Shown piece after piece: positions 1 to 64,000 of a DNA stretch of 64,000 nt (the stretch's first letter is position 1; each line of letters opens with the position of its first letter). The translations under genes and the position numbers were made by a program. The stretch is from Paracamarosporium sp. OC-R06-R3 (Eukaryota > Ascomycota > Dothideomycetes > Pleosporales > Didymosphaeriaceae), in assembly GCA_019828545.1 (NCBI GenBank), contig JACVRA010000109.1, positions 434,001 to 498,000 on the forward strand, written 5' to 3'. A model generated the notes under the pieces. That model was not told the DNA's origin. It worked only from the letters and a program-made list of their open reading frames with translations, and ran no database searches.

Positions 1-328
1 ATCAGTTCTCACTAGTGCTCATTTGGTGCACTTATGGCCATATCTCTGTGTAGCACCTTCGGGAAGGTGGCAGCTGCAAATGCTCAACCAGGACAGTATG
101 GAGCGGTCACGTAAACAAGTGAAAGGCAACTGCTTCCCCGCCTCGCTCCCTCGGCTCACTCAACCACACCAACCACGATCTCCAACCTTTTTCGAGTATA
201 TATATTATACAATTGAGGCCTAATATCACCAGAGGTTCGAGGCCCGCGGTACGTGGAGGATTGGGTAAGCTTCGGCGGGTTTAGAGGTAGGCGCCTGCAT
301 CCTTGAATATCGGAAAACCTTAGTGTTT

Positions 329-393
329 GCGTTCCACCCTGATGGCAAGGGGTGGTTAGCTTTTTGTCGGGGGTTCGAATCCGGCAGTGGACG
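329..393 (+). pseudogene. Degenerate tRNA-like element (RNA polymerase III B box)
   Basis: The segment ends with a perfect B-box/T-loop core (GGTTCGAATCC, 372-382) followed by a 3' acceptor-like half (GTGGACG). The latter pairs partly with CGTTCCAC at 330-337, with one bulge. An A-box-like TGGCAAGGGG with GGTTAG lies at 343-359. Only about 65 nt separate the putative ends, and there is no room for a normal anticodon arm, so this is not a functional tRNA by eye. A decayed tRNA or the head of a tRNA-derived SINE is the best guess. No poly-A tail or target-site duplication was seen. Confidence 0.35.
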
Positions 394-2280
394 TTTCTAG
401 GTGGTGTTGTTTCTTCGGCTGTAGGACAGGACAGGTCTTCGCACGTGCGGGAGGTTGTGATAGGAGTCCGGCTCGTCAAGCACACGTTCTAACGCAGGTC
501 TTTTTAACGCCGTTGCAGAGGGCAGCATACCGAGTCTATATGTTTCGATTAGCAGGTGCCTATCTCCCAGGGAGCTCGAGACGCGAGCAGCATGCTGAAG
601 TTGTGAACGCGTGCACGCCACGATCAGCATCGCTGAGTATGCTCCTTCCAATTTTATGCCTTGGACGCCGCTCTAGACCACCATAACAAACTGCAGCGCT
701 TAGGTCCTGGTTTCTAATGAGCCACGTTGTTTTCGCGCAGGGTGGCTTTTCGCGCAGGGTGGCACTCTATGCAAACGCTGGCTCGACGGTGAGTTTTGTG
801 CGGTCCATCAACCCTGAGATATGCTCTGCTCTGCTAAGGCTCTTATTCCGCTTTGATACCCTTATTCACGAGCATTCCCAGGTGTGCGTCGACACAGCAT
901 GATAGCCATCCAACGGCCAATCGCGAACAAAAGGTGATAACGACGATTGAAAGGAGGTACAGGATCAATGTCGGCGGGACGTGAAGCAAAGTTGTTCTCA
1001 GTAGATCTTCGTACGAGAGCGGGATATTGTGCATTCGGGGAGTAGGTGTAGCTCCAAGAAAGCCAATCCAAAGTCGCAGACATGACCAAAGCTCATCTTA
1101 ATCGACAGGTGCACGTCCTTGGTACGAAATCTCTCAAAGAAAGTGGGCTTCAATTTTTGCGCACGAAGGAGCCAGGTACGAACATACTTATTTTCGAGGC
1201 ACGGGTACCTCGGAGATATTGAGCGTTCTGGTGGGGTCGAAGAGCACACAGCGCAACTCTTGGTAAGTTCGTTGTCCTTTGTACTTGTATTGGGATGCCT
1301 TAATTGTCTAGGCGATGTGAGAGCGCTCCAACAGCTCTTGGTGGATTTGGTCCGTGTGCAGCAAGGCTATCGTGGGATAACAAAGCTATCAAGAGTGGGC
1401 CACGACCAGGGCCGAGACTTTCCTATTGGTGCAACAGATCACTGAAAACTCAGGATGCATTGACATGATCTGATCAAGGAAAGGCCTTGATCCTTGCTCC
1501 TGAGTTCCACTTCAAGATCTTGTACAGGGCGGCAAGATCGGTGGGACTATTGATTATTTCTATTGGTGGAGAAAATTCACGTGATGATAAGTCTCCCCAT
1601 GGTCCCATTCAAAATTGGCCGCCACAGCGGTACTCCTACGCTTATTGTATCATACTGCACCACACACGACCCGCGAGATTGGAATTCCCTTGAAATTTCC
1701 ACTCAGACTGACCGTACTTGGCCGTGTCTTCTGGCCACGATAGCAGGAGCATTACCGCTTTACCGAATGAGAAATGACCGTGAATAAGGCTGTCATGACT
1801 TCGAGAATCATTGCAGTATGGTGCTGCGCTTGGAAAACTGCACGGCAGCATGACGTCCGGAGGGCTGGATCGAACGCCGGGCCGCAGACTGAGTTTTGTG
1901 TCAATGTTTCAGGTTCAGCCACAGTCGTCCGTGGTTTGGCTAAGTGCATCTCGAACTCTCGGAGTTCTAGGCACATGCATCCAAGCGAGTTCCATGGACC
2001 TCGGGCGATAAAACGTGCAATCAAACGTTTCTTAAGCGAACACCTTGCGCGGGAGCTAGCAGTAGCTAGTCGCTCTGGCTCTTAAATTATCGGTCTATTT
2101 CGCAGCCATGGCAGGGATCTGTCCGTTTTGAACTGCACCTAGCGCGTATGTGAGGAAATGACATATGTGGAAAGGCGTTGGCCGAACCCCTGGTACCCGC
2201 AATCCCCAGTACCGAGATTGCTGGCTCGATGTGCACGGATTCGCCATCTCGGGCGATTCACCGTCAGCGTGGTACACAGG

Positions 2281-2288
2281 TATATAAG
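2281..2288 (+). promoter_or_regulatory. TATA box of the AA9 LPMO gene
   Basis: TATATAAG lies 183 bp upstream of the LPMO ATG, followed by a pyrimidine-rich leader typical of strongly expressed fungal genes. The start context GCAAAAATGA (2459-2468) is also favourable. Assignment is by sequence and position only. Confidence 0.5.
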
Positions 2289-2463
2289 GAACTCGCGGAA
2301 TCTGTTGTTAGAAGGACAAGCTTGAAGCTGACATTCTTTTTACCCCACGCTCTTTAGCACCTCGTCGCTCTTTTTGCTTTCAATTGTTCGTTTTAGGAAC
2401 TATCCATTCGCTTCGTCTGCTTCACTATTCTGAGCTTACACTCGTATCACTACACTAGCAAAA

Positions 2464-3541
2464 ATGAAGACCGCTACGTTCCTCGCTCTCGCCGCCGTCG
2501 GCAAGCTCGCTGCTGCCCATGCCACATTCCAGGAAATGTTGGTGAATGGAAAGTCACAGGGATCCACCGGCGTCCGTGGAACCTCCAACGAGAACAACCC
2601 CATCTACTCTACTGCAGAGGAGCTCGCCTCCGATATGATGATTTGCAAGGGTGGCAACAAGGCGACTGGCTCGGTCAGCGTCGCCAGCGGTGACAAGCTC
2701 ACCCTCCAATGGCACCACAACAACCCCTCCTCTGGCGCCGGTGATGTCGATGAGCCTATTGCTGCGGTATGCTCATAGAATTGAATGCAGTATATTCTTA
2801 TCTAACTTTGCTTAGTCTCACAACGGTCCCATCATTGTGTGGGTTGCAAAGGCCGACACCGAAGGCAAGGGCAATGCTTGGGTCAAGATTCAGGAGTCTG
2901 GCCTTAGCGGTGGCAAGTGGGCTGTTGAAACGTTCCGCAGCAACGCTGGCAAGATTGACGTGACCGTTCCTGATCTCACAGCGGGTGACTACCTGGTCCG
3001 CTCTGAGATCATCGCCCTCCACGAGGGTGACCGTGCCGGCAAGGCCCAGTTCTACAACGGTTGCGGTCAGATTACCGTCACCTCCTCTGGCACCAAGTCG
3101 ATCACCAACGGTGTCAACATCCAATCCGTCTACAAGACCGATGACGCTGGTGTTCTGTTCAACATCTACGGCGGTGCAACCACCTACCCCATCCCTGGCC
3201 CTGCCGTCAACGCAGGTTTCGGCACTGGTGCCTCTTCCCCAAGCAAGGCTGCTACGTCTGCTGCTTCCAAGCCCTCCACCTCTGCCGCTTCCAAGCCTAC
3301 CACTGCCGCCCCCAAGCCTACCACTTCCAAGGCCGCTACCTCCGCCGTCGCTAAGCCAACCACTCTCGCTACCGTCATCAAGACTACCTCTGCGGGTTAC
3401 GCTACTCCCACCAAGGGCAGCAGCTCTGGCACCGTCGCCAAGTGGGGACAGTGCGGAGGCAACGGGTACACTGGTGCTACCAGCTGCGTCTCCGGCGCCA
3501 CCTGCCAGGTGCAGAACCCCTACTACTCCCAATGCTTGTAA
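2464..3541 (+). CDS. AA9 lytic polysaccharide monooxygenase with C-terminal CBM1
   Basis: Two exons (2464-2766, 2816-3541) separated by a 49-bp phase-0 intron encode 342 residues. Residues 1-18 form a signal peptide ending in AAA, so mature residue 1 is His19. This is the N-terminal His of the copper histidine brace. The second brace His is His103 in SHNGP, immediately after the intron. The AA9 RSEIIALH segment and the Gln179/Tyr181 pair (AQFY) supply the expected second-sphere and axial residues. A Ser/Thr/Ala/Pro/Lys linker covers about residues 240-305. A complete CBM1 follows (about 311-342: WGQCGG, YTG, final YYSQCL) with four Cys and the aromatic face. The enzyme is extracellular and oxidatively cleaves cellulose or related glucans, with CBM1 targeting it to crystalline cellulose. 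Regioselectivity cannot be read from the sequence. The gene is convergent with the esterase downstream. Confidence 0.95.
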
Positions 3542-4119
3542 GCATCCTCAAGCCGAGTGTAGTTTAGAGTAGAAGCTTGCCGCTTCTATTGTTGTCCCTC
3601 TGCGAAGATGCGGAGACATCTTCCGAGCATTCTATATTCTAGTGTATATATTTAGTGTGTAGTCAACAATGACAAAAGAAATCCATTGATTCCAGCAGCC
3701 TTTTCGTTGCTGTTCCAAAGCTATTGTGCGATATTGCTCTTCCGTCACTTTTTCCCGCATGTGTAAAGTCATGGCCTCTTTCTTTGGATCATCGCCGCAT
3801 TCCTCTAGTTGCTGAGTCCTTTTCGAACAAGTATCAAATGAAGACAGGCTGCACTCCCTATTGTCCGTTACGTTGTGAGTTGGCTACGCTTAGGATTAGT
3901 ACGAAGAGAGCAGACTACGTAAAAGGCCTGGGGTTCCACGAGTCTTTCAATGATGTTGTAACATCTCCTCTTTCTAAATGCTTCCGTATGACAGGTCACA
4001 TATAGAACACGAAGTCTTCTCTTATTCAACAAACATGTTCGAACACTTGTGTGCATACTCACCACACGAGGCGAAAATATTCAGAACCCGCAGCTGAATA
4101 TTCTACATAACTTCGCCGA
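3542..4119. terminator. Convergent 3' region between LPMO and carboxylesterase
   Basis: This 578-bp stretch lies between two stop codons facing each other and must hold both 3' UTRs. AT-rich stretches near 3632-3660 (tatattctagtgtatatatt) suit LPMO cleavage/polyadenylation. No further gene is seen. Confidence 0.4.
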
Positions 4120-5805
4120 TTAAACATGCCTCCTCCTCGCCCACTTCGTAAGATATTCCCTCCCTGCCAACCTGTACGTATCTTCCTCCACATAACTGCC
4201 ATTATATCCTCTTCCTTGTGCTTGAATCACCAAGTTCAAACCTTTCGGTCCCTCGTTATACTTTGGCCATTCTGGCAGTCCTTGCCCATTCGGATTGCCT
4301 CCATTGATGAAATGGATCCACTGCGCACTCATTTGCTCACTCAGCCCTTTATACTCCTCCCACGGACCGACGAACTGCGGGTTACCAAATATGAACGCAA
4401 CTTCACTGAAATGTTGTACACCCTTATACGCAGGCGCAAGACCGCCGACGTAGTCGGTAAAGGTGGCGTTTGTGGCGTTTAGAAAAGGCCGCGTGTTGAA
4501 GCGATAGATGTAGGTAGGGGAGTACTTGGCGTAGTGGCGGGCGTCATCGAGACGAGTGGCATGGTAAAAGACATCACCGATAATCGCGGCTGCACGTTTG
4601 TATTGGTATCCTTGCTCTGCGAAGCGTTCAGCACCTGTATTGAGTGGGATGCCTTGGGCTGGGTCGTCAGGGTATAATTCCATTATCTTCTTGACGACAC
4701 CGGGAGGGAAGTCGTAGCCTGTGCTTCTTAAAAGATAGTCATAGATGTCTTGATCTGTATTGAAAATCTTCGTCGGAGCATTGTCCGTCCCTTCGTCGCT
4801 GTTGGAGCCGTAAAGGTGAGGGATGTGCGCGAAGCGGCCAGAATGGAGTAGCTCAGTAGGATAGTTTGGAACAATGTCTCCGTCGACTGTGGGGTAAAAG
4901 CCAGGTCCACCAACTTTTGAGGAGTCGAGGAAGGGGAGGATGGTCTCATAGGGTATAGTACGGAGGCATGAAAGCGTGTCAGGCCAGTCGGTACAGTTCG
5001 TCTGCTGTACAATCTTATCGTAGATAGGCTGATACCAGTCCGAACCATTGTACCAGGCTGTCGCAGCCGACCCAGACTCTTGAATGCTACGGTGGAAAAG
5101 GCCATCTGTTCGACCGCCATAGCTCAACACAAGCTGCCCAACTGCAAACGATCCCGCAGATTCGCCCCATATGGTAACGCTGTCTTTATTGCCGCCAAAA
5201 CTCTTGATGTTTTCAGATATCCAGGCGAGTGCTTTTCGCATATCTCTTAGCGATAGGTTCGTTTCTCCGCTTCCCTGCACCTCCCTCGAGTATAGCATAC
5301 CCCACCCTCCTTTCCTATAGTTGATGCTTGTTGCAACAATTGGTTTTCCAATCTCCACAGATCGCTGTACAAGCCACGTTAAGTTGTAGTTCGGAAGCCC
5401 GCTCGTACCGACTTGATACGAGCCACCATGGATCCATACGGCAACAGGTAAGCTCGTGTTCTCTAGAATCCCCGCTGGTCTAACGATATTGATACTAAGA
5501 CAATTCTCGCTCATTCCATATACCGCATCAGCGTCCGGTTGGAAGTCAGGACAAGCATTACTATATGTTTGAGCGAGGCGTGTTCCGTTCCAGGTCTCGT
5601 TGAGCGCTTGCGGCACTCTGAAGCGATTGTGGCCTCCAGTATCCTGTGCGTAAGGAATGCCTAGGAAGATATCTTGATGGAATTGAGGTAGATGTAAACC
5701 CTCATAAGAACCATTGAGAACGGTGACTGTTGGACTAGCAGCGGCGGTAATGGCCATCAGCCACGCTGCCCATATCCAAGATTTCCAAGCTCTTAGAGAA
5801 GCCAT
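4120..5805 (-). CDS. Secreted type-B carboxylesterase/lipase, alpha/beta hydrolase fold
   Basis: An uninterrupted frame of 561 residues is read from the ATG at 5805. That start puts a hydrophobic signal peptide (WIWAAWLMAITAAAS) at the N-terminus. An in-frame alternative start 13 codons upstream is not an obvious ATG. The type-B carboxylesterase elements are present: oxyanion HGG (about 126-128), a Cys pair near NACPD and SENCLS, nucleophile elbow WGESAGS with Ser about 216, acid Glu about 338 in GSNSDEG, and catalytic His about 465 in GVQHFSEV. Several N-x-S/T sites and the leader point to secretion. The exact substrate (feruloyl or other esters, lipid, xenobiotic) is unknown. Gene and LPMO are convergent neighbours, so a role in plant-polymer attack is possible but is only an inference from proximity. 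Confidence 0.93.
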   Translation of the reverse strand: MASLRAWKSWIWAAWLMAITAAASPTVTVLNGSYEGLHLPQFHQDIFLGIPYAQDTGGHNRFRVPQALNETWNGTRLAQTYSNACPDFQPDADAVYGMSENCLSINIVRPAGILENTSLPVAVWIHGGSYQVGTSGLPNYNLTWLVQRSVEIGKPIVATSINYRKGGWGMLYSREVQGSGETNLSLRDMRKALAWISENIKSFGGNKDSVTIWGESAGSFAVGQLVLSYGGRTDGLFHRSIQESGSAATAWYNGSDWYQPIYDKIVQQTNCTDWPDTLSCLRTIPYETILPFLDSSKVGGPGFYPTVDGDIVPNYPTELLHSGRFAHIPHLYGSNSDEGTDNAPTKIFNTDQDIYDYLLRSTGYDFPPGVVKKIMELYPDDPAQGIPLNTGAERFAEQGYQYKRAAAIIGDVFYHATRLDDARHYAKYSPTYIYRFNTRPFLNATNATFTDYVGGLAPAYKGVQHFSEVAFIFGNPQFVGPWEEYKGLSEQMSAQWIHFINGGNPNGQGLPEWPKYNEGPKGLNLVIQAQGRGYNGSYVEEDTYRLAGREYLTKWARRRHV

Positions 5806-6360
5806 TACAGCGAATCGCGTGTACGTTACTGCGGGACAAAGCAAGGTGAAGATGAACTGGGAAGTATCGCATACTTATGCGATTATTGATTACAAACAAA
5901 TCCGGCTCTCGATGTACCGCGCCGATTTCGAGGCCGGCGCGGTCGCTCGTACGTCGAGGTTTGTGCCTGCAGGCACTACGCAATATCCATCCCCGATCAG
6001 GAAGGTGATTGAAGGTGTCGACATACCCCCGCCCCTTGGCGAGATCGACTTCTAGATATCATTTGTGTTCGATCACATACGTCGCAAATTTTCTCATTGT
6101 GCAATTGAAATATTTCAGCTGGAAAATGTAGCGACGTGTAGTACTACACCAAAGATGTTATGCTGATTGTCACGGGAGAAAACCAGATGCGTCAACAACC
6201 TTGACTCCTTTGCAAATTTAGATTCGGTGCATGTGCAACGCCGTATGCATTTGAATGACGCCTTTCATTGTAATTTCACCGACTGAACATATGATTAACA
6301 CATACGATGTTAGCTAAGAATTAAGTTTCTCATTCTTTTCCCCAAACGTCATCGATATGC
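5806..6360. other. Intergenic region upstream of the esterase
   Basis: About 555 bp between the esterase start and the 3' end of the HET pseudogene. A short plus-strand frame (5714-6055) overlaps the esterase 5' end antisense and looks like a shadow. I see no separate gene. Confidence 0.45.
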
Positions 6361-7518
6361 TCATTCTCCTTGAGCGAGCTGCTTGTAGCTCACCCACAGC
6401 GAATTAACAAGAGCCTTGATTTTCTCATCATTTCTGAGATCAAGTGCATTCCGGAGCTTGTTCGCCAATCTATAGCGCTTAGAAGCCGCTGTACGCGGCC
6501 TCACAGCTCCATCTTCTAAAGTCCGTAGATGTCCTTCGGCCAACCACACCATTTCGAACACCTCCGCTGCTGTCTTCGAGTAGTCCGCACGAACGACACA
6601 TAGTGCTCCTGGATGCTGTTCAATAAGTGCTAACTTTGAGAAAACTCGATCTCGCGGATCCGAGCATCCACCAGTCCACCTACCACGGTATTCAAGAAAA
6701 CACCCCCGTTGATAACCGCTGTGCCCCTCCTGTTGTATCAACTGCCCTACAATGCTAAAGCACGGGTTTGCTTGCAGAAGAATCACCTTCAAAAACAGGT
6801 TCGCATACTCTTTACCCGGTTCTACCATTTTAAAGAATCGCAGTAGTGCTGCACCGCCCAAGGTCTCGTCACTGCTCCAGAAGAAGATGCTTCGAGAAAG
6901 GAGAACCTCTTGAACAATCCAAGACCGCTCCCAGTAACGATGCGAGAGGAAATCCATCATATATGCGACCGCATCCGAAGTCGAGTCTTTCCAGATGTCC
7001 ATTTCATCGGCCCGAGCATCAAAATCGTCGGGCCATTCTCTGCTTGATAGCCATTTCATAGCTCGTATACCACTCTGGGTCTCTGAACCCAGCCATACAA
7101 TCGTCTCTTCTGCTCTTGAAAATATGTCGCCCATGCGCTGGACTTGCATGCTTTTTTCGCCCTCGTCTTCCTAGTTAATACAAATGGCGTCGATCCAGAA
7201 AGGACGAGTTGTCTCATGTCGACGTGCTAACTGGCATAAAAAGTCGTAGAGATTCCGACCAACAAGGAAAACTTTCTGGTTGACTCGGATCTCGAAGCTC
7301 TCGGTTTGATCGCCCCACATATACGAGAGACAGCAGTAGGGCTCGCCAGGCCTGCCTTGCCGCAATCGCAATGCGAGAGAGCCGTTCGATTCTTCTTCCA
7401 ATGGTGAAATATCAAGTAGTCAAATAGCGTCGAAAGGAACTAGTGGCTCGTAGGTGAAGACCTGGGCGTTGTCCGTTGTGACCTCATCAGGCTGAGGTTG
7501 AGAACTTGTGGATGCCAT
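6361..7518 (-). pseudogene. HET-domain (heterokaryon incompatibility) gene broken by two nonsense codons
   Basis: Reading from ATG at 7518, the frame carries HET-domain landmarks in order: an N-terminal tyrosine/PLVPF segment, YCCLSYMWGD, FWIDAICIN, then MQVQRMGDIFSRA and TIVWLG, and further HET-like sequence to the stop at 6361-6363 (386 codons). The frame is interrupted twice: TGA at 7420-7422, where the family usually has Arg in an IRLL-type motif, and TAG at 7171-7173, directly after the WIDAICIN motif where the family has Gln. Each is one C-to-T change away from a sense codon (CGA, CAG). No frameshift was needed. The 9-nt GT...AG around the TAG is far too short to be an intron. HET proteins trigger non-self recognition and cell death between incompatible hyphae. 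The predicted product is also shorter at its C-terminus than many family members, so decay or truncation is likely. Confidence 0.85.
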
Positions 7519-8340
7519 GTTGACAAGTGGTACGCTAGATAATAGGAGAATCGACGGGATTTCGTACGCGTTCTTCTATTCATGCCGTGAAGTTGCTCAG
7601 CTCTTAGGAGGAAGAAATGCTACTGGGTGGGGTTTGTGTAGCCCCCAATGAACCTCCGCCACCACGACATTGTGTAGTTGACCGATCGGTAGTGGAAAGC
7701 AAGAATAGCTACGATCTCCAGTCCAACCATACTTACTCTTCACAAAAACCTCCAAACTAGATAGCGATACTTATTACACTGTGACCTCAAGCACCCTGAC
7801 AAGTGCACATTTCTTCTTTCCATAATGTGGTAGAGCTCTTTCTACAATGCGGTACTGGATCGCCCTCCTAGATACACTGTTACATGAATGAAACCAAAGC
7901 TACAAGCTGCGTAAACACGTAATAGTTCCCCTGTTTGAAAAGCCATGCAAGGCTATGCAGCGCTCCATTATACCTGAGTCATTTCTAAATCCCTCGATCC
8001 ACCCCTGAGCGCTGAACCAAGAATCAAATCGCTACTTTTCAGCTCACTCGATGACAAAATGCACGAGTGCATTTCGGACTAGTTCAAAGCCGAGCTATGC
8101 ATTCGCAAGAACTCTATCCACATTGATCTGCTCCACACACCACACAAGCGCCAGCAAGAGCCCCATACATGCAATTTCGGCAGCAGATAATCGCGCACAA
8201 GGCACACACTCGCTGCTCCCCCAAAAAAAAAAAAAAAAACAAAAAAAAAAAAACAAAAGAGGACACGAGACAAGAAAAAGCAATAGGTATCTCTAAACAA
8301 AGAAACAGCAAAAACCACGTATCTTCACTAAATTACCCAA
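7519..8340. other. Intergenic region with a poly-A/poly-T tract
   Basis: No credible gene in 822 bp. The last 120 bp lie just 3' of the minus-strand gene ending at 8341 and presumably hold its 3' UTR. They include the homopolymer tract described separately. Confidence 0.4.
8223..8258. repeat. Poly(A) homopolymer tract (poly(T) on the minus strand)
   Basis: An A17 run, a single C, an A13 run, then CAAAA. It sits about 85-120 bp beyond the stop codon of the minus-strand gene at 8341. It could be a slippage-prone homopolymer or the scar of a retroposed poly-A tail. No flanking duplication was recognised. Confidence 0.7.
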
Positions 8341-9678
8341 TCAATCGAATATCTTCGAAAAGAACTTCTTCCGTTTCTATAAAAGCGTCAGCAACGGGAA
8401 ATACACACACGACACCTCGTTTCTCTTCTTAGGTGCATACATACCACGTTTATAGACGCAGGCCTTTCAGCCGGCGCAGGTGGCTCTAGCATGACGCCCG
8501 CGGGTAGACTCCCGGGCATCTCGATGGCGGTGGGTTCCGGCACGGGGGCGTAATGCGCGTAGACCTGCGGTGGCTGCGGCGAGAGAGGCGGCGAGGTAAA
8601 ATTCGATTGTTGCGATAAGGGTGTCATTGGGCTTGGGGGAGAAAGCATTCCAGGTGGAGATGGCGAGGCGAGGCCTGGCTGCTGAGGAGCGCCGTAAGGT
8701 ACGTTGTTCGGGGGAAGGGCTGGCTGTTGAGTAGGTACACCCTGTGCTTGCGCGATTTCGGCCTGCCACTGTGCAAACACCTCGTTCATTTGCGCCATCC
8801 ATTCTGGTGGGGCGCCCGTGAAGTTGTACTGGACGGTGCGGTTGCGGAACGCGACGAAGTAGTGGTCTTTGTTGTATGGCGAGATAGCCAGATACTGTCC
8901 GACCTGATCAGCCACACGTCTAATACAATGCAGTACAAGCTCTTCGTGTATACTCACAGCGACGCTCCGGGGCTCCGCTTCGGTCAATATCTTGTCCAGC
9001 CCTTTGTACCCTCCGTAGAACTTCCAACAGTAGTAGCCGTCCGGCCAGAGCACAAACCAGGCATTGTCCATGCCTAGTGCGACGCAGCACGGCGTGTCGT
9101 ACGCTTTTTGCACTTTGTCGCTCAGCTCAAATGGGATCGCAGCCCATACGGAGCCTTTGCCTGGCGCACTCGCAAAGTAGCTGTAGCCCTGACCGAACGT
9201 CACGTAACACGAGCGCGGCGCGTTGGGTATCGTCTTCGTCCATCGCGAGAGGTCCGGGTAGTTGACATCGAAGAAGTTTTGTGAGTACACTGTCGTCTGC
9301 GTGTCAGCGCAGTGTTTCGTTTTGTTTTGTTGCGACAGGTAGGGTTGAAGGCTGGGCGGGCGGGGAACAAGATGGAAACCAGCGAAACTCACAAATCTTG
9401 TCCTCACCCTGCAACACCTTACATCCGACGTACCAGATAGGCTCGGGAGAATGAATCTGCGGCGCCAGCGCAAGGCAAAATGGTTGCGCAATCCTCCATG
9501 GCGGGCTCATGGAAGAGTTGAACAGCTGCCGCAGCGTGGGCGGGATGTTGTGACTGCATGTATCAGCTCACCGCACACTTCTGTTCCGGCGGCGCAAAAG
9601 CACTCACAACTTCCATGTCTTTGGACAGTCAAAGAAGAAGCTGTTGTTGGGTCCAAAGATGAATGTTATCTCGGGCAT
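8341..9678 (-). CDS. Uncharacterised conserved-type fungal protein, 352 aa, five exons
   Basis: The model joins 9678-9608, 9553-9393, 9289-8958, 8903-8445 and 8376-8341. The four introns are 54, 103, 54 and 68 bp, and every junction keeps frame. The start ATG opens with MPEITFIFGPNN. The globular part (about 1-235) is rich in Trp/Tyr/Phe, for example the WYVGCKVL, GYSYFASAPG and MDNAWFVLWPDGYYCWKF segments, with repeated short beta-type stretches ending near PPEWMAQMNEVFAQWQ. A Pro/Gln/Ser-rich disordered region (about 245-335) follows. The last exon adds a short basic tail (KRKKFFSKIFD) that could be a nuclear or membrane-contact motif. There is no signal peptide or membrane span. I do not recognise the family and assign no function. 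Confidence 0.75.
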
Positions 9679-10174
9679 GGCAGCATCTTGCGACTCTGTC
9701 GTTGCTAATTGATCAAAACTGGGCCGGAGAAGCGGTGGGAAGGAAGCAGAGGTCAGCACCCAGCCCAGGCTTCCGGTGAGGGATCGGCACCAAAGACACG
9801 CGCGACTTGAGCCCGACGGATACGAGACAGCGGATCTCAGGCGCTCCAGCGGTGTTTGCCAATCCGTTGCCGAATGATGCGCGCTGTGGCGTTGCGGCGC
9901 AGCCGTGGGGACGAATCGGGGGCCGAACGCTACGAACAGGGCTTGGGGAATGCGAAGACGAACCTACCCACGAGGTACCTTTGTCACCACTTATCACTTG
10001 TCTGGGACCGACACATTAGGAACTATTCTCTAATATCCTTGAGTGAGGTAGCCTATCCAGAGCCGAGTGCACCCCTATCATCCTACGACTGCGCAACCAT
10101 GGGTATACTCAAAACACTATTTCGCCATCAGCATATCTCATAAGTCATTTCCCACGCAATCCCGACCGCGTGTC
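9679..10174. other. Intergenic region, no gene seen
   Basis: 496 bp between the start of the 8341-9678 gene and the stop of the septin-like gene, both on the minus strand. It should carry the promoter of the former and the 3' UTR of the latter. Only short frames without family resemblance occur. Confidence 0.4.
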
Positions 10175-12784
10175 TTATTCTGTTTGACCAGTGAACCACC
10201 GCCAAACCCCGCCTTCCGGTAGCACCCACTCCCAACCGCAAATCCTCCCCACAGCGACCACGACTGCTCCTACCACACTCACACCGCCGAGTACTTTCAC
10301 AAACACGAAGCCTTGCCTTCTGACTTCGTCACTGAAATCACACAGACCCAGTGGATCCCTGGAATCCACAAATCCGCCCCTCCCATACATTTGCCCCCCA
10401 TTCCCAGCCATCGCTTCTTTAGCATTTCCGCGCTTGACAACGGCCCAGCCGGCCCTAGGAGAACCTCCAGGGCTCGCAACGATGTTTCCGCTCGCAACCT
10501 CCTCGCCCACTCTCTGTAGGAGCCATTTTGCCCGTTCATTCCGTTGAAGCTCTTCGTACCGGTCCTTCTCATTTTTGAGGCTACGCTGAAGATCGGTAGC
10601 CCACTTAGCAAGGCGGACTTCTGCGAAGCGCTGTTCTCCTTGTGCCGTATTGTGGTACCTTGTGAGGGAGAAATCGGGCATATTGTCAAGGGTTTCAGGT
10701 TGTGTGTGGGCAAGGGAAGGAGATGACGTCGGGAAAGGAGATTGAAGGTTAGATGTGTAGAATGGTGAGCCTGTGTGAGGAACTAGAACCCCTAAGGGTG
10801 ACATCGGAGTGAATATCGAAGATGCTGTGGATGCTGCCCATTTGTTAGTTGAGGTATAGGCAAATGTCTTTTGTGCTTACTATTCATAGCAGCGCCATTC
10901 AATCCGACCGAGGCGCTGGTTGATACACTGCCACGTCGCAGCGTCTGTTGCTGCAGGTTTTGGAGGATGAAAGAGTCCCCTGGTAACTTTCTTCGCCGCC
11001 GCCAAGCGAGGAACTTCTTCGCCGCAGAATGCCGTAACCATGCTATAGACTCGGGATCGAACACTCGGTTTACGAGGGCTGCGAGTTCCGATGGCGATAA
11101 CGGCTGCACGTAATCCGGTGACATGAGAAGTGAAGCATCCATGGTTTCTGCGTCCAACCCCAACGTCGATGATACCGCATACGGGTGGGTCGAGACGGGA
11201 AAGGGAAACTCCTTCGTTTCTAAAGCTGGCTTTTCTTCCGACGACCCAGGTGAAGATTCTCCCAATGAAAGCTCTTGAACGGCGAGTAGCGCATCGTCAA
11301 TGGCGTTGCCGAAAAGGAAAGGTTTGATCGAGGTTGTCTGCAGTCGTGCAAGGATGGACGTTTTGATGGCTACCAGCTCGTTGGCTGAAAGTGTGTCGGA
11401 TTTGGAGATGACTGGAATCAAGTTTGTCAGTGCAGATAGTTGCTGCATGAACTCAACGTCTTCGGAAATATCATGATCTAAACATATGTTAACGAGTTTG
11501 CTGCGAGATGGACTAAGTTGCTTACTTGGAGGAAGCAGGTATAACACTACATCGACAGTAATACCGCCGCTGCCGCTGATTACCCCTACCAAATCATTGT
11601 CGTCCATACTTGTCACGGAAGCAGTCTGATATAACAAACTCTCGATATAGTCTGCTACTCGATCTGTGTCTTCAGCTTTTGCGGTGTCCATGCTGTATCC
11701 GGGAGTATCCACAAAGCAAAGGTTGCGCTCCAACACTGCGTCCGTACTGCTCTTCCTTCGCCGCAGAACACGCGACTCCTCGACATCTGTCCACCACGGT
11801 GGATATGATTTCGTGCTTGCATGTGTCTCAGTGATGTGAGGTGTACTAGAAGCTTCGGCCTTCTTTTTTTGCGACTTGGACTTCAGTGGCGAGGGCTGTG
11901 TCAGGGAAGAGGACGGAGAAAGTGGATCGACGTGAACGATGTCCTCGCATGACTGGACAATTGACCGTATAAGTGATGTTTTTCCGATACCTGTACAATG
12001 GGTTAGATGAAGAATATAGCCACATCAGCAGCGCATATCAAGATAATGACATACCAGCTCGCCCAGCAACAAGCACTTTTAGCTTGCCCATAGCTTTTCC
12101 TCTCGTAGTGAATGGTCTCCGTGAAGGCATCTGTATGCTCGGCATTACTAACTGGGGGAAGCTGCTGGACTCATCAGCCATGGCGCCCTCCTCGTCTTCG
12201 CTGCCCGAAGCCACGGCCTGGCTAGCGACTTCATCTGACCCAACTTCCTCATCGGACAGCTTGAATGATTGTAATGAGGCAGATGTAGGGGTGCTGGGCA
12301 TCGCCGAAGGAGGTACAGGCGACCGGGCATCGGCATTTAGAGGCGTCAACAGGTTTGACAGGGAATGGGTTGACATGTCCCTGTTGAAAGTCCGGGGCGG
12401 TGAAGACTTGCAGCTCTCGACATCCTTCCTGGCTGCTCGGGAAGAATCATGCGAACCGCGTCGAACGGTTCGTCTACAATGCGCGCTATGCGTGTGTGCG
12501 TTATCGCCCTTGCTATCTCCGAGCGGGTTCTCTGCACCAAAGGCCGCCTCGAGGGTATCTGCCAGACTCTGGACGCCGAAATTGCTGTCTCTCTGCTTCT
12601 TGAGCGTCGCTGTAGCCTTGGATGCCTGCACGGATTGCTCCAAATCCTCCTCGGTCCTCATGAAGAAGGTTGTTGGGACATGGCTCGAGGGGCCGCTGTT
12701 CATGGCCGAGGCATCGGCGACGCTCGACTTGCGCGACCGTGGTTTGCTTGAGGGCGGAGCATCGCCGCCCGGGAGCGGTCGCAT
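10175..12784 (-). CDS. Septin-like GTPase with C-terminal coiled segment and predicted membrane anchor
   Basis: Exons 12784-12055, 11990-11526, 11477-10881 and 10833-10175 (introns 64, 48 and 47 bp) give 816 residues. A disordered Ser/Pro-rich N-terminus of about 240 residues precedes a septin-type G domain. The P-loop GRAGIGKTSL is formed exactly across intron 1, the G3 motif DTPGYSMD lies near 335, the septin-typical YLLPPNHDISEDVEF is rebuilt across intron 2, and G4 reads ISKSD where septins usually have AKAD. After WLRHSAAKKFLAWRRRRK come an SLTRYHN segment, a short helical EKDRYEELQRNERAKW stretch, and a hydrophobic stretch (FVFVKVLGGVSVVGAVVVAV) near the C-terminus. Septins assemble GTP-dependent filaments at septa and hyphal branches. 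A membrane tail is unusual. The 5' end is uncertain: the frame stays open upstream to about 13050 without an ATG, so an extra 5' exon (for example ATG at 13076) is possible. Confidence 0.85.
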
Positions 12785-13689
12785 GCTGAGGAAGCTCTGG
12801 GCCTGCACCGAGGAGCCGGCAGGTGTTGGGAGGCCAAAGGAGTGCTTGGGCGTGCGAGAGGCGGTCGGAACGTCCTGGGAACCCCACGCGTAACCCCGCC
12901 TGGGCCGTGCAGCTGCGACAGAGACAAAGCGGGTGCTTTCGTTTCGACGTGGAACACGGAGGACAAGGGAGCGTCTGCGCTGCGCTGCCGAGCAAACGTA
13001 GCTGTTGCCGTCAATGCCGCTGCTGTGCAAGTTGCAGCCGTGTCGACTTGGTTAGATGCCGGCCGCGCTTCGGCATGCAGCAACAGCTACTAACGCCAGC
13101 GAATCGCATCATCACGTCACCTGCATGGCGGCCGTCAGGTGATTTGATCTCATGTCATCGAACGCAGTACGAGCATTTCTCGTCAAATACTATCATACAT
13201 GGCCCACCACAGCATGATACTGCGCCGCCCCTACATTTCCCGTGCGTGTGGCTCTCCGCAAGATTCGCCGTCTACACCCAGATGCTTCCGCCCGCATGAA
13301 TCCCTGCCCCAGTAAATGACACGCGACATCCCTTGCTCCTATCCAGACCCCGTAGATGCCTTGCCCGGAAAAAGAGGATATCAAAAAAGATCAACAGACG
13401 AAATGAAAACACGTGGTAAAAACACACTGTCGAACATGTACATAGGGTACAGGGAAATGCCAAGAAGAGAGACGCTATGCAAGGGTACTTGGGTGTCGTA
13501 GCAAGGAAATGCAGACGCCCATGTTTTTGTCGAAATGAAGACGTAACTTTTGTGACAAGCGCTGAAGGGCGGATACAGTACACGTGATTAGAGCCGTCAG
13601 TCGTCATGATGTAGGCCATGTCTGATAGTCAGGAAGAATCCGTAAGGTAAGGCGTGCGGGCACAAAAGGAGGCCAAGGGCGAAGGCTTC
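12785..13689. other. Upstream region of the septin-like gene and 3' flank of the NTF2/RRM gene
   Basis: The first about 270 bp (to about 13050) remain open in the septin frame and may be coding through an unidentified 5' exon junction. The remainder to 13689 holds short frames only. It should contain the septin promoter and the NTF2/RRM 3' UTR. Confidence 0.4.
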
Positions 13690-15430
13690 TTAAGATTCCT
13701 GAGGAGCGCCACGGCCACCACGTCCAACCGAGCCACCACGGCCACCGCGTGTGAAGCCTCCGCGAGACTGACCAGGGAAACCACGGCCGCGGCCAGGGCC
13801 GCCTCGGAAGTTGCTGCCGCCGAAGCCCTGCTGGGGACGTAGCTTACGTTCCTCAACCTTGATCTCGAGGCCGTTGACTGTATGTGGGTTGGCGTTGACA
13901 GCAGCCTGGAATGCCGCGGGCGTCTTGAAGTCGACAAAAGCGCAGTTCTGAGAACAGGTTAGCTGTTGTAGCATTTAGAAGGTTGCCTTCTTACCTTTGG
14001 GCGGCTGATGTCGAGGTGCTCGATTTCACCAAACTTGGACAAAGCAGCCCTCAGAGCACCCTCCTCGACTTGGCTATAGACGTTCTTAATGTAGGCACGC
14101 CTCTGGTCAGCCTCAGAAGGCGGCTGAGTCTGACCACGCGATTGCTCCTTCTTAGTGCCTGCGGTTTGCCAGCCTGCTGCATCGCCCTGGCTGTTTGCTG
14201 GTGAGGGCTCACGAGCTGGGGCTGAGGATGCCACGGGCACAGCCAAGGGCTGGCTAGGGGCCGACGTAGTAGACTTGGGCTGCGACGGTGCTTGGGAAGT
14301 TGCCGCGGTGGGAACAACGGGAGTAGCGACCTTGTGGGCAGACGCAGCGAGAGCGGCCCATGACTTCGGAGCCGCAGGCTTGGATGGAGCAGGGGCAGGG
14401 GCAGCGGCAGCCTTGGGAGCAGCGGGGGTGGGGGCGGGGTCCTTGGGCTTCTCAGGTTGTACCGCCTCCTCTTCTACGGCAGCCTCAGGCTCCTTGCTGG
14501 GAGCTTCCTCGCTTGCAGACACGGCGGCGGCGGGAGCTTCGTCAGCCTCAACGACCTCTGCATTCTCCGGAATCGGTGTGCCATTCACGGCGGCAGGAGG
14601 AGGAGATGCCTCACGGGTCGGCTCCTCCTGAACGGTCTCCTCGAGCTTGTGGTCAACCTTGGCCAGGTCGTCCTCGGTGTTAGCGATCTCGTCGCTTTGG
14701 TTCAGCCCCGCATCCTCGGGCGCGGCCGCGGTAGGGGCAGGCTCCTGCAGACCCGCATCTGGAGCAGAGACGTCTTCCTGTTGCAGCTCCTCTTCCTCCT
14801 CAGGTTCGTCAGCGAGATACCGGAAGATGTCGTTGAGAACGAAGTAGCCATTGGTCTGCTCGGCAAGAACGAAAGTCTGCGCGAAGCGCTTGTGCGGCTG
14901 TCCCTTGTTGGAGATTTCACCAATGACCTGGATAACAATGTTTGCGTCGGAACCCTGCGAGTCGACGTTGGTAACGCGGACCTTGGTGTCGTGGAAGTCG
15001 AGCTCCTTCATACGATCGTTGATGGCCTGTCTCGTTAGCCATTGCGCAAATACGATGGCGCGAAATGCATACCTTCTGGCCAACACAGACGTTGACCTTG
15101 TCCTCCTCATTTCCAGAGACGAATTGCGAGCGCTTGTTGTAAAAGAGCTGTGGCCATGTCAGTCACGTCCAACAGGGTGCACATTGAATCACCCACGTAA
15201 AGCTTGTCCGGGCTCCTGCTCAATGTAGTGTAGTACTGCTCGACGAAGTACCAGCCGACCTCGTCCTTGGGTATCTCGGACGCAGCTGTGCTCGAGGTCT
15301 GGGGTGTCTGCTGGGCTGCAGAAGCAGAGTATGAAGATGCGCTGTTGGCACCGGCGGCGGCGTAGTTGCTACCATCGTAACCTTGCTGCGCGTAACCACC
15401 GTTGACAGGGAGCTCGGCGGCGGTTGCCAT
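13690..15430 (-). CDS. NTF2-like plus RRM plus RGG protein (G3BP / Nxt3 / Bre5 type)
   Basis: Four exons (15430-15197, 15147-15073, 15026-13995, 13947-13690) with introns of 49, 46 and 47 bp encode 532 residues. A Ser/Ala/Gln-rich leader precedes an NTF2-like domain (about 55-175: VGWYFVEQYYTTLSR, LYLFYNKRSQFV formed across intron 1, then RFAQTFVLAEQTNGYFVLND). A long acidic and Ala/Pro-rich disordered region covers about 180-405. One RRM (about 411-485) has RNP2-like AYIKNVYS, and RNP1-like CAFVDFKT begins at the last splice junction. The C-terminus is an RGG/FGG-rich tail. This is the layout of G3BP/Rasputin, fission-yeast Nxt3 and the Ubp3 cofactor Bre5: cytoplasmic RNA-binding proteins of stress granules and deubiquitination. 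Orthology is inferred from the domain order. Confidence 0.92.
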
Positions 15431-16420
15431 GTTGACGAAGTCGGAAGATGTGTGTTGTAGCAGTGGCTTTTACGTCGAGTGCGGTCACGGCCGGGGAGGT
15501 GCGATTATCAAAGGACTCTCGTGGAAGACGAAAGATGGAGCTCCGGAGCTGCGCAAATAGGATGGTGAGCGATGCCGACGAGTGAGGAGTGGACACACCT
15601 ACTACTGACGTCTGGCGAGAGGGGGAGAGCGGAGTGGAGGCAAACTCGAGCGGCGCAACAAGCGAGGTACCTTGCACAGCTATCAGAAAAGAGTCGGGCG
15701 AGGATGGGTTCGCAGTGTGGTAGAGAGGCGATGAGGGGCGATGGAAGGGTGCGAGGGCGCGGAGGGTGCAAGCGGTGCAAGCTGTGAGGGAAGAGCCCAT
15801 GCGATCAGGGCCAAATTGAATTTCTCGTGGCCAGAGCGCCCGCCAAGGCCGTCTATCCCGGCGCTCGCTGAACGCAAGGACCGACCGCAAACACGCAGAG
15901 ACCTCATGTTTCGGACCGCACCATGCTCAATGTGCACTGGAATTTGCTTTGATACACTGTCGGAATTTGGTCCGAGCTGCAGAGCCTCTTTAACCACACA
16001 ATGTCTACACTCAAGCTTTTGGACAGTGGATTGCCAATCACGCAGCAACAAAGCAAGGAACTAATTGGGTTCCGTATATACCCTTGGGCGAATCAGCTCA
16101 CAGAGAATTATACACTGAAGGAGTGTAAAAGTACACTTTCACGACAATGGACAGATTGTGATAGGTGTTTAGCTTGTCTTTTCATTGTAAAACTCTATGG
16201 TAGTTCATTCGTGGCTCTTCCATTATACCCAACCAAAGTCAGTTGTCAGGTTCTGGAAGGCATCAATGAGGAGAGCGATGTCAGAGCTTCTATTTGGATA
16301 AGCAAGTTCTACTTAGCGTACGAGAGCAAAAAACAGAAAGAGATGCAAATTGACTTGCATCCCTAAGTTCAATCGACACAAGTTGAATCACAGCAACACT
16401 GCAAATTCACATCCCCCTAC
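15431..16420. other. Intergenic region, no supported gene
   Basis: 990 bp between the start of the NTF2/RRM gene and the stop of the large zinc-motif gene, all on the minus strand. A 121-codon plus frame (16001-16366) has no family features. I expect the G3BP-type gene promoter and 5' UTR near 15430-15600. Confidence 0.4.
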
Positions 16421-19400
16421 TTACTTCGTCCATTTCATGAAGGCTTCCGCTTCTAGAGCCAACCGCTCTGCCTCAGTAAGCCTCTTCTTTCTCGGCTGGC
16501 TACTCTTCTTTTTCGTCGTCGGTTTAGCCTCGGCCTTAGATGCTGTCTTTGCTGCATTTCCCCGCGCACGTCGAGAGGTTTTGGGCACAACTTCATCCTC
16601 CTTGTCCTCTGCCACTTCAGGCACTCCAGTATGAGACTCGGGCGCCTCTGAATCTTTGTCAGATTTGATGGCCTGTTCCCTGGAAATTCCTTTCTTAGGG
16701 GCTTGCGCCTTCTTGCTTGGTGCGGTGGCCTTTGTTGGTTTGCGCTTGGGGAGAGAAGTCTCATCTTTAGGTTCATCCTCATTCATCTTGTTGGAAGGTT
16801 TGACTATCTTCTTCTTCCCTTTCTTCGGCTCTTCAGCTTTTTCCTTATCCTTCCTGTTCGTTGTTTTCACTGGCTTGGTATAAGTCACAGGAACCTCATC
16901 ATCATCTTCTTGTTCTTCGTCTTCGTCCTCATCCGAGAGATCACTCAGTCTGAAAACCCTTCTTGGCGGTTCCTCAGCCTTCTTTTTCCCCTCTCGTATA
17001 TCTTTTCTCCTTGCCTTCTCAGCTGCATCCAGTTCTCTCTTCTTCGCCGCGCTCTTCTTCGCCCTCTTCGCCCTCTTCGCCATTGGGATATCCGAGCCTG
17101 AGCTACTAGCACGGCGCTTAGTGGAGGCTTGGGGTGAACTATTCGGCGTATTGCCCTGTTTTCTGGCATTCGACGCAGGAGGCTGCTCGCGTGACGCTCC
17201 CGTCCGCGTGGTCTTCACACCTACAATTCTATCGCTTAGCTGCTCTCGACTTGACGGTTGCGATAACTCTTCTCTGAACCCGTCATGGTCTATGACGGGC
17301 GTGTTCAGCGGTACGTTCGAAGCACGTCGGATCGAGTCAGCTTGCGCCAGGCTTGATGGAGGGCTCGGTGCTGACGAACGGCGACCGCTGGATGCGTCAT
17401 TATCCTGTCTTGGCTCCTTCGATTTATGATTCTGGGGGATGTGTGCCATGTGCGCTTTTTTGACGCTCATCAGAGCCGCAGCATCTCTTGTATCCAGGGC
17501 GGCGAGCTCCTCCTCGGATTCGTCCTCTTCCTCCTCGCCGCGTGCATCCGGATTAGAGGTCAGCTCATACCACAGCGGAACAGGCTTTGGCCAAGCATTC
17601 CAGCCGGAGTCTGCGGGAAAGGATGCAGGACGAGGAGCATCCTCGGGCGATCGGCGACGTACGAGCCCACCACCTTTATCACCGTCGCCGCCATTGTCAT
17701 CATCATCGGAGGAGGAGGATGAAGGGTCTTCATTTCCGGCACCTCCGCCGTCACCACCGGACCTACCATAATTGCTCTCATGCTCATCATTGTGGTCATT
17801 ATTTTCCTCATTGTCATCGTTAACTGTGTACTCTGCTTTCTTTTGCCGTGGTGGTGCTTGTTCAGGCCACGTCTTCGCACCCCTCCTTGGTTTTCCAGGT
17901 TGTGTAGGCCAGTCATCGTCGTCTCCATAGTCGTCGCCGTTATCATTCGCATTGTCATCAATGTATCCTCGCGAAGATTCAGAAGAGTTTCGTCTCCGTG
18001 GATCACGCGCATCCCGGTACTGAAGATCTGTGTTTGTCGAGGCAAATCGCAGCGTGCGGTGACCATTAGGGTATGTGTTTATTTTTAAACTAGACTTGCG
18101 TGGGACTTTTGCACTTGGTCCGGATGGGCCTTGCGAGCTGTTGCTACCGCGGTACGGACTCGACCGATCCGTCGAAACCTCACCGCCAAATGCTTCTGAC
18201 CCCGTGGTATTTGCAGGATCGAGGTCGTTATATGCCGTCCTCTGCCTTACTGTTGTGAGCGAAAACTTCACACTGGACCTTTTCCGGCTTGGATATCTTC
18301 TACCTCTCGGAACTGCGGCCTCTTCTTGCAATTGAGGTCGCATCGAGGCAGGTGGGTCTTGATCTTCCTCATGGCGATGATTTTGTACATGCTTAGCTTT
18401 GGTCTGGCCATCGAGATTATCCCACCGCATATTACAAAATGGACACACTCGGGCGATGTGTATCATGTGATGGATTAGATGTTCTTCGTACCTAGGCAGA
18501 GGTCAGTGATGTGCATGAAAACAGGAGTAAGTATGTGTATTTAAGTTCATGCATGTGTCAATGCTGTTTGAGGGACGAACAAACGAAAACAAACAAGAAA
18601 ACAAGAAAACACTCACTCTTCAACCGACACATCATCTAAATCACCTAGATCCTCAAAGCAGATTGCACAGAGCCGCGGCTGCCGTTCTTGAAACTGGTAT
18701 CGCTCTAGCATCATCCTCCACAGGTTGTGAGGTAGCGTTCGTTCGGGTTCATGGTCCGACATGATAGAAAAAGCGAGGTTAGTCTCTTGTTGGATCTGCT
18801 GAGATGTGGCGGGCTGCGGGGGGTGGTAGAAGGGCGAGGTCGGAGATGAAATATTGGATACCCAATTGAAAACATCGCTGATCCGCCTGTGTAAAGACTG
18901 TGGTGATCCTGGTGTGCCTGGCCTTGATGGGGATATACCTGACATTGATTCTAGAGGAGCTTCCTGCATGTATGGTTTTAAGCTTTTGCTGATTGGCGTT
19001 GTAGAGCGCTCTTCAGTCGCCCAATACGCGTCATCGTTTCTTGTCCAGTCATCATCAATGAAGAGAGGAAGTATGGGACGAGAAGAGGCGTCTACGCGCG
19101 CCATCTTTTCTGCTATACTTATTGTGTTAGTCTTACGTTTGTCCCCCACCGGTGGGTGCATTGGCAATCTCCCGTATGGCGGAAGCTGAAATTTTAGCAA
19201 CCTTGTAAGGTTCATCCACGCGTTCCTCTTGCCTTCGCTTATCCACTTACTTTGATACTTATATAAAGTGGATTCGAAGCCGTCGTTGTAGATGTCTCGT
19301 TCAATAGCCCGAAGGATGGTCATGTAGCTCGATGTTTTGGGTGTCTTTGTCGTCGGTAAGATATTACGTGGACTGGGCATTTCCTTAATGCGAGTGAGGC

Positions 19401-20760
19401 TTGAAAGTCGACGCTGAGGCGTCACTGTGACCGGAGAGAGATACGCATACTTCTCGAACTCTGGGTTTGGCTCCGTAGGATTGTCCCACTCCATCTCATC
19501 AGCCCAGAAGAAAAAGCTCGGTATTTTCTCGCCTTTCAAGCGGATATAGAACAAGGTTTCGAGATCCCGTCTCAAGTTAGTCTCGTCAGGTTGCTCCTTT
19601 GGGGCCCCAAGATAAGCGGGGAGGTAGACGAGCAGAGGGCGCCATTGGGAAGCGTTATATACATTTTTTGTCAGTTTCCGTTGTTCCCTTGCCTTTATCG
19701 CCTTTATCTTATGATCTGCCTTTCGAACACCCGCGTATGGTTTCCGATTCAGTCTACGCTTCGCTGTCGCGTCGTTGGACTTCCACTGTCGATAAACCTC
19801 TGCGAGATCGTTGTCATCTCGACGCGGCAAGTCAAAATACATCCGACCATTCCATCCTTGTACAGTAGTGCGCTCAGCCCAGTCCAAGCCGCGCTCAACA
19901 ACAGCTCCCGCTAGTGATTCAATCAACACACCATTGCGAGCACAATCCTTGACATAATCTGGGAGCGTCGGTACGGAATCTGGTTCGGTCGCATGCTTCT
20001 TGTAACTTTTTCCAGGTGTATGCAATGATTCTTGTTGATAACTAGTAACTACATGCATGGGTACGTAGGGCAACCTTTTGGGTTGGAGTTCTTGGTTCTG
20101 GGGCCAAGTTCGGGGAGTGCGCCATGGGTAGCTAGATGGCGGATCAGCGAATGACCATTCGAATATACGAAGCTTTGGTGGTGAGTAGGTGGGTGAACTG
20201 GAAGCCTCTGTGGACGTCGTTATGCTGCTGTCGCTATCGTCCTGGTGCTCAACTGGATGGCCAAGCTCCTCATCCGATTCTTCCTCATCGCTTACTATCT
20301 GACCCTCTTTTTGCCTCCGTATCCTATCTTCTTCCCTCTTTCGCTCTTCTTCCCGTCTCTTTTCCTCCTCCTTTTTTTCTTTCATCCTGGCTTCCTTTCT
20401 CAATTTTGCTATTTCTTTTCTCTGTTTCCTTTCGATCCTTTGTAGTTCCTTCTCCGCACCTCCAAGAACCTGGAGTAGAATCTCTTTCTTCGAGTCTCTA
20501 ACCCTCTCTTTCCTCTCTTTAAACTTCGCGAAAAACGGTTTGTATTTAGGATCGTATAGAGCGGCGGCAATCATCTCCACACGCGTCTTCCTATCCCACT
20601 TGGTACCAGTGAGATGCTCATCTTTGACACGATGTACACCACCGCGCTTGTGAGGCTTACCTCGAGCAGCGGTTATTCGGGCTTTTCGCGCAGCTTTGGA
20701 ATCTTGTTCTTTCTTTCCAAAATCCTCAGAAAATTTCGCCTTTGCTTTTCCTTCAGCCAT
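16421..20760 (-). CDS. Very large disordered charged protein with an intron-split CCHC/RING-like zinc motif, 1,404 aa
   Basis: Exon 1 (20760-18617) and exon 2 (18491-16421) join across a 125-bp intron in phase 2. The ATG at 20760 opens MAEGKAKAKFSEDF, a Lys/Ala-rich start. A highly charged coiled coil lies at about 90-170 (KERKERVRDSKKE, then long Glu/Lys/Arg runs). The middle (about 230-560) has conserved-looking segments such as PRTWPQNQELQP and KIPSFFFWADEMEWDN. The junction creates one zinc-binding module: CAICFEDLGDLD at the end of exon 1, HLIHHMIH and CPFCNMRW at the start of exon 2, then HVQNHRH. The remaining about 650 residues are acidic and Ser/Lys-rich with several KKxxxKK-type basic clusters, typical of chromatin or nucleolar proteins. 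I recognise no named family. A nuclear role is a guess from composition. A possible extra splice (gtaagt near 19250) was considered but breaks the frame. Confidence 0.82.
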
Positions 20761-21158
20761 GTTAAGTAAGCCTCCACTCAAGGTGACGCCCCTGAAGGAT
20801 GAGTACAAAATCAAATTTGGTTGAAAGTGAAGATGAAGGGGCGTAGGTGTACAGCTTGAAGCTTATAAGAGCGCGTCCTATGCTTGATATCTTTATCCAA
20901 CCTCGTCTGAAAAGGATCATGCGACGTGGCGTTGCAGCGAGCTCCCTTTGTTCTGTAATGATACAATTTTTAGCCTTTCGATGCAAACTTCAACAACAAT
21001 TGTCATTGATTGATAGTGATATAGAGTGTTGTGCAGGAGAAAAAAAGAATAAGGAAATATATATATATACATATACATTCTTAGTGCGTGCTAGGGTATG
21101 TTACTGCACTATGTTAGACGACTCGTTACGATACATGGAACGCGCACACAGAACCTAC
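20761..21158. other. Intergenic region between tandem minus-strand genes
   Basis: 398 bp holding the promoter of the 16421-20760 gene and the 3' UTR of the QC gene. A short AT repeat (atatatatatacatata, about 21057-21074) is the only low-complexity feature. Confidence 0.45.
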
Positions 21159-22375
21159 TTACAATTCCGATTTTCTGGTCGTCTCCGCCTTTTGCTTTGT
21201 CCCCACGTCAAAGAAACCCTCCAGATCCATCCACTCAGCCGTGAAAGCAGTGACAAGCGTCGTCCAGTCTTCGACCGTGTCCATATCCAGATGCTCCCCG
21301 TCGTCCGTGATGTCGTGCCAGACATGCGGGAATGGCGAAGGTATAATGTGCAGGACCTCGACGCCACGAGCAAGGAAAGGGAGGTGGTCGTCCTCGATGT
21401 AGCCGCCGTAAAAGCCACCGTTCTCCTTTGTTGCCTCAGTCAGAAAGAAGGGTTCCGTACGCTTGTTTTTGTTCTTGCGTTTCGCTGCCTTGAGTGGATG
21501 GTTTGGGGACGACTTGAAGAGACCAAGGTCGCGTAGGCGGCGCTCGATTTGGGCCATGTTTTTGTATGCCCAGTGTGTGGTTTTGTAGAAGGACGGTACG
21601 GTTGGGCCCTTGGAGCCAAGTAGATCGAGCAGGACGAAGAGGTCTATCGAATCGAGGGGTGTTTTGTATATGGATGCAGCGGGGTGTAATGTGGCCTCCC
21701 ACTCTTCCGCGAGGGCTCTACAAAGCACATCAGCAGCCAGATCTACACGGAAGAGTGTCATGCTCACCGTGACCCATACAGACTGTCTGTCTGTGTCCAG
21801 ACCTTGAAGGCCTCCTCGCCGTCCAGCAGCAATATCTGCACGCCCTTCTTGTCTTCGAGGTCGTCGGTGCCCTCAGCAGCTATGGTCGCCCATTTCCGGG
21901 TGAGGGCCTTGTCAACGCTGCGTGCGGCATGCATCAACATGGCACAGGGCGCGGCGCTGTCGATTGCGCCGATGAAGCCGGCAGGCTCCAGTTTGCTGTC
22001 GTAGTGCGCGACCAGCGCCAGCCGTCCCACATCGCCGACGCCCGCGTTGGGCGGATCGCGTGTCGCTATAAGATTTACGAAGGGCACCAGATTGCCATTC
22101 GAAGTGGGCGTGGCCGAAGACGAATTGTGCAGCTCGAGGCGCCATTCTGGCAGCTCGTGCCGGAAGAAGTCGACGAAGTGCTGCAGGACGGCAATGCTCC
22201 CCTGGGTGCCGGAGACGCGCGGTCGAAGAATGGGCGCGAGCAGGGCGCCCGTGTGTATGTCGAAGTCGGCGCCAGGACCGGGGAGCCCGTGGAGGGTGGC
22301 GTCGCTGACGGAACCGTACGCGGCCGCAAGACGCAGCAGCGGCAGAAGCCCCAGGAGCACCGCGAACAGCTCCAT
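21159..22375 (-). CDS. Glutaminyl-peptide cyclotransferase (M28-fold QC)
   Basis: Exons 22375-21768 and 21717-21159 (50-bp intron, GT-AG) encode 388 residues. The splice falls inside SLYGSR-A, exactly where the family continues. After a hydrophobic signal peptide (LFAVLLGLLPLLRLAAA) come the zinc and catalytic motifs: HYDSK (His124), IDSAAPCAM (Asp139), LLLDGEEAF (Glu187/188), the VLLDLLG Asp, EDDHLPFL, and IPSPFPHVWHDITDD with the last zinc His. These match animal QC motif for motif. QC converts N-terminal Gln (or Glu) of secreted peptides to pyroglutamate in the secretory pathway. A Lys-rich loop (KAAKRKNKNKR) is inserted after about residue 270. The C-terminus is KSEL, similar to an ER-retrieval tetrapeptide. 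Length is normal for the family. Confidence 0.94.
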
Positions 22376-23535
22376 GGTGGGTTGTCGACGTTGCCGGAGG
22401 GGTTGGCGTGCCGGCCACAGTGGATTCGTGGTCTCATCCAGGACACATGTCGGCGCACGTGACCACGCGTCGCATCGCGTCGCAACGTCGCCAGGGCTTC
22501 AGAGAAGAGCCAAAGCACAGCCGGAGTCTTTTTGAGCGCCCATCTCACGATTGTGGCCCCTCGTCTGGCGTGCGGCGTACGACCAAGAGCCGCCGCCAAG
22601 CCTCACGACAGGGCAGGTCGCACTCCTCCATCACTCTGCACACCACTGCTAATCGAGCACCGCTATCGATTTGTCTCACTTCACAGTGTCGCAGCATGCA
22701 CTTCGAGCTGTGCAGACTGTTCTGTTCTGCCAAGTGGATGCTTTGCGACTCTAGCTTCCACGCTCACATGTCACATGTCGCATCCTGCTTGCTTTCCTCC
22801 ACGCATTCTCTCTGCTGACCTCACCACTTACCACAGTAACCATGTCGTTCGACGCTGTCAGCAATTAAGCGTGCATTTAGGCAAAATACAATGAGATCAA
22901 CTAGTGTCCGCTCTCCACACAGCCCATGAGCGCGGGGCACGGGAAGTGCGTGTGGCTGACTTTGATATTCCCGGACCTGACCACAGCGCTTCATTGGGGC
23001 GGCAATCAATTCGAAAGCATCATCTTTCTCTCCTGGGTCCGTCGCCTTGAACTGGGTCCTCTGCCGTCATCCTTCTTACAGGTGTTGTTGCTGCTGCAAG
23101 CTTCCAGCAAACATGTGGGGTACACGTTCTGCCATGTCTCGCAGCGCTCAATGAACAAGCATCAGCCACCCGGCGACCGACAACGGCAGTCCCCATCAGA
23201 CAAGGGTGTGCTTGGCCCTAGTCCGCACATCAAGCTTCGAACCAGTAGGCTTGAACATTACTTTACCCGTCCACATCCTTAGCACAGCAGACCAGTGACA
23301 ACCGCCTGAAACTAGACACTTTAGGCCGCCCAAGTGTAATACAATTAACCGTGCCCTAGCATCTGCAGACTGGACATGGGTAGCATAGATCGTTCTTCGA
23401 GTGCTGGAAGGCAGGGTATATGTACATGAACTCTCACCCTGCAACATCTTGCAGCGTGGGACTTTTTTCTCGTCACTTCTGCATTATCAACACCTTGTTG
23501 GGATACCAATTGAAGTAGAAGGACTGCTTTCTACA
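22376..23535. promoter_or_regulatory. Divergent intergenic region between QC and sugar porter
   Basis: 1,160 bp between two divergent start codons. Only short frames without family resemblance occur, so it is best read as two promoters with 5' UTRs. No specific transcription-factor site is claimed. Confidence 0.45.
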
Positions 23536-25592
23536 ATGGCACCCGTCGGAGGTTCTGGGCATGACTTTGAGGCAGCCGCATTGGCTCGCCGTCAGGCTTT
23601 GGCGACGCCCCCAGGCCCGCTGGCCTTGATGAAGAATTTGAAGGTGTTTGGCATTGCATGCTTTGCTTGTTTGGGTGGTCTGCTATACGGTTACAACCAG
23701 GGAGTTTTCTCCGGTGTCCTAACCATGACATCGTTCAAAGAACGTGAGCCTCGATTCATAATCCTGATTCTTCCAATATGTTGCTCACCAAGCTCATGTA
23801 GACATGGGAGATTACATTTCCGATCCCGAAACCCTCACCTACAACTCTTCGAAGCAAGGCTGGCTCGTCGCTATCCTTGAGTTGGGCGCTTGGCTGGGCA
23901 CAATGTACTCCGGATTCCTGGCGGAGATCTTGTCACGGAAATATGCAATCTTGGTCAATGTTGCCATCTTCATTCTCGGTGTTATCATCCAGACAACGTC
24001 CGTTTCCGCCGGCCACGACTCTATTCTTGCCGGTCGATTCATTACTGGTATGGGCGTCGGATCGCTCTCCATGATCGTGCCAATGTATAATGCTGAGATT
24101 GGTATGTATTTGAGCTAGAGTCCCACCGCACCCTTTTTACTGACGGATAATAGCTCCCCCTGAAGTTCGCGGTGCTCTCGTTGGTCTCCAACAACTTTCA
24201 ATCACCCTCGGCATCATGATATCCTTCTGGATCGACTATGGTACAAACTTCATCGGTGGCACAGGTCGTAGTCAAAAAGAAGCTGCCTGGCTTCTTCCCC
24301 TCTGCTTACAGCTCGTCCCCGCTCTCCTCCTCGGCATTGGTATGATATTCATGCCCTTTTCCCCGCGTTGGCTTGTTCACCACGACCGTGAACCCGAGGC
24401 TCGTCGCGTACTTGCTCGCTTGCGAGAGTTGCCTGAGGACAATGAACTCATTGAGTTGGAATTCGCAGAAATTAAAGCGCAGAGTTTGTTCGAGAAGAAG
24501 ACACTTCAGGAGAACTTTCCGCATCTACAAGGGTTGGGCGCGTGGAACACGTTTAAGTTACAGTTTGTGGCCATTGCAAGTTTATTCAAGAGCAAGCCGA
24601 TGTTTAAGAGAGTAGTCGTGGCGACGCTCACCATGTTCTTCCAACAGTGAGCTTGTTCTAGTCCCAGAAAAGTAGCGGAGGTGACTGATATCATACAGGT
24701 GGACCGGTATCAACGCAGTGCTCTATTACGCACCCGTTATCTTCGGAAAGCTCGGCCTTTCTAGCAACTCCGTCTCCCTCCTAGCCACCGGCGTTGTAGG
24801 CATCGTGATGTTCATAGCTACCATCCCCGCAGTAATGTACGTCGACCGCTGGGGCCGCAAGCCGACGCTCATCATCGGCGCAATCGGGATGGCAATCTGC
24901 CACTTCATCATCGTAAGCTTCCCCCGCCCTTCTATGCGCCGGTTTTTCTGTTGCAATCCGCGATTTTGCTGACCCATTTCAGGCCGGCATAACTGCCTCT
25001 TTCCAAGACGACTGGGAGCACCATCAATCAGCTGGGTGGGCCGCAGTCGTAATGGTCTGGCTGTTCGTCATTCACTTCGGATATTCCTGGGGTCCTTGCG
25101 CCTGGATCGTCATCGCAGAAATTTGGCCCATGTCCAACCGCCCATACGGTATTGCTTTGGGCGCAAGCTCCAACTGGTAGGTTTCAAACGTGAACTGTCG
25201 ATTGTAAAAAGGTGGCGCTAATCTAGACGTTCAGGATGAACAACTTCATTGTCGGCCAAGTCACACCGGATATGTTAGAGGGTATGACGTACGGGACGTA
25301 TGTTTTCTTCGGCTTGTTGACCTCCATTGGAGCGCTGTTCATCTGGCTTATTGCGCCTGAGACGAAGGGCTTGAGTCTCGAGGAGATGGACATCTTATTC
25401 GGATCGGTCGGCGTCGCCGCAAGAGAAAAGGAGAGGTGGGACGAGGTGCATGCCGAGGTCGGCCTGACAGAGCTGCTTTCTAGACTAGGTGTGACACAGA
25501 CTGGCAGCGGACACGTCAATGATGGAAAGATTACTGATGAGAAGCCGGTTGTGGCGGAGACGGAGAAGGAGACCAAGATCGAGACGGCGTAA
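23536..25592 (+). CDS. MFS sugar porter, 12 transmembrane segments
   Basis: Six exons (23536-23743, 23802-24101, 24154-24646, 24699-24912, 24983-25176, 25235-25592) with introns of 52-70 bp encode 588 residues. The sugar-porter signatures appear in order: GGLLYGYNQGVFSG in TM1, GRFITGMGVGSL, PEVRGALVGLQQLSI, PFSPRWL before the central loop, FQQWTGINAVLYY at the exon 3/4 junction (TM7), DRWGRKP, and PETKGLSLEEMD after TM12. The GINAVLYYAP and WGPCAWIVIAEIWP motifs are typical of plasma-membrane hexose or quinate-type transporters. The substrate cannot be decided by eye. The cytosolic C-terminus is long and charged. The start ATG sits in a good context (CTACAATGGC). Confidence 0.95.
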
Positions 25593-25862
25593 GGGGCGGG
25601 GCATTTCGTGGATTTGATATCGAAGGACGGCTTTGTCGTGGTCAATGAACTCACATAGTTGGTGAATACCTTGTTTTCTGTCGTACTTTGTTGAACTACT
25701 TGCAACGAAGCAGATGATATACAACATGCATCTACCAAATTTCGTACAACGCCTGCTCGTATTGTCGCGCTGCCCACCATCACCCTACTATCGTACAACA
25801 ACTCTCTGAAGTGCCACATCTAACGCCACATGTATACTTCCCTCCCCACGTTTTTACCTCAC

Positions 25863-27250
25863 CTAAATGCGTCTCGCCGTCTGTCTCTTAACCTCGGGCA
25901 ACTGCGCTCTTGCATCCTGTTTCGTACCGATCAACTTCTTAGGTGTAGCTTTGCGGATTTTAGTCCCCGCTGCTGCCGCCTTTACTCCCGTCTTAATCCC
26001 ATCTTGCTCCTTCTCCGTCCGTCCCTTAATCCCCCTAGCAACCTCCTCCCACACCCCAGGAACACCCGTACGAATGGTATAGGCTCTCCCTTCCTTAACA
26101 TAGAACTTGAATCGCCGCTCCTCGATAAATTCCCACGCTTGCTTCCAAAGCGGCTTCTCACGCTGGCGTTGTTGCCAGGCGTCATTCTTGGGTAGCTCAA
26201 TGTTGGCGAAGCGGAACTTGCGCGGTGGGAGGGCGCGCAGCTCGTGGGCGTAGACTGTGGTGTGCTTGGGCATGGGGAAGATGCGGAGCGTTTGAAAGGT
26301 TAATTTTGTGGTGCTGGGGAGGTTGGCTTTATGGATTAGTATTTGTGATGTTGTTATGTGGTGAGATGAAAAAGTTGAAAAAGGGTAATTCGGGCATTGT
26401 GGAACTGGTTGGATGAAGCGAGTGATGTAGCAAGGGTTTTGGGGGACAGGTTTACGTACCGGTAAAGGCACGAAGAGCAGTCAGAGAGTGTCGCGCATGC
26501 GGTGGAATAGGCCAGAGTTTGATCGATGTTACGAAAGGGGCCGTGATGAAGGAGAGGATTATGGAGGGGATAGTGGCTAGAAGCATAACTGTAGAGGTTT
26601 AGCGGATCATATCATGTGAGTTTGCTATTGAGGGTAGAGTAACGGATTCTCAGGTCATGCTAGAGAGAATGGGGTAAGTATAGATAAGGATGAATATGTA
26701 AGTTACAGGAGTTGCGTTCTCCTGAATGGCCTGAACCCACTCTAAAATCTATACATGACCTTGACTTCATATTACGGAAAACCGAGTAAAATCATGTGAC
26801 GTACCTCCAACAGTTTGGAATACCCGGATGCTCTTATCTGGCTGGTTTTGGTTCAGGTACAGATGAGGAGCAAGCCACACAGTACACACGCCGAATTGAA
26901 ACAATGCTACGGCTTTCCAGGTACCTATGAAAGCTGTGCGGTTGGAGCCCGCTTCGTAAATAATTATCTGTTCGGCATATTCTACATCATGATCAGCAAT
27001 CTCGTCTGGTGTAATGTATTGATGCTCTCATACTCTTGTCTTTCACATTCTTGGCGGCTGTTGTAACTGTGCGCCGAGTAGTTTGTGTGATTTTGCGCAG
27101 CGCCGACAAGGGGGTCTTGATAGAAAAGTTACGTTGGCAGCTCTGGCAGGTGAACGCAGCGATTCGAGGCCTCTGGCCGACCTGGTTGTATTGTGTCCGT
27201 TGGCGCGATGCTCGAAAAGCGTGCGCGAATACCTGAAAACGTGGATGCAT
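25863..27250 (-). CDS. Predicted mitochondrial two-pass membrane protein (TMEM186/TMEM223/TMEM70-like)
   Basis: I join four exons: 27250-27034, 26981-26805, 26588-26460 and 26326-25863, with introns of 52, 216 and 133 bp, giving 328 residues. All junctions keep frame, and the joined protein is more coherent than any single frame. The N-terminus is Arg/Ser/Thr-rich with no acidic residues for about 65 positions, as in a mitochondrial presequence. Two hydrophobic spans follow: VALFQFGVCTVWLAPHLYL and VMLLATIPSIILSFITAPF. The C-terminal half is soluble and basic (FRFANIELPKND, KFYVKEGRAYTIRTG, Lys/Ala-rich tail). The layout, with IIIYEAG before TM1, recalls the animal mitochondrial TMEM70/186/223 assembly factors, but homology was not tested. 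The two longer introns are the weakest part. Confidence 0.7.
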
Positions 27251-27795
27251 GTCAATTGACCAATGAATACGATGTCAGAGAACGTGGAGTGAAGAAGTCG
27301 GCGCGATGGCACGTGCAGGCTATTCCATATCAGATTTAGCTTGTTGCTCGGCCTAAGCAGACCGAACGCCGAACGCTGCAGTGTAATTGTTATTCAACCG
27401 AACAACGAGCATCGTTCCCTCTGGCTGCATCGATCGGATGAACTGGATGCGAATTATTCCTTGTCTATTCTAGTGCGCGCTCTACTTACTATTCGAGTTG
27501 CCCCGACGATCATCTGAAGGGCTAGCCTCAATCAGGTGACAAATCAACTCAAGCTACACAGGAACACGTACTTCATCCTATCTTCTACATAGACAACACA
27601 GCAGACAATCTGTTTTCAGTCCCCTAAACTCGCAGAATTTCGTCCTGGGCATTCGACAGTCATCCGTTGAGATAACCAAAAGCACTCGCGTAATATAGCG
27701 TCAGATTGAGGCAGTTTACTAGTCACTGGCGCCTAAGCACCTTGTTGTCCCTGAACCCCATCCCACCACTCGGATCCCGGAGTAGCAACAGCAAA
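27251..27795. promoter_or_regulatory. Divergent intergenic region between mitochondrial-protein gene and SOD
   Basis: 545 bp between two divergent ATGs. No gene is seen. It must contain both promoters, and I claim no specific sites. Confidence 0.45.
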
Positions 27796-28706
27796 ATGTA
27801 CGGCAGTTACATGCTCTCGATTCTCTTCTTTTCTCTTCTTCTCCAAACTCCTACTCTTGCCTCAGAACAACAGCCTTTTCAGTTCGAAGCCATGTCTGCA
27901 CCCACGTACACTTTGCCTTCTCTTCCATATGCCTATGATGTCAGTTGACTCTCTTATGTTAGATCCCGGAGTTGGTGGGACGGTACTGATGCCGTATAGG
28001 CTCTGGAGCCATACATCTCTAAGCAAATCATGGAATTGCACCATAGCAAGCATCATCAGACAGTAAGCAAGGCCCCCATCATAGCATGACTTTATCGTCT
28101 GAAAAGATTTCCCAGTACATCACCAATCTAAATGCAGCGTTGAAGACGCAAGCTGAAGCCGTCCACACCTCCGACATCACATCCCAGGTGTCCCTCCAAG
28201 CCGCTATCAAGTTCAACGCGGGAGGCCACATCAACCACTCACTCTTCTGGCAAAACCTCGCTCCTGCCTCCTCCACCGATGCTAAATCATCCGCAGCACC
28301 AGAACTCATCAAGCAAGTCAAGGCTACCTGGGGCGATGAAAAGGCCTTTTACGACGCATTCAAGGCCACGCTACTTGGAATCCAAGGAAGTGGCTGGGGA
28401 TGGTTGGTCAAGGTAGAAACGGGTAAGGAGGAGAGACTGACCATTGTCACGACAAAGGACCAGGATCCTGTGGTGGGAAAGGGTGAAATACCGGTTTTCG
28501 GGGTTGACATGTGGGAGCATGCGTATTATCTGCAGGTACGTACTATATTTCTAATCGCTAATACTTTAACTAACATCAAGTAGTACTTGAACGGCAAGGC
28601 AGCTTATGTGGAGAACATCTGGAACGTGATCAATTGGAAGACGGCTGAGGAGCGGTTCTTGGGTACGCGTGCGGATGCTTTCAAGGTGCTGAGGGCCTCT
28701 GTCTGA
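27796..28706 (+). CDS. Manganese superoxide dismutase with N-terminal secretory leader
   Basis: Exons 27796-27939, 28000-28062, 28116-28535 and 28584-28706 (introns 60, 53 and 48 bp) encode 249 residues. The four metal ligands are intact: His62 (MELHH), His110 (HINHSLFW), Asp200 and His204 (DMWEHAYY). LGIQGSGWGWLV has the Gln typical of Mn-type enzymes. The enzyme dismutates superoxide to oxygen and hydrogen peroxide. The first 23 residues (MLSILFFSLLLQTPTLAS core) look like a secretion signal, not a mitochondrial presequence: there is no Arg, a long Leu/Phe core and an LAS cleavage site. A second in-frame ATG at 27892 would give a leaderless SOD beginning just before the catalytic domain. 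Mitochondrial MnSOD is the usual fungal form, so this is probably an extra, secreted or surface paralogue. Confidence 0.94.
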
Positions 28707-29028
28707 GGGCTCATAATATTGTAATCCCATGAATAGTTAGGCTGACTTTATGGCATTGCTTCGTAGTATCTCTTAGTAGAATTTGCGTAGTACGGAAGAC
28801 GAACTAGGGCTGAACGCACGGACGTTGAACATCGAGGTACTCACTCAAATGTGCTCAAAACACTCATAAATACTCCCAACGTTCGCAAAAGTACCTCGAA
28901 CTAGCTTCTTGATTCACTATTAACCTCTTCCTTCGTTCCATTTGCTTAACGAATCGATCACTCTTCCAACGCCCAACATTCCTCTCGCTTAGTCATTTAT
29001 ACACTACTTAATTACTGTCGGAGATACT
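28707..29028. other. Intergenic region between SOD and a small gene
   Basis: 322 bp with the SOD 3' UTR and the presumed promoter of the small gene at 29029. Nothing else is seen. Confidence 0.45.
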
Positions 29029-29521
29029 ATGTGCAACGGATTTTCCTCAAGAGTAAGCCAAGGAGGTTCCATTGCGGTACTAAGGCCTGCAAGAGGGATG
29101 CGAGAAGCATCGCCGGACGAACGAAACAACGAATTGCGGTTGCTGTTTTCAAATGCAAGTAAAGCTCTTCTTGGCGAGGCTGGTACACATGTCGAGTTTC
29201 AAGGGTGGAATGAGTCTAATGGCATTTATCAGAGCAAATCTTGGGTGGTAATTCAGTAGGTTTCTCAAGTATCGTCTGCAAGGTTAACCAAATCCTGACC
29301 TGTACAGTCACGACGGTGATCTCAGCGCCTCAAAAGCCCACCCAATTATACCTTTGTTTTCCTTCGATCTCAGTGGAGAAAGCCCGACCACCATGGATCT
29401 TTCGGAAACGCTTAATCTAGGCGTCGGTGATAACGGAATCATCGGACGGAGAGTATCTGTAATGGTGGGGTCAAGAAGAGGCCCAATTACTGTGGCGGAG
29501 GGTATCATTGGCTGGAACTAA
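29029..29521 (+). CDS. Small unknown protein, 146 aa, two exons
   Basis: Exons 29029-29255 and 29308-29521 are joined by a clean 52-bp GT-AG intron (gtaggt...tgtacag). The protein starts MCNGFSSRVSQGG and ends GIIGWN. It has no signal peptide, membrane span, Cys pattern or recognised motif. The second half has alternating hydrophobic residues (HPIIPLFSFDLSG, GVGDNGIIGRRVSVMVG) that suggest a small beta-rich fold. Support is only the length of open frame on both sides of a good intron, so an incorrect call is possible. It lies at the edge of a gene-poor region. Confidence 0.45.
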
Positions 29522-32500
29522 GTGCTGGCAACCAAACTACGTCCTGCATTTACTGCGGTCTAGGCTTCGACTACAATGGCTTCCTTGTATCATGAAGTTG
29601 TACTTTCAATCTGATGCTATACCGGCATGGCGGAGGATTGATGCGCTCTCTCCTGAAGTTCAGTCTATAGTGGTTTGCTATAGATACGATAATACATATT
29701 TTATCAAGGACAGACTGAAAGTAGCGTGCGATACGTTGTTGTCACAGCCATCCATCGATGTGTCCCCACTCTATGTTTAAATCCCAACATGTTCTCGCTA
29801 CATTAGGTATAACATATGTGTCACTGTGTCCTTCACCAGTCGATTCGTAAGATCGAGCATGACGGTGGCTCACGTAGAATCCAAGACTAGTAATGCTCCG
29901 GCCGTCCAGGCTTCTCATTCGACCATGGGGAACGCACGTCTACAAACTTGCCCACTTCTAGAAGGACATAAAAACAACCAGGCGCATAGCAGTATAGTTA
30001 TTTCTATGCTGCAGGAAGAATGATCAAGGTCGTGCTACAGGTGGACCCAGCTGGAACGCGCACGGGCCCCTTCTTTTCGATCTCACGACCTCAAGCTTCA
30101 CTCTACACAGTAAATACGACTATTCTTTTAGGACTGCCCTACAGCCCTGCTCCAGGTTCACAATCGATCGCCTGTAAATGATGAGGCATATGGTATCAAG
30201 ATGCCGAACTGGAAAAGACCAAATACACACAAGTACACTAGACAAAATTCTGGTGAGATGCGTTAACAAAGGCTGCTGACAAAACTATGGATGCGCCAAT
30301 ATCCAGCATACACTGCCCATATTTCTCCTGTCGGTGCATTCAAATGTACACCGAACCCTCCGCAGGCGGCGGGCGCGCTGCAACACACCCATTCGTACGC
30401 TTCTCCTACCTCAACATACCACCACCGGTAACATCAATACTACCTCCATGATTTTGACTGCGATACCGCACCATGTTCCATCCATTCATTTGTTCCTGTG
30501 CCGGTGGCGCTGCGCTACGCCTGCTGCAGACATGGTCTCCTTATCACACGACCCTTGTCACATTAAGACGCCAGAGCGAGAGGCGCTTAGCAGAGCATAA
30601 TGCTACCTAAGGATGGGTGGATTAAGAGGCAGATTGTCAAGGGTAAAGTTGTGTCTTACAACTGTTGAATGTGAGGTTGCGCCCCGCAAGCTGTATGGTT
30701 GAAAAGGCGGGACTACTACTCGATACGGCGACATGACTGTGGGAGAATAAGCAGACAGCATGCGCCAAAGCATAGACCGACGCTGCTCTCAGGGGATTCC
30801 AATGAGGGCCTTGATTGCTGTGTAATCTCTACGAAGCTAAGAGCATCTGCCAGGAGATTACCAGGTTCACCTTCGGGCGTACCTGACAGTGAACTCTCCC
30901 TATCGGGAAGTAGATGCAGTACGGGGAGATCACGCACAAGGAAGAGACCCTAGGATCACCGAGGCAGATCTCGTGGCGCCTACCCCGGCTTGAATATGGC
31001 TTCGTGCTTCCTCGAAAACCCATCGGCTAACCTGTTCACCGGCCCAGACAGTTATGTACTTGTGCTCCTATCAAGATCTTGACTGAATTATATTCCGGCG
31101 CGCAGAATATACTTTTACGTCTGCCCTTTCAGATTGCGATGCATTTTGAGCGCAACTCGGCTTTGACTGAATCAAACACGCCCAATGAGAAGCATTGCCG
31201 GCGTCCTTCCTCTTTCGTCAACAAGTCGTCTTCCGGTCGCCGCCGTATTCGCTTAGCGTCCTCCTATCTCCGCATTTCGCTCTCTATTTTTCATGACTAC
31301 TCCTTTTCTCTTCGCATGTTCTGAAACTTAATTAGTCATTTTCTTGTCGCTTTCATCTCGAATATCTACCTCCTTCTACATGCAGACCATTCCGCGCTCC
31401 GGTCAGGCGTTTTTGTAGCATGCATGACAGCTTCACATGCTAACTAGACAGGTGTCATGTGGTTCTCCCCAGATTCTAAGATAACGTGGGGTCTGAAGGG
31501 TACCGCTGGAACCTTTCCAGGGTTTCTGTAGGCACAATCACGCTGTCCACTCTCAGCGCTGTAATCTAGCCACCCCGGCTCATGTAGTATCACAGGCCCT
31601 TGGAGAAGTAGTAACGTGGCTGTCGCGGCTTCACATACCGTGTTCTGTTACATCTATTCCTTATCTGCTGTTTGCCCTTTCACGGGACCGATAACCTTGT
31701 GGTAACTGACACGCAGCCGGTCAGACTTCCACGCGCCGCTCTCCATGGAACAATGCAGATCATTGCTAAACACGACGTGGCAGCCTGCGCATCCATCAAC
31801 ACGTCGAAAGATGAAGCCCAGAAGCAGGTACTTCTGAGTAGGGGTACATCTCCGTACCCTAACAGCCAGACCAGTCGCCTCCATCTACACCAGAAGAGGG
31901 TGCCGGGCTCTGCGGTCTGACTTGGTCAGAGTGGCGTCCTGCAAATGAAAGAGACCAGCCGTCTTCCGTTGCGACAGGTGAAGCAGCTTTGTGTTTTACC
32001 TACGGTGGGCCAGTGATCTTCTTAGATCATTCGATAGACATCTTCTTATCGCCCTGGAGGTCGGCGCATATCAGTACATCTAGGTGAAGACGGACGAACG
32101 TGGTCACTATTTGGTTCCTGCACCATACCGTCCACCCCGTCTGCTACTGGACCGCTTAGTGGATATTTCCTTTATCCGCACCATTCCAGATCGATCCTTT
32201 CTTCCAGGCTCACGAGCGGGTCGGCTATTACTGTACATGCGGATGAACCCCTGCAAACCCTGCATATCAGCCCTCGCATAGTCGCGCCCACACGACTTCA
32301 TGTCAGGCACACCCTCGGTGCAGCCTTCAGAACGAAGGGTTTCATCTGCTTTAGCAGAACGTTATCAGGATCCCTGCAACGTAGTCGCGCGAGGACATCA
32401 CGATACGAATGCATCCGCAACGCTTTCTCAGCCTTATTTGCTCTTTGAGAGATTCATTGGTTGCCCACTCTGGAAAAGTACACGAGTGACTATAGTTGAA

Positions 32501-32919
32501 GACCGCTCATCAAAAACCAAGGACAGATGGACAAGGTCATTTGCACCCATCTTTGCCGGGGTAGAGGCCGGAAAGCGGGTTTAAAAATGCCATGGAGAGT
32601 ACGTAGGCTTCCCAGGCGCAAAATTTCCGCTCGGACTACCCATTTGCGTATTCTGCACTTGCGGTTGCTTCCTCTGGCTACCTGCATTACCACCTGTTGT
32701 TGCATCGTGCATTTTCGACCCCACCTTTCATTTTTGGACGACTTTGGCTTCGGTTCATGCACAAATCCTGGGATAGAGGTAGCATTCAGAAAGCTTTACC
32801 CACAAGACTTGGCCGCATGGTCTGCCTATAAAGAGGTCACATATCACCACACTTAGACATCAGTTCGCAACACCTACTCTCAGAAGGTCAACACCAAATC
32901 GCACTGTCCAACCGACATC
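29522..32919. other. Gene-poor 3.4-kb region
   Basis: Frames do not exceed about 109 codons, none has family resemblance, and none joins to a neighbour through good splice sites. The last about 100 bp is the chitinase promoter. It may be decayed transposon or regulatory sequence. No terminal repeats, target duplications or transposase motifs were seen. Confidence 0.5.
32827..32833 (+). promoter_or_regulatory. TATA box of the chitinase gene
   Basis: TATAAAG lies 93 bp upstream of the chitinase ATG, a normal distance for a short 5' leader. Confidence 0.5.
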
Positions 32920-34321
<1,402 letters not shown>

Positions 34322-36016
34322 CCGATTGCACTGGTTGTTTGCGAGGACTCGCTAAAATAACTTCTTGCGATCTTATCAACTAATAACTCGCGATTGTCCA
34401 GTTTTATGAATCAGATATCTCGCCTCTTCACTCCGAGAAACTCTCTATTAGCTTCACTTCACTTCTTGTCAATACTTTTTCCGGGAATGAGATATAAGCG
34501 GCACCTCGCGAGGCTTGGAGTGTTCATTTCATGTATATACATTCGTTACACGAAGCTCCAGCTGATTCGTTACTGTTATCTGGAGTTGGTTAGATGAGGA
34601 ATAAGGGATGGAGACGTAGGCGAAAGTGAGTGGAACAAGGTACAACACTCGCTAGCACAATAAACTCATGCATTCATATCATTGTTACCGTTTTGTTTGT
34701 TCATACGCTTGTGCATTGACCCTTTTTGGCATCTGAGTAGACATTTATGCACGCACGACGAGTTTCGCGAGACTGAGCGCTCGGTAAAACTTCCGGTAGA
34801 GAACGCTCGTAACGTTAAACTCATCGTAAACCTGCGAAATCGTGTCTTTGATAAGTTACACGGGATGAAGACCAATGATATTTCGCGCTCACAGGTAGGC
34901 GCGGGTGCGATATTAGTGGACACGGGCGGATACGGATACGGGAAGCAGATTTGTGTAAGCCTACATTCCTGCCTTCATCACCATTCTTCATGGTAGGGCA
35001 CAACTGGTCCACTAGTTTGAATATGGCGGCACAGTTGAAGAAAGGTGCTCAAGGCCGTTAGAGTTGGTATGGCAGTTTGTGAAGTGCCTGAAGTCAATAT
35101 TGACAGTACACAAACTAATCAACTCGACGCTAAAACTCCACAAGAAGTTGTGGGGTAGCAAAAAGCGGACGAATAACACCACGAGACATTTTTATTTAAT
35201 CCCTCAGAGAACACTTTCGGCCACGTTCCAATGGCTGAGCTACTCGGGTTACAGAAAGCAAAAGAGGACCCATGATACTCGAAAGGAGGTAGTGCAATCA
35301 CGCCTGTTCGATTAGATTGTTACAATGAGTACAGTACTCAACATTCTTCTTCCATTACAGTGATCAAGAGAAAGAATGACACTTTCTAACAATCCATGTC
35401 CAATGTTGATCATGATGGAAGGGCTTGGTTTCGTTTCTATTGCGCACTTTCACTTTTTGAGAGCTTCTTGAAACATCTACCATTCCATCCAGGGTAGCGA
35501 AACATTAAAACGATAAGGATGTTGAACATATGTTTTCATCCGCTGATCCGCATTAGCGGTGCTGCTGGTATAAGGACTCCGGGTAAACGCTAGAAGGGCT
35601 GTTGCGTAGCCCTTTCCTGGAGATGGTTAGTGATATCAAGAACATGCAACAGTATATTCCCCTATGGTGGTCGCATGTGCAACACCCGCGGGTAACTAAG
35701 CCAAACTAGTCTATCGAAGTGGAATGGTGTGACGCTTCGGTCTCCACACATGTTACCGTTTGAATGCGAGAGTAGTGCAGTCATACAGTGCATCCGAATA
35801 GTATATTGCTACTAAGCAATTGCACGACTGTGATATTGAAGCAAGGATTGTCGTGCAACTTTGCTGACGTCAACGCAGATTATCACAGTAGCATCTTTCG
35901 TCAAAAGCAAACAATCCGCAATGGGTGCGGTATATAGATCCCCTAATCGTTCTCTCTAGACCTTGTTTTTTCTGTCCATCACACGCCACCTTCGTTCTTT
36001 CTTGAATTTTGTCACT
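34322..36016. other. 1.7-kb intergenic region, no supported gene
   Basis: Only short frames (104 codons or fewer) on both strands. The right end carries a TATA box for the next gene. No repeats or RNA gene recognised. Confidence 0.45.
35931..35937 (+). promoter_or_regulatory. TATA box of the small GPI-type protein gene
   Basis: TATATAG occurs 86 bp upstream of the ATG at 36017 within a short pyrimidine-rich leader. Confidence 0.45.
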
Positions 36017-36397
36017 ATGATTCCAATCAAAATTCTTCTCATTGCGCTCTGCGCAGTCATTGCCGGCGCTGATAATATCACCACCACGGCCGCCGTCGCC
36101 GGCACTTCGATCTCGGTACCGCCTTTTAGCGCACCATCGTCGACTAAAACCGATACGTCTCCCCTAACACCATCGAGTTTATCAAGTGCTGCGTCCTCTC
36201 GATCAGCGGCCACTGATTCATCAGCTTCTGCGCCACAGTCTACTTCGGCACCGTCCAAGCCTAGCACAGGCGCTGGTGTGCCTACTGGCAGTATGTAAAT
36301 GACCCAGGTCCAATAGAAATGCTTCTTAACGCTTTTAGTCGCACAATTTGGGGCCGTCTTTGGTCTAGGCCTTCCAGTCGTTCTTGGCATGCTCTGA
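36017..36397 (+). CDS. Small Ser/Thr-rich, probably GPI-anchored cell-wall protein, 110 aa
   Basis: Exon 1 (36017-36290) and exon 2 (36339-36397) join across a 48-bp GT-AG intron. The N-terminus is a signal peptide (IPIKILLIALCAVIAGA). The next about 70 residues are dominated by Ser, Thr, Ala and Pro with almost no aromatic or charged side chains, so heavy O-glycosylation is expected. The second exon encodes only the hydrophobic tail (FGAVFGLGLPVVLGML), preceded by small residues (TGAGVPTG). This is the classic GPI-attachment signal; the intron therefore separates the anchor signal from the stalk. No Cys-rich CFEM or other domain is present. The function is probably structural at the wall surface. 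Confidence 0.8.
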
Positions 36398-38300
36398 GCG
36401 TATCGTATTGGTGAATAATGAAAAAGGAACACTGTGAAAATTCGACGGTGATCGCTATACGATAAAATCGATTAAAACAATACATTTCAAACGTATAATG
36501 TACGTGGTGTTGTTTCATGTTCATTCAGCTTTCATACAGCTGTGATTATTCTCTCATGTCAATAATTCGGTGGTGTTCAATCTATCTGTACGTTTTCCGC
36601 CGCACTCATAATGTGAAGCCGTACCATGGCAGTCATCTGATGGACTCCCTTGTCCAAACATAGATTGGCTACATTATCTTACGCGTTAGTCAGTATAACA
36701 AAAAGCTAATGGTAAACTTGTTGGTTTACGAACACTAACCCTACACAAATTTAGATCCAATTTATTTTCCTATCTCTAAAGTGCGAGACTTCCTACGTAG
36801 CTAGCTACTAATACTCAGTAACCAGAAACCCTAGATGTCTTTGCTTACAGCTCTCAAATCATCAACATTCAATAGACCTATGTTTTCTTCCTCGGTCCCC
36901 TGGGCCATCATGGTGTACCCCCAATATTACGACATCAAGCCCCTCTGCTTTGCGCTATCGATCTATCCACGTATCACCTGCATCTATTCACTGTCTCGTT
37001 TCCCATAGAATATCGGTCTAATCGCCGTGTTGGAGTTGACGGGTGCTAGATGTGAGATGAATGCATTGTATCGGAAGTACCGGCCACCGACAGACCCATA
37101 GTCAAGTTCGTAAAGTAGCGCATCGAGGAAAGTGTCCCGTCTCCCACCACATGTTTTCACGTCTTCGGTTCTTGGTAATTCATGCTACGGCACCTGTATT
37201 TCAATTATATACGGCTATTGTGATGGCAAAACGTATTAGTAACAGAGAGCGCATGGATCAGAAGCGATGTAGGAAGCGCACTTTCTCAACCGACTAGCAA
37301 CTGTAACAGTATATGAATCTATATGAGTATCGATTGCAACATCATGAAGTTACCTAGGGTAGAAGCCAGTGCCTTAAGTATATGCCAAGGCCATGGCCCC
37401 ATGATAGCAACTGAGTCGTCAACATGGCACACTCAAGCAGATGCACAGAGGCCGTTGAGAAACACTAGTATGTTCAACTGTTAATAGCCATGACCATCGT
37501 ATATAACACTGCCCTGCATAACGAGGGGTCCTTACTTTTTCATCTTGCTCTCAGCACACCCATTTCTATGGGTAGATTTTCCCTATGCCATGTGCTTTAC
37601 TGAGGCCGTTGTTCGTTGAGAACGATTCATTTGCTCGAAAGTCCACAGATAGTAAATTTATAGGCATAGAATGTTCCACGGCATACAATGTCTAGCCTTA
37701 TGAGGAACCCCCCTGTCCTTTCTCGCCCTTTCCCCCTTTCCACATTGACAAAACACGTAGATCACAAGGCCAATATCTAGCCTTTACCGAAACTTTCTAC
37801 TCGAGCCTAATCTCCGACCAAGCAGAAGGCTTTTATCGGATTGGGTTCGACCAGGGCATGTCTCAACGTGATGTAGAGGCATAGCAACCAAACAACTTTT
37901 TATCGTTAACTACATACAAATGTCCAACACCACAAATTTACCCTTATAGTAAAACAATAAAATTCAACTTCAACATACCACTAGCGTATGAAATGTAGAA
38001 AGGAGCTTTTTTTTGTTGGACTGTACTGCCGGAACGGTAAACCAACTCCGACATTACTTCGAAGTTGAATGCTTAATCATCAAACATAACTCCGTCGCTC
38101 TAGTGTTTATTTTGGCTGTTTCCATGGAAATGTGACCAAGTGTTGAGGTTTCCATTATGCCACGAGCCTTGCTCACCACAATAATGCGACTAGGTACCAT
38201 GGCCCAATTCCCCTTTTGAATTATCCGATTCTGTTTGGCCTTTTGCGCTCGATGAAGGTGTTGGTTCGAGTATTGAGACTATTTCGTTCGTATTCTCGAC
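36398..38300. other. AT-rich 1.9-kb intergenic region
   Basis: No frame exceeds 80 codons. It contains the 3' flank of the giant gene (stop at 38301-38303 on the minus strand) and of the GPI-type gene, which converge here. No terminal repeats or transposon motifs were seen. Confidence 0.5.
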
Positions 38301-38760
38301 CTAATGCCGTCGCCCTTCCCAGCCATCGTATTTAATATTGACAGGATCAGGGTGATGAACTAATGATGGATCGTCCTTATCGTTGGTAGCGTAACCCAAG
38401 TTCCACTTCTCTTTCCAATCATCACTAGCTGGCGGCGACACCAGAGCCAGTCTCGGAATTGGTTTCTTGTCTATCCATTTGCAGGTTCTGCCTTCTTCAA
38501 AACTCACACTATCGTCTTCAACCCACTCCCAGTCAATACCTTCTCCTGCAGTATCCTCCTCGTCTGTCCACCACCAGTCACAATCACAACCGCAGTCATC
38601 TTCGCTTGCAACATTGATATTTTCCTTGCTACTGTCATCTGCAATCTGATTGTCAATCCCTTTTCCAATACTGGGTCTGTAGTCGTCATTACCAAGTTCA
38701 CTATGATCGTATCCATAATTCCAATAGTCATCCTCATCACCGCCTGCAAGACCATCGCCT
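38301..38760 (-). other. Acidic, tryptophan-rich C-terminal tail of the giant protein
   Basis: The last about 150 residues are unlike the rest: Asp/Glu-rich with many Trp and Tyr (DDYWNYGYDHSE, DCGCDCDWWWTDEED, DWEWVEDD). It ends with a Lys/Asp stretch and GWEGRRH. It contains a short C-x-C-x-C cluster. The function is unknown. The tail depends on the intron 2 model. Confidence 0.6.
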
Positions 38761-41700
38761 CCTTCACTCGGATCGTTCCAAAACCACCATGGCAGAAAAG
38801 CTATCGGTGTATATGCAGGAGCCTTGCGAACTTCAGGCCATGGTGTCGCATCTCCTGGTGTCGAAGTTAATGCTAGAATAGACTGTATCTTTGTATTCGT
38901 CCGCGGTCCAGATCGTACCGGATTGTCGTTATATCTTCCCGGGCCTTCGATTTTGTGCGAAAGGACAGAACTGTGGCTTGGAGGTCTTGTAGTTGGCTCT
39001 CTGGTACTTATTGGATGCAGCATCATTGTTAGCTGAGTCACTTTAGATGAGTGATTCTTGGTATTTGATGTGAGTGCATGAGTTGGCTGGTTTAGCTCTG
39101 CCTGGGGAGTGAGTGGGTTGAGCCCAGAGCGACCGGATGGATCGACGACTGAGCGTCGATTAGTGACCGAGCTAATTGAAATCTGGAGCCGTGATTAGCT
39201 TTGGATCGGTCCTTGTACGGAATGGCTTGGCCATACTACGCTACGCGCAGGGAACTGACTCGCACTTATTGTGGGAGAAAACGTGGATCGCGAAGAGCTC
39301 CTCAAACTGGACTGTGAACGAGTATGGGATAGATCCTCTCCACCCGCAACAGGCGTAACGCCTTCTACATTCAAAGGAGCAACAAGAGTTGGACGGAGGG
39401 GGTGTGAGGGCAGTAGTGGCGGAGATAAAACACTGCTGAAAGATCTTGCGGGCTTAGTATTGGCCCCGTCACCACTAAGTGTGTTGATCCTAGATATCTG
39501 GGAAGGGGTTATAGCGCTTGCTGGGGATTTAGTAAGCGATATCGAAGGATTGAGTGGCCGTGACGGGGTGCGAGCGACAGATTGTGTGGTGATGCTGTAG
39601 ATAATAGATCGTGTAGCTCTACTGGCGTCCTCGGGGTTGTTAAGAGTCTGAGGTGGAGAAATTCCATCATCATAGACGATTTCTGGACGGCTTGCCGTTC
39701 GCAGAGTATTGATGCTTGGGAACGCAGCACCTCCACCACCATCAGGGTCACGATCAAGACTTTCTGTCACCAAACTAAGGGATACAGCTGGGCCTATGGG
39801 TTGAATGGGTAAAGCGTGGATTGGTGTTGTGCTTGTTGGCGTATACGAGAATATAGGCTCTGGTGGCGTATACGAGAATGTAGGCTCTGGTGGCGTATCC
39901 GAGAATGCGGGCTCAGGTGGTTGGCTAGGTATTCCGATGGCTCCCCATGTCGATATTGCCAGCCAGCCGGTATGGGCCGGTCCAGGAGGTGTAATGTTAC
40001 CTGAAGCTAGCAATACATTTGTTCTGGTGAGAGCCAAATGTTGTCGGGTTGAGGAAATGGCCAACGGTTGTGGTGGGAGAACTGGACTACCGAGAACAGA
40101 GTTTGATCGACCGAAAGCAGCATCTTCAAAGCCGGAAGTAGAGCGGAAGACGCCCGGACCAGGTGCCGATATCGTTGTGTGGAATGTACCTACTACACGC
40201 AAAGACGTAAGACCGCCAGATGTGCGAGATACGATCGGCTGAAATGGTTCATGTAGAGGAGTTGCTATTTTCGATCTTGTCATAACTGCGTTGGCCTCTT
40301 CAGATGGAGTGAAACCGTTGACACGGACACCATATAGTTTGAATGGCAGGACTATGCTAACACTGCGCTGCTGTAGAATTTGGTGGTTTCTAGAAGTCGT
40401 CGGAGAAGCGGACAAGGCGCGCACAGAGCCACATAGGCCATATCCTGGATTGCATCCATGACCACAGTGGAATTTATTATTGCCGCTTATAAGATCATTA
40501 GAGTGTGCACTATAGGACGTTTCAAAGCCATGGAAGGATGTTAATATGCTTACCAAATGCCTCCAGCTCCGCAGCAGTCTCCAAAAGCACTGTTTCCGCA
40601 TGTATAGCCGAACGACATGCCACACGAACCGTTTGGAGATATCCGCTTCACGTTCGTTTGAATTGGTAGGACGAGGGTAGGCGCGGAAGGTTTGACTGCT
40701 TTTGTCGAAGCTGTACTGCGACGGTTGGGTATAAGTCCATCACTAGAAGATGCATATGGTACAGAAAATGCTGATGTTTCGGCTCGAGAGTCCTGTAAAA
40801 AGGATACTATACCAGGGTCTCGAAATGACGGATCGAGAGCGGCCAACGATGGAAGTGAATCATCGGGCGATGTGCTTGAAACTGGCGGCCTCATTGTCAA
40901 GGGTATCAATGACAACTTTGAGGGAGCAACAGTTTCGATAGTTGCAAAAGTTCCACCGCTTGCTGAAGGTAAATTTCGCGCGGAACTAACCGAAGCCCTC
41001 TTTGCCATTACACATAGCCCGCCTTGAGCCTGCGATGGACTGACTGCATTTTTCAGATTGCATGCGCCTATTACAGGATTATAAACAACAGCTGCACATA
41101 GTGACGTAGTCGTGCAGCGTCGAATGCATTGGGCGAAGGTGGTAAGTACTATGGTTCGGACGTCGCTGTACTCAAATTTCATGTCGCAGTCAGCTTCATA
41201 GAAAGTAGAGCTGTCGATGTAATTTTGGCCTAATATAACACCGCAGCAACTTTTTGGCGCGGATATGGGATTCGTGATACTAGTTCGCTCTTGTGCGCTT
41301 GGCCGAGTTTGTGAGATTGAAGGGGAGTTTGACGAGGATAGTAGCAAGCTGAGAACAGGTGCATGCGTAGACAGAATGTTTGCAGACTGCAATTCACCAC
41401 TTGTCAAGGAACTGGCGCCATCGAAGTTGGAGCTCTTGCCGTTTATGTTTAAATTGAATATTAGAGAATAAGTAGAGCTCTCAAGGTTTGGATTAACATT
41501 GCGAATGTCGGCATCAAAGCCACGAATGCCGATTAAGCTTGCGCTAAAAAGATTTCTAGATTTTGTTGGTTGAAGGGGCTGAGTACCAGGCTTGGAGGGA
41601 CCTACTGTACGGGTTGACAGCAGACTACTTTTAGAGTTTGCAGGTCGGTTGGATGTTCGTGGGGTGTTCAAAGGACCGCGAAGACCTTGGGGACCTAATG

Positions 41701-44700
41701 CTCCTGAGCCTAATTGAGTCGGCGAGTTCCGAATGAATACCGAAGAAGTTGAGCGGGCTTTTGTTGTCGCAATAAAGGGCGTCGATCGCAACCCATTTTT
41801 GCTTTGTAGGTTAACACGGGCCGTCGATAAGGTGGTGAGACGTTGTGACGGGGAACTGTCTGAGATACGTATGGCTGCACAGACACCGTTTACCGTAGCC
41901 ACGGCTGTTCCCGAGGACTTCTGTAAAGCACAGGCGCCTGTTCGCTCGTTCCAGCCAACTGCAACGCACGAAGTATTTCTTGAACATAAACTGACACACG
42001 CTGAGAGCGTCGCGCCGGTCATTGATGGTTGGTGGTTATCGATAAAGTCGCCGAGAGTCATCATGTTGCATGAAACTCGGAATTTGATGCTATGTTGGGC
42101 CAAAAGGCTAGTAAGAAGACCTCCATTACCCACAACACAACACTTCGAAGCACCTGAAGGATGAGGCAATGAACTCAGTACAGATGCGCGGCTTCCAGTA
42201 TACGGATGAGTGCTAGTTCTTGAAGTGGGCGAGCGGCCTAACGATGGCAGTGGCCGTTTGGTTGTGGAAAGAATTGCCTTCACCAATGGAGTGCTGGAGC
42301 GCCGTACTGTAGAGGACACACGTGTTACCGTAGATGGCCTCTTGGATGCCGGAGCAGCAGTGAATCGGCTGCTTAGTTTTAAAGCCGGCGAAGATATTCT
42401 CCTAATACTTGGTGTTTGAAGTGGGATAAGAGAGCCTTTCCTAGATGACGAAGAGACAGTGGGCCGGATATTGGCAATAGCGACGCTAGCAATCTTTTTC
42501 GTAGAAGATTGCGAAGATCGACGACTGGTGAGGGTGACGCTAGTGATTTTTCTCGTAGACGATTGAGAAAATCGACGAGTAGGGAGGGCGACAGTAGTGA
42601 ACTGACGTATCGTGATCGAGCTTGGTCTCAATACGATGGATGGGCCGGTTCGACTGGGAGATGTTATCCGGGACGAGGTTGAGATAGACTTGGCGCCACC
42701 ACTGCTTAAAGATGGACGATTAAATACACTACTTCCAAACACCTTAGAGGTAGCGGGGCCGTTACGAGTAGGCACTGTTGCGGGTAGAACTCCTCTATTC
42801 GACGAAGAAGCGGATCGGCTACTAGTGGCGGTAGGCAGGGCGAGAGCAGTCCTTTGAGATGTAATAAAGGGAGAAGCTGGCCGGACATTGGGAGTCGACC
42901 TCGTTTTTGTCTCACCGGCTACATCGAAGATGCCTAAAGATGGCCCCTCCTGTAGAGTACTAGTGATACGTATGGAAGGAGAAGTGCTTTTAGGACGGCA
43001 AGTAGGGCATGATCCTCCGAGCACATTCAGGGAGAGGTTAAGGTCAACAAGAGGAGGGGAAGAAGTAAAACCGCGACTAGCGACTGAGATAGCTGGAGGG
43101 CTTGATAACGGGCGGACAAGTGATGCTGGTGTAGATGTTGTCTTAGGGCGGCATGTTGAGCAAATTCCTCCGAGACCAAGCGAAATGTCGACATCAATGA
43201 GCGGAGGTGGCGAGGGCACCGCGCGAGTAGTAGACAAAGAAGCCCTGAGGCTTGATGTAGAAGAAGTAGGAAGTGGAGTAGGTTGTGGACGACAGGTCGA
43301 ACATAGTCCCCCTAATAAGTCTAAAGATAGCTTGACATCAACCAGTGGGGGCCTAGAAGACGTCACTTGAGTGGAAACCAATGTATTCAGGTTGGAAAGA
43401 GTACGAGGGGGTGATAGGGGCGTAGATGCTAAGACGAGAGACAGTGGATTAGGTATGACTGCAACGCCTGTTGGTGTGCTCGTAGGCCGACAGTTCGGAC
43501 TCTGACATGGACTTCCGAGCGCGCCAAGCGAAAGGCTCACATCAATGGGTGGCGGTGGCTTGACTTGAGAGGTAGCAAGCCCAGTCACGGACGCCGGGCA
43601 AAGTGGACCAGGGCATAGACCATCCAATATACCCAGAGAAAGGTTGACGTCGATGAATCCGGGTAATTTCGATGATACACCACCTGTGGGTCCAGCCAGG
43701 GTGCTGAAGATTGACAGAACATTTGGCGAAATGGTATGTGGTATCGGGAAGTCCGTTTGCAAAAAGCGGCTTGCGCTCGATAATTGACAGTCGAGGCCGT
43801 TGCATACGGGTAAATCTAGTGAGCTCAAAGGCGGACGTTCCGTGAGACTTGGACTGGCAGGAATGCGAGAAATGCTCGTCACACTTAGGGGGTTTACCGT
43901 CGTTGATGGTATGTTTGGAATTGGTAGATGACAGGAAGGTCCCAGGCAAAGTCCTTCGAGCAGTCCTAGAGACAAGTTGACATCGACAAGTGGAGGAACC
44001 TTGACAGTACTAAGCGTCGGAGTCTTGGTAACTGGGGAAGCTTGATCTAGCCCAATCAATGATAGTAGTGGAGTCAAATCTATCTGGGGTCTCAAGCTTG
44101 AAAGCGGTTGCGATAATGGCAAGGATTGTGGTAAAGTTTTGGTAGGCGTAATTTGGTTTCCTCCGAGTAATGACAATAATGGTCCAAAATCAATGATAGG
44201 TTGCAAAGTTGCTTCAGACAGCGTGGTCACTGCAAAACTAGGTAATGTCGACGATAGAGATGGCTGTATGCCTCCCCCAAGCAGAGAAACTAACGGTCCA
44301 AGATCAAGGATCGGCTTTGGCGTGACCAGGGAACTAATCACGTTCGTTCGCATTGCGGATGCTACACTCGAGCTTGTTCTCGTCAACAACAATGATCTAC
44401 ACGATGGCTCTTGGCAAAGACCACCGAGCAAGCCTGAGCTTGGATTAACATTGACGAGCAGTGAATTTGCTCCCAAAGCCAGTGTCGGATTCGAGCTGCC
44501 AAGAGATACGCCAGGAGTCGCTGTTCCTAATAAGCCAATGTCTAGAGTCTGGCATGATAGTCCTGAACAAGGTCTTAGCGAGCCCTGTCCCAGGTCTGCT
44601 CCTGTGAGTACGGGCTTTGATGTTGTTAGTGGATTGTTTCCCAACCCAATGGCCGAGATCAGCCCTTGTAAAATGTCGCCCTGAGCAGGAGATCCAGAAG

Positions 44701-47700
44701 AAGCCGGAAATACCGGCTCAGAATTTATCACATGGGTATTCAGCACCATCCCGCCTGTAACGGGAGCAATTGGCACACTTGGATTTAATGCTGAAAGTAG
44801 GGGTCCAAGAAGATCCCCACGTACAGACGTTGGCGTGATCGATCCAATATCCGAGCCCCCGGTCCTGATTCCGAAATTTGATAGCAGTTCTTCGACCAAA
44901 ATGGGTTTAAGAGTTGGAATAAGCAGAGTCGGAATAAGCAGAGGTGGAGTGACTGGATTCAGTCCACCAGTGATCGAGGGATTGAGGCCGCTGTTCACGG
45001 TAGATTGACCACATAAAGGTCCAGGACACAGCCCTACCGGCAAGCCTAAGCTCAAGCTAACATCTAAAAGGGGAGGGATTCCAGGAGGGTTACCGAAGAA
45101 ATCTGTCGGTGCGGGCCTGATGTCCCGCGTGGATGGAGTAGGAATAATCCCACTAATAATGGAAAGAAGTGGGTCGAGACTCATGAGTGGTCTAACTGAC
45201 GGAGTTGGTAGTGGAACAGCATTAGGAAGAGACGTCGACTGGTTCAGGTCAACCAAAGGTCGATTCGACAATGTCGGGGTCACCGTTGTGGCTCCCGGGC
45301 TGCCAAGAAGCGATAGTAGCGACTCAAGGTCTATAGGCGATCCTGTTGGCAGGGAGGACGAGATTACAAGTGTAGGCTGATCGACACCAATAGCAGATAG
45401 TAGGGGACTGAGATCTATGAGAGGACCTGTAGGCGCTACAGGCAGCGTTATAGATATGGGCAAACCGCCTCCAAGAATGGATAACAAGTTTTCAAGACCA
45501 GCAAGTGGTACTTGTAATCCCGTTGGCGTTGGTTCTGGAATATGGCCAGAGGAAACTTGTATTCCGCCGGGCTGCGACAATAGTGTGTTCAGGGTACCAG
45601 CTGGGGATTTTGATAAAGACACAATTGTAGGTAGAACTCCGTCAACGGTGGAAAGTGAGGGTCTCAAAGTGATCAACGATTGCGTCGTGGATATTTGCAA
45701 GCGTATTGATGTAGGCAGAACGCCACTAACGGTTGATGAGAAGAGATTGAGATCAATCAGTGGCATCGTCGGCAGAACCGGTACAGGTACAGATAAAGGA
45801 ATAGTACCACCAATCATGGAGAGTAGCGGATTTATATCAACCAGTCCACCCGTTGGTAACGTTAAAGATACTGGCGTAGGAAGTCCGGTGCCCATAGCAG
45901 ATGACAATGGGTTAGGATTGACAAGTGGCTCGATGACTGAAGTCGGCTGGGAGCCTACGCTCCCTGTAGTTTCAGCTTGCTCTCCGCTAACAAGCGGAAG
46001 CAACGAATTTAAGTTGACAGGCGGTACGGTTGAAGATGATTGTGTAGATCTAGATTGAGCGTTGAGAGCAGTCGTAGCTGGATTACCACCGGAAAGTGAA
46101 AGTAAAGGTTTGAGGTCAACAAATGCTCTGTCCGATGCGGTTGGCAATGCCAATATCTCAGATACAAGTGAAGGTTGATCGCCAAGGACTGAGATCACCA
46201 GATCAAGTTCGACAAGGGGATTATCCGATACGGTCGGTAACGCCAGTAGTTTCGCAATTAGTGAAATCTGACTCGGACCAAGGAGCGAAAGTAAGGGGTT
46301 TATATCGATGAGCGGCTTATTAATTGCAGTTGCGAGCGTTGGTAGACCAGTCGTGATCCAAGGTCGTTCACCTCCCGTTAACGAAGGTAGCCCATTTGAG
46401 TTACCCACCGGTTGACCAGAAGCGCTTGTCACAGTCTGTAACCCACTTTCAGCCGATAGCTGACCTCCTACTAACAAAGAAAGTACCGGATTGAGCAGTC
46501 CTACCGACGCTATCGGTAATACCAAGGAGCCAGGTAATTGTGAGACTGGACGGCCATCTAAAAGGGACAGCAACGGATTCAGATTGACGAGCGCTCCGAG
46601 TGAGTTTGTCGGTAAATTGCCAGAGCCTGGTGTAGAAGTTGGATGCACATTAGGAAGTAGGGAGTGCAATGAATCCAAATCGATCAGTGGTCCCACCGAA
46701 GCGGTTGACGAAAAACCGGAACCACCTTCAAGCCCAGGTGTGGGTGCCTTTCCAGATAACAAAGATATTAAGGGGTCGAAATTTCCTAATGAAATCACCG
46801 GGAATGTCGGCAATGGACCATTTAGCGATGATGTTGCAGGAGTGGGATTCGCTAATGGCGAACTTGGTAAGCTCCTGCTCGAGGCAGGTAGAATCGGGTT
46901 AAAGCCGAGCGAAGTCTGTACCAAGGATAGCGGTAAAGATTCGTCTATTGCGGATGATAACGGGTTAGCGTTGATCAGAGGTTCAATTAATGATATCGGC
47001 ACATGTCCACCTAGCAATGACAAGGCATGGTTCAAATCTATCGGAGGCTGTGAAAGAGAAGCAGGCAAGGCCACGCCTATAGCAGATAATAGTGGATTAA
47101 CATTTAACAGGGGCGGCAATAGCGAATTGGGTAGTCCCCCGGCTAGAATCGATAAGAACGGACTAAAATCGAGCGAAGGTCCACTGGGAAGGGCCACAGG
47201 TGGGGTGATGAAGGGATTTATTGGCGGCGAAGTTTGTGTTTTCGACGTGAGAATTGAAGATTGCCCACCAGCAAGAGCTGACAACAACATATCGAGGTCT
47301 AGAACTGGCTTCACGCTTGGTGGAAGTGGGCCTAGAGAAACGCGGGAGTCCGATAATGAACTTAGGTGCTCCACGGAGGATACAAGCTCGAGTTCCGGGA
47401 GCGACAACGCGGGGCTTATCAATGGCGGAACTGGAACCGTCAGCAAACCTGATGGTACTTTTACGTCCGAAGCACTCGAAAATGTGGGTGCGGTTACTGG
47501 GGATCCAAAAGATGGGACCTGCTCTCCGCCAAGCAATGATAGTAGGGGGTTAAGATCGAGGATTGGCTGGACACTCCCTGTCAGAGCTAGAGCTAGTGAT
47601 AAAGGAGCAGGAACTACATTGGTAACTTGGACGTTCGTAGCCGTTCGAGTAAAGCCTGGAATTTGACCGTCTCCAGGGAGATTGACATTGGACTCAGCAC

Positions 47701-50700
47701 TTGGGAGATTCGCGATGAACGAGGTTTTCAGAGTGCTCGAAGTGTCCGCACTCGACGACGGAAGCGATACGGGGAGGATGCTAAGTATGTTGGTCGGTTT
47801 GTTATCACTCGAAAGGATAGGCTGCGGCGAAATAATCAGTCCACTTGAGGGTGAGACAATCTGCTGAAACGCTTCGGACGCCGAACGGAGTATTGCTTCA
47901 GAGAAAGATCCATTAAAAGCATTTTGGCTGCCATCATCATCTGAGGCAGAGATACTGGACTCAGTGACTGGTTTCGAAGAACTAGCAAGTGTCGTCGTTG
48001 TGACCAAAAGCAAGGATAGAGCTGTCTTAGCCGACCCAGGTCCGAGTTCGAGACTCGAGAGCAGGTTGTCCACCACAGTGGGCACTTCGACACTTGAAGA
48101 TATGGTAGGCACAATTCCGCTCAGCGCTGAGATTATTTTAGGTGGTGGTACAATAGATCCAAGTCCAAGCGAAAGATAGTTAAGATCAAGCTGATTTGTT
48201 GTTAGGGCCGGGTTCGAGCTCAACGACACTGTAGGAGATACTAATCCAGGCAAACCACCAAGCCCAGAATGAGTTCCACCTAAAAAAGAGGCCACTGGGT
48301 TAGCGTTGAGACTGACAGAAGGTGCCAGAGGTTCCGATGTTCCTAGCAAAAAGGTTGATGATCCTATACCTAAGGGCTGAGAGCCTCTGAGAAGACTAGT
48401 TGGAGTAGGAGTTGACAAATTGACAGAATCTGTCGCCGTAATCGTGGGTTGAAGAGGTTGAACGATGAGCGCTGAAAGTAAACCACCAACTAGATCTACA
48501 CTGCGGGTCTGTGCTGGGAGAGGAATCCCAGTAAAGGAAGGTAACAGGTTGCCAACATTGGAAAGGAGCCCATTTAGCAGGCTGGGTGCATTGCTCGGGG
48601 GTGCAGAACCTAATCCAGACATGGTAGGTACAGGTACTAGACCTCCAATAGCAATACTCAACAAAAGATCACCCAGAATATTGGTCTTAGGACCCAAAGA
48701 TTCCATGGAAATCGGGGCTCCGCCAAGATGGCCAAGATTAGAAAGCAGATCTCCTATGATATTCTCTTGTACAGCCGAAGTCCTAGGAAGCGTTGGAACA
48801 CCAGTTATAGTGGAAGCTACATTACCCAAAACGTTCGGGACGTTGATAGGCGTCAGCAAGGTTGGAAGATTGACGAGGGACCGTAGACCAGACAACAGGC
48901 CTCCAGGGATCTTTTCTGAGTTTGCAGTGTTGATATCTACGCTTAGTCCAGAAGCCGAAGCACTAGGATTCGCACCACCTATGAGTGCACCCAGTAGACC
49001 GTCTATGAGATTGGCAGTGTTTGTGATTTTTGGCAAGCTCGAAAGTGAAACGCCAGTTGGGCCGTTTATAAGCCCTGAAAGGATACTACCAAGGACATCT
49101 GGTGGTATACTCGCCAAAGGCAACATTGGCGTCGTTGATGAAAAGTCGGTTACAGTCGTGAGAACACCCCCTGGAACGTTGCCGGCGCCACTGCTTTGTG
49201 GAAAACTCGGCACATAAGTGGAGATAGAAAATGCTCCGGGCGCTGAAGCGAGGTCTCCAAGAATGTTCGGTGGAAGAATCGTCAGACTCTGCACGCTTCC
49301 TATTGCGGAAACTAGGCCTTCTAAGATATTAGGTGGAAAGCTTGTTGGACCTGGTAAACTCCCAAGACTGGTTGGTATAGTTTCCACAACTTTTGGCACG
49401 AGGCTCGTTGGAGTCAGTAAACTCCCTAGAGCTGCGTTTAGACCATTCCCAATGCCAGGCAAGAGACTGGTCTGAATTGGTACACCGAATTCAATCGACA
49501 GACTTTCCAGAATATGAAGGGGAAGGCTTGTCGGAGCTGGTATATTTCCAAGCCCCGATAACAAATCTCCTATTACAGGTAATGGAATGCTCTTAGTACT
49601 AGGTATACCTCCCAGTTCAGACAATAGGCCACTAAAAACGATAGGTGGAAGGTTGATTGCAGTAGAAGGCAGTAAGCCTTGAACAGTTGGACCGAGTCCG
49701 CCCAGTCCAAGACCAGAGATTATATTTCCAAGCAAATCGGCATTCAATAAAGTTGTGAAATGTGTGGGAAAGGCAACAGAAGACCCCAGGAAGTGTGCTG
49801 TAGATGGTATGTTATTACCGATTCCGAATCCAGGTAGTAGGTTACCAAGTAGGTCGCTTATGCCAAGCCTGGGAGTAGATTCCAATAATGAAGTTAAACT
49901 CGGAGATGGTACCATGGGTGTAAGCAAAGGAGTGATACCTGGTATTCCAAGAGCTGTGAACAAACCTCCTAGGCCGAGACCTCCTAACAAACCAGTACCG
50001 GGGACTAATGTGCTAGCCAGCGGAGGCGATGGACTTGGTTGCGTGATAAGAGATGTGACAGGTGGAAGTCCGGGCACTGAACGGCATGACGGGCCTAAGC
50101 ATAACCCTTCTAGTAGACCCAGGCTTAAGTCAACGTTAATCAACGGCGCGGATTCTATTGCAGAGCAAGTAGGACATTGGCTTTCAAGTGAACCCAAGCT
50201 CAAAGTAGCATCTACGAAAGGTTGGATTGACTTCTTCGAGGTGACAAAGGTCGTAGGAGGCAGTGTCAGAGATGGTTTTCCAGTAGAGAGAATCGACTCT
50301 GGTTGGCACGCTGCGCCTGAGCATAGACCCTCAAGCAATCCCAAGGATAAGCCTACATCGTTGAGAAGATTACCTTGAGTTGCTGTGCGACATCCAGAAC
50401 CTAGACACAATCCCTCCAGTAGTCCCGGAAATAAATTAGCGCCGAGAGGCGGTATAGGCCTTGCCGTCGGTAATGTCTGTAACGTGTTAAGGGTAACCGG
50501 ATTCCCGAGCCCGATGCTAGATAGTGAAGCACCAAGTGAGTTTCCTGGCACCGCTGAGAAATCGTGTGTTGCTGACGCCGAAGACGTCGGAGTAAAAACC
50601 GGCGTACCGAGACCAGATTCTGAAACGAGACTGTTAATTGGCAAGATTGGTATTGATATGGGAATGTTGAAAACGGGAGGAAGGCCAGGCAAGGCAGGAC

Positions 50701-53700
50701 TAATCTCAGTTGTCGAAGGTAGTGGGAGAGCTAGTGTAGGTAGGGCCGGAACCCGAGGATGTGTCGCTTGCAAGAGCTGATCTACCCCAATCCCGGACAA
50801 TAAGCCTGCTAGGATATCTCCAGGGCCTAATAGTGAACCCGGCGTGCCTGTGGGAGGCGTAAATGATGGAAGTGACGGAAAAGACGATACAGGTATTGCG
50901 GGAAAACCTGGCAGCAGGTTACTCACAACGTTACCAACGATATTCGGCGCCAAGTCTGTAGGCAACGAAAAAGGCGCTAACGTCGGGGGAGCGACGCCTG
51001 CAAGCAAATCGGATATCAGATTACCAATCAGAGCAGTTGGGGCCCCGGCATTAGCAAGACCAGACACGAGACTACCAATTGGGTTGTCAACGACATTGTT
51101 ACTGGTCGTACTAGATTGGACTCCTGTTGCCTGACTAGGCCCTGGCCCTACATTTGAAAGCAGCTCGCTTACGATATCTGGACGCCCCGTTGAAGGCCTC
51201 AACGGAGTACTTGTTTGTGTTCCTCCAGAGGAGCTTTGATCGCCAAATCCTAAACCTTGTATGACCCCATCAACGAGTTGCTGCACAGGGTCTACAGTCC
51301 TGGTAACGCTAGGCGACTGAAGTCCTGTGGTCTTCACGGAGGCCGATGGCGTTACTGAGCGGCTGGAGAAGAGAGCACTGACAAGATCTCCAGGTAGGTT
51401 CGGTAGCAAAGCGGATGGCTGTAGCGCTGAAAGGGGTGAAATAGGAGGTAAACCGACTGGAACGCCAGATAGAAGATCCTCGACAAGATTCCCGATTTTT
51501 GATGTTGAAATAGAGGGTTGAGCGATAGGTGGAAGGGAAAACGTAGGAATCACTTCCCCTATACCTGATAAGAAGCCTCCAATGATTCCACCTACAAGAT
51601 CCCTAGTAACGCTTGGTAATGCAGGAAAGGAAATGGTTGGCGTTTTGCCTGGACCGAGATTCGAAAGGATATTCCCCACGAGATCATCGAGAAGGTTACT
51701 AGGTCGTGATAGAGCAGGTAGAGAAACTGAAGGAAACTCTGTCGGAAGGCTTGGCTTTAGGCCATCGAGAATGTCTCCCAGAAGGTTGCTAGAAATGACG
51801 TTAGGTAGTGAAGCAGGCGCTGACGGTGATATACCACCGAATCCCAAATCAGAAAGAAAACTGCCTAGAAGGTTTCCCGGTAGAGCTCTCGTGATGGAGG
51901 ATACTGGGAGCCCGGATTGTGCCACACCATTAGAGGAAAGAGGAGTTGCCGATGTAGCACTCAGATCAAGTCTTATGCCACCCACAAGACTTTCTAAGGC
52001 ATTGGCACTGGATACAGGGAGCGGCGAGGGTAGGATTGGGGTTTTGAGGCCAGAAATAAGATTACTCAAAAAGCCTTCCGCAACATTACCGGGTAATGCA
52101 GTAGGCAAGCTGAGGACAGGCAGCGTCAGACCGGAAAGTAGATTGCTGACAAAGACTTCTATCCCGGGAAGATTGGTGACGAGTGGAGGTATACCGGAAA
52201 CTGGATTCGCAAGGCCCGATCCCAGCCCATTAACGAGGTCGCCGATTAATTCTTCTGGTAATACACTTGATTGAGGTACTGTAATAGTCAAAGAAGGAGC
52301 CGTGGGTGAGTTAGAAAGTAACCCATTCACGAGACCATCCAGAATTCCAGGTATACTGATATTAGGTAGAGGATTAATGAGAGGCAGCTTTGAAGGTAAA
52401 ACTGAGTTCTCGAAGATGTTGCTAACAAGATTGTCGACAAGTCCAGGGTTCAACACACTGGGAGTCACCAGAGCCGTAGAGATAGCCAAACTTGAGAGCA
52501 GATCACCAACGCTACCCACTCTGCTCGCACTAGCAAGGGCGGGCATAACCGTAGGGTTTGAAAACGAGCTTGTTCTGAAAGCAGAAGGCGACACGTTAGG
52601 CAGTTCATCGACCAAGCCTGATTTAAAAGTGCTGGGAAGTAAATTGAGTGAGCTTCGAGTGGGAATACCTGCGAGTAAGTTGGACAACAACCCAGGCAAC
52701 AAAGCTGCCTCGGCGGAGGGAATGACTGTCAACTGAGGTGGTAAATTACCCGTGGGGAGAAAGATACCAGACGGTAGCTCTAGGCCCGATAGTATCCCAT
52801 TTACCAAGCCTTCAATTATTGCAGAACCTGTAGGAATGGGTGATGGACCCACGATAGATTGCGTAGGCAAGCCAAGCAAGAGGCCGGACAGAAGTCCAGA
52901 GAATACAACACCGACATCGAGAGCAGGCATTGAGGGTAATATAGGCAGTGAAGCACTAGGAGGAAACGGCAAAGACGACGGAGACTGCGCATCAGATAAC
53001 AGTCCTGACACAGGTATATCGGAGTTGATAATGCTTGAAAACGCGCCAGCAGAGGTAGATGGTGGTGGAGCTCCTTCTGTTGCATGGTTGGAGAGAATTC
53101 CATTGAGAACTCCTGGTAAAAGTGAAGGAGGTACCCCCGGTATATGACTCAAGATATCGTTCGGGAGTCCAATTCCTGAGGGCAGACCAATACCGGATAG
53201 CAGGTTTTTGATCAGATCATCTTGCACGCCAGAGAACGTGGTAGATGGTAGGTTTCCAGAGGTAACTGAGAACAACTGAGGTTGCGAGCCGAGTCCAAGA
53301 TTGGAGGCTAAGTTAGATAGTATATCTCCAAGAGGTCTAACATCCGTAGATCTCGGAAGTGATGCAGATGGCACACTAAGTGGCGTTGATTTTTCACCTA
53401 GTCCAGGACTGTTCAGAACCCCGTCTAGGAAACCTCCTGTTTGGATTGTGCCTGTACTTCCCGATCGGATTAGTCCAGAACCCACTAGAGCTGGTAGACC
53501 CGTGCCAAAATTCGAAGCCAAGTCATTTAGTAAATTATCCAGGATATTGGAGCGAATGTCGCTGGGAAAAGCATTGGTAATAGATTTGGCAGTAGCTGGG
53601 TTAGAAAGTATACCATCAATGACTCCATTCAGGATGTTTGGATTCGAGGTGGCCAACGGGAGATTAATACTGTTAGTTAGAGGAGGAACACCAAAAGCAA

Positions 53701-56700
53701 TAGTTCCTAAGCCTAAGAGCAAAGTCTCAACTATGTTAGGTGGCAGTGAAGTCGGAAAGGGAATGCTAGGTCTAAGTTCGCCAAGTCCAGATAATAGGTC
53801 AACAACGACATTTGCCGGAACAGACGTTGGTAGACCCGTTGCCAAGCCTGAAAGTAAATTCTCGACGACATTCGGTGGGAGGGACGTTGATAGATGGATA
53901 TCAGCCACAAGGCTACCCAATTCTGACAATAGGTCCACAGCCAGATTGGGCGGAGCAGACGTCGGTAGGGGAACGCCATTTAATAACCCTGAAAGTAGAC
54001 CTTGTATCAGCTTCGGATCCTGAAGTGATAATGGTGGCAACACAGAATGGATTGGCGTTGGGAGATTAGTTGCTAGTCCTGTAAGGCCAGAAAGCACACC
54101 TTGCGTGATTTCAGGCTGCGAAACCGTTGGCAGAGCACCGGGAAGATTTTGTGCAGAAGAAAAACCACTGAATACATCCCCAACGACATCGGACATTGTA
54201 GCTGTCGGTCTTGGTTCTTGTGGGTTTGACGCCAACGGAAGGCTTGTTTGGACAGCTAAGTCTGAGAGCAGGTCACCAACTATACCTCCCACGACATCAG
54301 ATAATGATTTCGTTGGGAGAAGGTTCGGTAGATTTAGCAAGGATGGGTTTAGTAGACCAGAAATAAGACCATTGACTAGGTTGCCGATGGGAAGAGATGG
54401 CAGTATTGTTGGAAAGGGATTTGATTCGTCCGGGACCGTAATCGAAAGGGCACTTGGATTATTCAAACTAGGGAAGAAATTGCTGACAAGACCACCAACT
54501 AAGTCTCCCGTAGGGTTAAATAGTAATGCTGTGGGCAGTAGATTCGGCACGCTTGGAACAGCAGCGGATGAGATAGCCGGGGTATTGGTACCAGTGGACA
54601 AGTCTCCGAGGTTGTTGCTCGCTGTATTAGAAACTGATAGGGTATGAAGCAATCCTAAAATGTTCGTCAAGGGCGAGACAACCGGGTTGATCACTCCAGA
54701 AAGGATTCCGCCAACAACACCTTCTAGGACATTCGGCACCGATAACGTGGGGATCAATCCAGGTACGTTCGTCGGAAGTGAGACAGCTGGATGCAAAATT
54801 CCAGAAACGAGTTCATTAACACCATTCGCCGCACTAGGCACCAATCCATTCAGTCCCGAGAGCACTCCACCCAAAAGATCTGGTGCGCCGATTGGCAATC
54901 CCGAAGTCTCATGCAAAACTGATGTCACTAACAGAGAATTGGGTTCTTCGGTAGCAAAACTTAAGCTTTGCGATATTTCGCTTCCGACATTAAGTATTGG
55001 TGCTGTTGGACGCAAAGACGGGATGTTCGTTACCGGCGGAAGAAGATTGGAGATCAGACCGCCAATAACCCCGTCCAAAAGATTCGCTATGGGAGCACTT
55101 GATACCGCAAGGGAAGCCGTAGGGGTTGTAACAACGCCAAGATCTCCCAAACTAGACAGCAAGTTGATAAGAGTACTGGATCGTATAGGCGCAGAAGCTA
55201 TTACTGAGAGTGTTGGTAGGGAGCTATGAGTATTTAGACTCGGTAGTAAGCCACCTAGTACTTCATCAAGGATATTTGGCAGGGAAGATGGCACTTGTGG
55301 TGAAGTTGGAGGTGTAGGAACGCCGCCAAGGCCTAAGCCCGAAAGCAGGCCAGCAACCAGATTAGGATCGCTGCCTACTGTTGGGTGCTGAAGCAAGGAA
55401 GACTGCGCACTTTTGGCTCCACCCGGAAGGAACGCTGAGAGCAAATCATCTAATAATACGGGAGGATTAGTCCCGGGGTTTGATGGCGGGGTTGGAAGAT
55501 TGGCAGAGGGCGCTGACGAAAGTAAACTGGGTGTAGGGCCAGACAATGTATGGAGATCCAGTGAAAGCAGTGGTAGAGGCGTTATCGGTAATAGAAGACT
55601 TAGAAGGTCGAGCAATGGAGGCTGGTTGCTAACCAGTGGCTTCGATGACAGAGACGAGCTTGGACTGCCGAGTGATGAAGCATCTGTCGAGGGTGTTTGA
55701 GGCTGTATGAGCGGCCCAGTTGGCAAAGCCAGGCCTAGAGCCTCCAGGGAAGGAAGCGATAGAAAAGACAGCTGCAAGGAAGGTAGGTGCAAGGAAGGCA
55801 GCTGCAAGGAGGGCAGCTGAACGAGCGGCGTAGTCGGCAAAGCCAAGCCTGGAACCTCTAAAGAAGGTAACTCAAGAGGAGGAAGTTGAACAAGCGGCGT
55901 ACTTGGTAAGGTTAGGTTTGGAACCACTAGGGAAGGTAGCTGGAGAGACGGTAGCTGCAAGGAGGAAAGCTGAATGAGTGGCGTAGTTGGCAAGGATAGG
56001 CCTGGAATCACCAGGGAAGGAAGCTCGAGAGGAGGTAGCTGAATGAGTGGCGTAGTCGGTAAAGCTAGACCAGGAATTACTAGTGAAGGAAGCTCTAAAG
56101 AAGGTAGCTGAATGAGTGGCGTAGTGGGCAAGGCTAGGCCAGGAATCACCAGGGAAGGCAGCTCGAGAGGAGGTAGCTGAACGAGCGGCGTGATTGGCAA
56201 GTCTAGGCTTGGAGCCCCTAAAGACGGAAGTTGTAGAGTAGCAGGCTGTTCTGAAGGAAACTGTTGTGAAGAAGGCCGCTGTGAAGGAAGCTGTTGTAAC
56301 GAATGCGTTAAAGAAGGCGGTTGGGCGAGTGATGTGGGAACCGGGACCCCAACGGGCGGAAACTGCAGTGAAGGCAGTTGTATGAGCGGGGTATTTGGCA
56401 AGTTCAAGCTTGGGATTTCTATAGATAGGAGCTGTAGAGAGGGAAGTTGAATATCGACCAACGGTGTAGTAGGTAGAGCCAGGCCTGGAACCACTATAGA
56501 CGGAAACTGAACGTTGATCAATGGTGTGGTGGGTAAAGCCAGGCTTAGTGCCTCTATAGACGGAAGTTGAATGTTGATGAGTGGTGTAGTAGGCAGAGCC
56601 AGGCTTGGAAGAACCAAGGTTGGAAGCTGCAGGGAGGGAAGCTGAACGTTGATCAGTGGTGTGGTGGGCAAAGCCAGGCCTGGTAACTCTATAGACGGAA

Positions 56701-59700
56701 GCTGAATGTTAATAAGTGGTGTAGGCAGAGCCAGGCTTGGAAGAACCAAGGTTGGAAGCTGTAGTGAGGGGAGCTGGACGTTGATGAGTGGTGTGGTAGG
56801 CAGAGCCAGGCTTGATACCTCGATAGACGGAAGCTGCAGGGAGGGAAGCTGAACTTCGATCAGTGGTGTGGTAGGCAAAGCCAAGCTAGGAACACCCAAG
56901 GATGGAAGCTGTAGTGAAGGAAGCTGAACGTTCACTAAGGGTGTTGTAGGTAGAGGTACACCTGGCAATTGCAGGCTTGGCAGCCCCAGCAAATCTCTGC
57001 TTGTCTCGGGGAGACCACTGTTCGATGCAAGTGTTGGTGTAGGGGCATTGAAAAGGTTTGAAAGTAGATCACCTAGGATATTCGGTGCACTAGGACCAAC
57101 AACGCTGGGTGGAAGCGAAGGCGATGTCAAAGTATTTAGTGAAGAGCCGATAACTGGAGGTGCTACAGATGACAAAGCAGGTAACGGGAGAGACAGCGGC
57201 GGCGAGGGAAGTCCAAGCCCAAGAGCAGACAAAAGTCCTCCCAGCACACCTCCACCTGCACTACTCGCTGGCAATACCACCGACGAGGGCGAAGTTTGTG
57301 GTGCCAGAATGGGTGTCGACAAAATTGCAGGTACAGAAGCACCCAACCCGAGGCCAAGGGCACTCAAGACCCCTGGTATGAGTCCCTGATTTGTAGGTGT
57401 CGGAAAGGGAGTAACGAGACTCGATGGGATGGTTGTAAAGGGCTGTTGCGTTATCCCTAATAAGGCGAGGATCTGTTCACGTGGAAGGTAAATTCCCAAA
57501 TCATACGACAAATAGGACAGCATCTGTTCGAGCTGATTCTCTTGGGGTGTTGTAAGACTAGGCGCTGGTGTAATCAAGGGTGATGAAATAGCGACAGAAG
57601 GGAGTGCTAAGGACGTCGAAAATCCAAGTAAACTTCCCAGAAGGTTTCCAAGCGCTGGAAAAAGCCCCAAAATATCGTTGGGCACCTGTGCTGATGCGGT
57701 GGGTAGTGAAACTGAGGGTGTAATTGGGTTGGCAGACACAATGCCTGAGGGCGAGCTTTGCTGTGCCAGAAAATTACCCAATGCAGATGCTAAGTCAAGT
57801 ATCGGGGGCTGTATATTGCTCGCAGCAGTAGGTGACAACGACGGGAGACCGGAAGGTAGGCCGAGTAAAGGCAGATTTGGAACAGAACTTCCTTGACTTA
57901 GTAGATTCTGAAGTGCAGATCCTAACCCGGGTAGCAGTGGTGGCAGGTTCGCTCCAAGCAGTGGTGATGGGACATTTGGGAGGAGTGATGATGCACTTGG
58001 AGACACTACTGGTATAAGTGTTGAAGGTCGTAGATCGGGAAGGGACGACGGAGCAGCTAGCAGGCTTTCAATACCGATGGTCAAGGCTGGCAAAATGCCT
58101 CCAACAGGATTTTTCGCGTCCGTTGCAGGGGTGGACAAAGTAACAGGTGAGTTGACCGAAGGAGTGGAAAGAGAATTCCCTGGAAGAGCTGACTGAAAAG
58201 TCAACACCGGAAGATTTGGAACGGAATTTGGAAGAGCTAGTAAACTGCCCAATCCTCCCGCATTCGACAAGAGACCTCCAATTGGGTTTTCCACACTACC
58301 TACCAACGTAGAAGGAGGTATTGGTAAGACCACAGACGGGACCGATAGAGAGAGCCCAGGAAGCCCAGGAAGCCCAGGAAAGGAGCTTGAGAAATCTAAC
58401 AGATTGCCTAACCCTCCTACTACACCTGAAAGGATAACATTAACCGGGTTCTGTCCACCAGGAGCTGCAGGGACAGAAGACAACCCAGCTGAAGGTGCAG
58501 CAGCCGAATTTTCGGGCAGAATCGACGAAGCACCGATTGGCGCTACGGGTGGGATCGCAAGAATTCCCCCTAGTCCTCCTGCTAATCCTGATACAATGTC
58601 ACCCAGCGGGTTCTGGACATTGCTTACAGCAGGAATAGAAGATGCTAGAATCGAAGAGACTGCAACCGAAGGTATTGCAATAGATGGTACTGCAATCGAC
58701 GATACCGCAATCGAGGGCACTACGAACGATAGTGCCGAAGGGGAATTCAACGAAATGCTTGGAAGAACGGGTGATACATCCAACGATGGGACTGTTGGGA
58801 CTGCAAGCAGACTGCCCAAACCCCCAACCACATTCGAGACCAGACCGTCGAGCGCATTGCTTAACGTCGGGGTTAAGGCCAGTGCAGGAATAGCCACGGA
58901 AGGTGTTGGCACGGCGAGCAGACTGCCCAAACCACCTACTACGTTCGAGACAACTTCCCCAAGCGGGTTCTGAACGCTACTTATTGCACCAAGTGATTGG
59001 GGCGAGCCGGAAACTGGAACTGATGAGAGTGACAGGGGTTGCACTAAAGGCGTTGGGGCGGCAAGGAGACTTCCCAAACCTCCAGCCACATTCGACAGCA
59101 CATTTTGTAGTGGATTTTGAATGCTGCTCACTGCCGAAGCCGTTTGAAGTGATGCTAAGTTCACCGAGAGCGTCGGGACCGCGACTAGACTGCCTAATCC
59201 TCCAACCACATTGGATACCAAGCCTCCGAGGGGGTTTTGAAGACTACCAACCGCCGGAATTGATAGAGCTGGAAGGGCCAAGGATGGTGCCAGAATTGTG
59301 AGTATACTTGCCAGCTCTCCAGCAACGTTCGAAACCACTCCCCCAAGAGGATTTTGAACGCTGCTTACCGCTAGAATCGAAGCAGGAGCAGGAATGTTTA
59401 CTGGAGGCGTCGGTACCGCTAGCAAGCTGTTCAAGCCTCCGGCTACTCCGGACACAATGCCACCCAGAGGATTGAGTAGGTTCTGAATGCTGCTCACGCT
59501 GGGAACTGAAGGTAAATTGGACGAAGGCGTCGGCACCGCCAACAAACTGGTCAAGCCTCCAGCTATGCTGCCTAGAGAGCCGAGAGAGATATGAACGCTG
59601 CCAACGCTCGGCACTAAAGACAAACTTGGTGAAGGCGTAGGTACCGCTAATATGCTGTTTAAGCCGCCAACCAGACCGCCAACCAGACCTTGAAGAGGAT

Positions 59701-60547
59701 TCTGGACACTAACAGCCGGCAATGTCGATGAAGGAAGTTGTAATTGTACCGATGATGGTAAAATCGTTTGAAGTGCAGGCGTAGAAACTCTGACCGATGA
59801 GCTTGGCCCAGCAAGCAAACTTTGAATATTCGAAACCAAGTTGGAGGGTAAGATCTGTGCACTACTGAACGCAGCGAGGGGAGTGGTCGGAAGAGCAGCC
59901 GGGGTCGATGCGCTCGGAGGAACCACGCTCAATCCTGGGAGAGCAATGATGCTCACGATCGCCGAAAGGAGATTGCCGGCGGCCAAAGACGAAGCGCTGC
60001 CAGCATTTGAAGGGACCGAAAGTGTAGGCAACCTTGTTGCCAGTGTGCTTGGCTGGGGACTGCTCACCACACCAATTGGTATTAAGGTGATAAGCCCGTT
60101 AGTCACACCGAGTAGCCCTCCCAGCGTACTTCCCACGCCGCCTACCACGTCTCCTACTACTCCCACGACTCCTTTCAACGAACATGAATTTAGGTTCTTG
60201 TCGAATGTAGCGCCTACGCAATATGGGTTCCCAATGCACGTATTGAGACACACGGTTAGGCTGGGCGTAACGCTCACGGTGAGGGCTGCCTGCAAAATGT
60301 TCGTGTTACAGATGACCTGGTAAAGGCGGCCTTGGCTATTGATGGTGGTGCCGTTCGTATAAGTCACGCCATTGCCGTCAGCGCAAGTTGAAACTTGGGG
60401 GGGTTGCCCTGTGAGTCCACCGAGAACCCCTCCCAATAATCCTTGTGGACGCGCAAGTGCTCCATTTGCGAAGACTATCCAGACAAGAACATGTCTGAGA
60501 CAAATATTCCAAGCTTGCTGCTTGGCTTGCATCCATGGATCGAACAT
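38301..60547 (-). CDS. Giant secreted repeat protein (about 7,374 aa) with PAN/Apple-like and chitin-binding type-1 modules
   Basis: Exon 1 is 60547-40554 (19,994 bp without an intron), exon 2 is 40485-39237 and exon 3 is 39182-38301; the introns are 68 and 54 bp. The N-terminus has a signal peptide (LRHVLVWIVFANGALA) and then a PAN/Apple-like six-Cys module (about 55-126). From about 130 to 6100 the protein is low-complexity Leu/Pro/Ser/Val/Gly repeat of several kinds (listed separately). Two further Cys-rich PAN-like modules lie at about 6134-6228 and 6429-6516, then a hevein-type chitin-binding domain at about 6635-6683 formed across intron 1. A Ser/Thr/Pro-rich stretch follows, with near-repeats of PEPTFSYTP. 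The end is an acidic, Trp-rich tail. Intron 1 is strongly supported because it completes the hevein Cys pattern. Intron 2 is less certain (donor gtatgg, acceptor ctccag after a gctaatcac branch-like site). I infer a huge cell-wall or surface protein. Function is unknown. Confidence 0.85.
40430..40645 (-). other. Hevein-type chitin-binding domain (ChtBD1) split by an intron
   Basis: The C-terminal end of exon 1 encodes GSCGMSFGYTC, SAFGDCCGAGGI and the exon 2 start encodes CGNNKFHCGHGCNPGYGLC. Joined, they give the full eight-Cys hevein pattern including the SAFGDCC core. ChtBD1 binds N-acetylglucosamine polymers, so this part should hold the protein on chitin. The intron 40553-40486 interrupts the domain. 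Confidence 0.85.
41000..41262 (-). other. Third PAN/Apple-like module of the giant protein
   Basis: Residues about 6429-6516: KSCCGVIL, YEADCDMKFEYSD, FAQCIRRCTTTSLCAAVVY, ACNLKN, then GGLCVMAKR. It shares an opening double Cys and a final xxGxC with the second module. Confidence 0.6.
41865..42148 (-). other. Second PAN/Apple-like module of the giant protein
   Basis: Residues about 6134-6228 open with SKCCVVG, then VSCNMM, LSACVSLCSRNTSCVAVGW and CALQ, closing with GVCAAIR. The Cys spacing resembles the third module at 41000-41262 but sequence identity looks low, so the pair is an old duplication. Confidence 0.6.
42980..45075 (-). repeat. Cys-paired LSLGLLEGLC motifs (C-x4-C and C-x2-C), first cluster
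   Basis: At least nine copies of a motif with Val/Ile-Asp-Val-x-Leu-Ser-Leu-Gly-Leu-Leu followed by a cysteine pair. The pair is of form CLGPSC (C-x4-C, e.g. near 43930-43990, 44390-44460 and 45010-45070) or CSTC/CPTC (C-x2-C, e.g. near 42990, 43150 and 43300). Four more copies lie at 50085-50440. Outside the PAN and hevein modules these pairs account for nearly all Cys of the protein. Confidence 0.75.
44130..47700 (-). repeat. LVDLNPLLSLLGG-type repeats
   Basis: More than twenty copies of a motif like LIDLNPLLSLLGG or LVNPNPLSSAMG, separated by 25-45 residues of Thr/Ser/Leu/Pro-rich spacer. Asp/Asn before the LLSLL core is highly conserved and gives the otherwise neutral region its few polar residues. 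Confidence 0.65.
47900..55400 (-). repeat. Long array of LLSGLG / NLPxLP-type degenerate repeats
   Basis: About 2,500 residues built from units of about 30-45 residues: a helix-like core such as NIVENLLSGLATGLP or GDLLSGLGLG, then a Pro/Ser/Thr spacer. The core often has two Leu pairs and Gly at fixed distance. DNA similarity between units is low. Charge is almost absent. Confidence 0.65.
50085..50440 (-). repeat. Second cluster of Cys-paired LSLGLLEGLC motifs
   Basis: Four consecutive units, for example VDLSLGLLEGLCLGPSC, VDATLSLGSLESQCPTC and VGLSLGLLEGLCSGAAC, about 75-115 bp apart, inside the LLSGLG region and about 5 kb (about 1,700 residues) from the main cluster. Confidence 0.7.
55730..56970 (-). 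repeat. 60/81-bp minisatellite encoding LPSLxLP / LALPTTPLI repeats
   Basis: A dense tandem array with a 60-bp basic unit (20 residues, e.g. SLALPTTPLI plus NVQLPSI) and longer units extended by extra 7-residue LPSLQLP blocks. The plus-strand signature (ggcaaagccaggc after gtggtgt) recurs many times from 55790 to 56960. Copies are far more similar at DNA level than the other repeats of this gene, so this block is young and is expected to vary in copy number between isolates. Confidence 0.85.
57800..59720 (-). repeat. Diverged repeats with a VQNPLG...VVGGLGSLLAVPTP theme
   Basis: Roughly eight to ten copies, about 150-190 bp apart, share a core like QNPLGGVVSNVVGGLGSLL followed by AVPTPS and a variable Ser/Leu/Ile-rich spacer. 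At DNA level the copies have drifted well apart, which indicates old duplications under protein-level constraint. The predicted structure is alternating short amphipathic helix and Pro-rich linker. Confidence 0.7.
60170..60385 (-). other. N-terminal PAN/Apple-like module of the giant protein
   Basis: Residues about 55-126 contain TCADG, a QVICNTNI segment, SLTVCLNTCIGNPYC and a final CSLK. The pattern and the closing C-x-LK are typical of PAN/Apple-like domains, which bind protein or carbohydrate. The module follows directly after the signal peptide. Confidence 0.6.
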
Positions 60548-61122
60548 GATGCGAAGGGATGGGCCGCGCGCCCTTAAAGGAAATAACTGCGAAAAAACGA
60601 TTGTTTAAGAATAGAGACCTTTAAATTAACCGTGTATAAAAAGGGGACGTGAACGAGCGATTGGTGCTGGAAAAGAGTGTATGCACAACAGCAGCGGATG
60701 CGAAAGATGGTGTTCACGGTTGGAGCACGGTGAGACTGAACGACCCAGGACTTTCACACATTGCCGACGCGTCGACGCGATGAAGTGAGCTAAAAGTACT
60801 GGAATGAGGGTTGGTGATTCTTGGCGAGAATGCGAAAACGGCCCCATGGAAGTCCAGGACCGTCTCTGGACAGACTGGAATAGCAGTGGAAAATCTAAAT
60901 CGACAGCATGAAGATGACTGCGCTTGGAAGTCAACGAATCCGTCAAGAAATACTTACGAAAAATCAGACTATATCTTCTGACATCGCCATGAAGTTCACC
61001 GCGCAATCAGTCTCGCTATCGCCCCCAGCAAGGGCAGACATGCCTTAAAAGTGGGAGAGTTGCCATACAGTGGGGACGGAGAAGTCGCCATGTGCGAATC
61101 ATTGGACCTTGTAGACAAATTC
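60548..61122. promoter_or_regulatory. Promoter region of the giant gene and 3' flank of the SDR gene
   Basis: 575 bp. On the minus strand a TATACA element about 90 bp upstream of the giant ATG (60641-60634) could be its TATA box. The same site reads TATAAAAAG on the plus strand, so orientation is ambiguous. No gene seen. Confidence 0.35.
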
Positions 61123-62106
61123 TTACATTTTTGCGCGCATCTTTGCACTATTCATTCTCTTTCCCTCATCATCTTGTTCCGAAACCGTTAGGTTGGGAAG
61201 CAACATCGGCATAATTCTCCGTGGCCTTGACCCGACCACAACGTTGTATTTGTCAAAGTCTGTAACGCCCTTCTTCCTTAGGAAATCCTCATCAAGTTCG
61301 AGACACCCGTTGACTTCTGCCGCAGGCGCACACAGCATCGCAAGGATGGCATCCGAATATATCGTCGGCTTACGCAGGTCGTGGGCACTGTCTTTCTCTG
61401 CGGTCTTGGTAGCAGCACTCTGGATCGCTACGGCAGGCCAGATACTCGTAATGGCCATGTCCTGCTTGCCTTCTCTTTGCCAGTCCATCGCTAAGCCCTT
61501 GGTGAGCACGCTCATGCCTACCTTGCCCATTGCATAGGCGGTTTTACCCCTGAAGAAGCGTGAATATATGGGCGGGCTAACGACAATGATGCGGCCTTTC
61601 CACCCGTTCGCCTTGAAATGTGGGAGGGAGGCCTGCACAGCGCCGTACAGGCCTTCCACATTGACGCGCTGCATGAGCTGGAAGCGCTTCATAGGTGTAT
61701 CCTCAACGCTTGCCCACCAAATGGCGCCCGAGTTGTACACCAACACGTCGAGACGTCGATACGTTTTGACTGTTTCATCGAGCAAGTTCTGAATGCTGCT
61801 GTAGTCACGCGTGTCCACGGCGACAGCGGTTGCTTCCCCGCCGGCTTCGCGGATTTCGCGCTCGACCGTGCTGATGGTGGATTGCGGGGAATTTGGGTCA
61901 GGAGGAAAAGCAGTGGCAGTCGAGGCGTCCGACGTTGTCTTCGCCGCCACGACAACTGGATACGGGTCAGCCATCTCTGGGACTCGTAGACGGCAGACAG
62001 TGCACTCACCCGCGTACCCGTTCTTGGCCAGATCGACAGCTACCTGTCTCCCTATGCCGCGAGAAGCGCCTACGACGAGGGCTACCTTTTGCTCTGACCT
62101 CGCCAT
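61123..62106 (-). CDS. Short-chain dehydrogenase/reductase, HSDL2-like, with PTS1-like C-terminus
   Basis: Exons 62106-62010 and 61955-61123 (54-bp intron in phase with the frame) encode 309 residues. Removing the intron restores a regular strand, AVVVAAKT, after NGY, in place of the unlikely read-through ECTVCRLRVPEM. The Rossmann glycine motif VGASRGIG (13-19), NSG in place of the usual NAG (107-109), catalytic Ser159, Tyr173 and Lys177 (TAYAMGK) are all intact. SPPIYSRFF before the catalytic Tyr and the WPAVAIQSAAT segment after it resemble hydroxysteroid dehydrogenase-like 2. HSDL2 proteins also carry a sterol-carrier domain, which is absent here. The protein ends AKM, a variant of the peroxisome signal. 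The substrate is unknown. Confidence 0.88.
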   Translation of the reverse strand: MARSEQKVALVVGASRGIGRQVAVDLAKNGYAGECTVCRLRVPEMADPYPVVVAAKTTSDASTATAFPPDPNSPQSTISTVEREIREAGGEATAVAVDTRDYSSIQNLLDETVKTYRRLDVLVYNSGAIWWASVEDTPMKRFQLMQRVNVEGLYGAVQASLPHFKANGWKGRIIVVSPPIYSRFFRGKTAYAMGKVGMSVLTKGLAMDWQREGKQDMAITSIWPAVAIQSAATKTAEKDSAHDLRKPTIYSDAILAMLCAPAAEVNGCLELDEDFLRKKGVTDFDKYNVVVGSRPRRIMPMLLPNLTVSEQDDEGKRMNSAKMRAKM

Positions 62107-62550
62107 GCCTGATGCACCTACGTGCTACGTGAGCGACCGCAGTGCCTCGCTCTGGATGAGAGCTTATATAGAGTTGCACACAACATGCAACGGATTCTGA
62201 CCTCCTCGCCTCGGCTCAGGCAGAGGACACGCACGTCGTTGCGCGCGGAGGGTGCATGATTACTGATGCGGAGAGGTAGCCCCTAGCTTTCACAGCCGAG
62301 GTTGCCAAGAGGTTGCCAAGCCGACCCCGTTCATGGAGCATACTACGGCCCCCTCTACGCACCTATCGCTGGTCAAGTCGGTCCCTACCTGAAAAGGTTG
62401 CCAGTAAATACCTCGGCGTCGTCGGGCAAGTATCACATGCTCTGGCCCCGCCTGCCAACGAGCCGGGCACCGCATCGTCACATGATATGAGGACTTAACC
62501 CGCAGAGCCGCACTTCAGCATATCTCATCCGGAACACCGTCCTCTGAGCA
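62107..62550. promoter_or_regulatory. Shared bidirectional promoter of SDR and kappa GST
   Basis: 444 bp separate two divergent start codons. TATATAAG on the minus strand (62170-62163) is a likely TATA box 57-64 bp upstream of the SDR ATG. No TATA box was recognised for the GST. Confidence 0.5.
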
Positions 62551-63626
62551 ATGATCATGTCTGGCGGCAAGATAACAGCATATCTCGACTGCGGTAGGTT
62601 CTCTGCCATCCTACGGAACCACGCGCCCGCTACTCTGACCACACACGCCAGTGTCACCCTTCTCCTACTTCGCTCTCATCCACCTCGAGAAAAACAAAGC
62701 ACTCCTCGAATCTCACCATGTAGAAATAGAGTGCGTGCACCAGTCCATATCCGTCGGTTTGCAGACCCACATGTACCTGCAAACGCATGGGACCATGCTG
62801 TGCCTCAGCCCCCCGCACACGGACGACCCACTTCTCCATGCTGTAGTTTCCCGTGCTGACGTCTACAGTATAGTGCCCGTCTTTCTGGGCGGTATCATGG
62901 AAGGTAGCGGTACGTACATTCGCATTGGATTGGTTCATGACACACACTCGAGCAAACCGAGAACTTCATCATGCTGAGTCGTGTTACAAGGTAACAAGCC
63001 CCCATGGACGCTTTCCGCCAAAGCCACGTATTCAAAACCCGACGCTGCTCGAGCAAAACGCTATTTTGGTACCCCGAACTTGCAGACGCCATCGTTCTTC
63101 CCCATCCTCTCACTACTTCCACAACGTGTTCTAGTGTGCGTGAAAGCTGCGCACTCCAGCCTTTATGTGCAGATTTTTCTAGACATATTCACTGCGATGT
63201 GGGAAGAGGGGCTGGATGTCAGCAAGGCAGACATACTTTCTCGAATTTTGTCAAACAAACTCGAAGACAATCAGGTCCAGGAGATTATGCACAAGGCTAC
63301 CACGCCCGAGTATAAACAAGCACTCAACGCCAACACGAAGGAAGCCCTCGACAGAGGTGCATTCGGATGTCCATGGTTCTGGGTGCGGAACGCGAGAGGT
63401 GACGAGGAGCCGTTCTTTGGAAGTGACAGGTATGTATATTTCCTTCTGGTGGGGATCTACTGCAACTTGAGTAGGGTTTCTGTTGGTGGATCATCTTGCA
63501 TATCACTTTGAAGCAGGGGTTTCAGGGCGTGAAGCTAACCATGCTAGGTTTCACTTCATGTGGCAACATCTGGAGCTGCCGTGGAAGGATATCGAGTTAT
63601 TGCCGCCTCAGCGGGCGAAGATCTGA
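62551..63626 (+). CDS. Kappa-class glutathione S-transferase (2-hydroxychromene-2-carboxylate isomerase/DsbA fold)
   Basis: Five exons (62551-62593, 62652-62730, 62869-62909, 62991-63429, 63548-63626) with introns of 58, 138, 81 and 118 bp give 226 residues, the usual GST-kappa length. ITAYLD leads across intron 1 to VSPFSYFAL, with the conserved Ser16 in SPFSY at the glutathione thiol. The next junctions restore VEIDIVPVFLGGIME and GNKPPW, as in fungal homologues. GAFGCPWFWV and SDRFHFMW close the DsbA-like fold. The enzyme conjugates or isomerises with glutathione, and relatives sit in mitochondria and peroxisomes. The C-terminus AKI is close to but not a canonical PTS1. ATG at 62557 is an alternative start, two codons on. 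Confidence 0.88.
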
Positions 63627-64000
63627 TTTGCTAGCAGTGCATTTAGATAGAATACGGAAACCGTGGGGATCGGTACGTGTGCAAGGCGCGGCCACAGCAC
63701 GGACAGTGGAAGTAGTGTGAACGTGTATATTATCTATCCTAAATTTTACACAGGATACTAGCCAATATCACGTCAAGCTTAGCTAGTTGATCAAGTTACA
63801 GGTATTGGACGATGCCATTTGAATAAAGTCGTGGACGTTCCCGTACTCCAGCAAGCCGGAACTTTCGGTAGGCTCAAGTAGTTATTGATGTCTCATTTCA
63901 ACGCCGTCTTGTCTTCATCCGCGGGGGATCGGCCTGTGACACCATTGATGAAGGTTTTGACAGTCCCTACCGGAACGGCTACTTACATCCCCAGACAGCT
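63627..64000. other. Right-end flank, no gene seen
   Basis: 374 bp with the GST 3' UTR. No frame of note. The next gene, if any, begins outside the window. Confidence 0.4.

Follow-up and report, generated by a model that had tools for sequence, protein, structure and literature searches.

Several described systems share single features with the locus reported here; each is cited for the excerpts of its source that were consulted. Ss-Sl2 of Sclerotinia sclerotiorum, a secreted protein, builds up on hyphal walls and helps to maintain cell integrity (PMC3338822). In CBEL-type oomycete proteins a non-catalytic carbohydrate module, CBM1, adjoins PAN/Apple modules (PMC3532174). Perilipin 4 coats lipid droplets with an amphipathic helix of roughly 1000 residues (PMC6164224). 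Rep1, a repellent of Ustilago maydis, is a secreted repeat protein processed by Kex2 (PMC7329392), and QID74 of Trichoderma, a repeat-built fungal wall protein, has 13 tandem 59-residue repeats that bind a chitinase (PMC13170347). As far as these excerpts allow a comparison, Ss-Sl2 would be the closest analog in function, CBEL in module pairing, perilipin 4 in the principle of the core, and Rep1 in the proposed surface role.

In the window, by which we mean the whole 64,000-nucleotide stretch of DNA that was analysed, the apparent product of one 22-kb gene is a secreted protein of some 7,374 residues (about 745 kDa), in which PAN modules lie on either side of a very long repeat core (Table 1). 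Provided that it is expressed intact, this would be a secreted fungal protein of very large size. Like Ss-Sl2 it is an ascomycete protein with PAN modules that is predicted to be secreted and proposed to reside at the wall, the role in hyphal integrity being that of Ss-Sl2; the latter has 352 aa and two PAN-like modules, against three PANs here, its PANs were missed by Pfam, and the excerpted account names neither a giant core nor a hevein module (PMC3338822). CBEL proteins carry CBM1 instead of a hevein-like module and come from oomycetes rather than fungi, and no giant helical core is mentioned in the portion of the source consulted (PMC3532174). With perilipin 4 the protein shares very long amphipathic helix repeats, interface coating being only proposed in the present case; perilipin 4 is intracellular, with charged 33-residue repeats devoid of large hydrophobic residues (PMC6164224), whereas the core described here is Leu-rich, nearly uncharged, broken by prolines and predicted to be secreted. 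A water-repellent surface is proposed here as for the repellents, but unlike Rep1 the giant core has no KR/RR between its repeats and so would not be cut into peptides there (PMC7329392). PAN modules are not named in the excerpted account of QID74 (PMC13170347). Within the same genome, the loci L007 and L008 also combine hevein domains and a repeat core in one protein, with L007 sharing the hevein splice position. Within the DNA examined their open stretches are 416 and 570 codons long, no PAN match is listed in either, and their hevein domains keep the chitin-site serine and Trp23, unlike the module of the giant protein.

Table 1. Predicted gene and protein features, with coordinates as positions in the window.
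Feature	Residues	Coordinates	Strand	Description	Basis
Exon 1	1 to 6664 plus two bases	40554..60547	minus	19,994 nt	ORF listing, translation
Putative signal peptide	1-32	60452..60547	minus		Hydropathy and ALA/RP site
PAN1	Cys 55-122	60182..60385	minus		PF00024 24.9 and 27.5 bits, cut-off 21.4
Zone a	141-1180	57008..60127	minus	~40-residue repeats, 25 proline-free helical beads	Autocorrelation lag 40, helix moment z 6.8
Zone b	1181-1620	55688..57007	minus	LPSLx / LPTTPL array, lags 5 and 23	Autocorrelation
Zone c	1621-4300	47648..55687	minus	80 proline-free amphipathic beads, e.g. NLLSGLG	Moment z 8.3
Zone d	4301-5150	45098..47647	minus	PLIDLNPLLSLLGG-type units, without helix signal	
Zone e	5151-5860	42968..45097	minus	VDVNLSLGLLEGLCxGPxC units; ten of 14 Cys pairs	
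Basic Ser/Arg/Thr linker	5861-6130	42158..42967	minus	pI 12; holds the protein's first KR/RR sites	
PAN2	Cys 6136-6223	41879..42142	minus		PF00024 25.7 and PF08277 22.5 bits, both above cut-off; PF14295 20.9, below cut-off
PAN3	Cys 6434-6512	41012..41248	minus		PF00024 24.8 bits, above cut-off; PF14295 20.3, below cut-off
Hevein-like (ChtBD1-like) module	6642-6683	40431..40624	minus	Split by intron 1; 8 Cys; degenerate chitin site	
Intron 1		40486..40553	minus	68 nt, GTAAGC...TATAAG, AAG acceptor	Restores canonical hevein spacing; position as in L007 and L022
Exon 2		39237..40485	minus	1,249 nt, open frame 416 codons	0/1000 Markov sequences match
Intron 2 (putative)		39183..39236	minus	54 nt	Takes out lone in-frame TAA, as 26 different GT..AG pairs could
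Exon 3		38301..39182	minus	882 nt with stop, open frame 293 codons	0/1000 Markov sequences match
Acidic Trp-rich tail	7201-7374	38304..38825	minus	42 D/E, 15 K/R, 13 W	

The open frame and the gene model

Exon 1 is a single open frame of 6,665 codons, within a stop-to-stop frame extending from 60604 to 40553 on the minus strand. Stops number 358 and 233 in the two remaining sense frames and 89, 427 and 558 in the three antisense frames, and 50 first-order Markov sequences matched in length and dinucleotide make-up gave a longest open run of 312 codons. When internal repeat pairs were chosen by DNA similarity alone, with at most one pair per offset and at least 45 bases, 34 of 34 offsets were multiples of three, and mismatch frequencies at codon positions 1, 2 and 3 were 0.25, 0.11 and 0.42 (28 pairs counted). 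Pairs chosen by protein similarity gave a pS of 0.71 and a pN of 0.34 (111/188 pairs), a choice that biases pN down, and the DNA-chosen pairs are the cleaner test. The in-frame offsets, together with the concentration of mismatches at the third codon position, argue for a coding repeat under selection and not for a satellite.

Could the frame nevertheless have been left open by chance, in a non-coding satellite or a decaying pseudogene? The failure of the protein searches to find a homologue would be expected in that case, but the length of the stop-free run, the stops in the other frames, the codon-position bias of the repeats and an intron site common to other hevein genes all speak against it, and we regard this explanation as extremely improbable. 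The proposal of the earlier note that a single giant gene occupies this region is upheld; judged by its sequence, the gene is real.

Seven GT..AG pairs are listed at the end of exon 1, and in three of them the frame stays open through exon 2. The 68-nt splice joins CGMSFGYTCGNSAFGDCCGAGGI to CGNNKFHCGHGCNPGYGLC and gives the canonical eight-cysteine hevein spacing, in agreement with the earlier claim that splicing completes a hevein motif. AAG is a less usual acceptor; we prefer this intron because L007 and L022, elsewhere in the genome, are spliced at an identical position, between Gly-X and Cys-Gly. An alternative form of 44 nt runs from this donor to a TAG acceptor at 40510. It, too, leaves the frame open and retains the eight cysteines, but it places eight extra residues between cysteines five and six and lengthens the protein by as many. 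Its hevein sequence had no Pfam match at E 0.1, its chitin-site glycines and isoleucine are the same, and we consider it the less likely alternative. The 146-nt form removes most of the hevein sequence, and a 109-nt form was rejected for its 23 stops. In this genome, 2 of 19 matches to the first half of the hevein domain (L007 and L022) are split at this place and 11 others continue without an intron; the scan was limited to C/T-AG acceptors, which left the AAG junction of the giant gene itself unrecovered.

Intron 2 is the weakest point of the gene model. The putative 54-nt form was chosen because it yields the 7,374 residues of the earlier note and, by eye, contains a plausible branch site. 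Should the in-frame TAA be real, the protein would stop after 7,094 residues and lack the acidic tail.

Terminal modules and a degenerate hevein-like site

The hydrophobic stretch at the N-terminus ends in ...FANGALA, followed by RPQ, and by its hydropathy bears out the signal-peptide look reported previously, consistent with a predicted secreted product. All three PAN modules exceed the PF00024 cut-off and share the pattern C-x3-C-x5-C-x11-C. Their identification and the description of modular ends around a repeat-built core are supported. The acidic, Trp-rich tail described before is present if exon 3 is right; it has no Pfam match and no second copy in the genome. The modelled C-terminus, ...IKYDGWEGRRH, is by eye unlike a hydrophobic GPI signal, exon 3 itself depending on the putative second intron.

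Residues 1-5990 contain no KR/RR sites; six then occur in residues 5991-6097 and six later. This distribution would suit a Kex2 precursor in which cleavage in the basic linker cuts the protein in two, parting the core from the PAN-PAN-hevein-acidic region. Dibasic pairs are expected anyway in an Arg-rich linker, however, and we think such processing improbable. A KEP-type repeat-peptide precursor is rejected, the core repeats having no such sites between them.

What might the hevein-like module bind? Hevein contacts sugar through Ser19, Trp21, Trp23 and Tyr30 (PMC6908686, from an excerpt of that source). The residues at these positions are here Gly, Gly, Ile and His. Among 14 other complete hevein domains from the loci fetched from this genome, Ser is present in 14/14, Trp or Tyr at position 21 in 7/14 and at position 23 in 13/14, and Tyr or His at position 30 in 14/14. 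The eight-cysteine spacing equals that of the L007 domain, only with the 68-nt intron, and the spliced module scores 11.6 bits against PF00187, below the cut-off of 27.8; a search of solved structures with the module gave no match at E <= 0.1. Because the contact residues are replaced here and mostly kept in the other hevein domains extracted from the genome, canonical chitin binding is unlikely, and the chitin anchoring suggested by the earlier note is not sustained. A hevein-type module apparently devoid of a sugar site also warns against inferring 'chitin-binding' from a cysteine pattern alone.

These substitutions bear directly on the possibility of a chitin-anchored adhesin, in which the hevein end would hold wall chitin, the core would serve as a long stalk and the PAN modules would form the binding face. 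The PAN modules, the cysteine spacing shared with L007, the modular ends flanking a repeat core and the occurrence of two hevein-plus-repeat proteins (L007 and L008) in the same genome are compatible with such a molecule. The altered sugar site and the low PF00187 score are not what it would predict, nor is a core that is hydrophobic and beaded with helices rather than a hydrophilic Ser/Thr stalk, and we consider an adhesin of this kind unlikely.

Helical periodicity of the repeat core

The core (residues 141-5860, or 5,720 residues) is rich in Leu, Ser, Pro and Gly, with a GRAVY of +0.51, 6% charged residues, 2% Lys+Arg and 5 Tyr. Over the core and basic linker together (residues 141-6130), Pfam gave no family at E 0.1. 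The repeat core of L007 is likewise hydrophobic (GRAVY +0.61), and hydrophobicity alone is not unusual among the repeat proteins of this genome. Zone b also contains LPSLx / VIPGLALPTTPL pentapeptide-like units. Fourteen C-x2-C or C-x4-C pairs provide the sole cysteines between residues 122 and 6136; four fall in residues 3381-3488 of zone c and ten in residues 5174-5850, with none between residues 122 and 3381.

For an analysis of periodicity, the core was cut at prolines into 140 segments of at least 12 residues, with shuffles within each segment as the null. The helical moment at 100 degrees was 0.235 compared with 0.173 in shuffled segments (z about 9). Hydrophobic i,i+4 pairs numbered 416 compared with 260 (z 14), i,i+2 pairs were avoided (172 compared with 300), and small-xxx-small pairs at i,i+4 numbered 329 compared with 246 (z 8). 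The repeats are mutually related, which inflates these z values; in less related subsets of 43 and 57 segments the moment gave z 4.7 and 4.8. The two off-frames showed no signal (z -1.4 and 1.5), and three ordinary neighbour proteins, with control segments of 12-30 residues, gave 1.7, -1.5 and 2.2; a weak helical moment by itself is therefore nothing out of the ordinary. The signal is confined to zones a (25 segments, 1,040 residues) and c (80 segments, 2,680 residues), the latter with 261 hydrophobic i,i+4 pairs compared with 150 when shuffled. Zones b, d and e, which make up 2,000 of the 5,720 core residues and supply no segments, 15 and 20, respectively, are without it.

When AlphaFold2 was run with no input alignment, its model of residues 283-720 in zone a (mean pLDDT 37.6) had eight helices, each 13-23 residues long and separated by coil, and that of residues 1187-1610 in zone b (mean pLDDT 44.7) had short strands. 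Both models are low-confidence hints of fold and not established structures. On the strength of the periodicity, most proline-free stretches of the core, typically 12-20 residues long, are predicted amphipathic helices between proline-rich linkers. The new element is thus that the core is more than Leu/Pro/Ser repeats: it is, by prediction, a string of some hundred short helices, hydrophobic and amphipathic. The earlier description of a Leu/Pro/Ser core holds insofar as the core is built of repeats; the idea of a neutral spacer does not fit its hydrophobicity and the helix beads of zones a and c.

The same features allow a different assignment, an elastic or fibrous matrix protein of the silk or elastin type, forming a cross-linked cohesive network between hyphae rather than an interfacial film. 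Zone b, with its pentapeptide-like character and lags, and the 14 cysteine pairs would suit such a network, and in Ss-Sl2-silenced strains interwoven hyphae failed to consolidate into sclerotia, according to the excerpted account (PMC3338822). The largest zones, however, consist of amphipathic helix beads and not elastomeric repeats, and the few tyrosines, lysines and arginines leave little else for cross-linking. We regard a matrix protein as rather unlikely, if conceivable.

A possible wall coat and the search for relatives

Because the core is hydrophobic and zones a and c form amphipathic helix beads between prolines, the data suggest a coat rather than an adhesin stalk. We tentatively propose, with confidence somewhat short of even, that the protein coats the wall as an interface-active, self-cohesive layer held in place by its PAN modules. 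Of this model, the sequence itself shows the open frame, the PAN modules, the helical periodicity and the degenerate hevein site, and we infer secretion, assembly, disulfide linking and function; the single gene would give rise to one giant secreted, wall-associated coat protein. After secretion, the helices may lie on, or pair across, interfaces between hydrophobic surfaces and water, be it where wall meets air or on lipid, melanin or other chains. One molecule would then carry about a hundred weak 'stickers' and could behave as a surfactant-like, self-cohesive film polymer, with the C-x2/4-C pairs locking chains together via disulfides. The PAN modules at both ends would bind wall glycoproteins or glycans and so retain the film, and the hevein-like module may be a structural relic or may bind a partner other than chitin.

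One may go further and consider the protein as an extracellular counterpart of perilipin 4, a PAN-capped polymer of amphipathic helices that coats interfaces on fungal cells and provides them with a surface independently of hydrophobins; we put this forward as speculation that is more likely wrong than right by a wide measure. If expressed intact, the protein would be a natural surface polymer whose composition has no named relative in our searches. It would also make testable the notion that fungi build surface films not just from small hydrophobins but from giant chains of amphipathic helices too.

Is there a related protein elsewhere? In the 43-Mb assembly, queries with the C-terminal modules, the tail, the N-terminus and four stretches of the core revealed no second copy of the gene. 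Beyond the gene itself, three matches were to hevein sequences (the best at E 4.3e-5), two involved the N-terminus at E of about 0.4-0.5, and a single broken match of low complexity had E 0.014. Against 5.8 billion proteins, PAN2-PAN3 gave none at E <= 0.001 among 847 scored candidates of ~3,670-11,660 residues, and the composite ends (PAN1, PAN2-PAN3-hevein and the tail) gave none at E <= 0.01 among 7,994 scored candidates of ~460-1,470 residues. A module of 45-90 residues can hardly reach significance against so many sequences, which makes the null a weak one for single modules. As a control, the neighbouring gene at 18616-20814 gave 18 matches in the same protein search, the best, to metagenome proteins, at 54% identity. 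Three of its matches carry organism names, at 31-35% identity, all from Pleosporales, and relatives of this fungus are therefore present in the database; the fungus itself is probably an ascomycete of the Dothideomycete type. In the literature on PAN proteins and on amphipathic helices in walls, the architecture was not met among the matches listed, as judged from titles and the starts of abstracts. Within the limited sensitivity of these searches no named family was found for the whole architecture, in line with the earlier note.

The giant protein is not itself identified as a hydrophobin, since the Pfam matches of its ends include none and the core and linker match no family. A search of the genome for a class I hydrophobin gave no match, but the control genomes gave none either, so that absence does not follow. 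A class II hydrophobin is present in the genome. A giant coat thus need not stand in for a missing hydrophobin, and the giant protein would act beside the one present.

Hevein-plus-repeat genes elsewhere in the genome

Two further ORFs of the same genome, L007 and L008, combine a hevein module with repeats. In L007, an intron interrupts the hevein module at the same codon as the hevein intron of the giant gene, and the repeat core, with a GRAVY of +0.61, equals the core of the giant protein (+0.51) in hydrophobicity. Both ORFs carry an NPGFE-type stretch close to their end. The genome also encodes a class II hydrophobin (L037, L038).

Features in the window and elsewhere in the genome
Feature	Position	Strand	Remark
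L007	G000:C213, about 455.4 kb		ORF with hevein and repeats
L008	G000:C159		ORF with hevein and repeats
Class II hydrophobin	G000:C104:231905-232147		L037, L038; own genome
GH18 chitinase-type ORF	33084-34181	+	PF00704, 264 bits
Short ORF	35963-36298	+	signal-like stretch, Ser/Thr-rich body
733-residue protein	18616-20814	-	no Pfam match found
HET-domain ORF	6361-7149	-	domain match

Neighbors of the giant gene

The short ORF lies next to the giant gene, and the GH18 chitinase-type ORF lies about 4 kb from the giant gene's end. The 733-residue protein reaches at best 54% identity to metagenome proteins, versus 31-35% to three named Pleosporales proteins. The HET-domain ORF fits a filamentous ascomycete.
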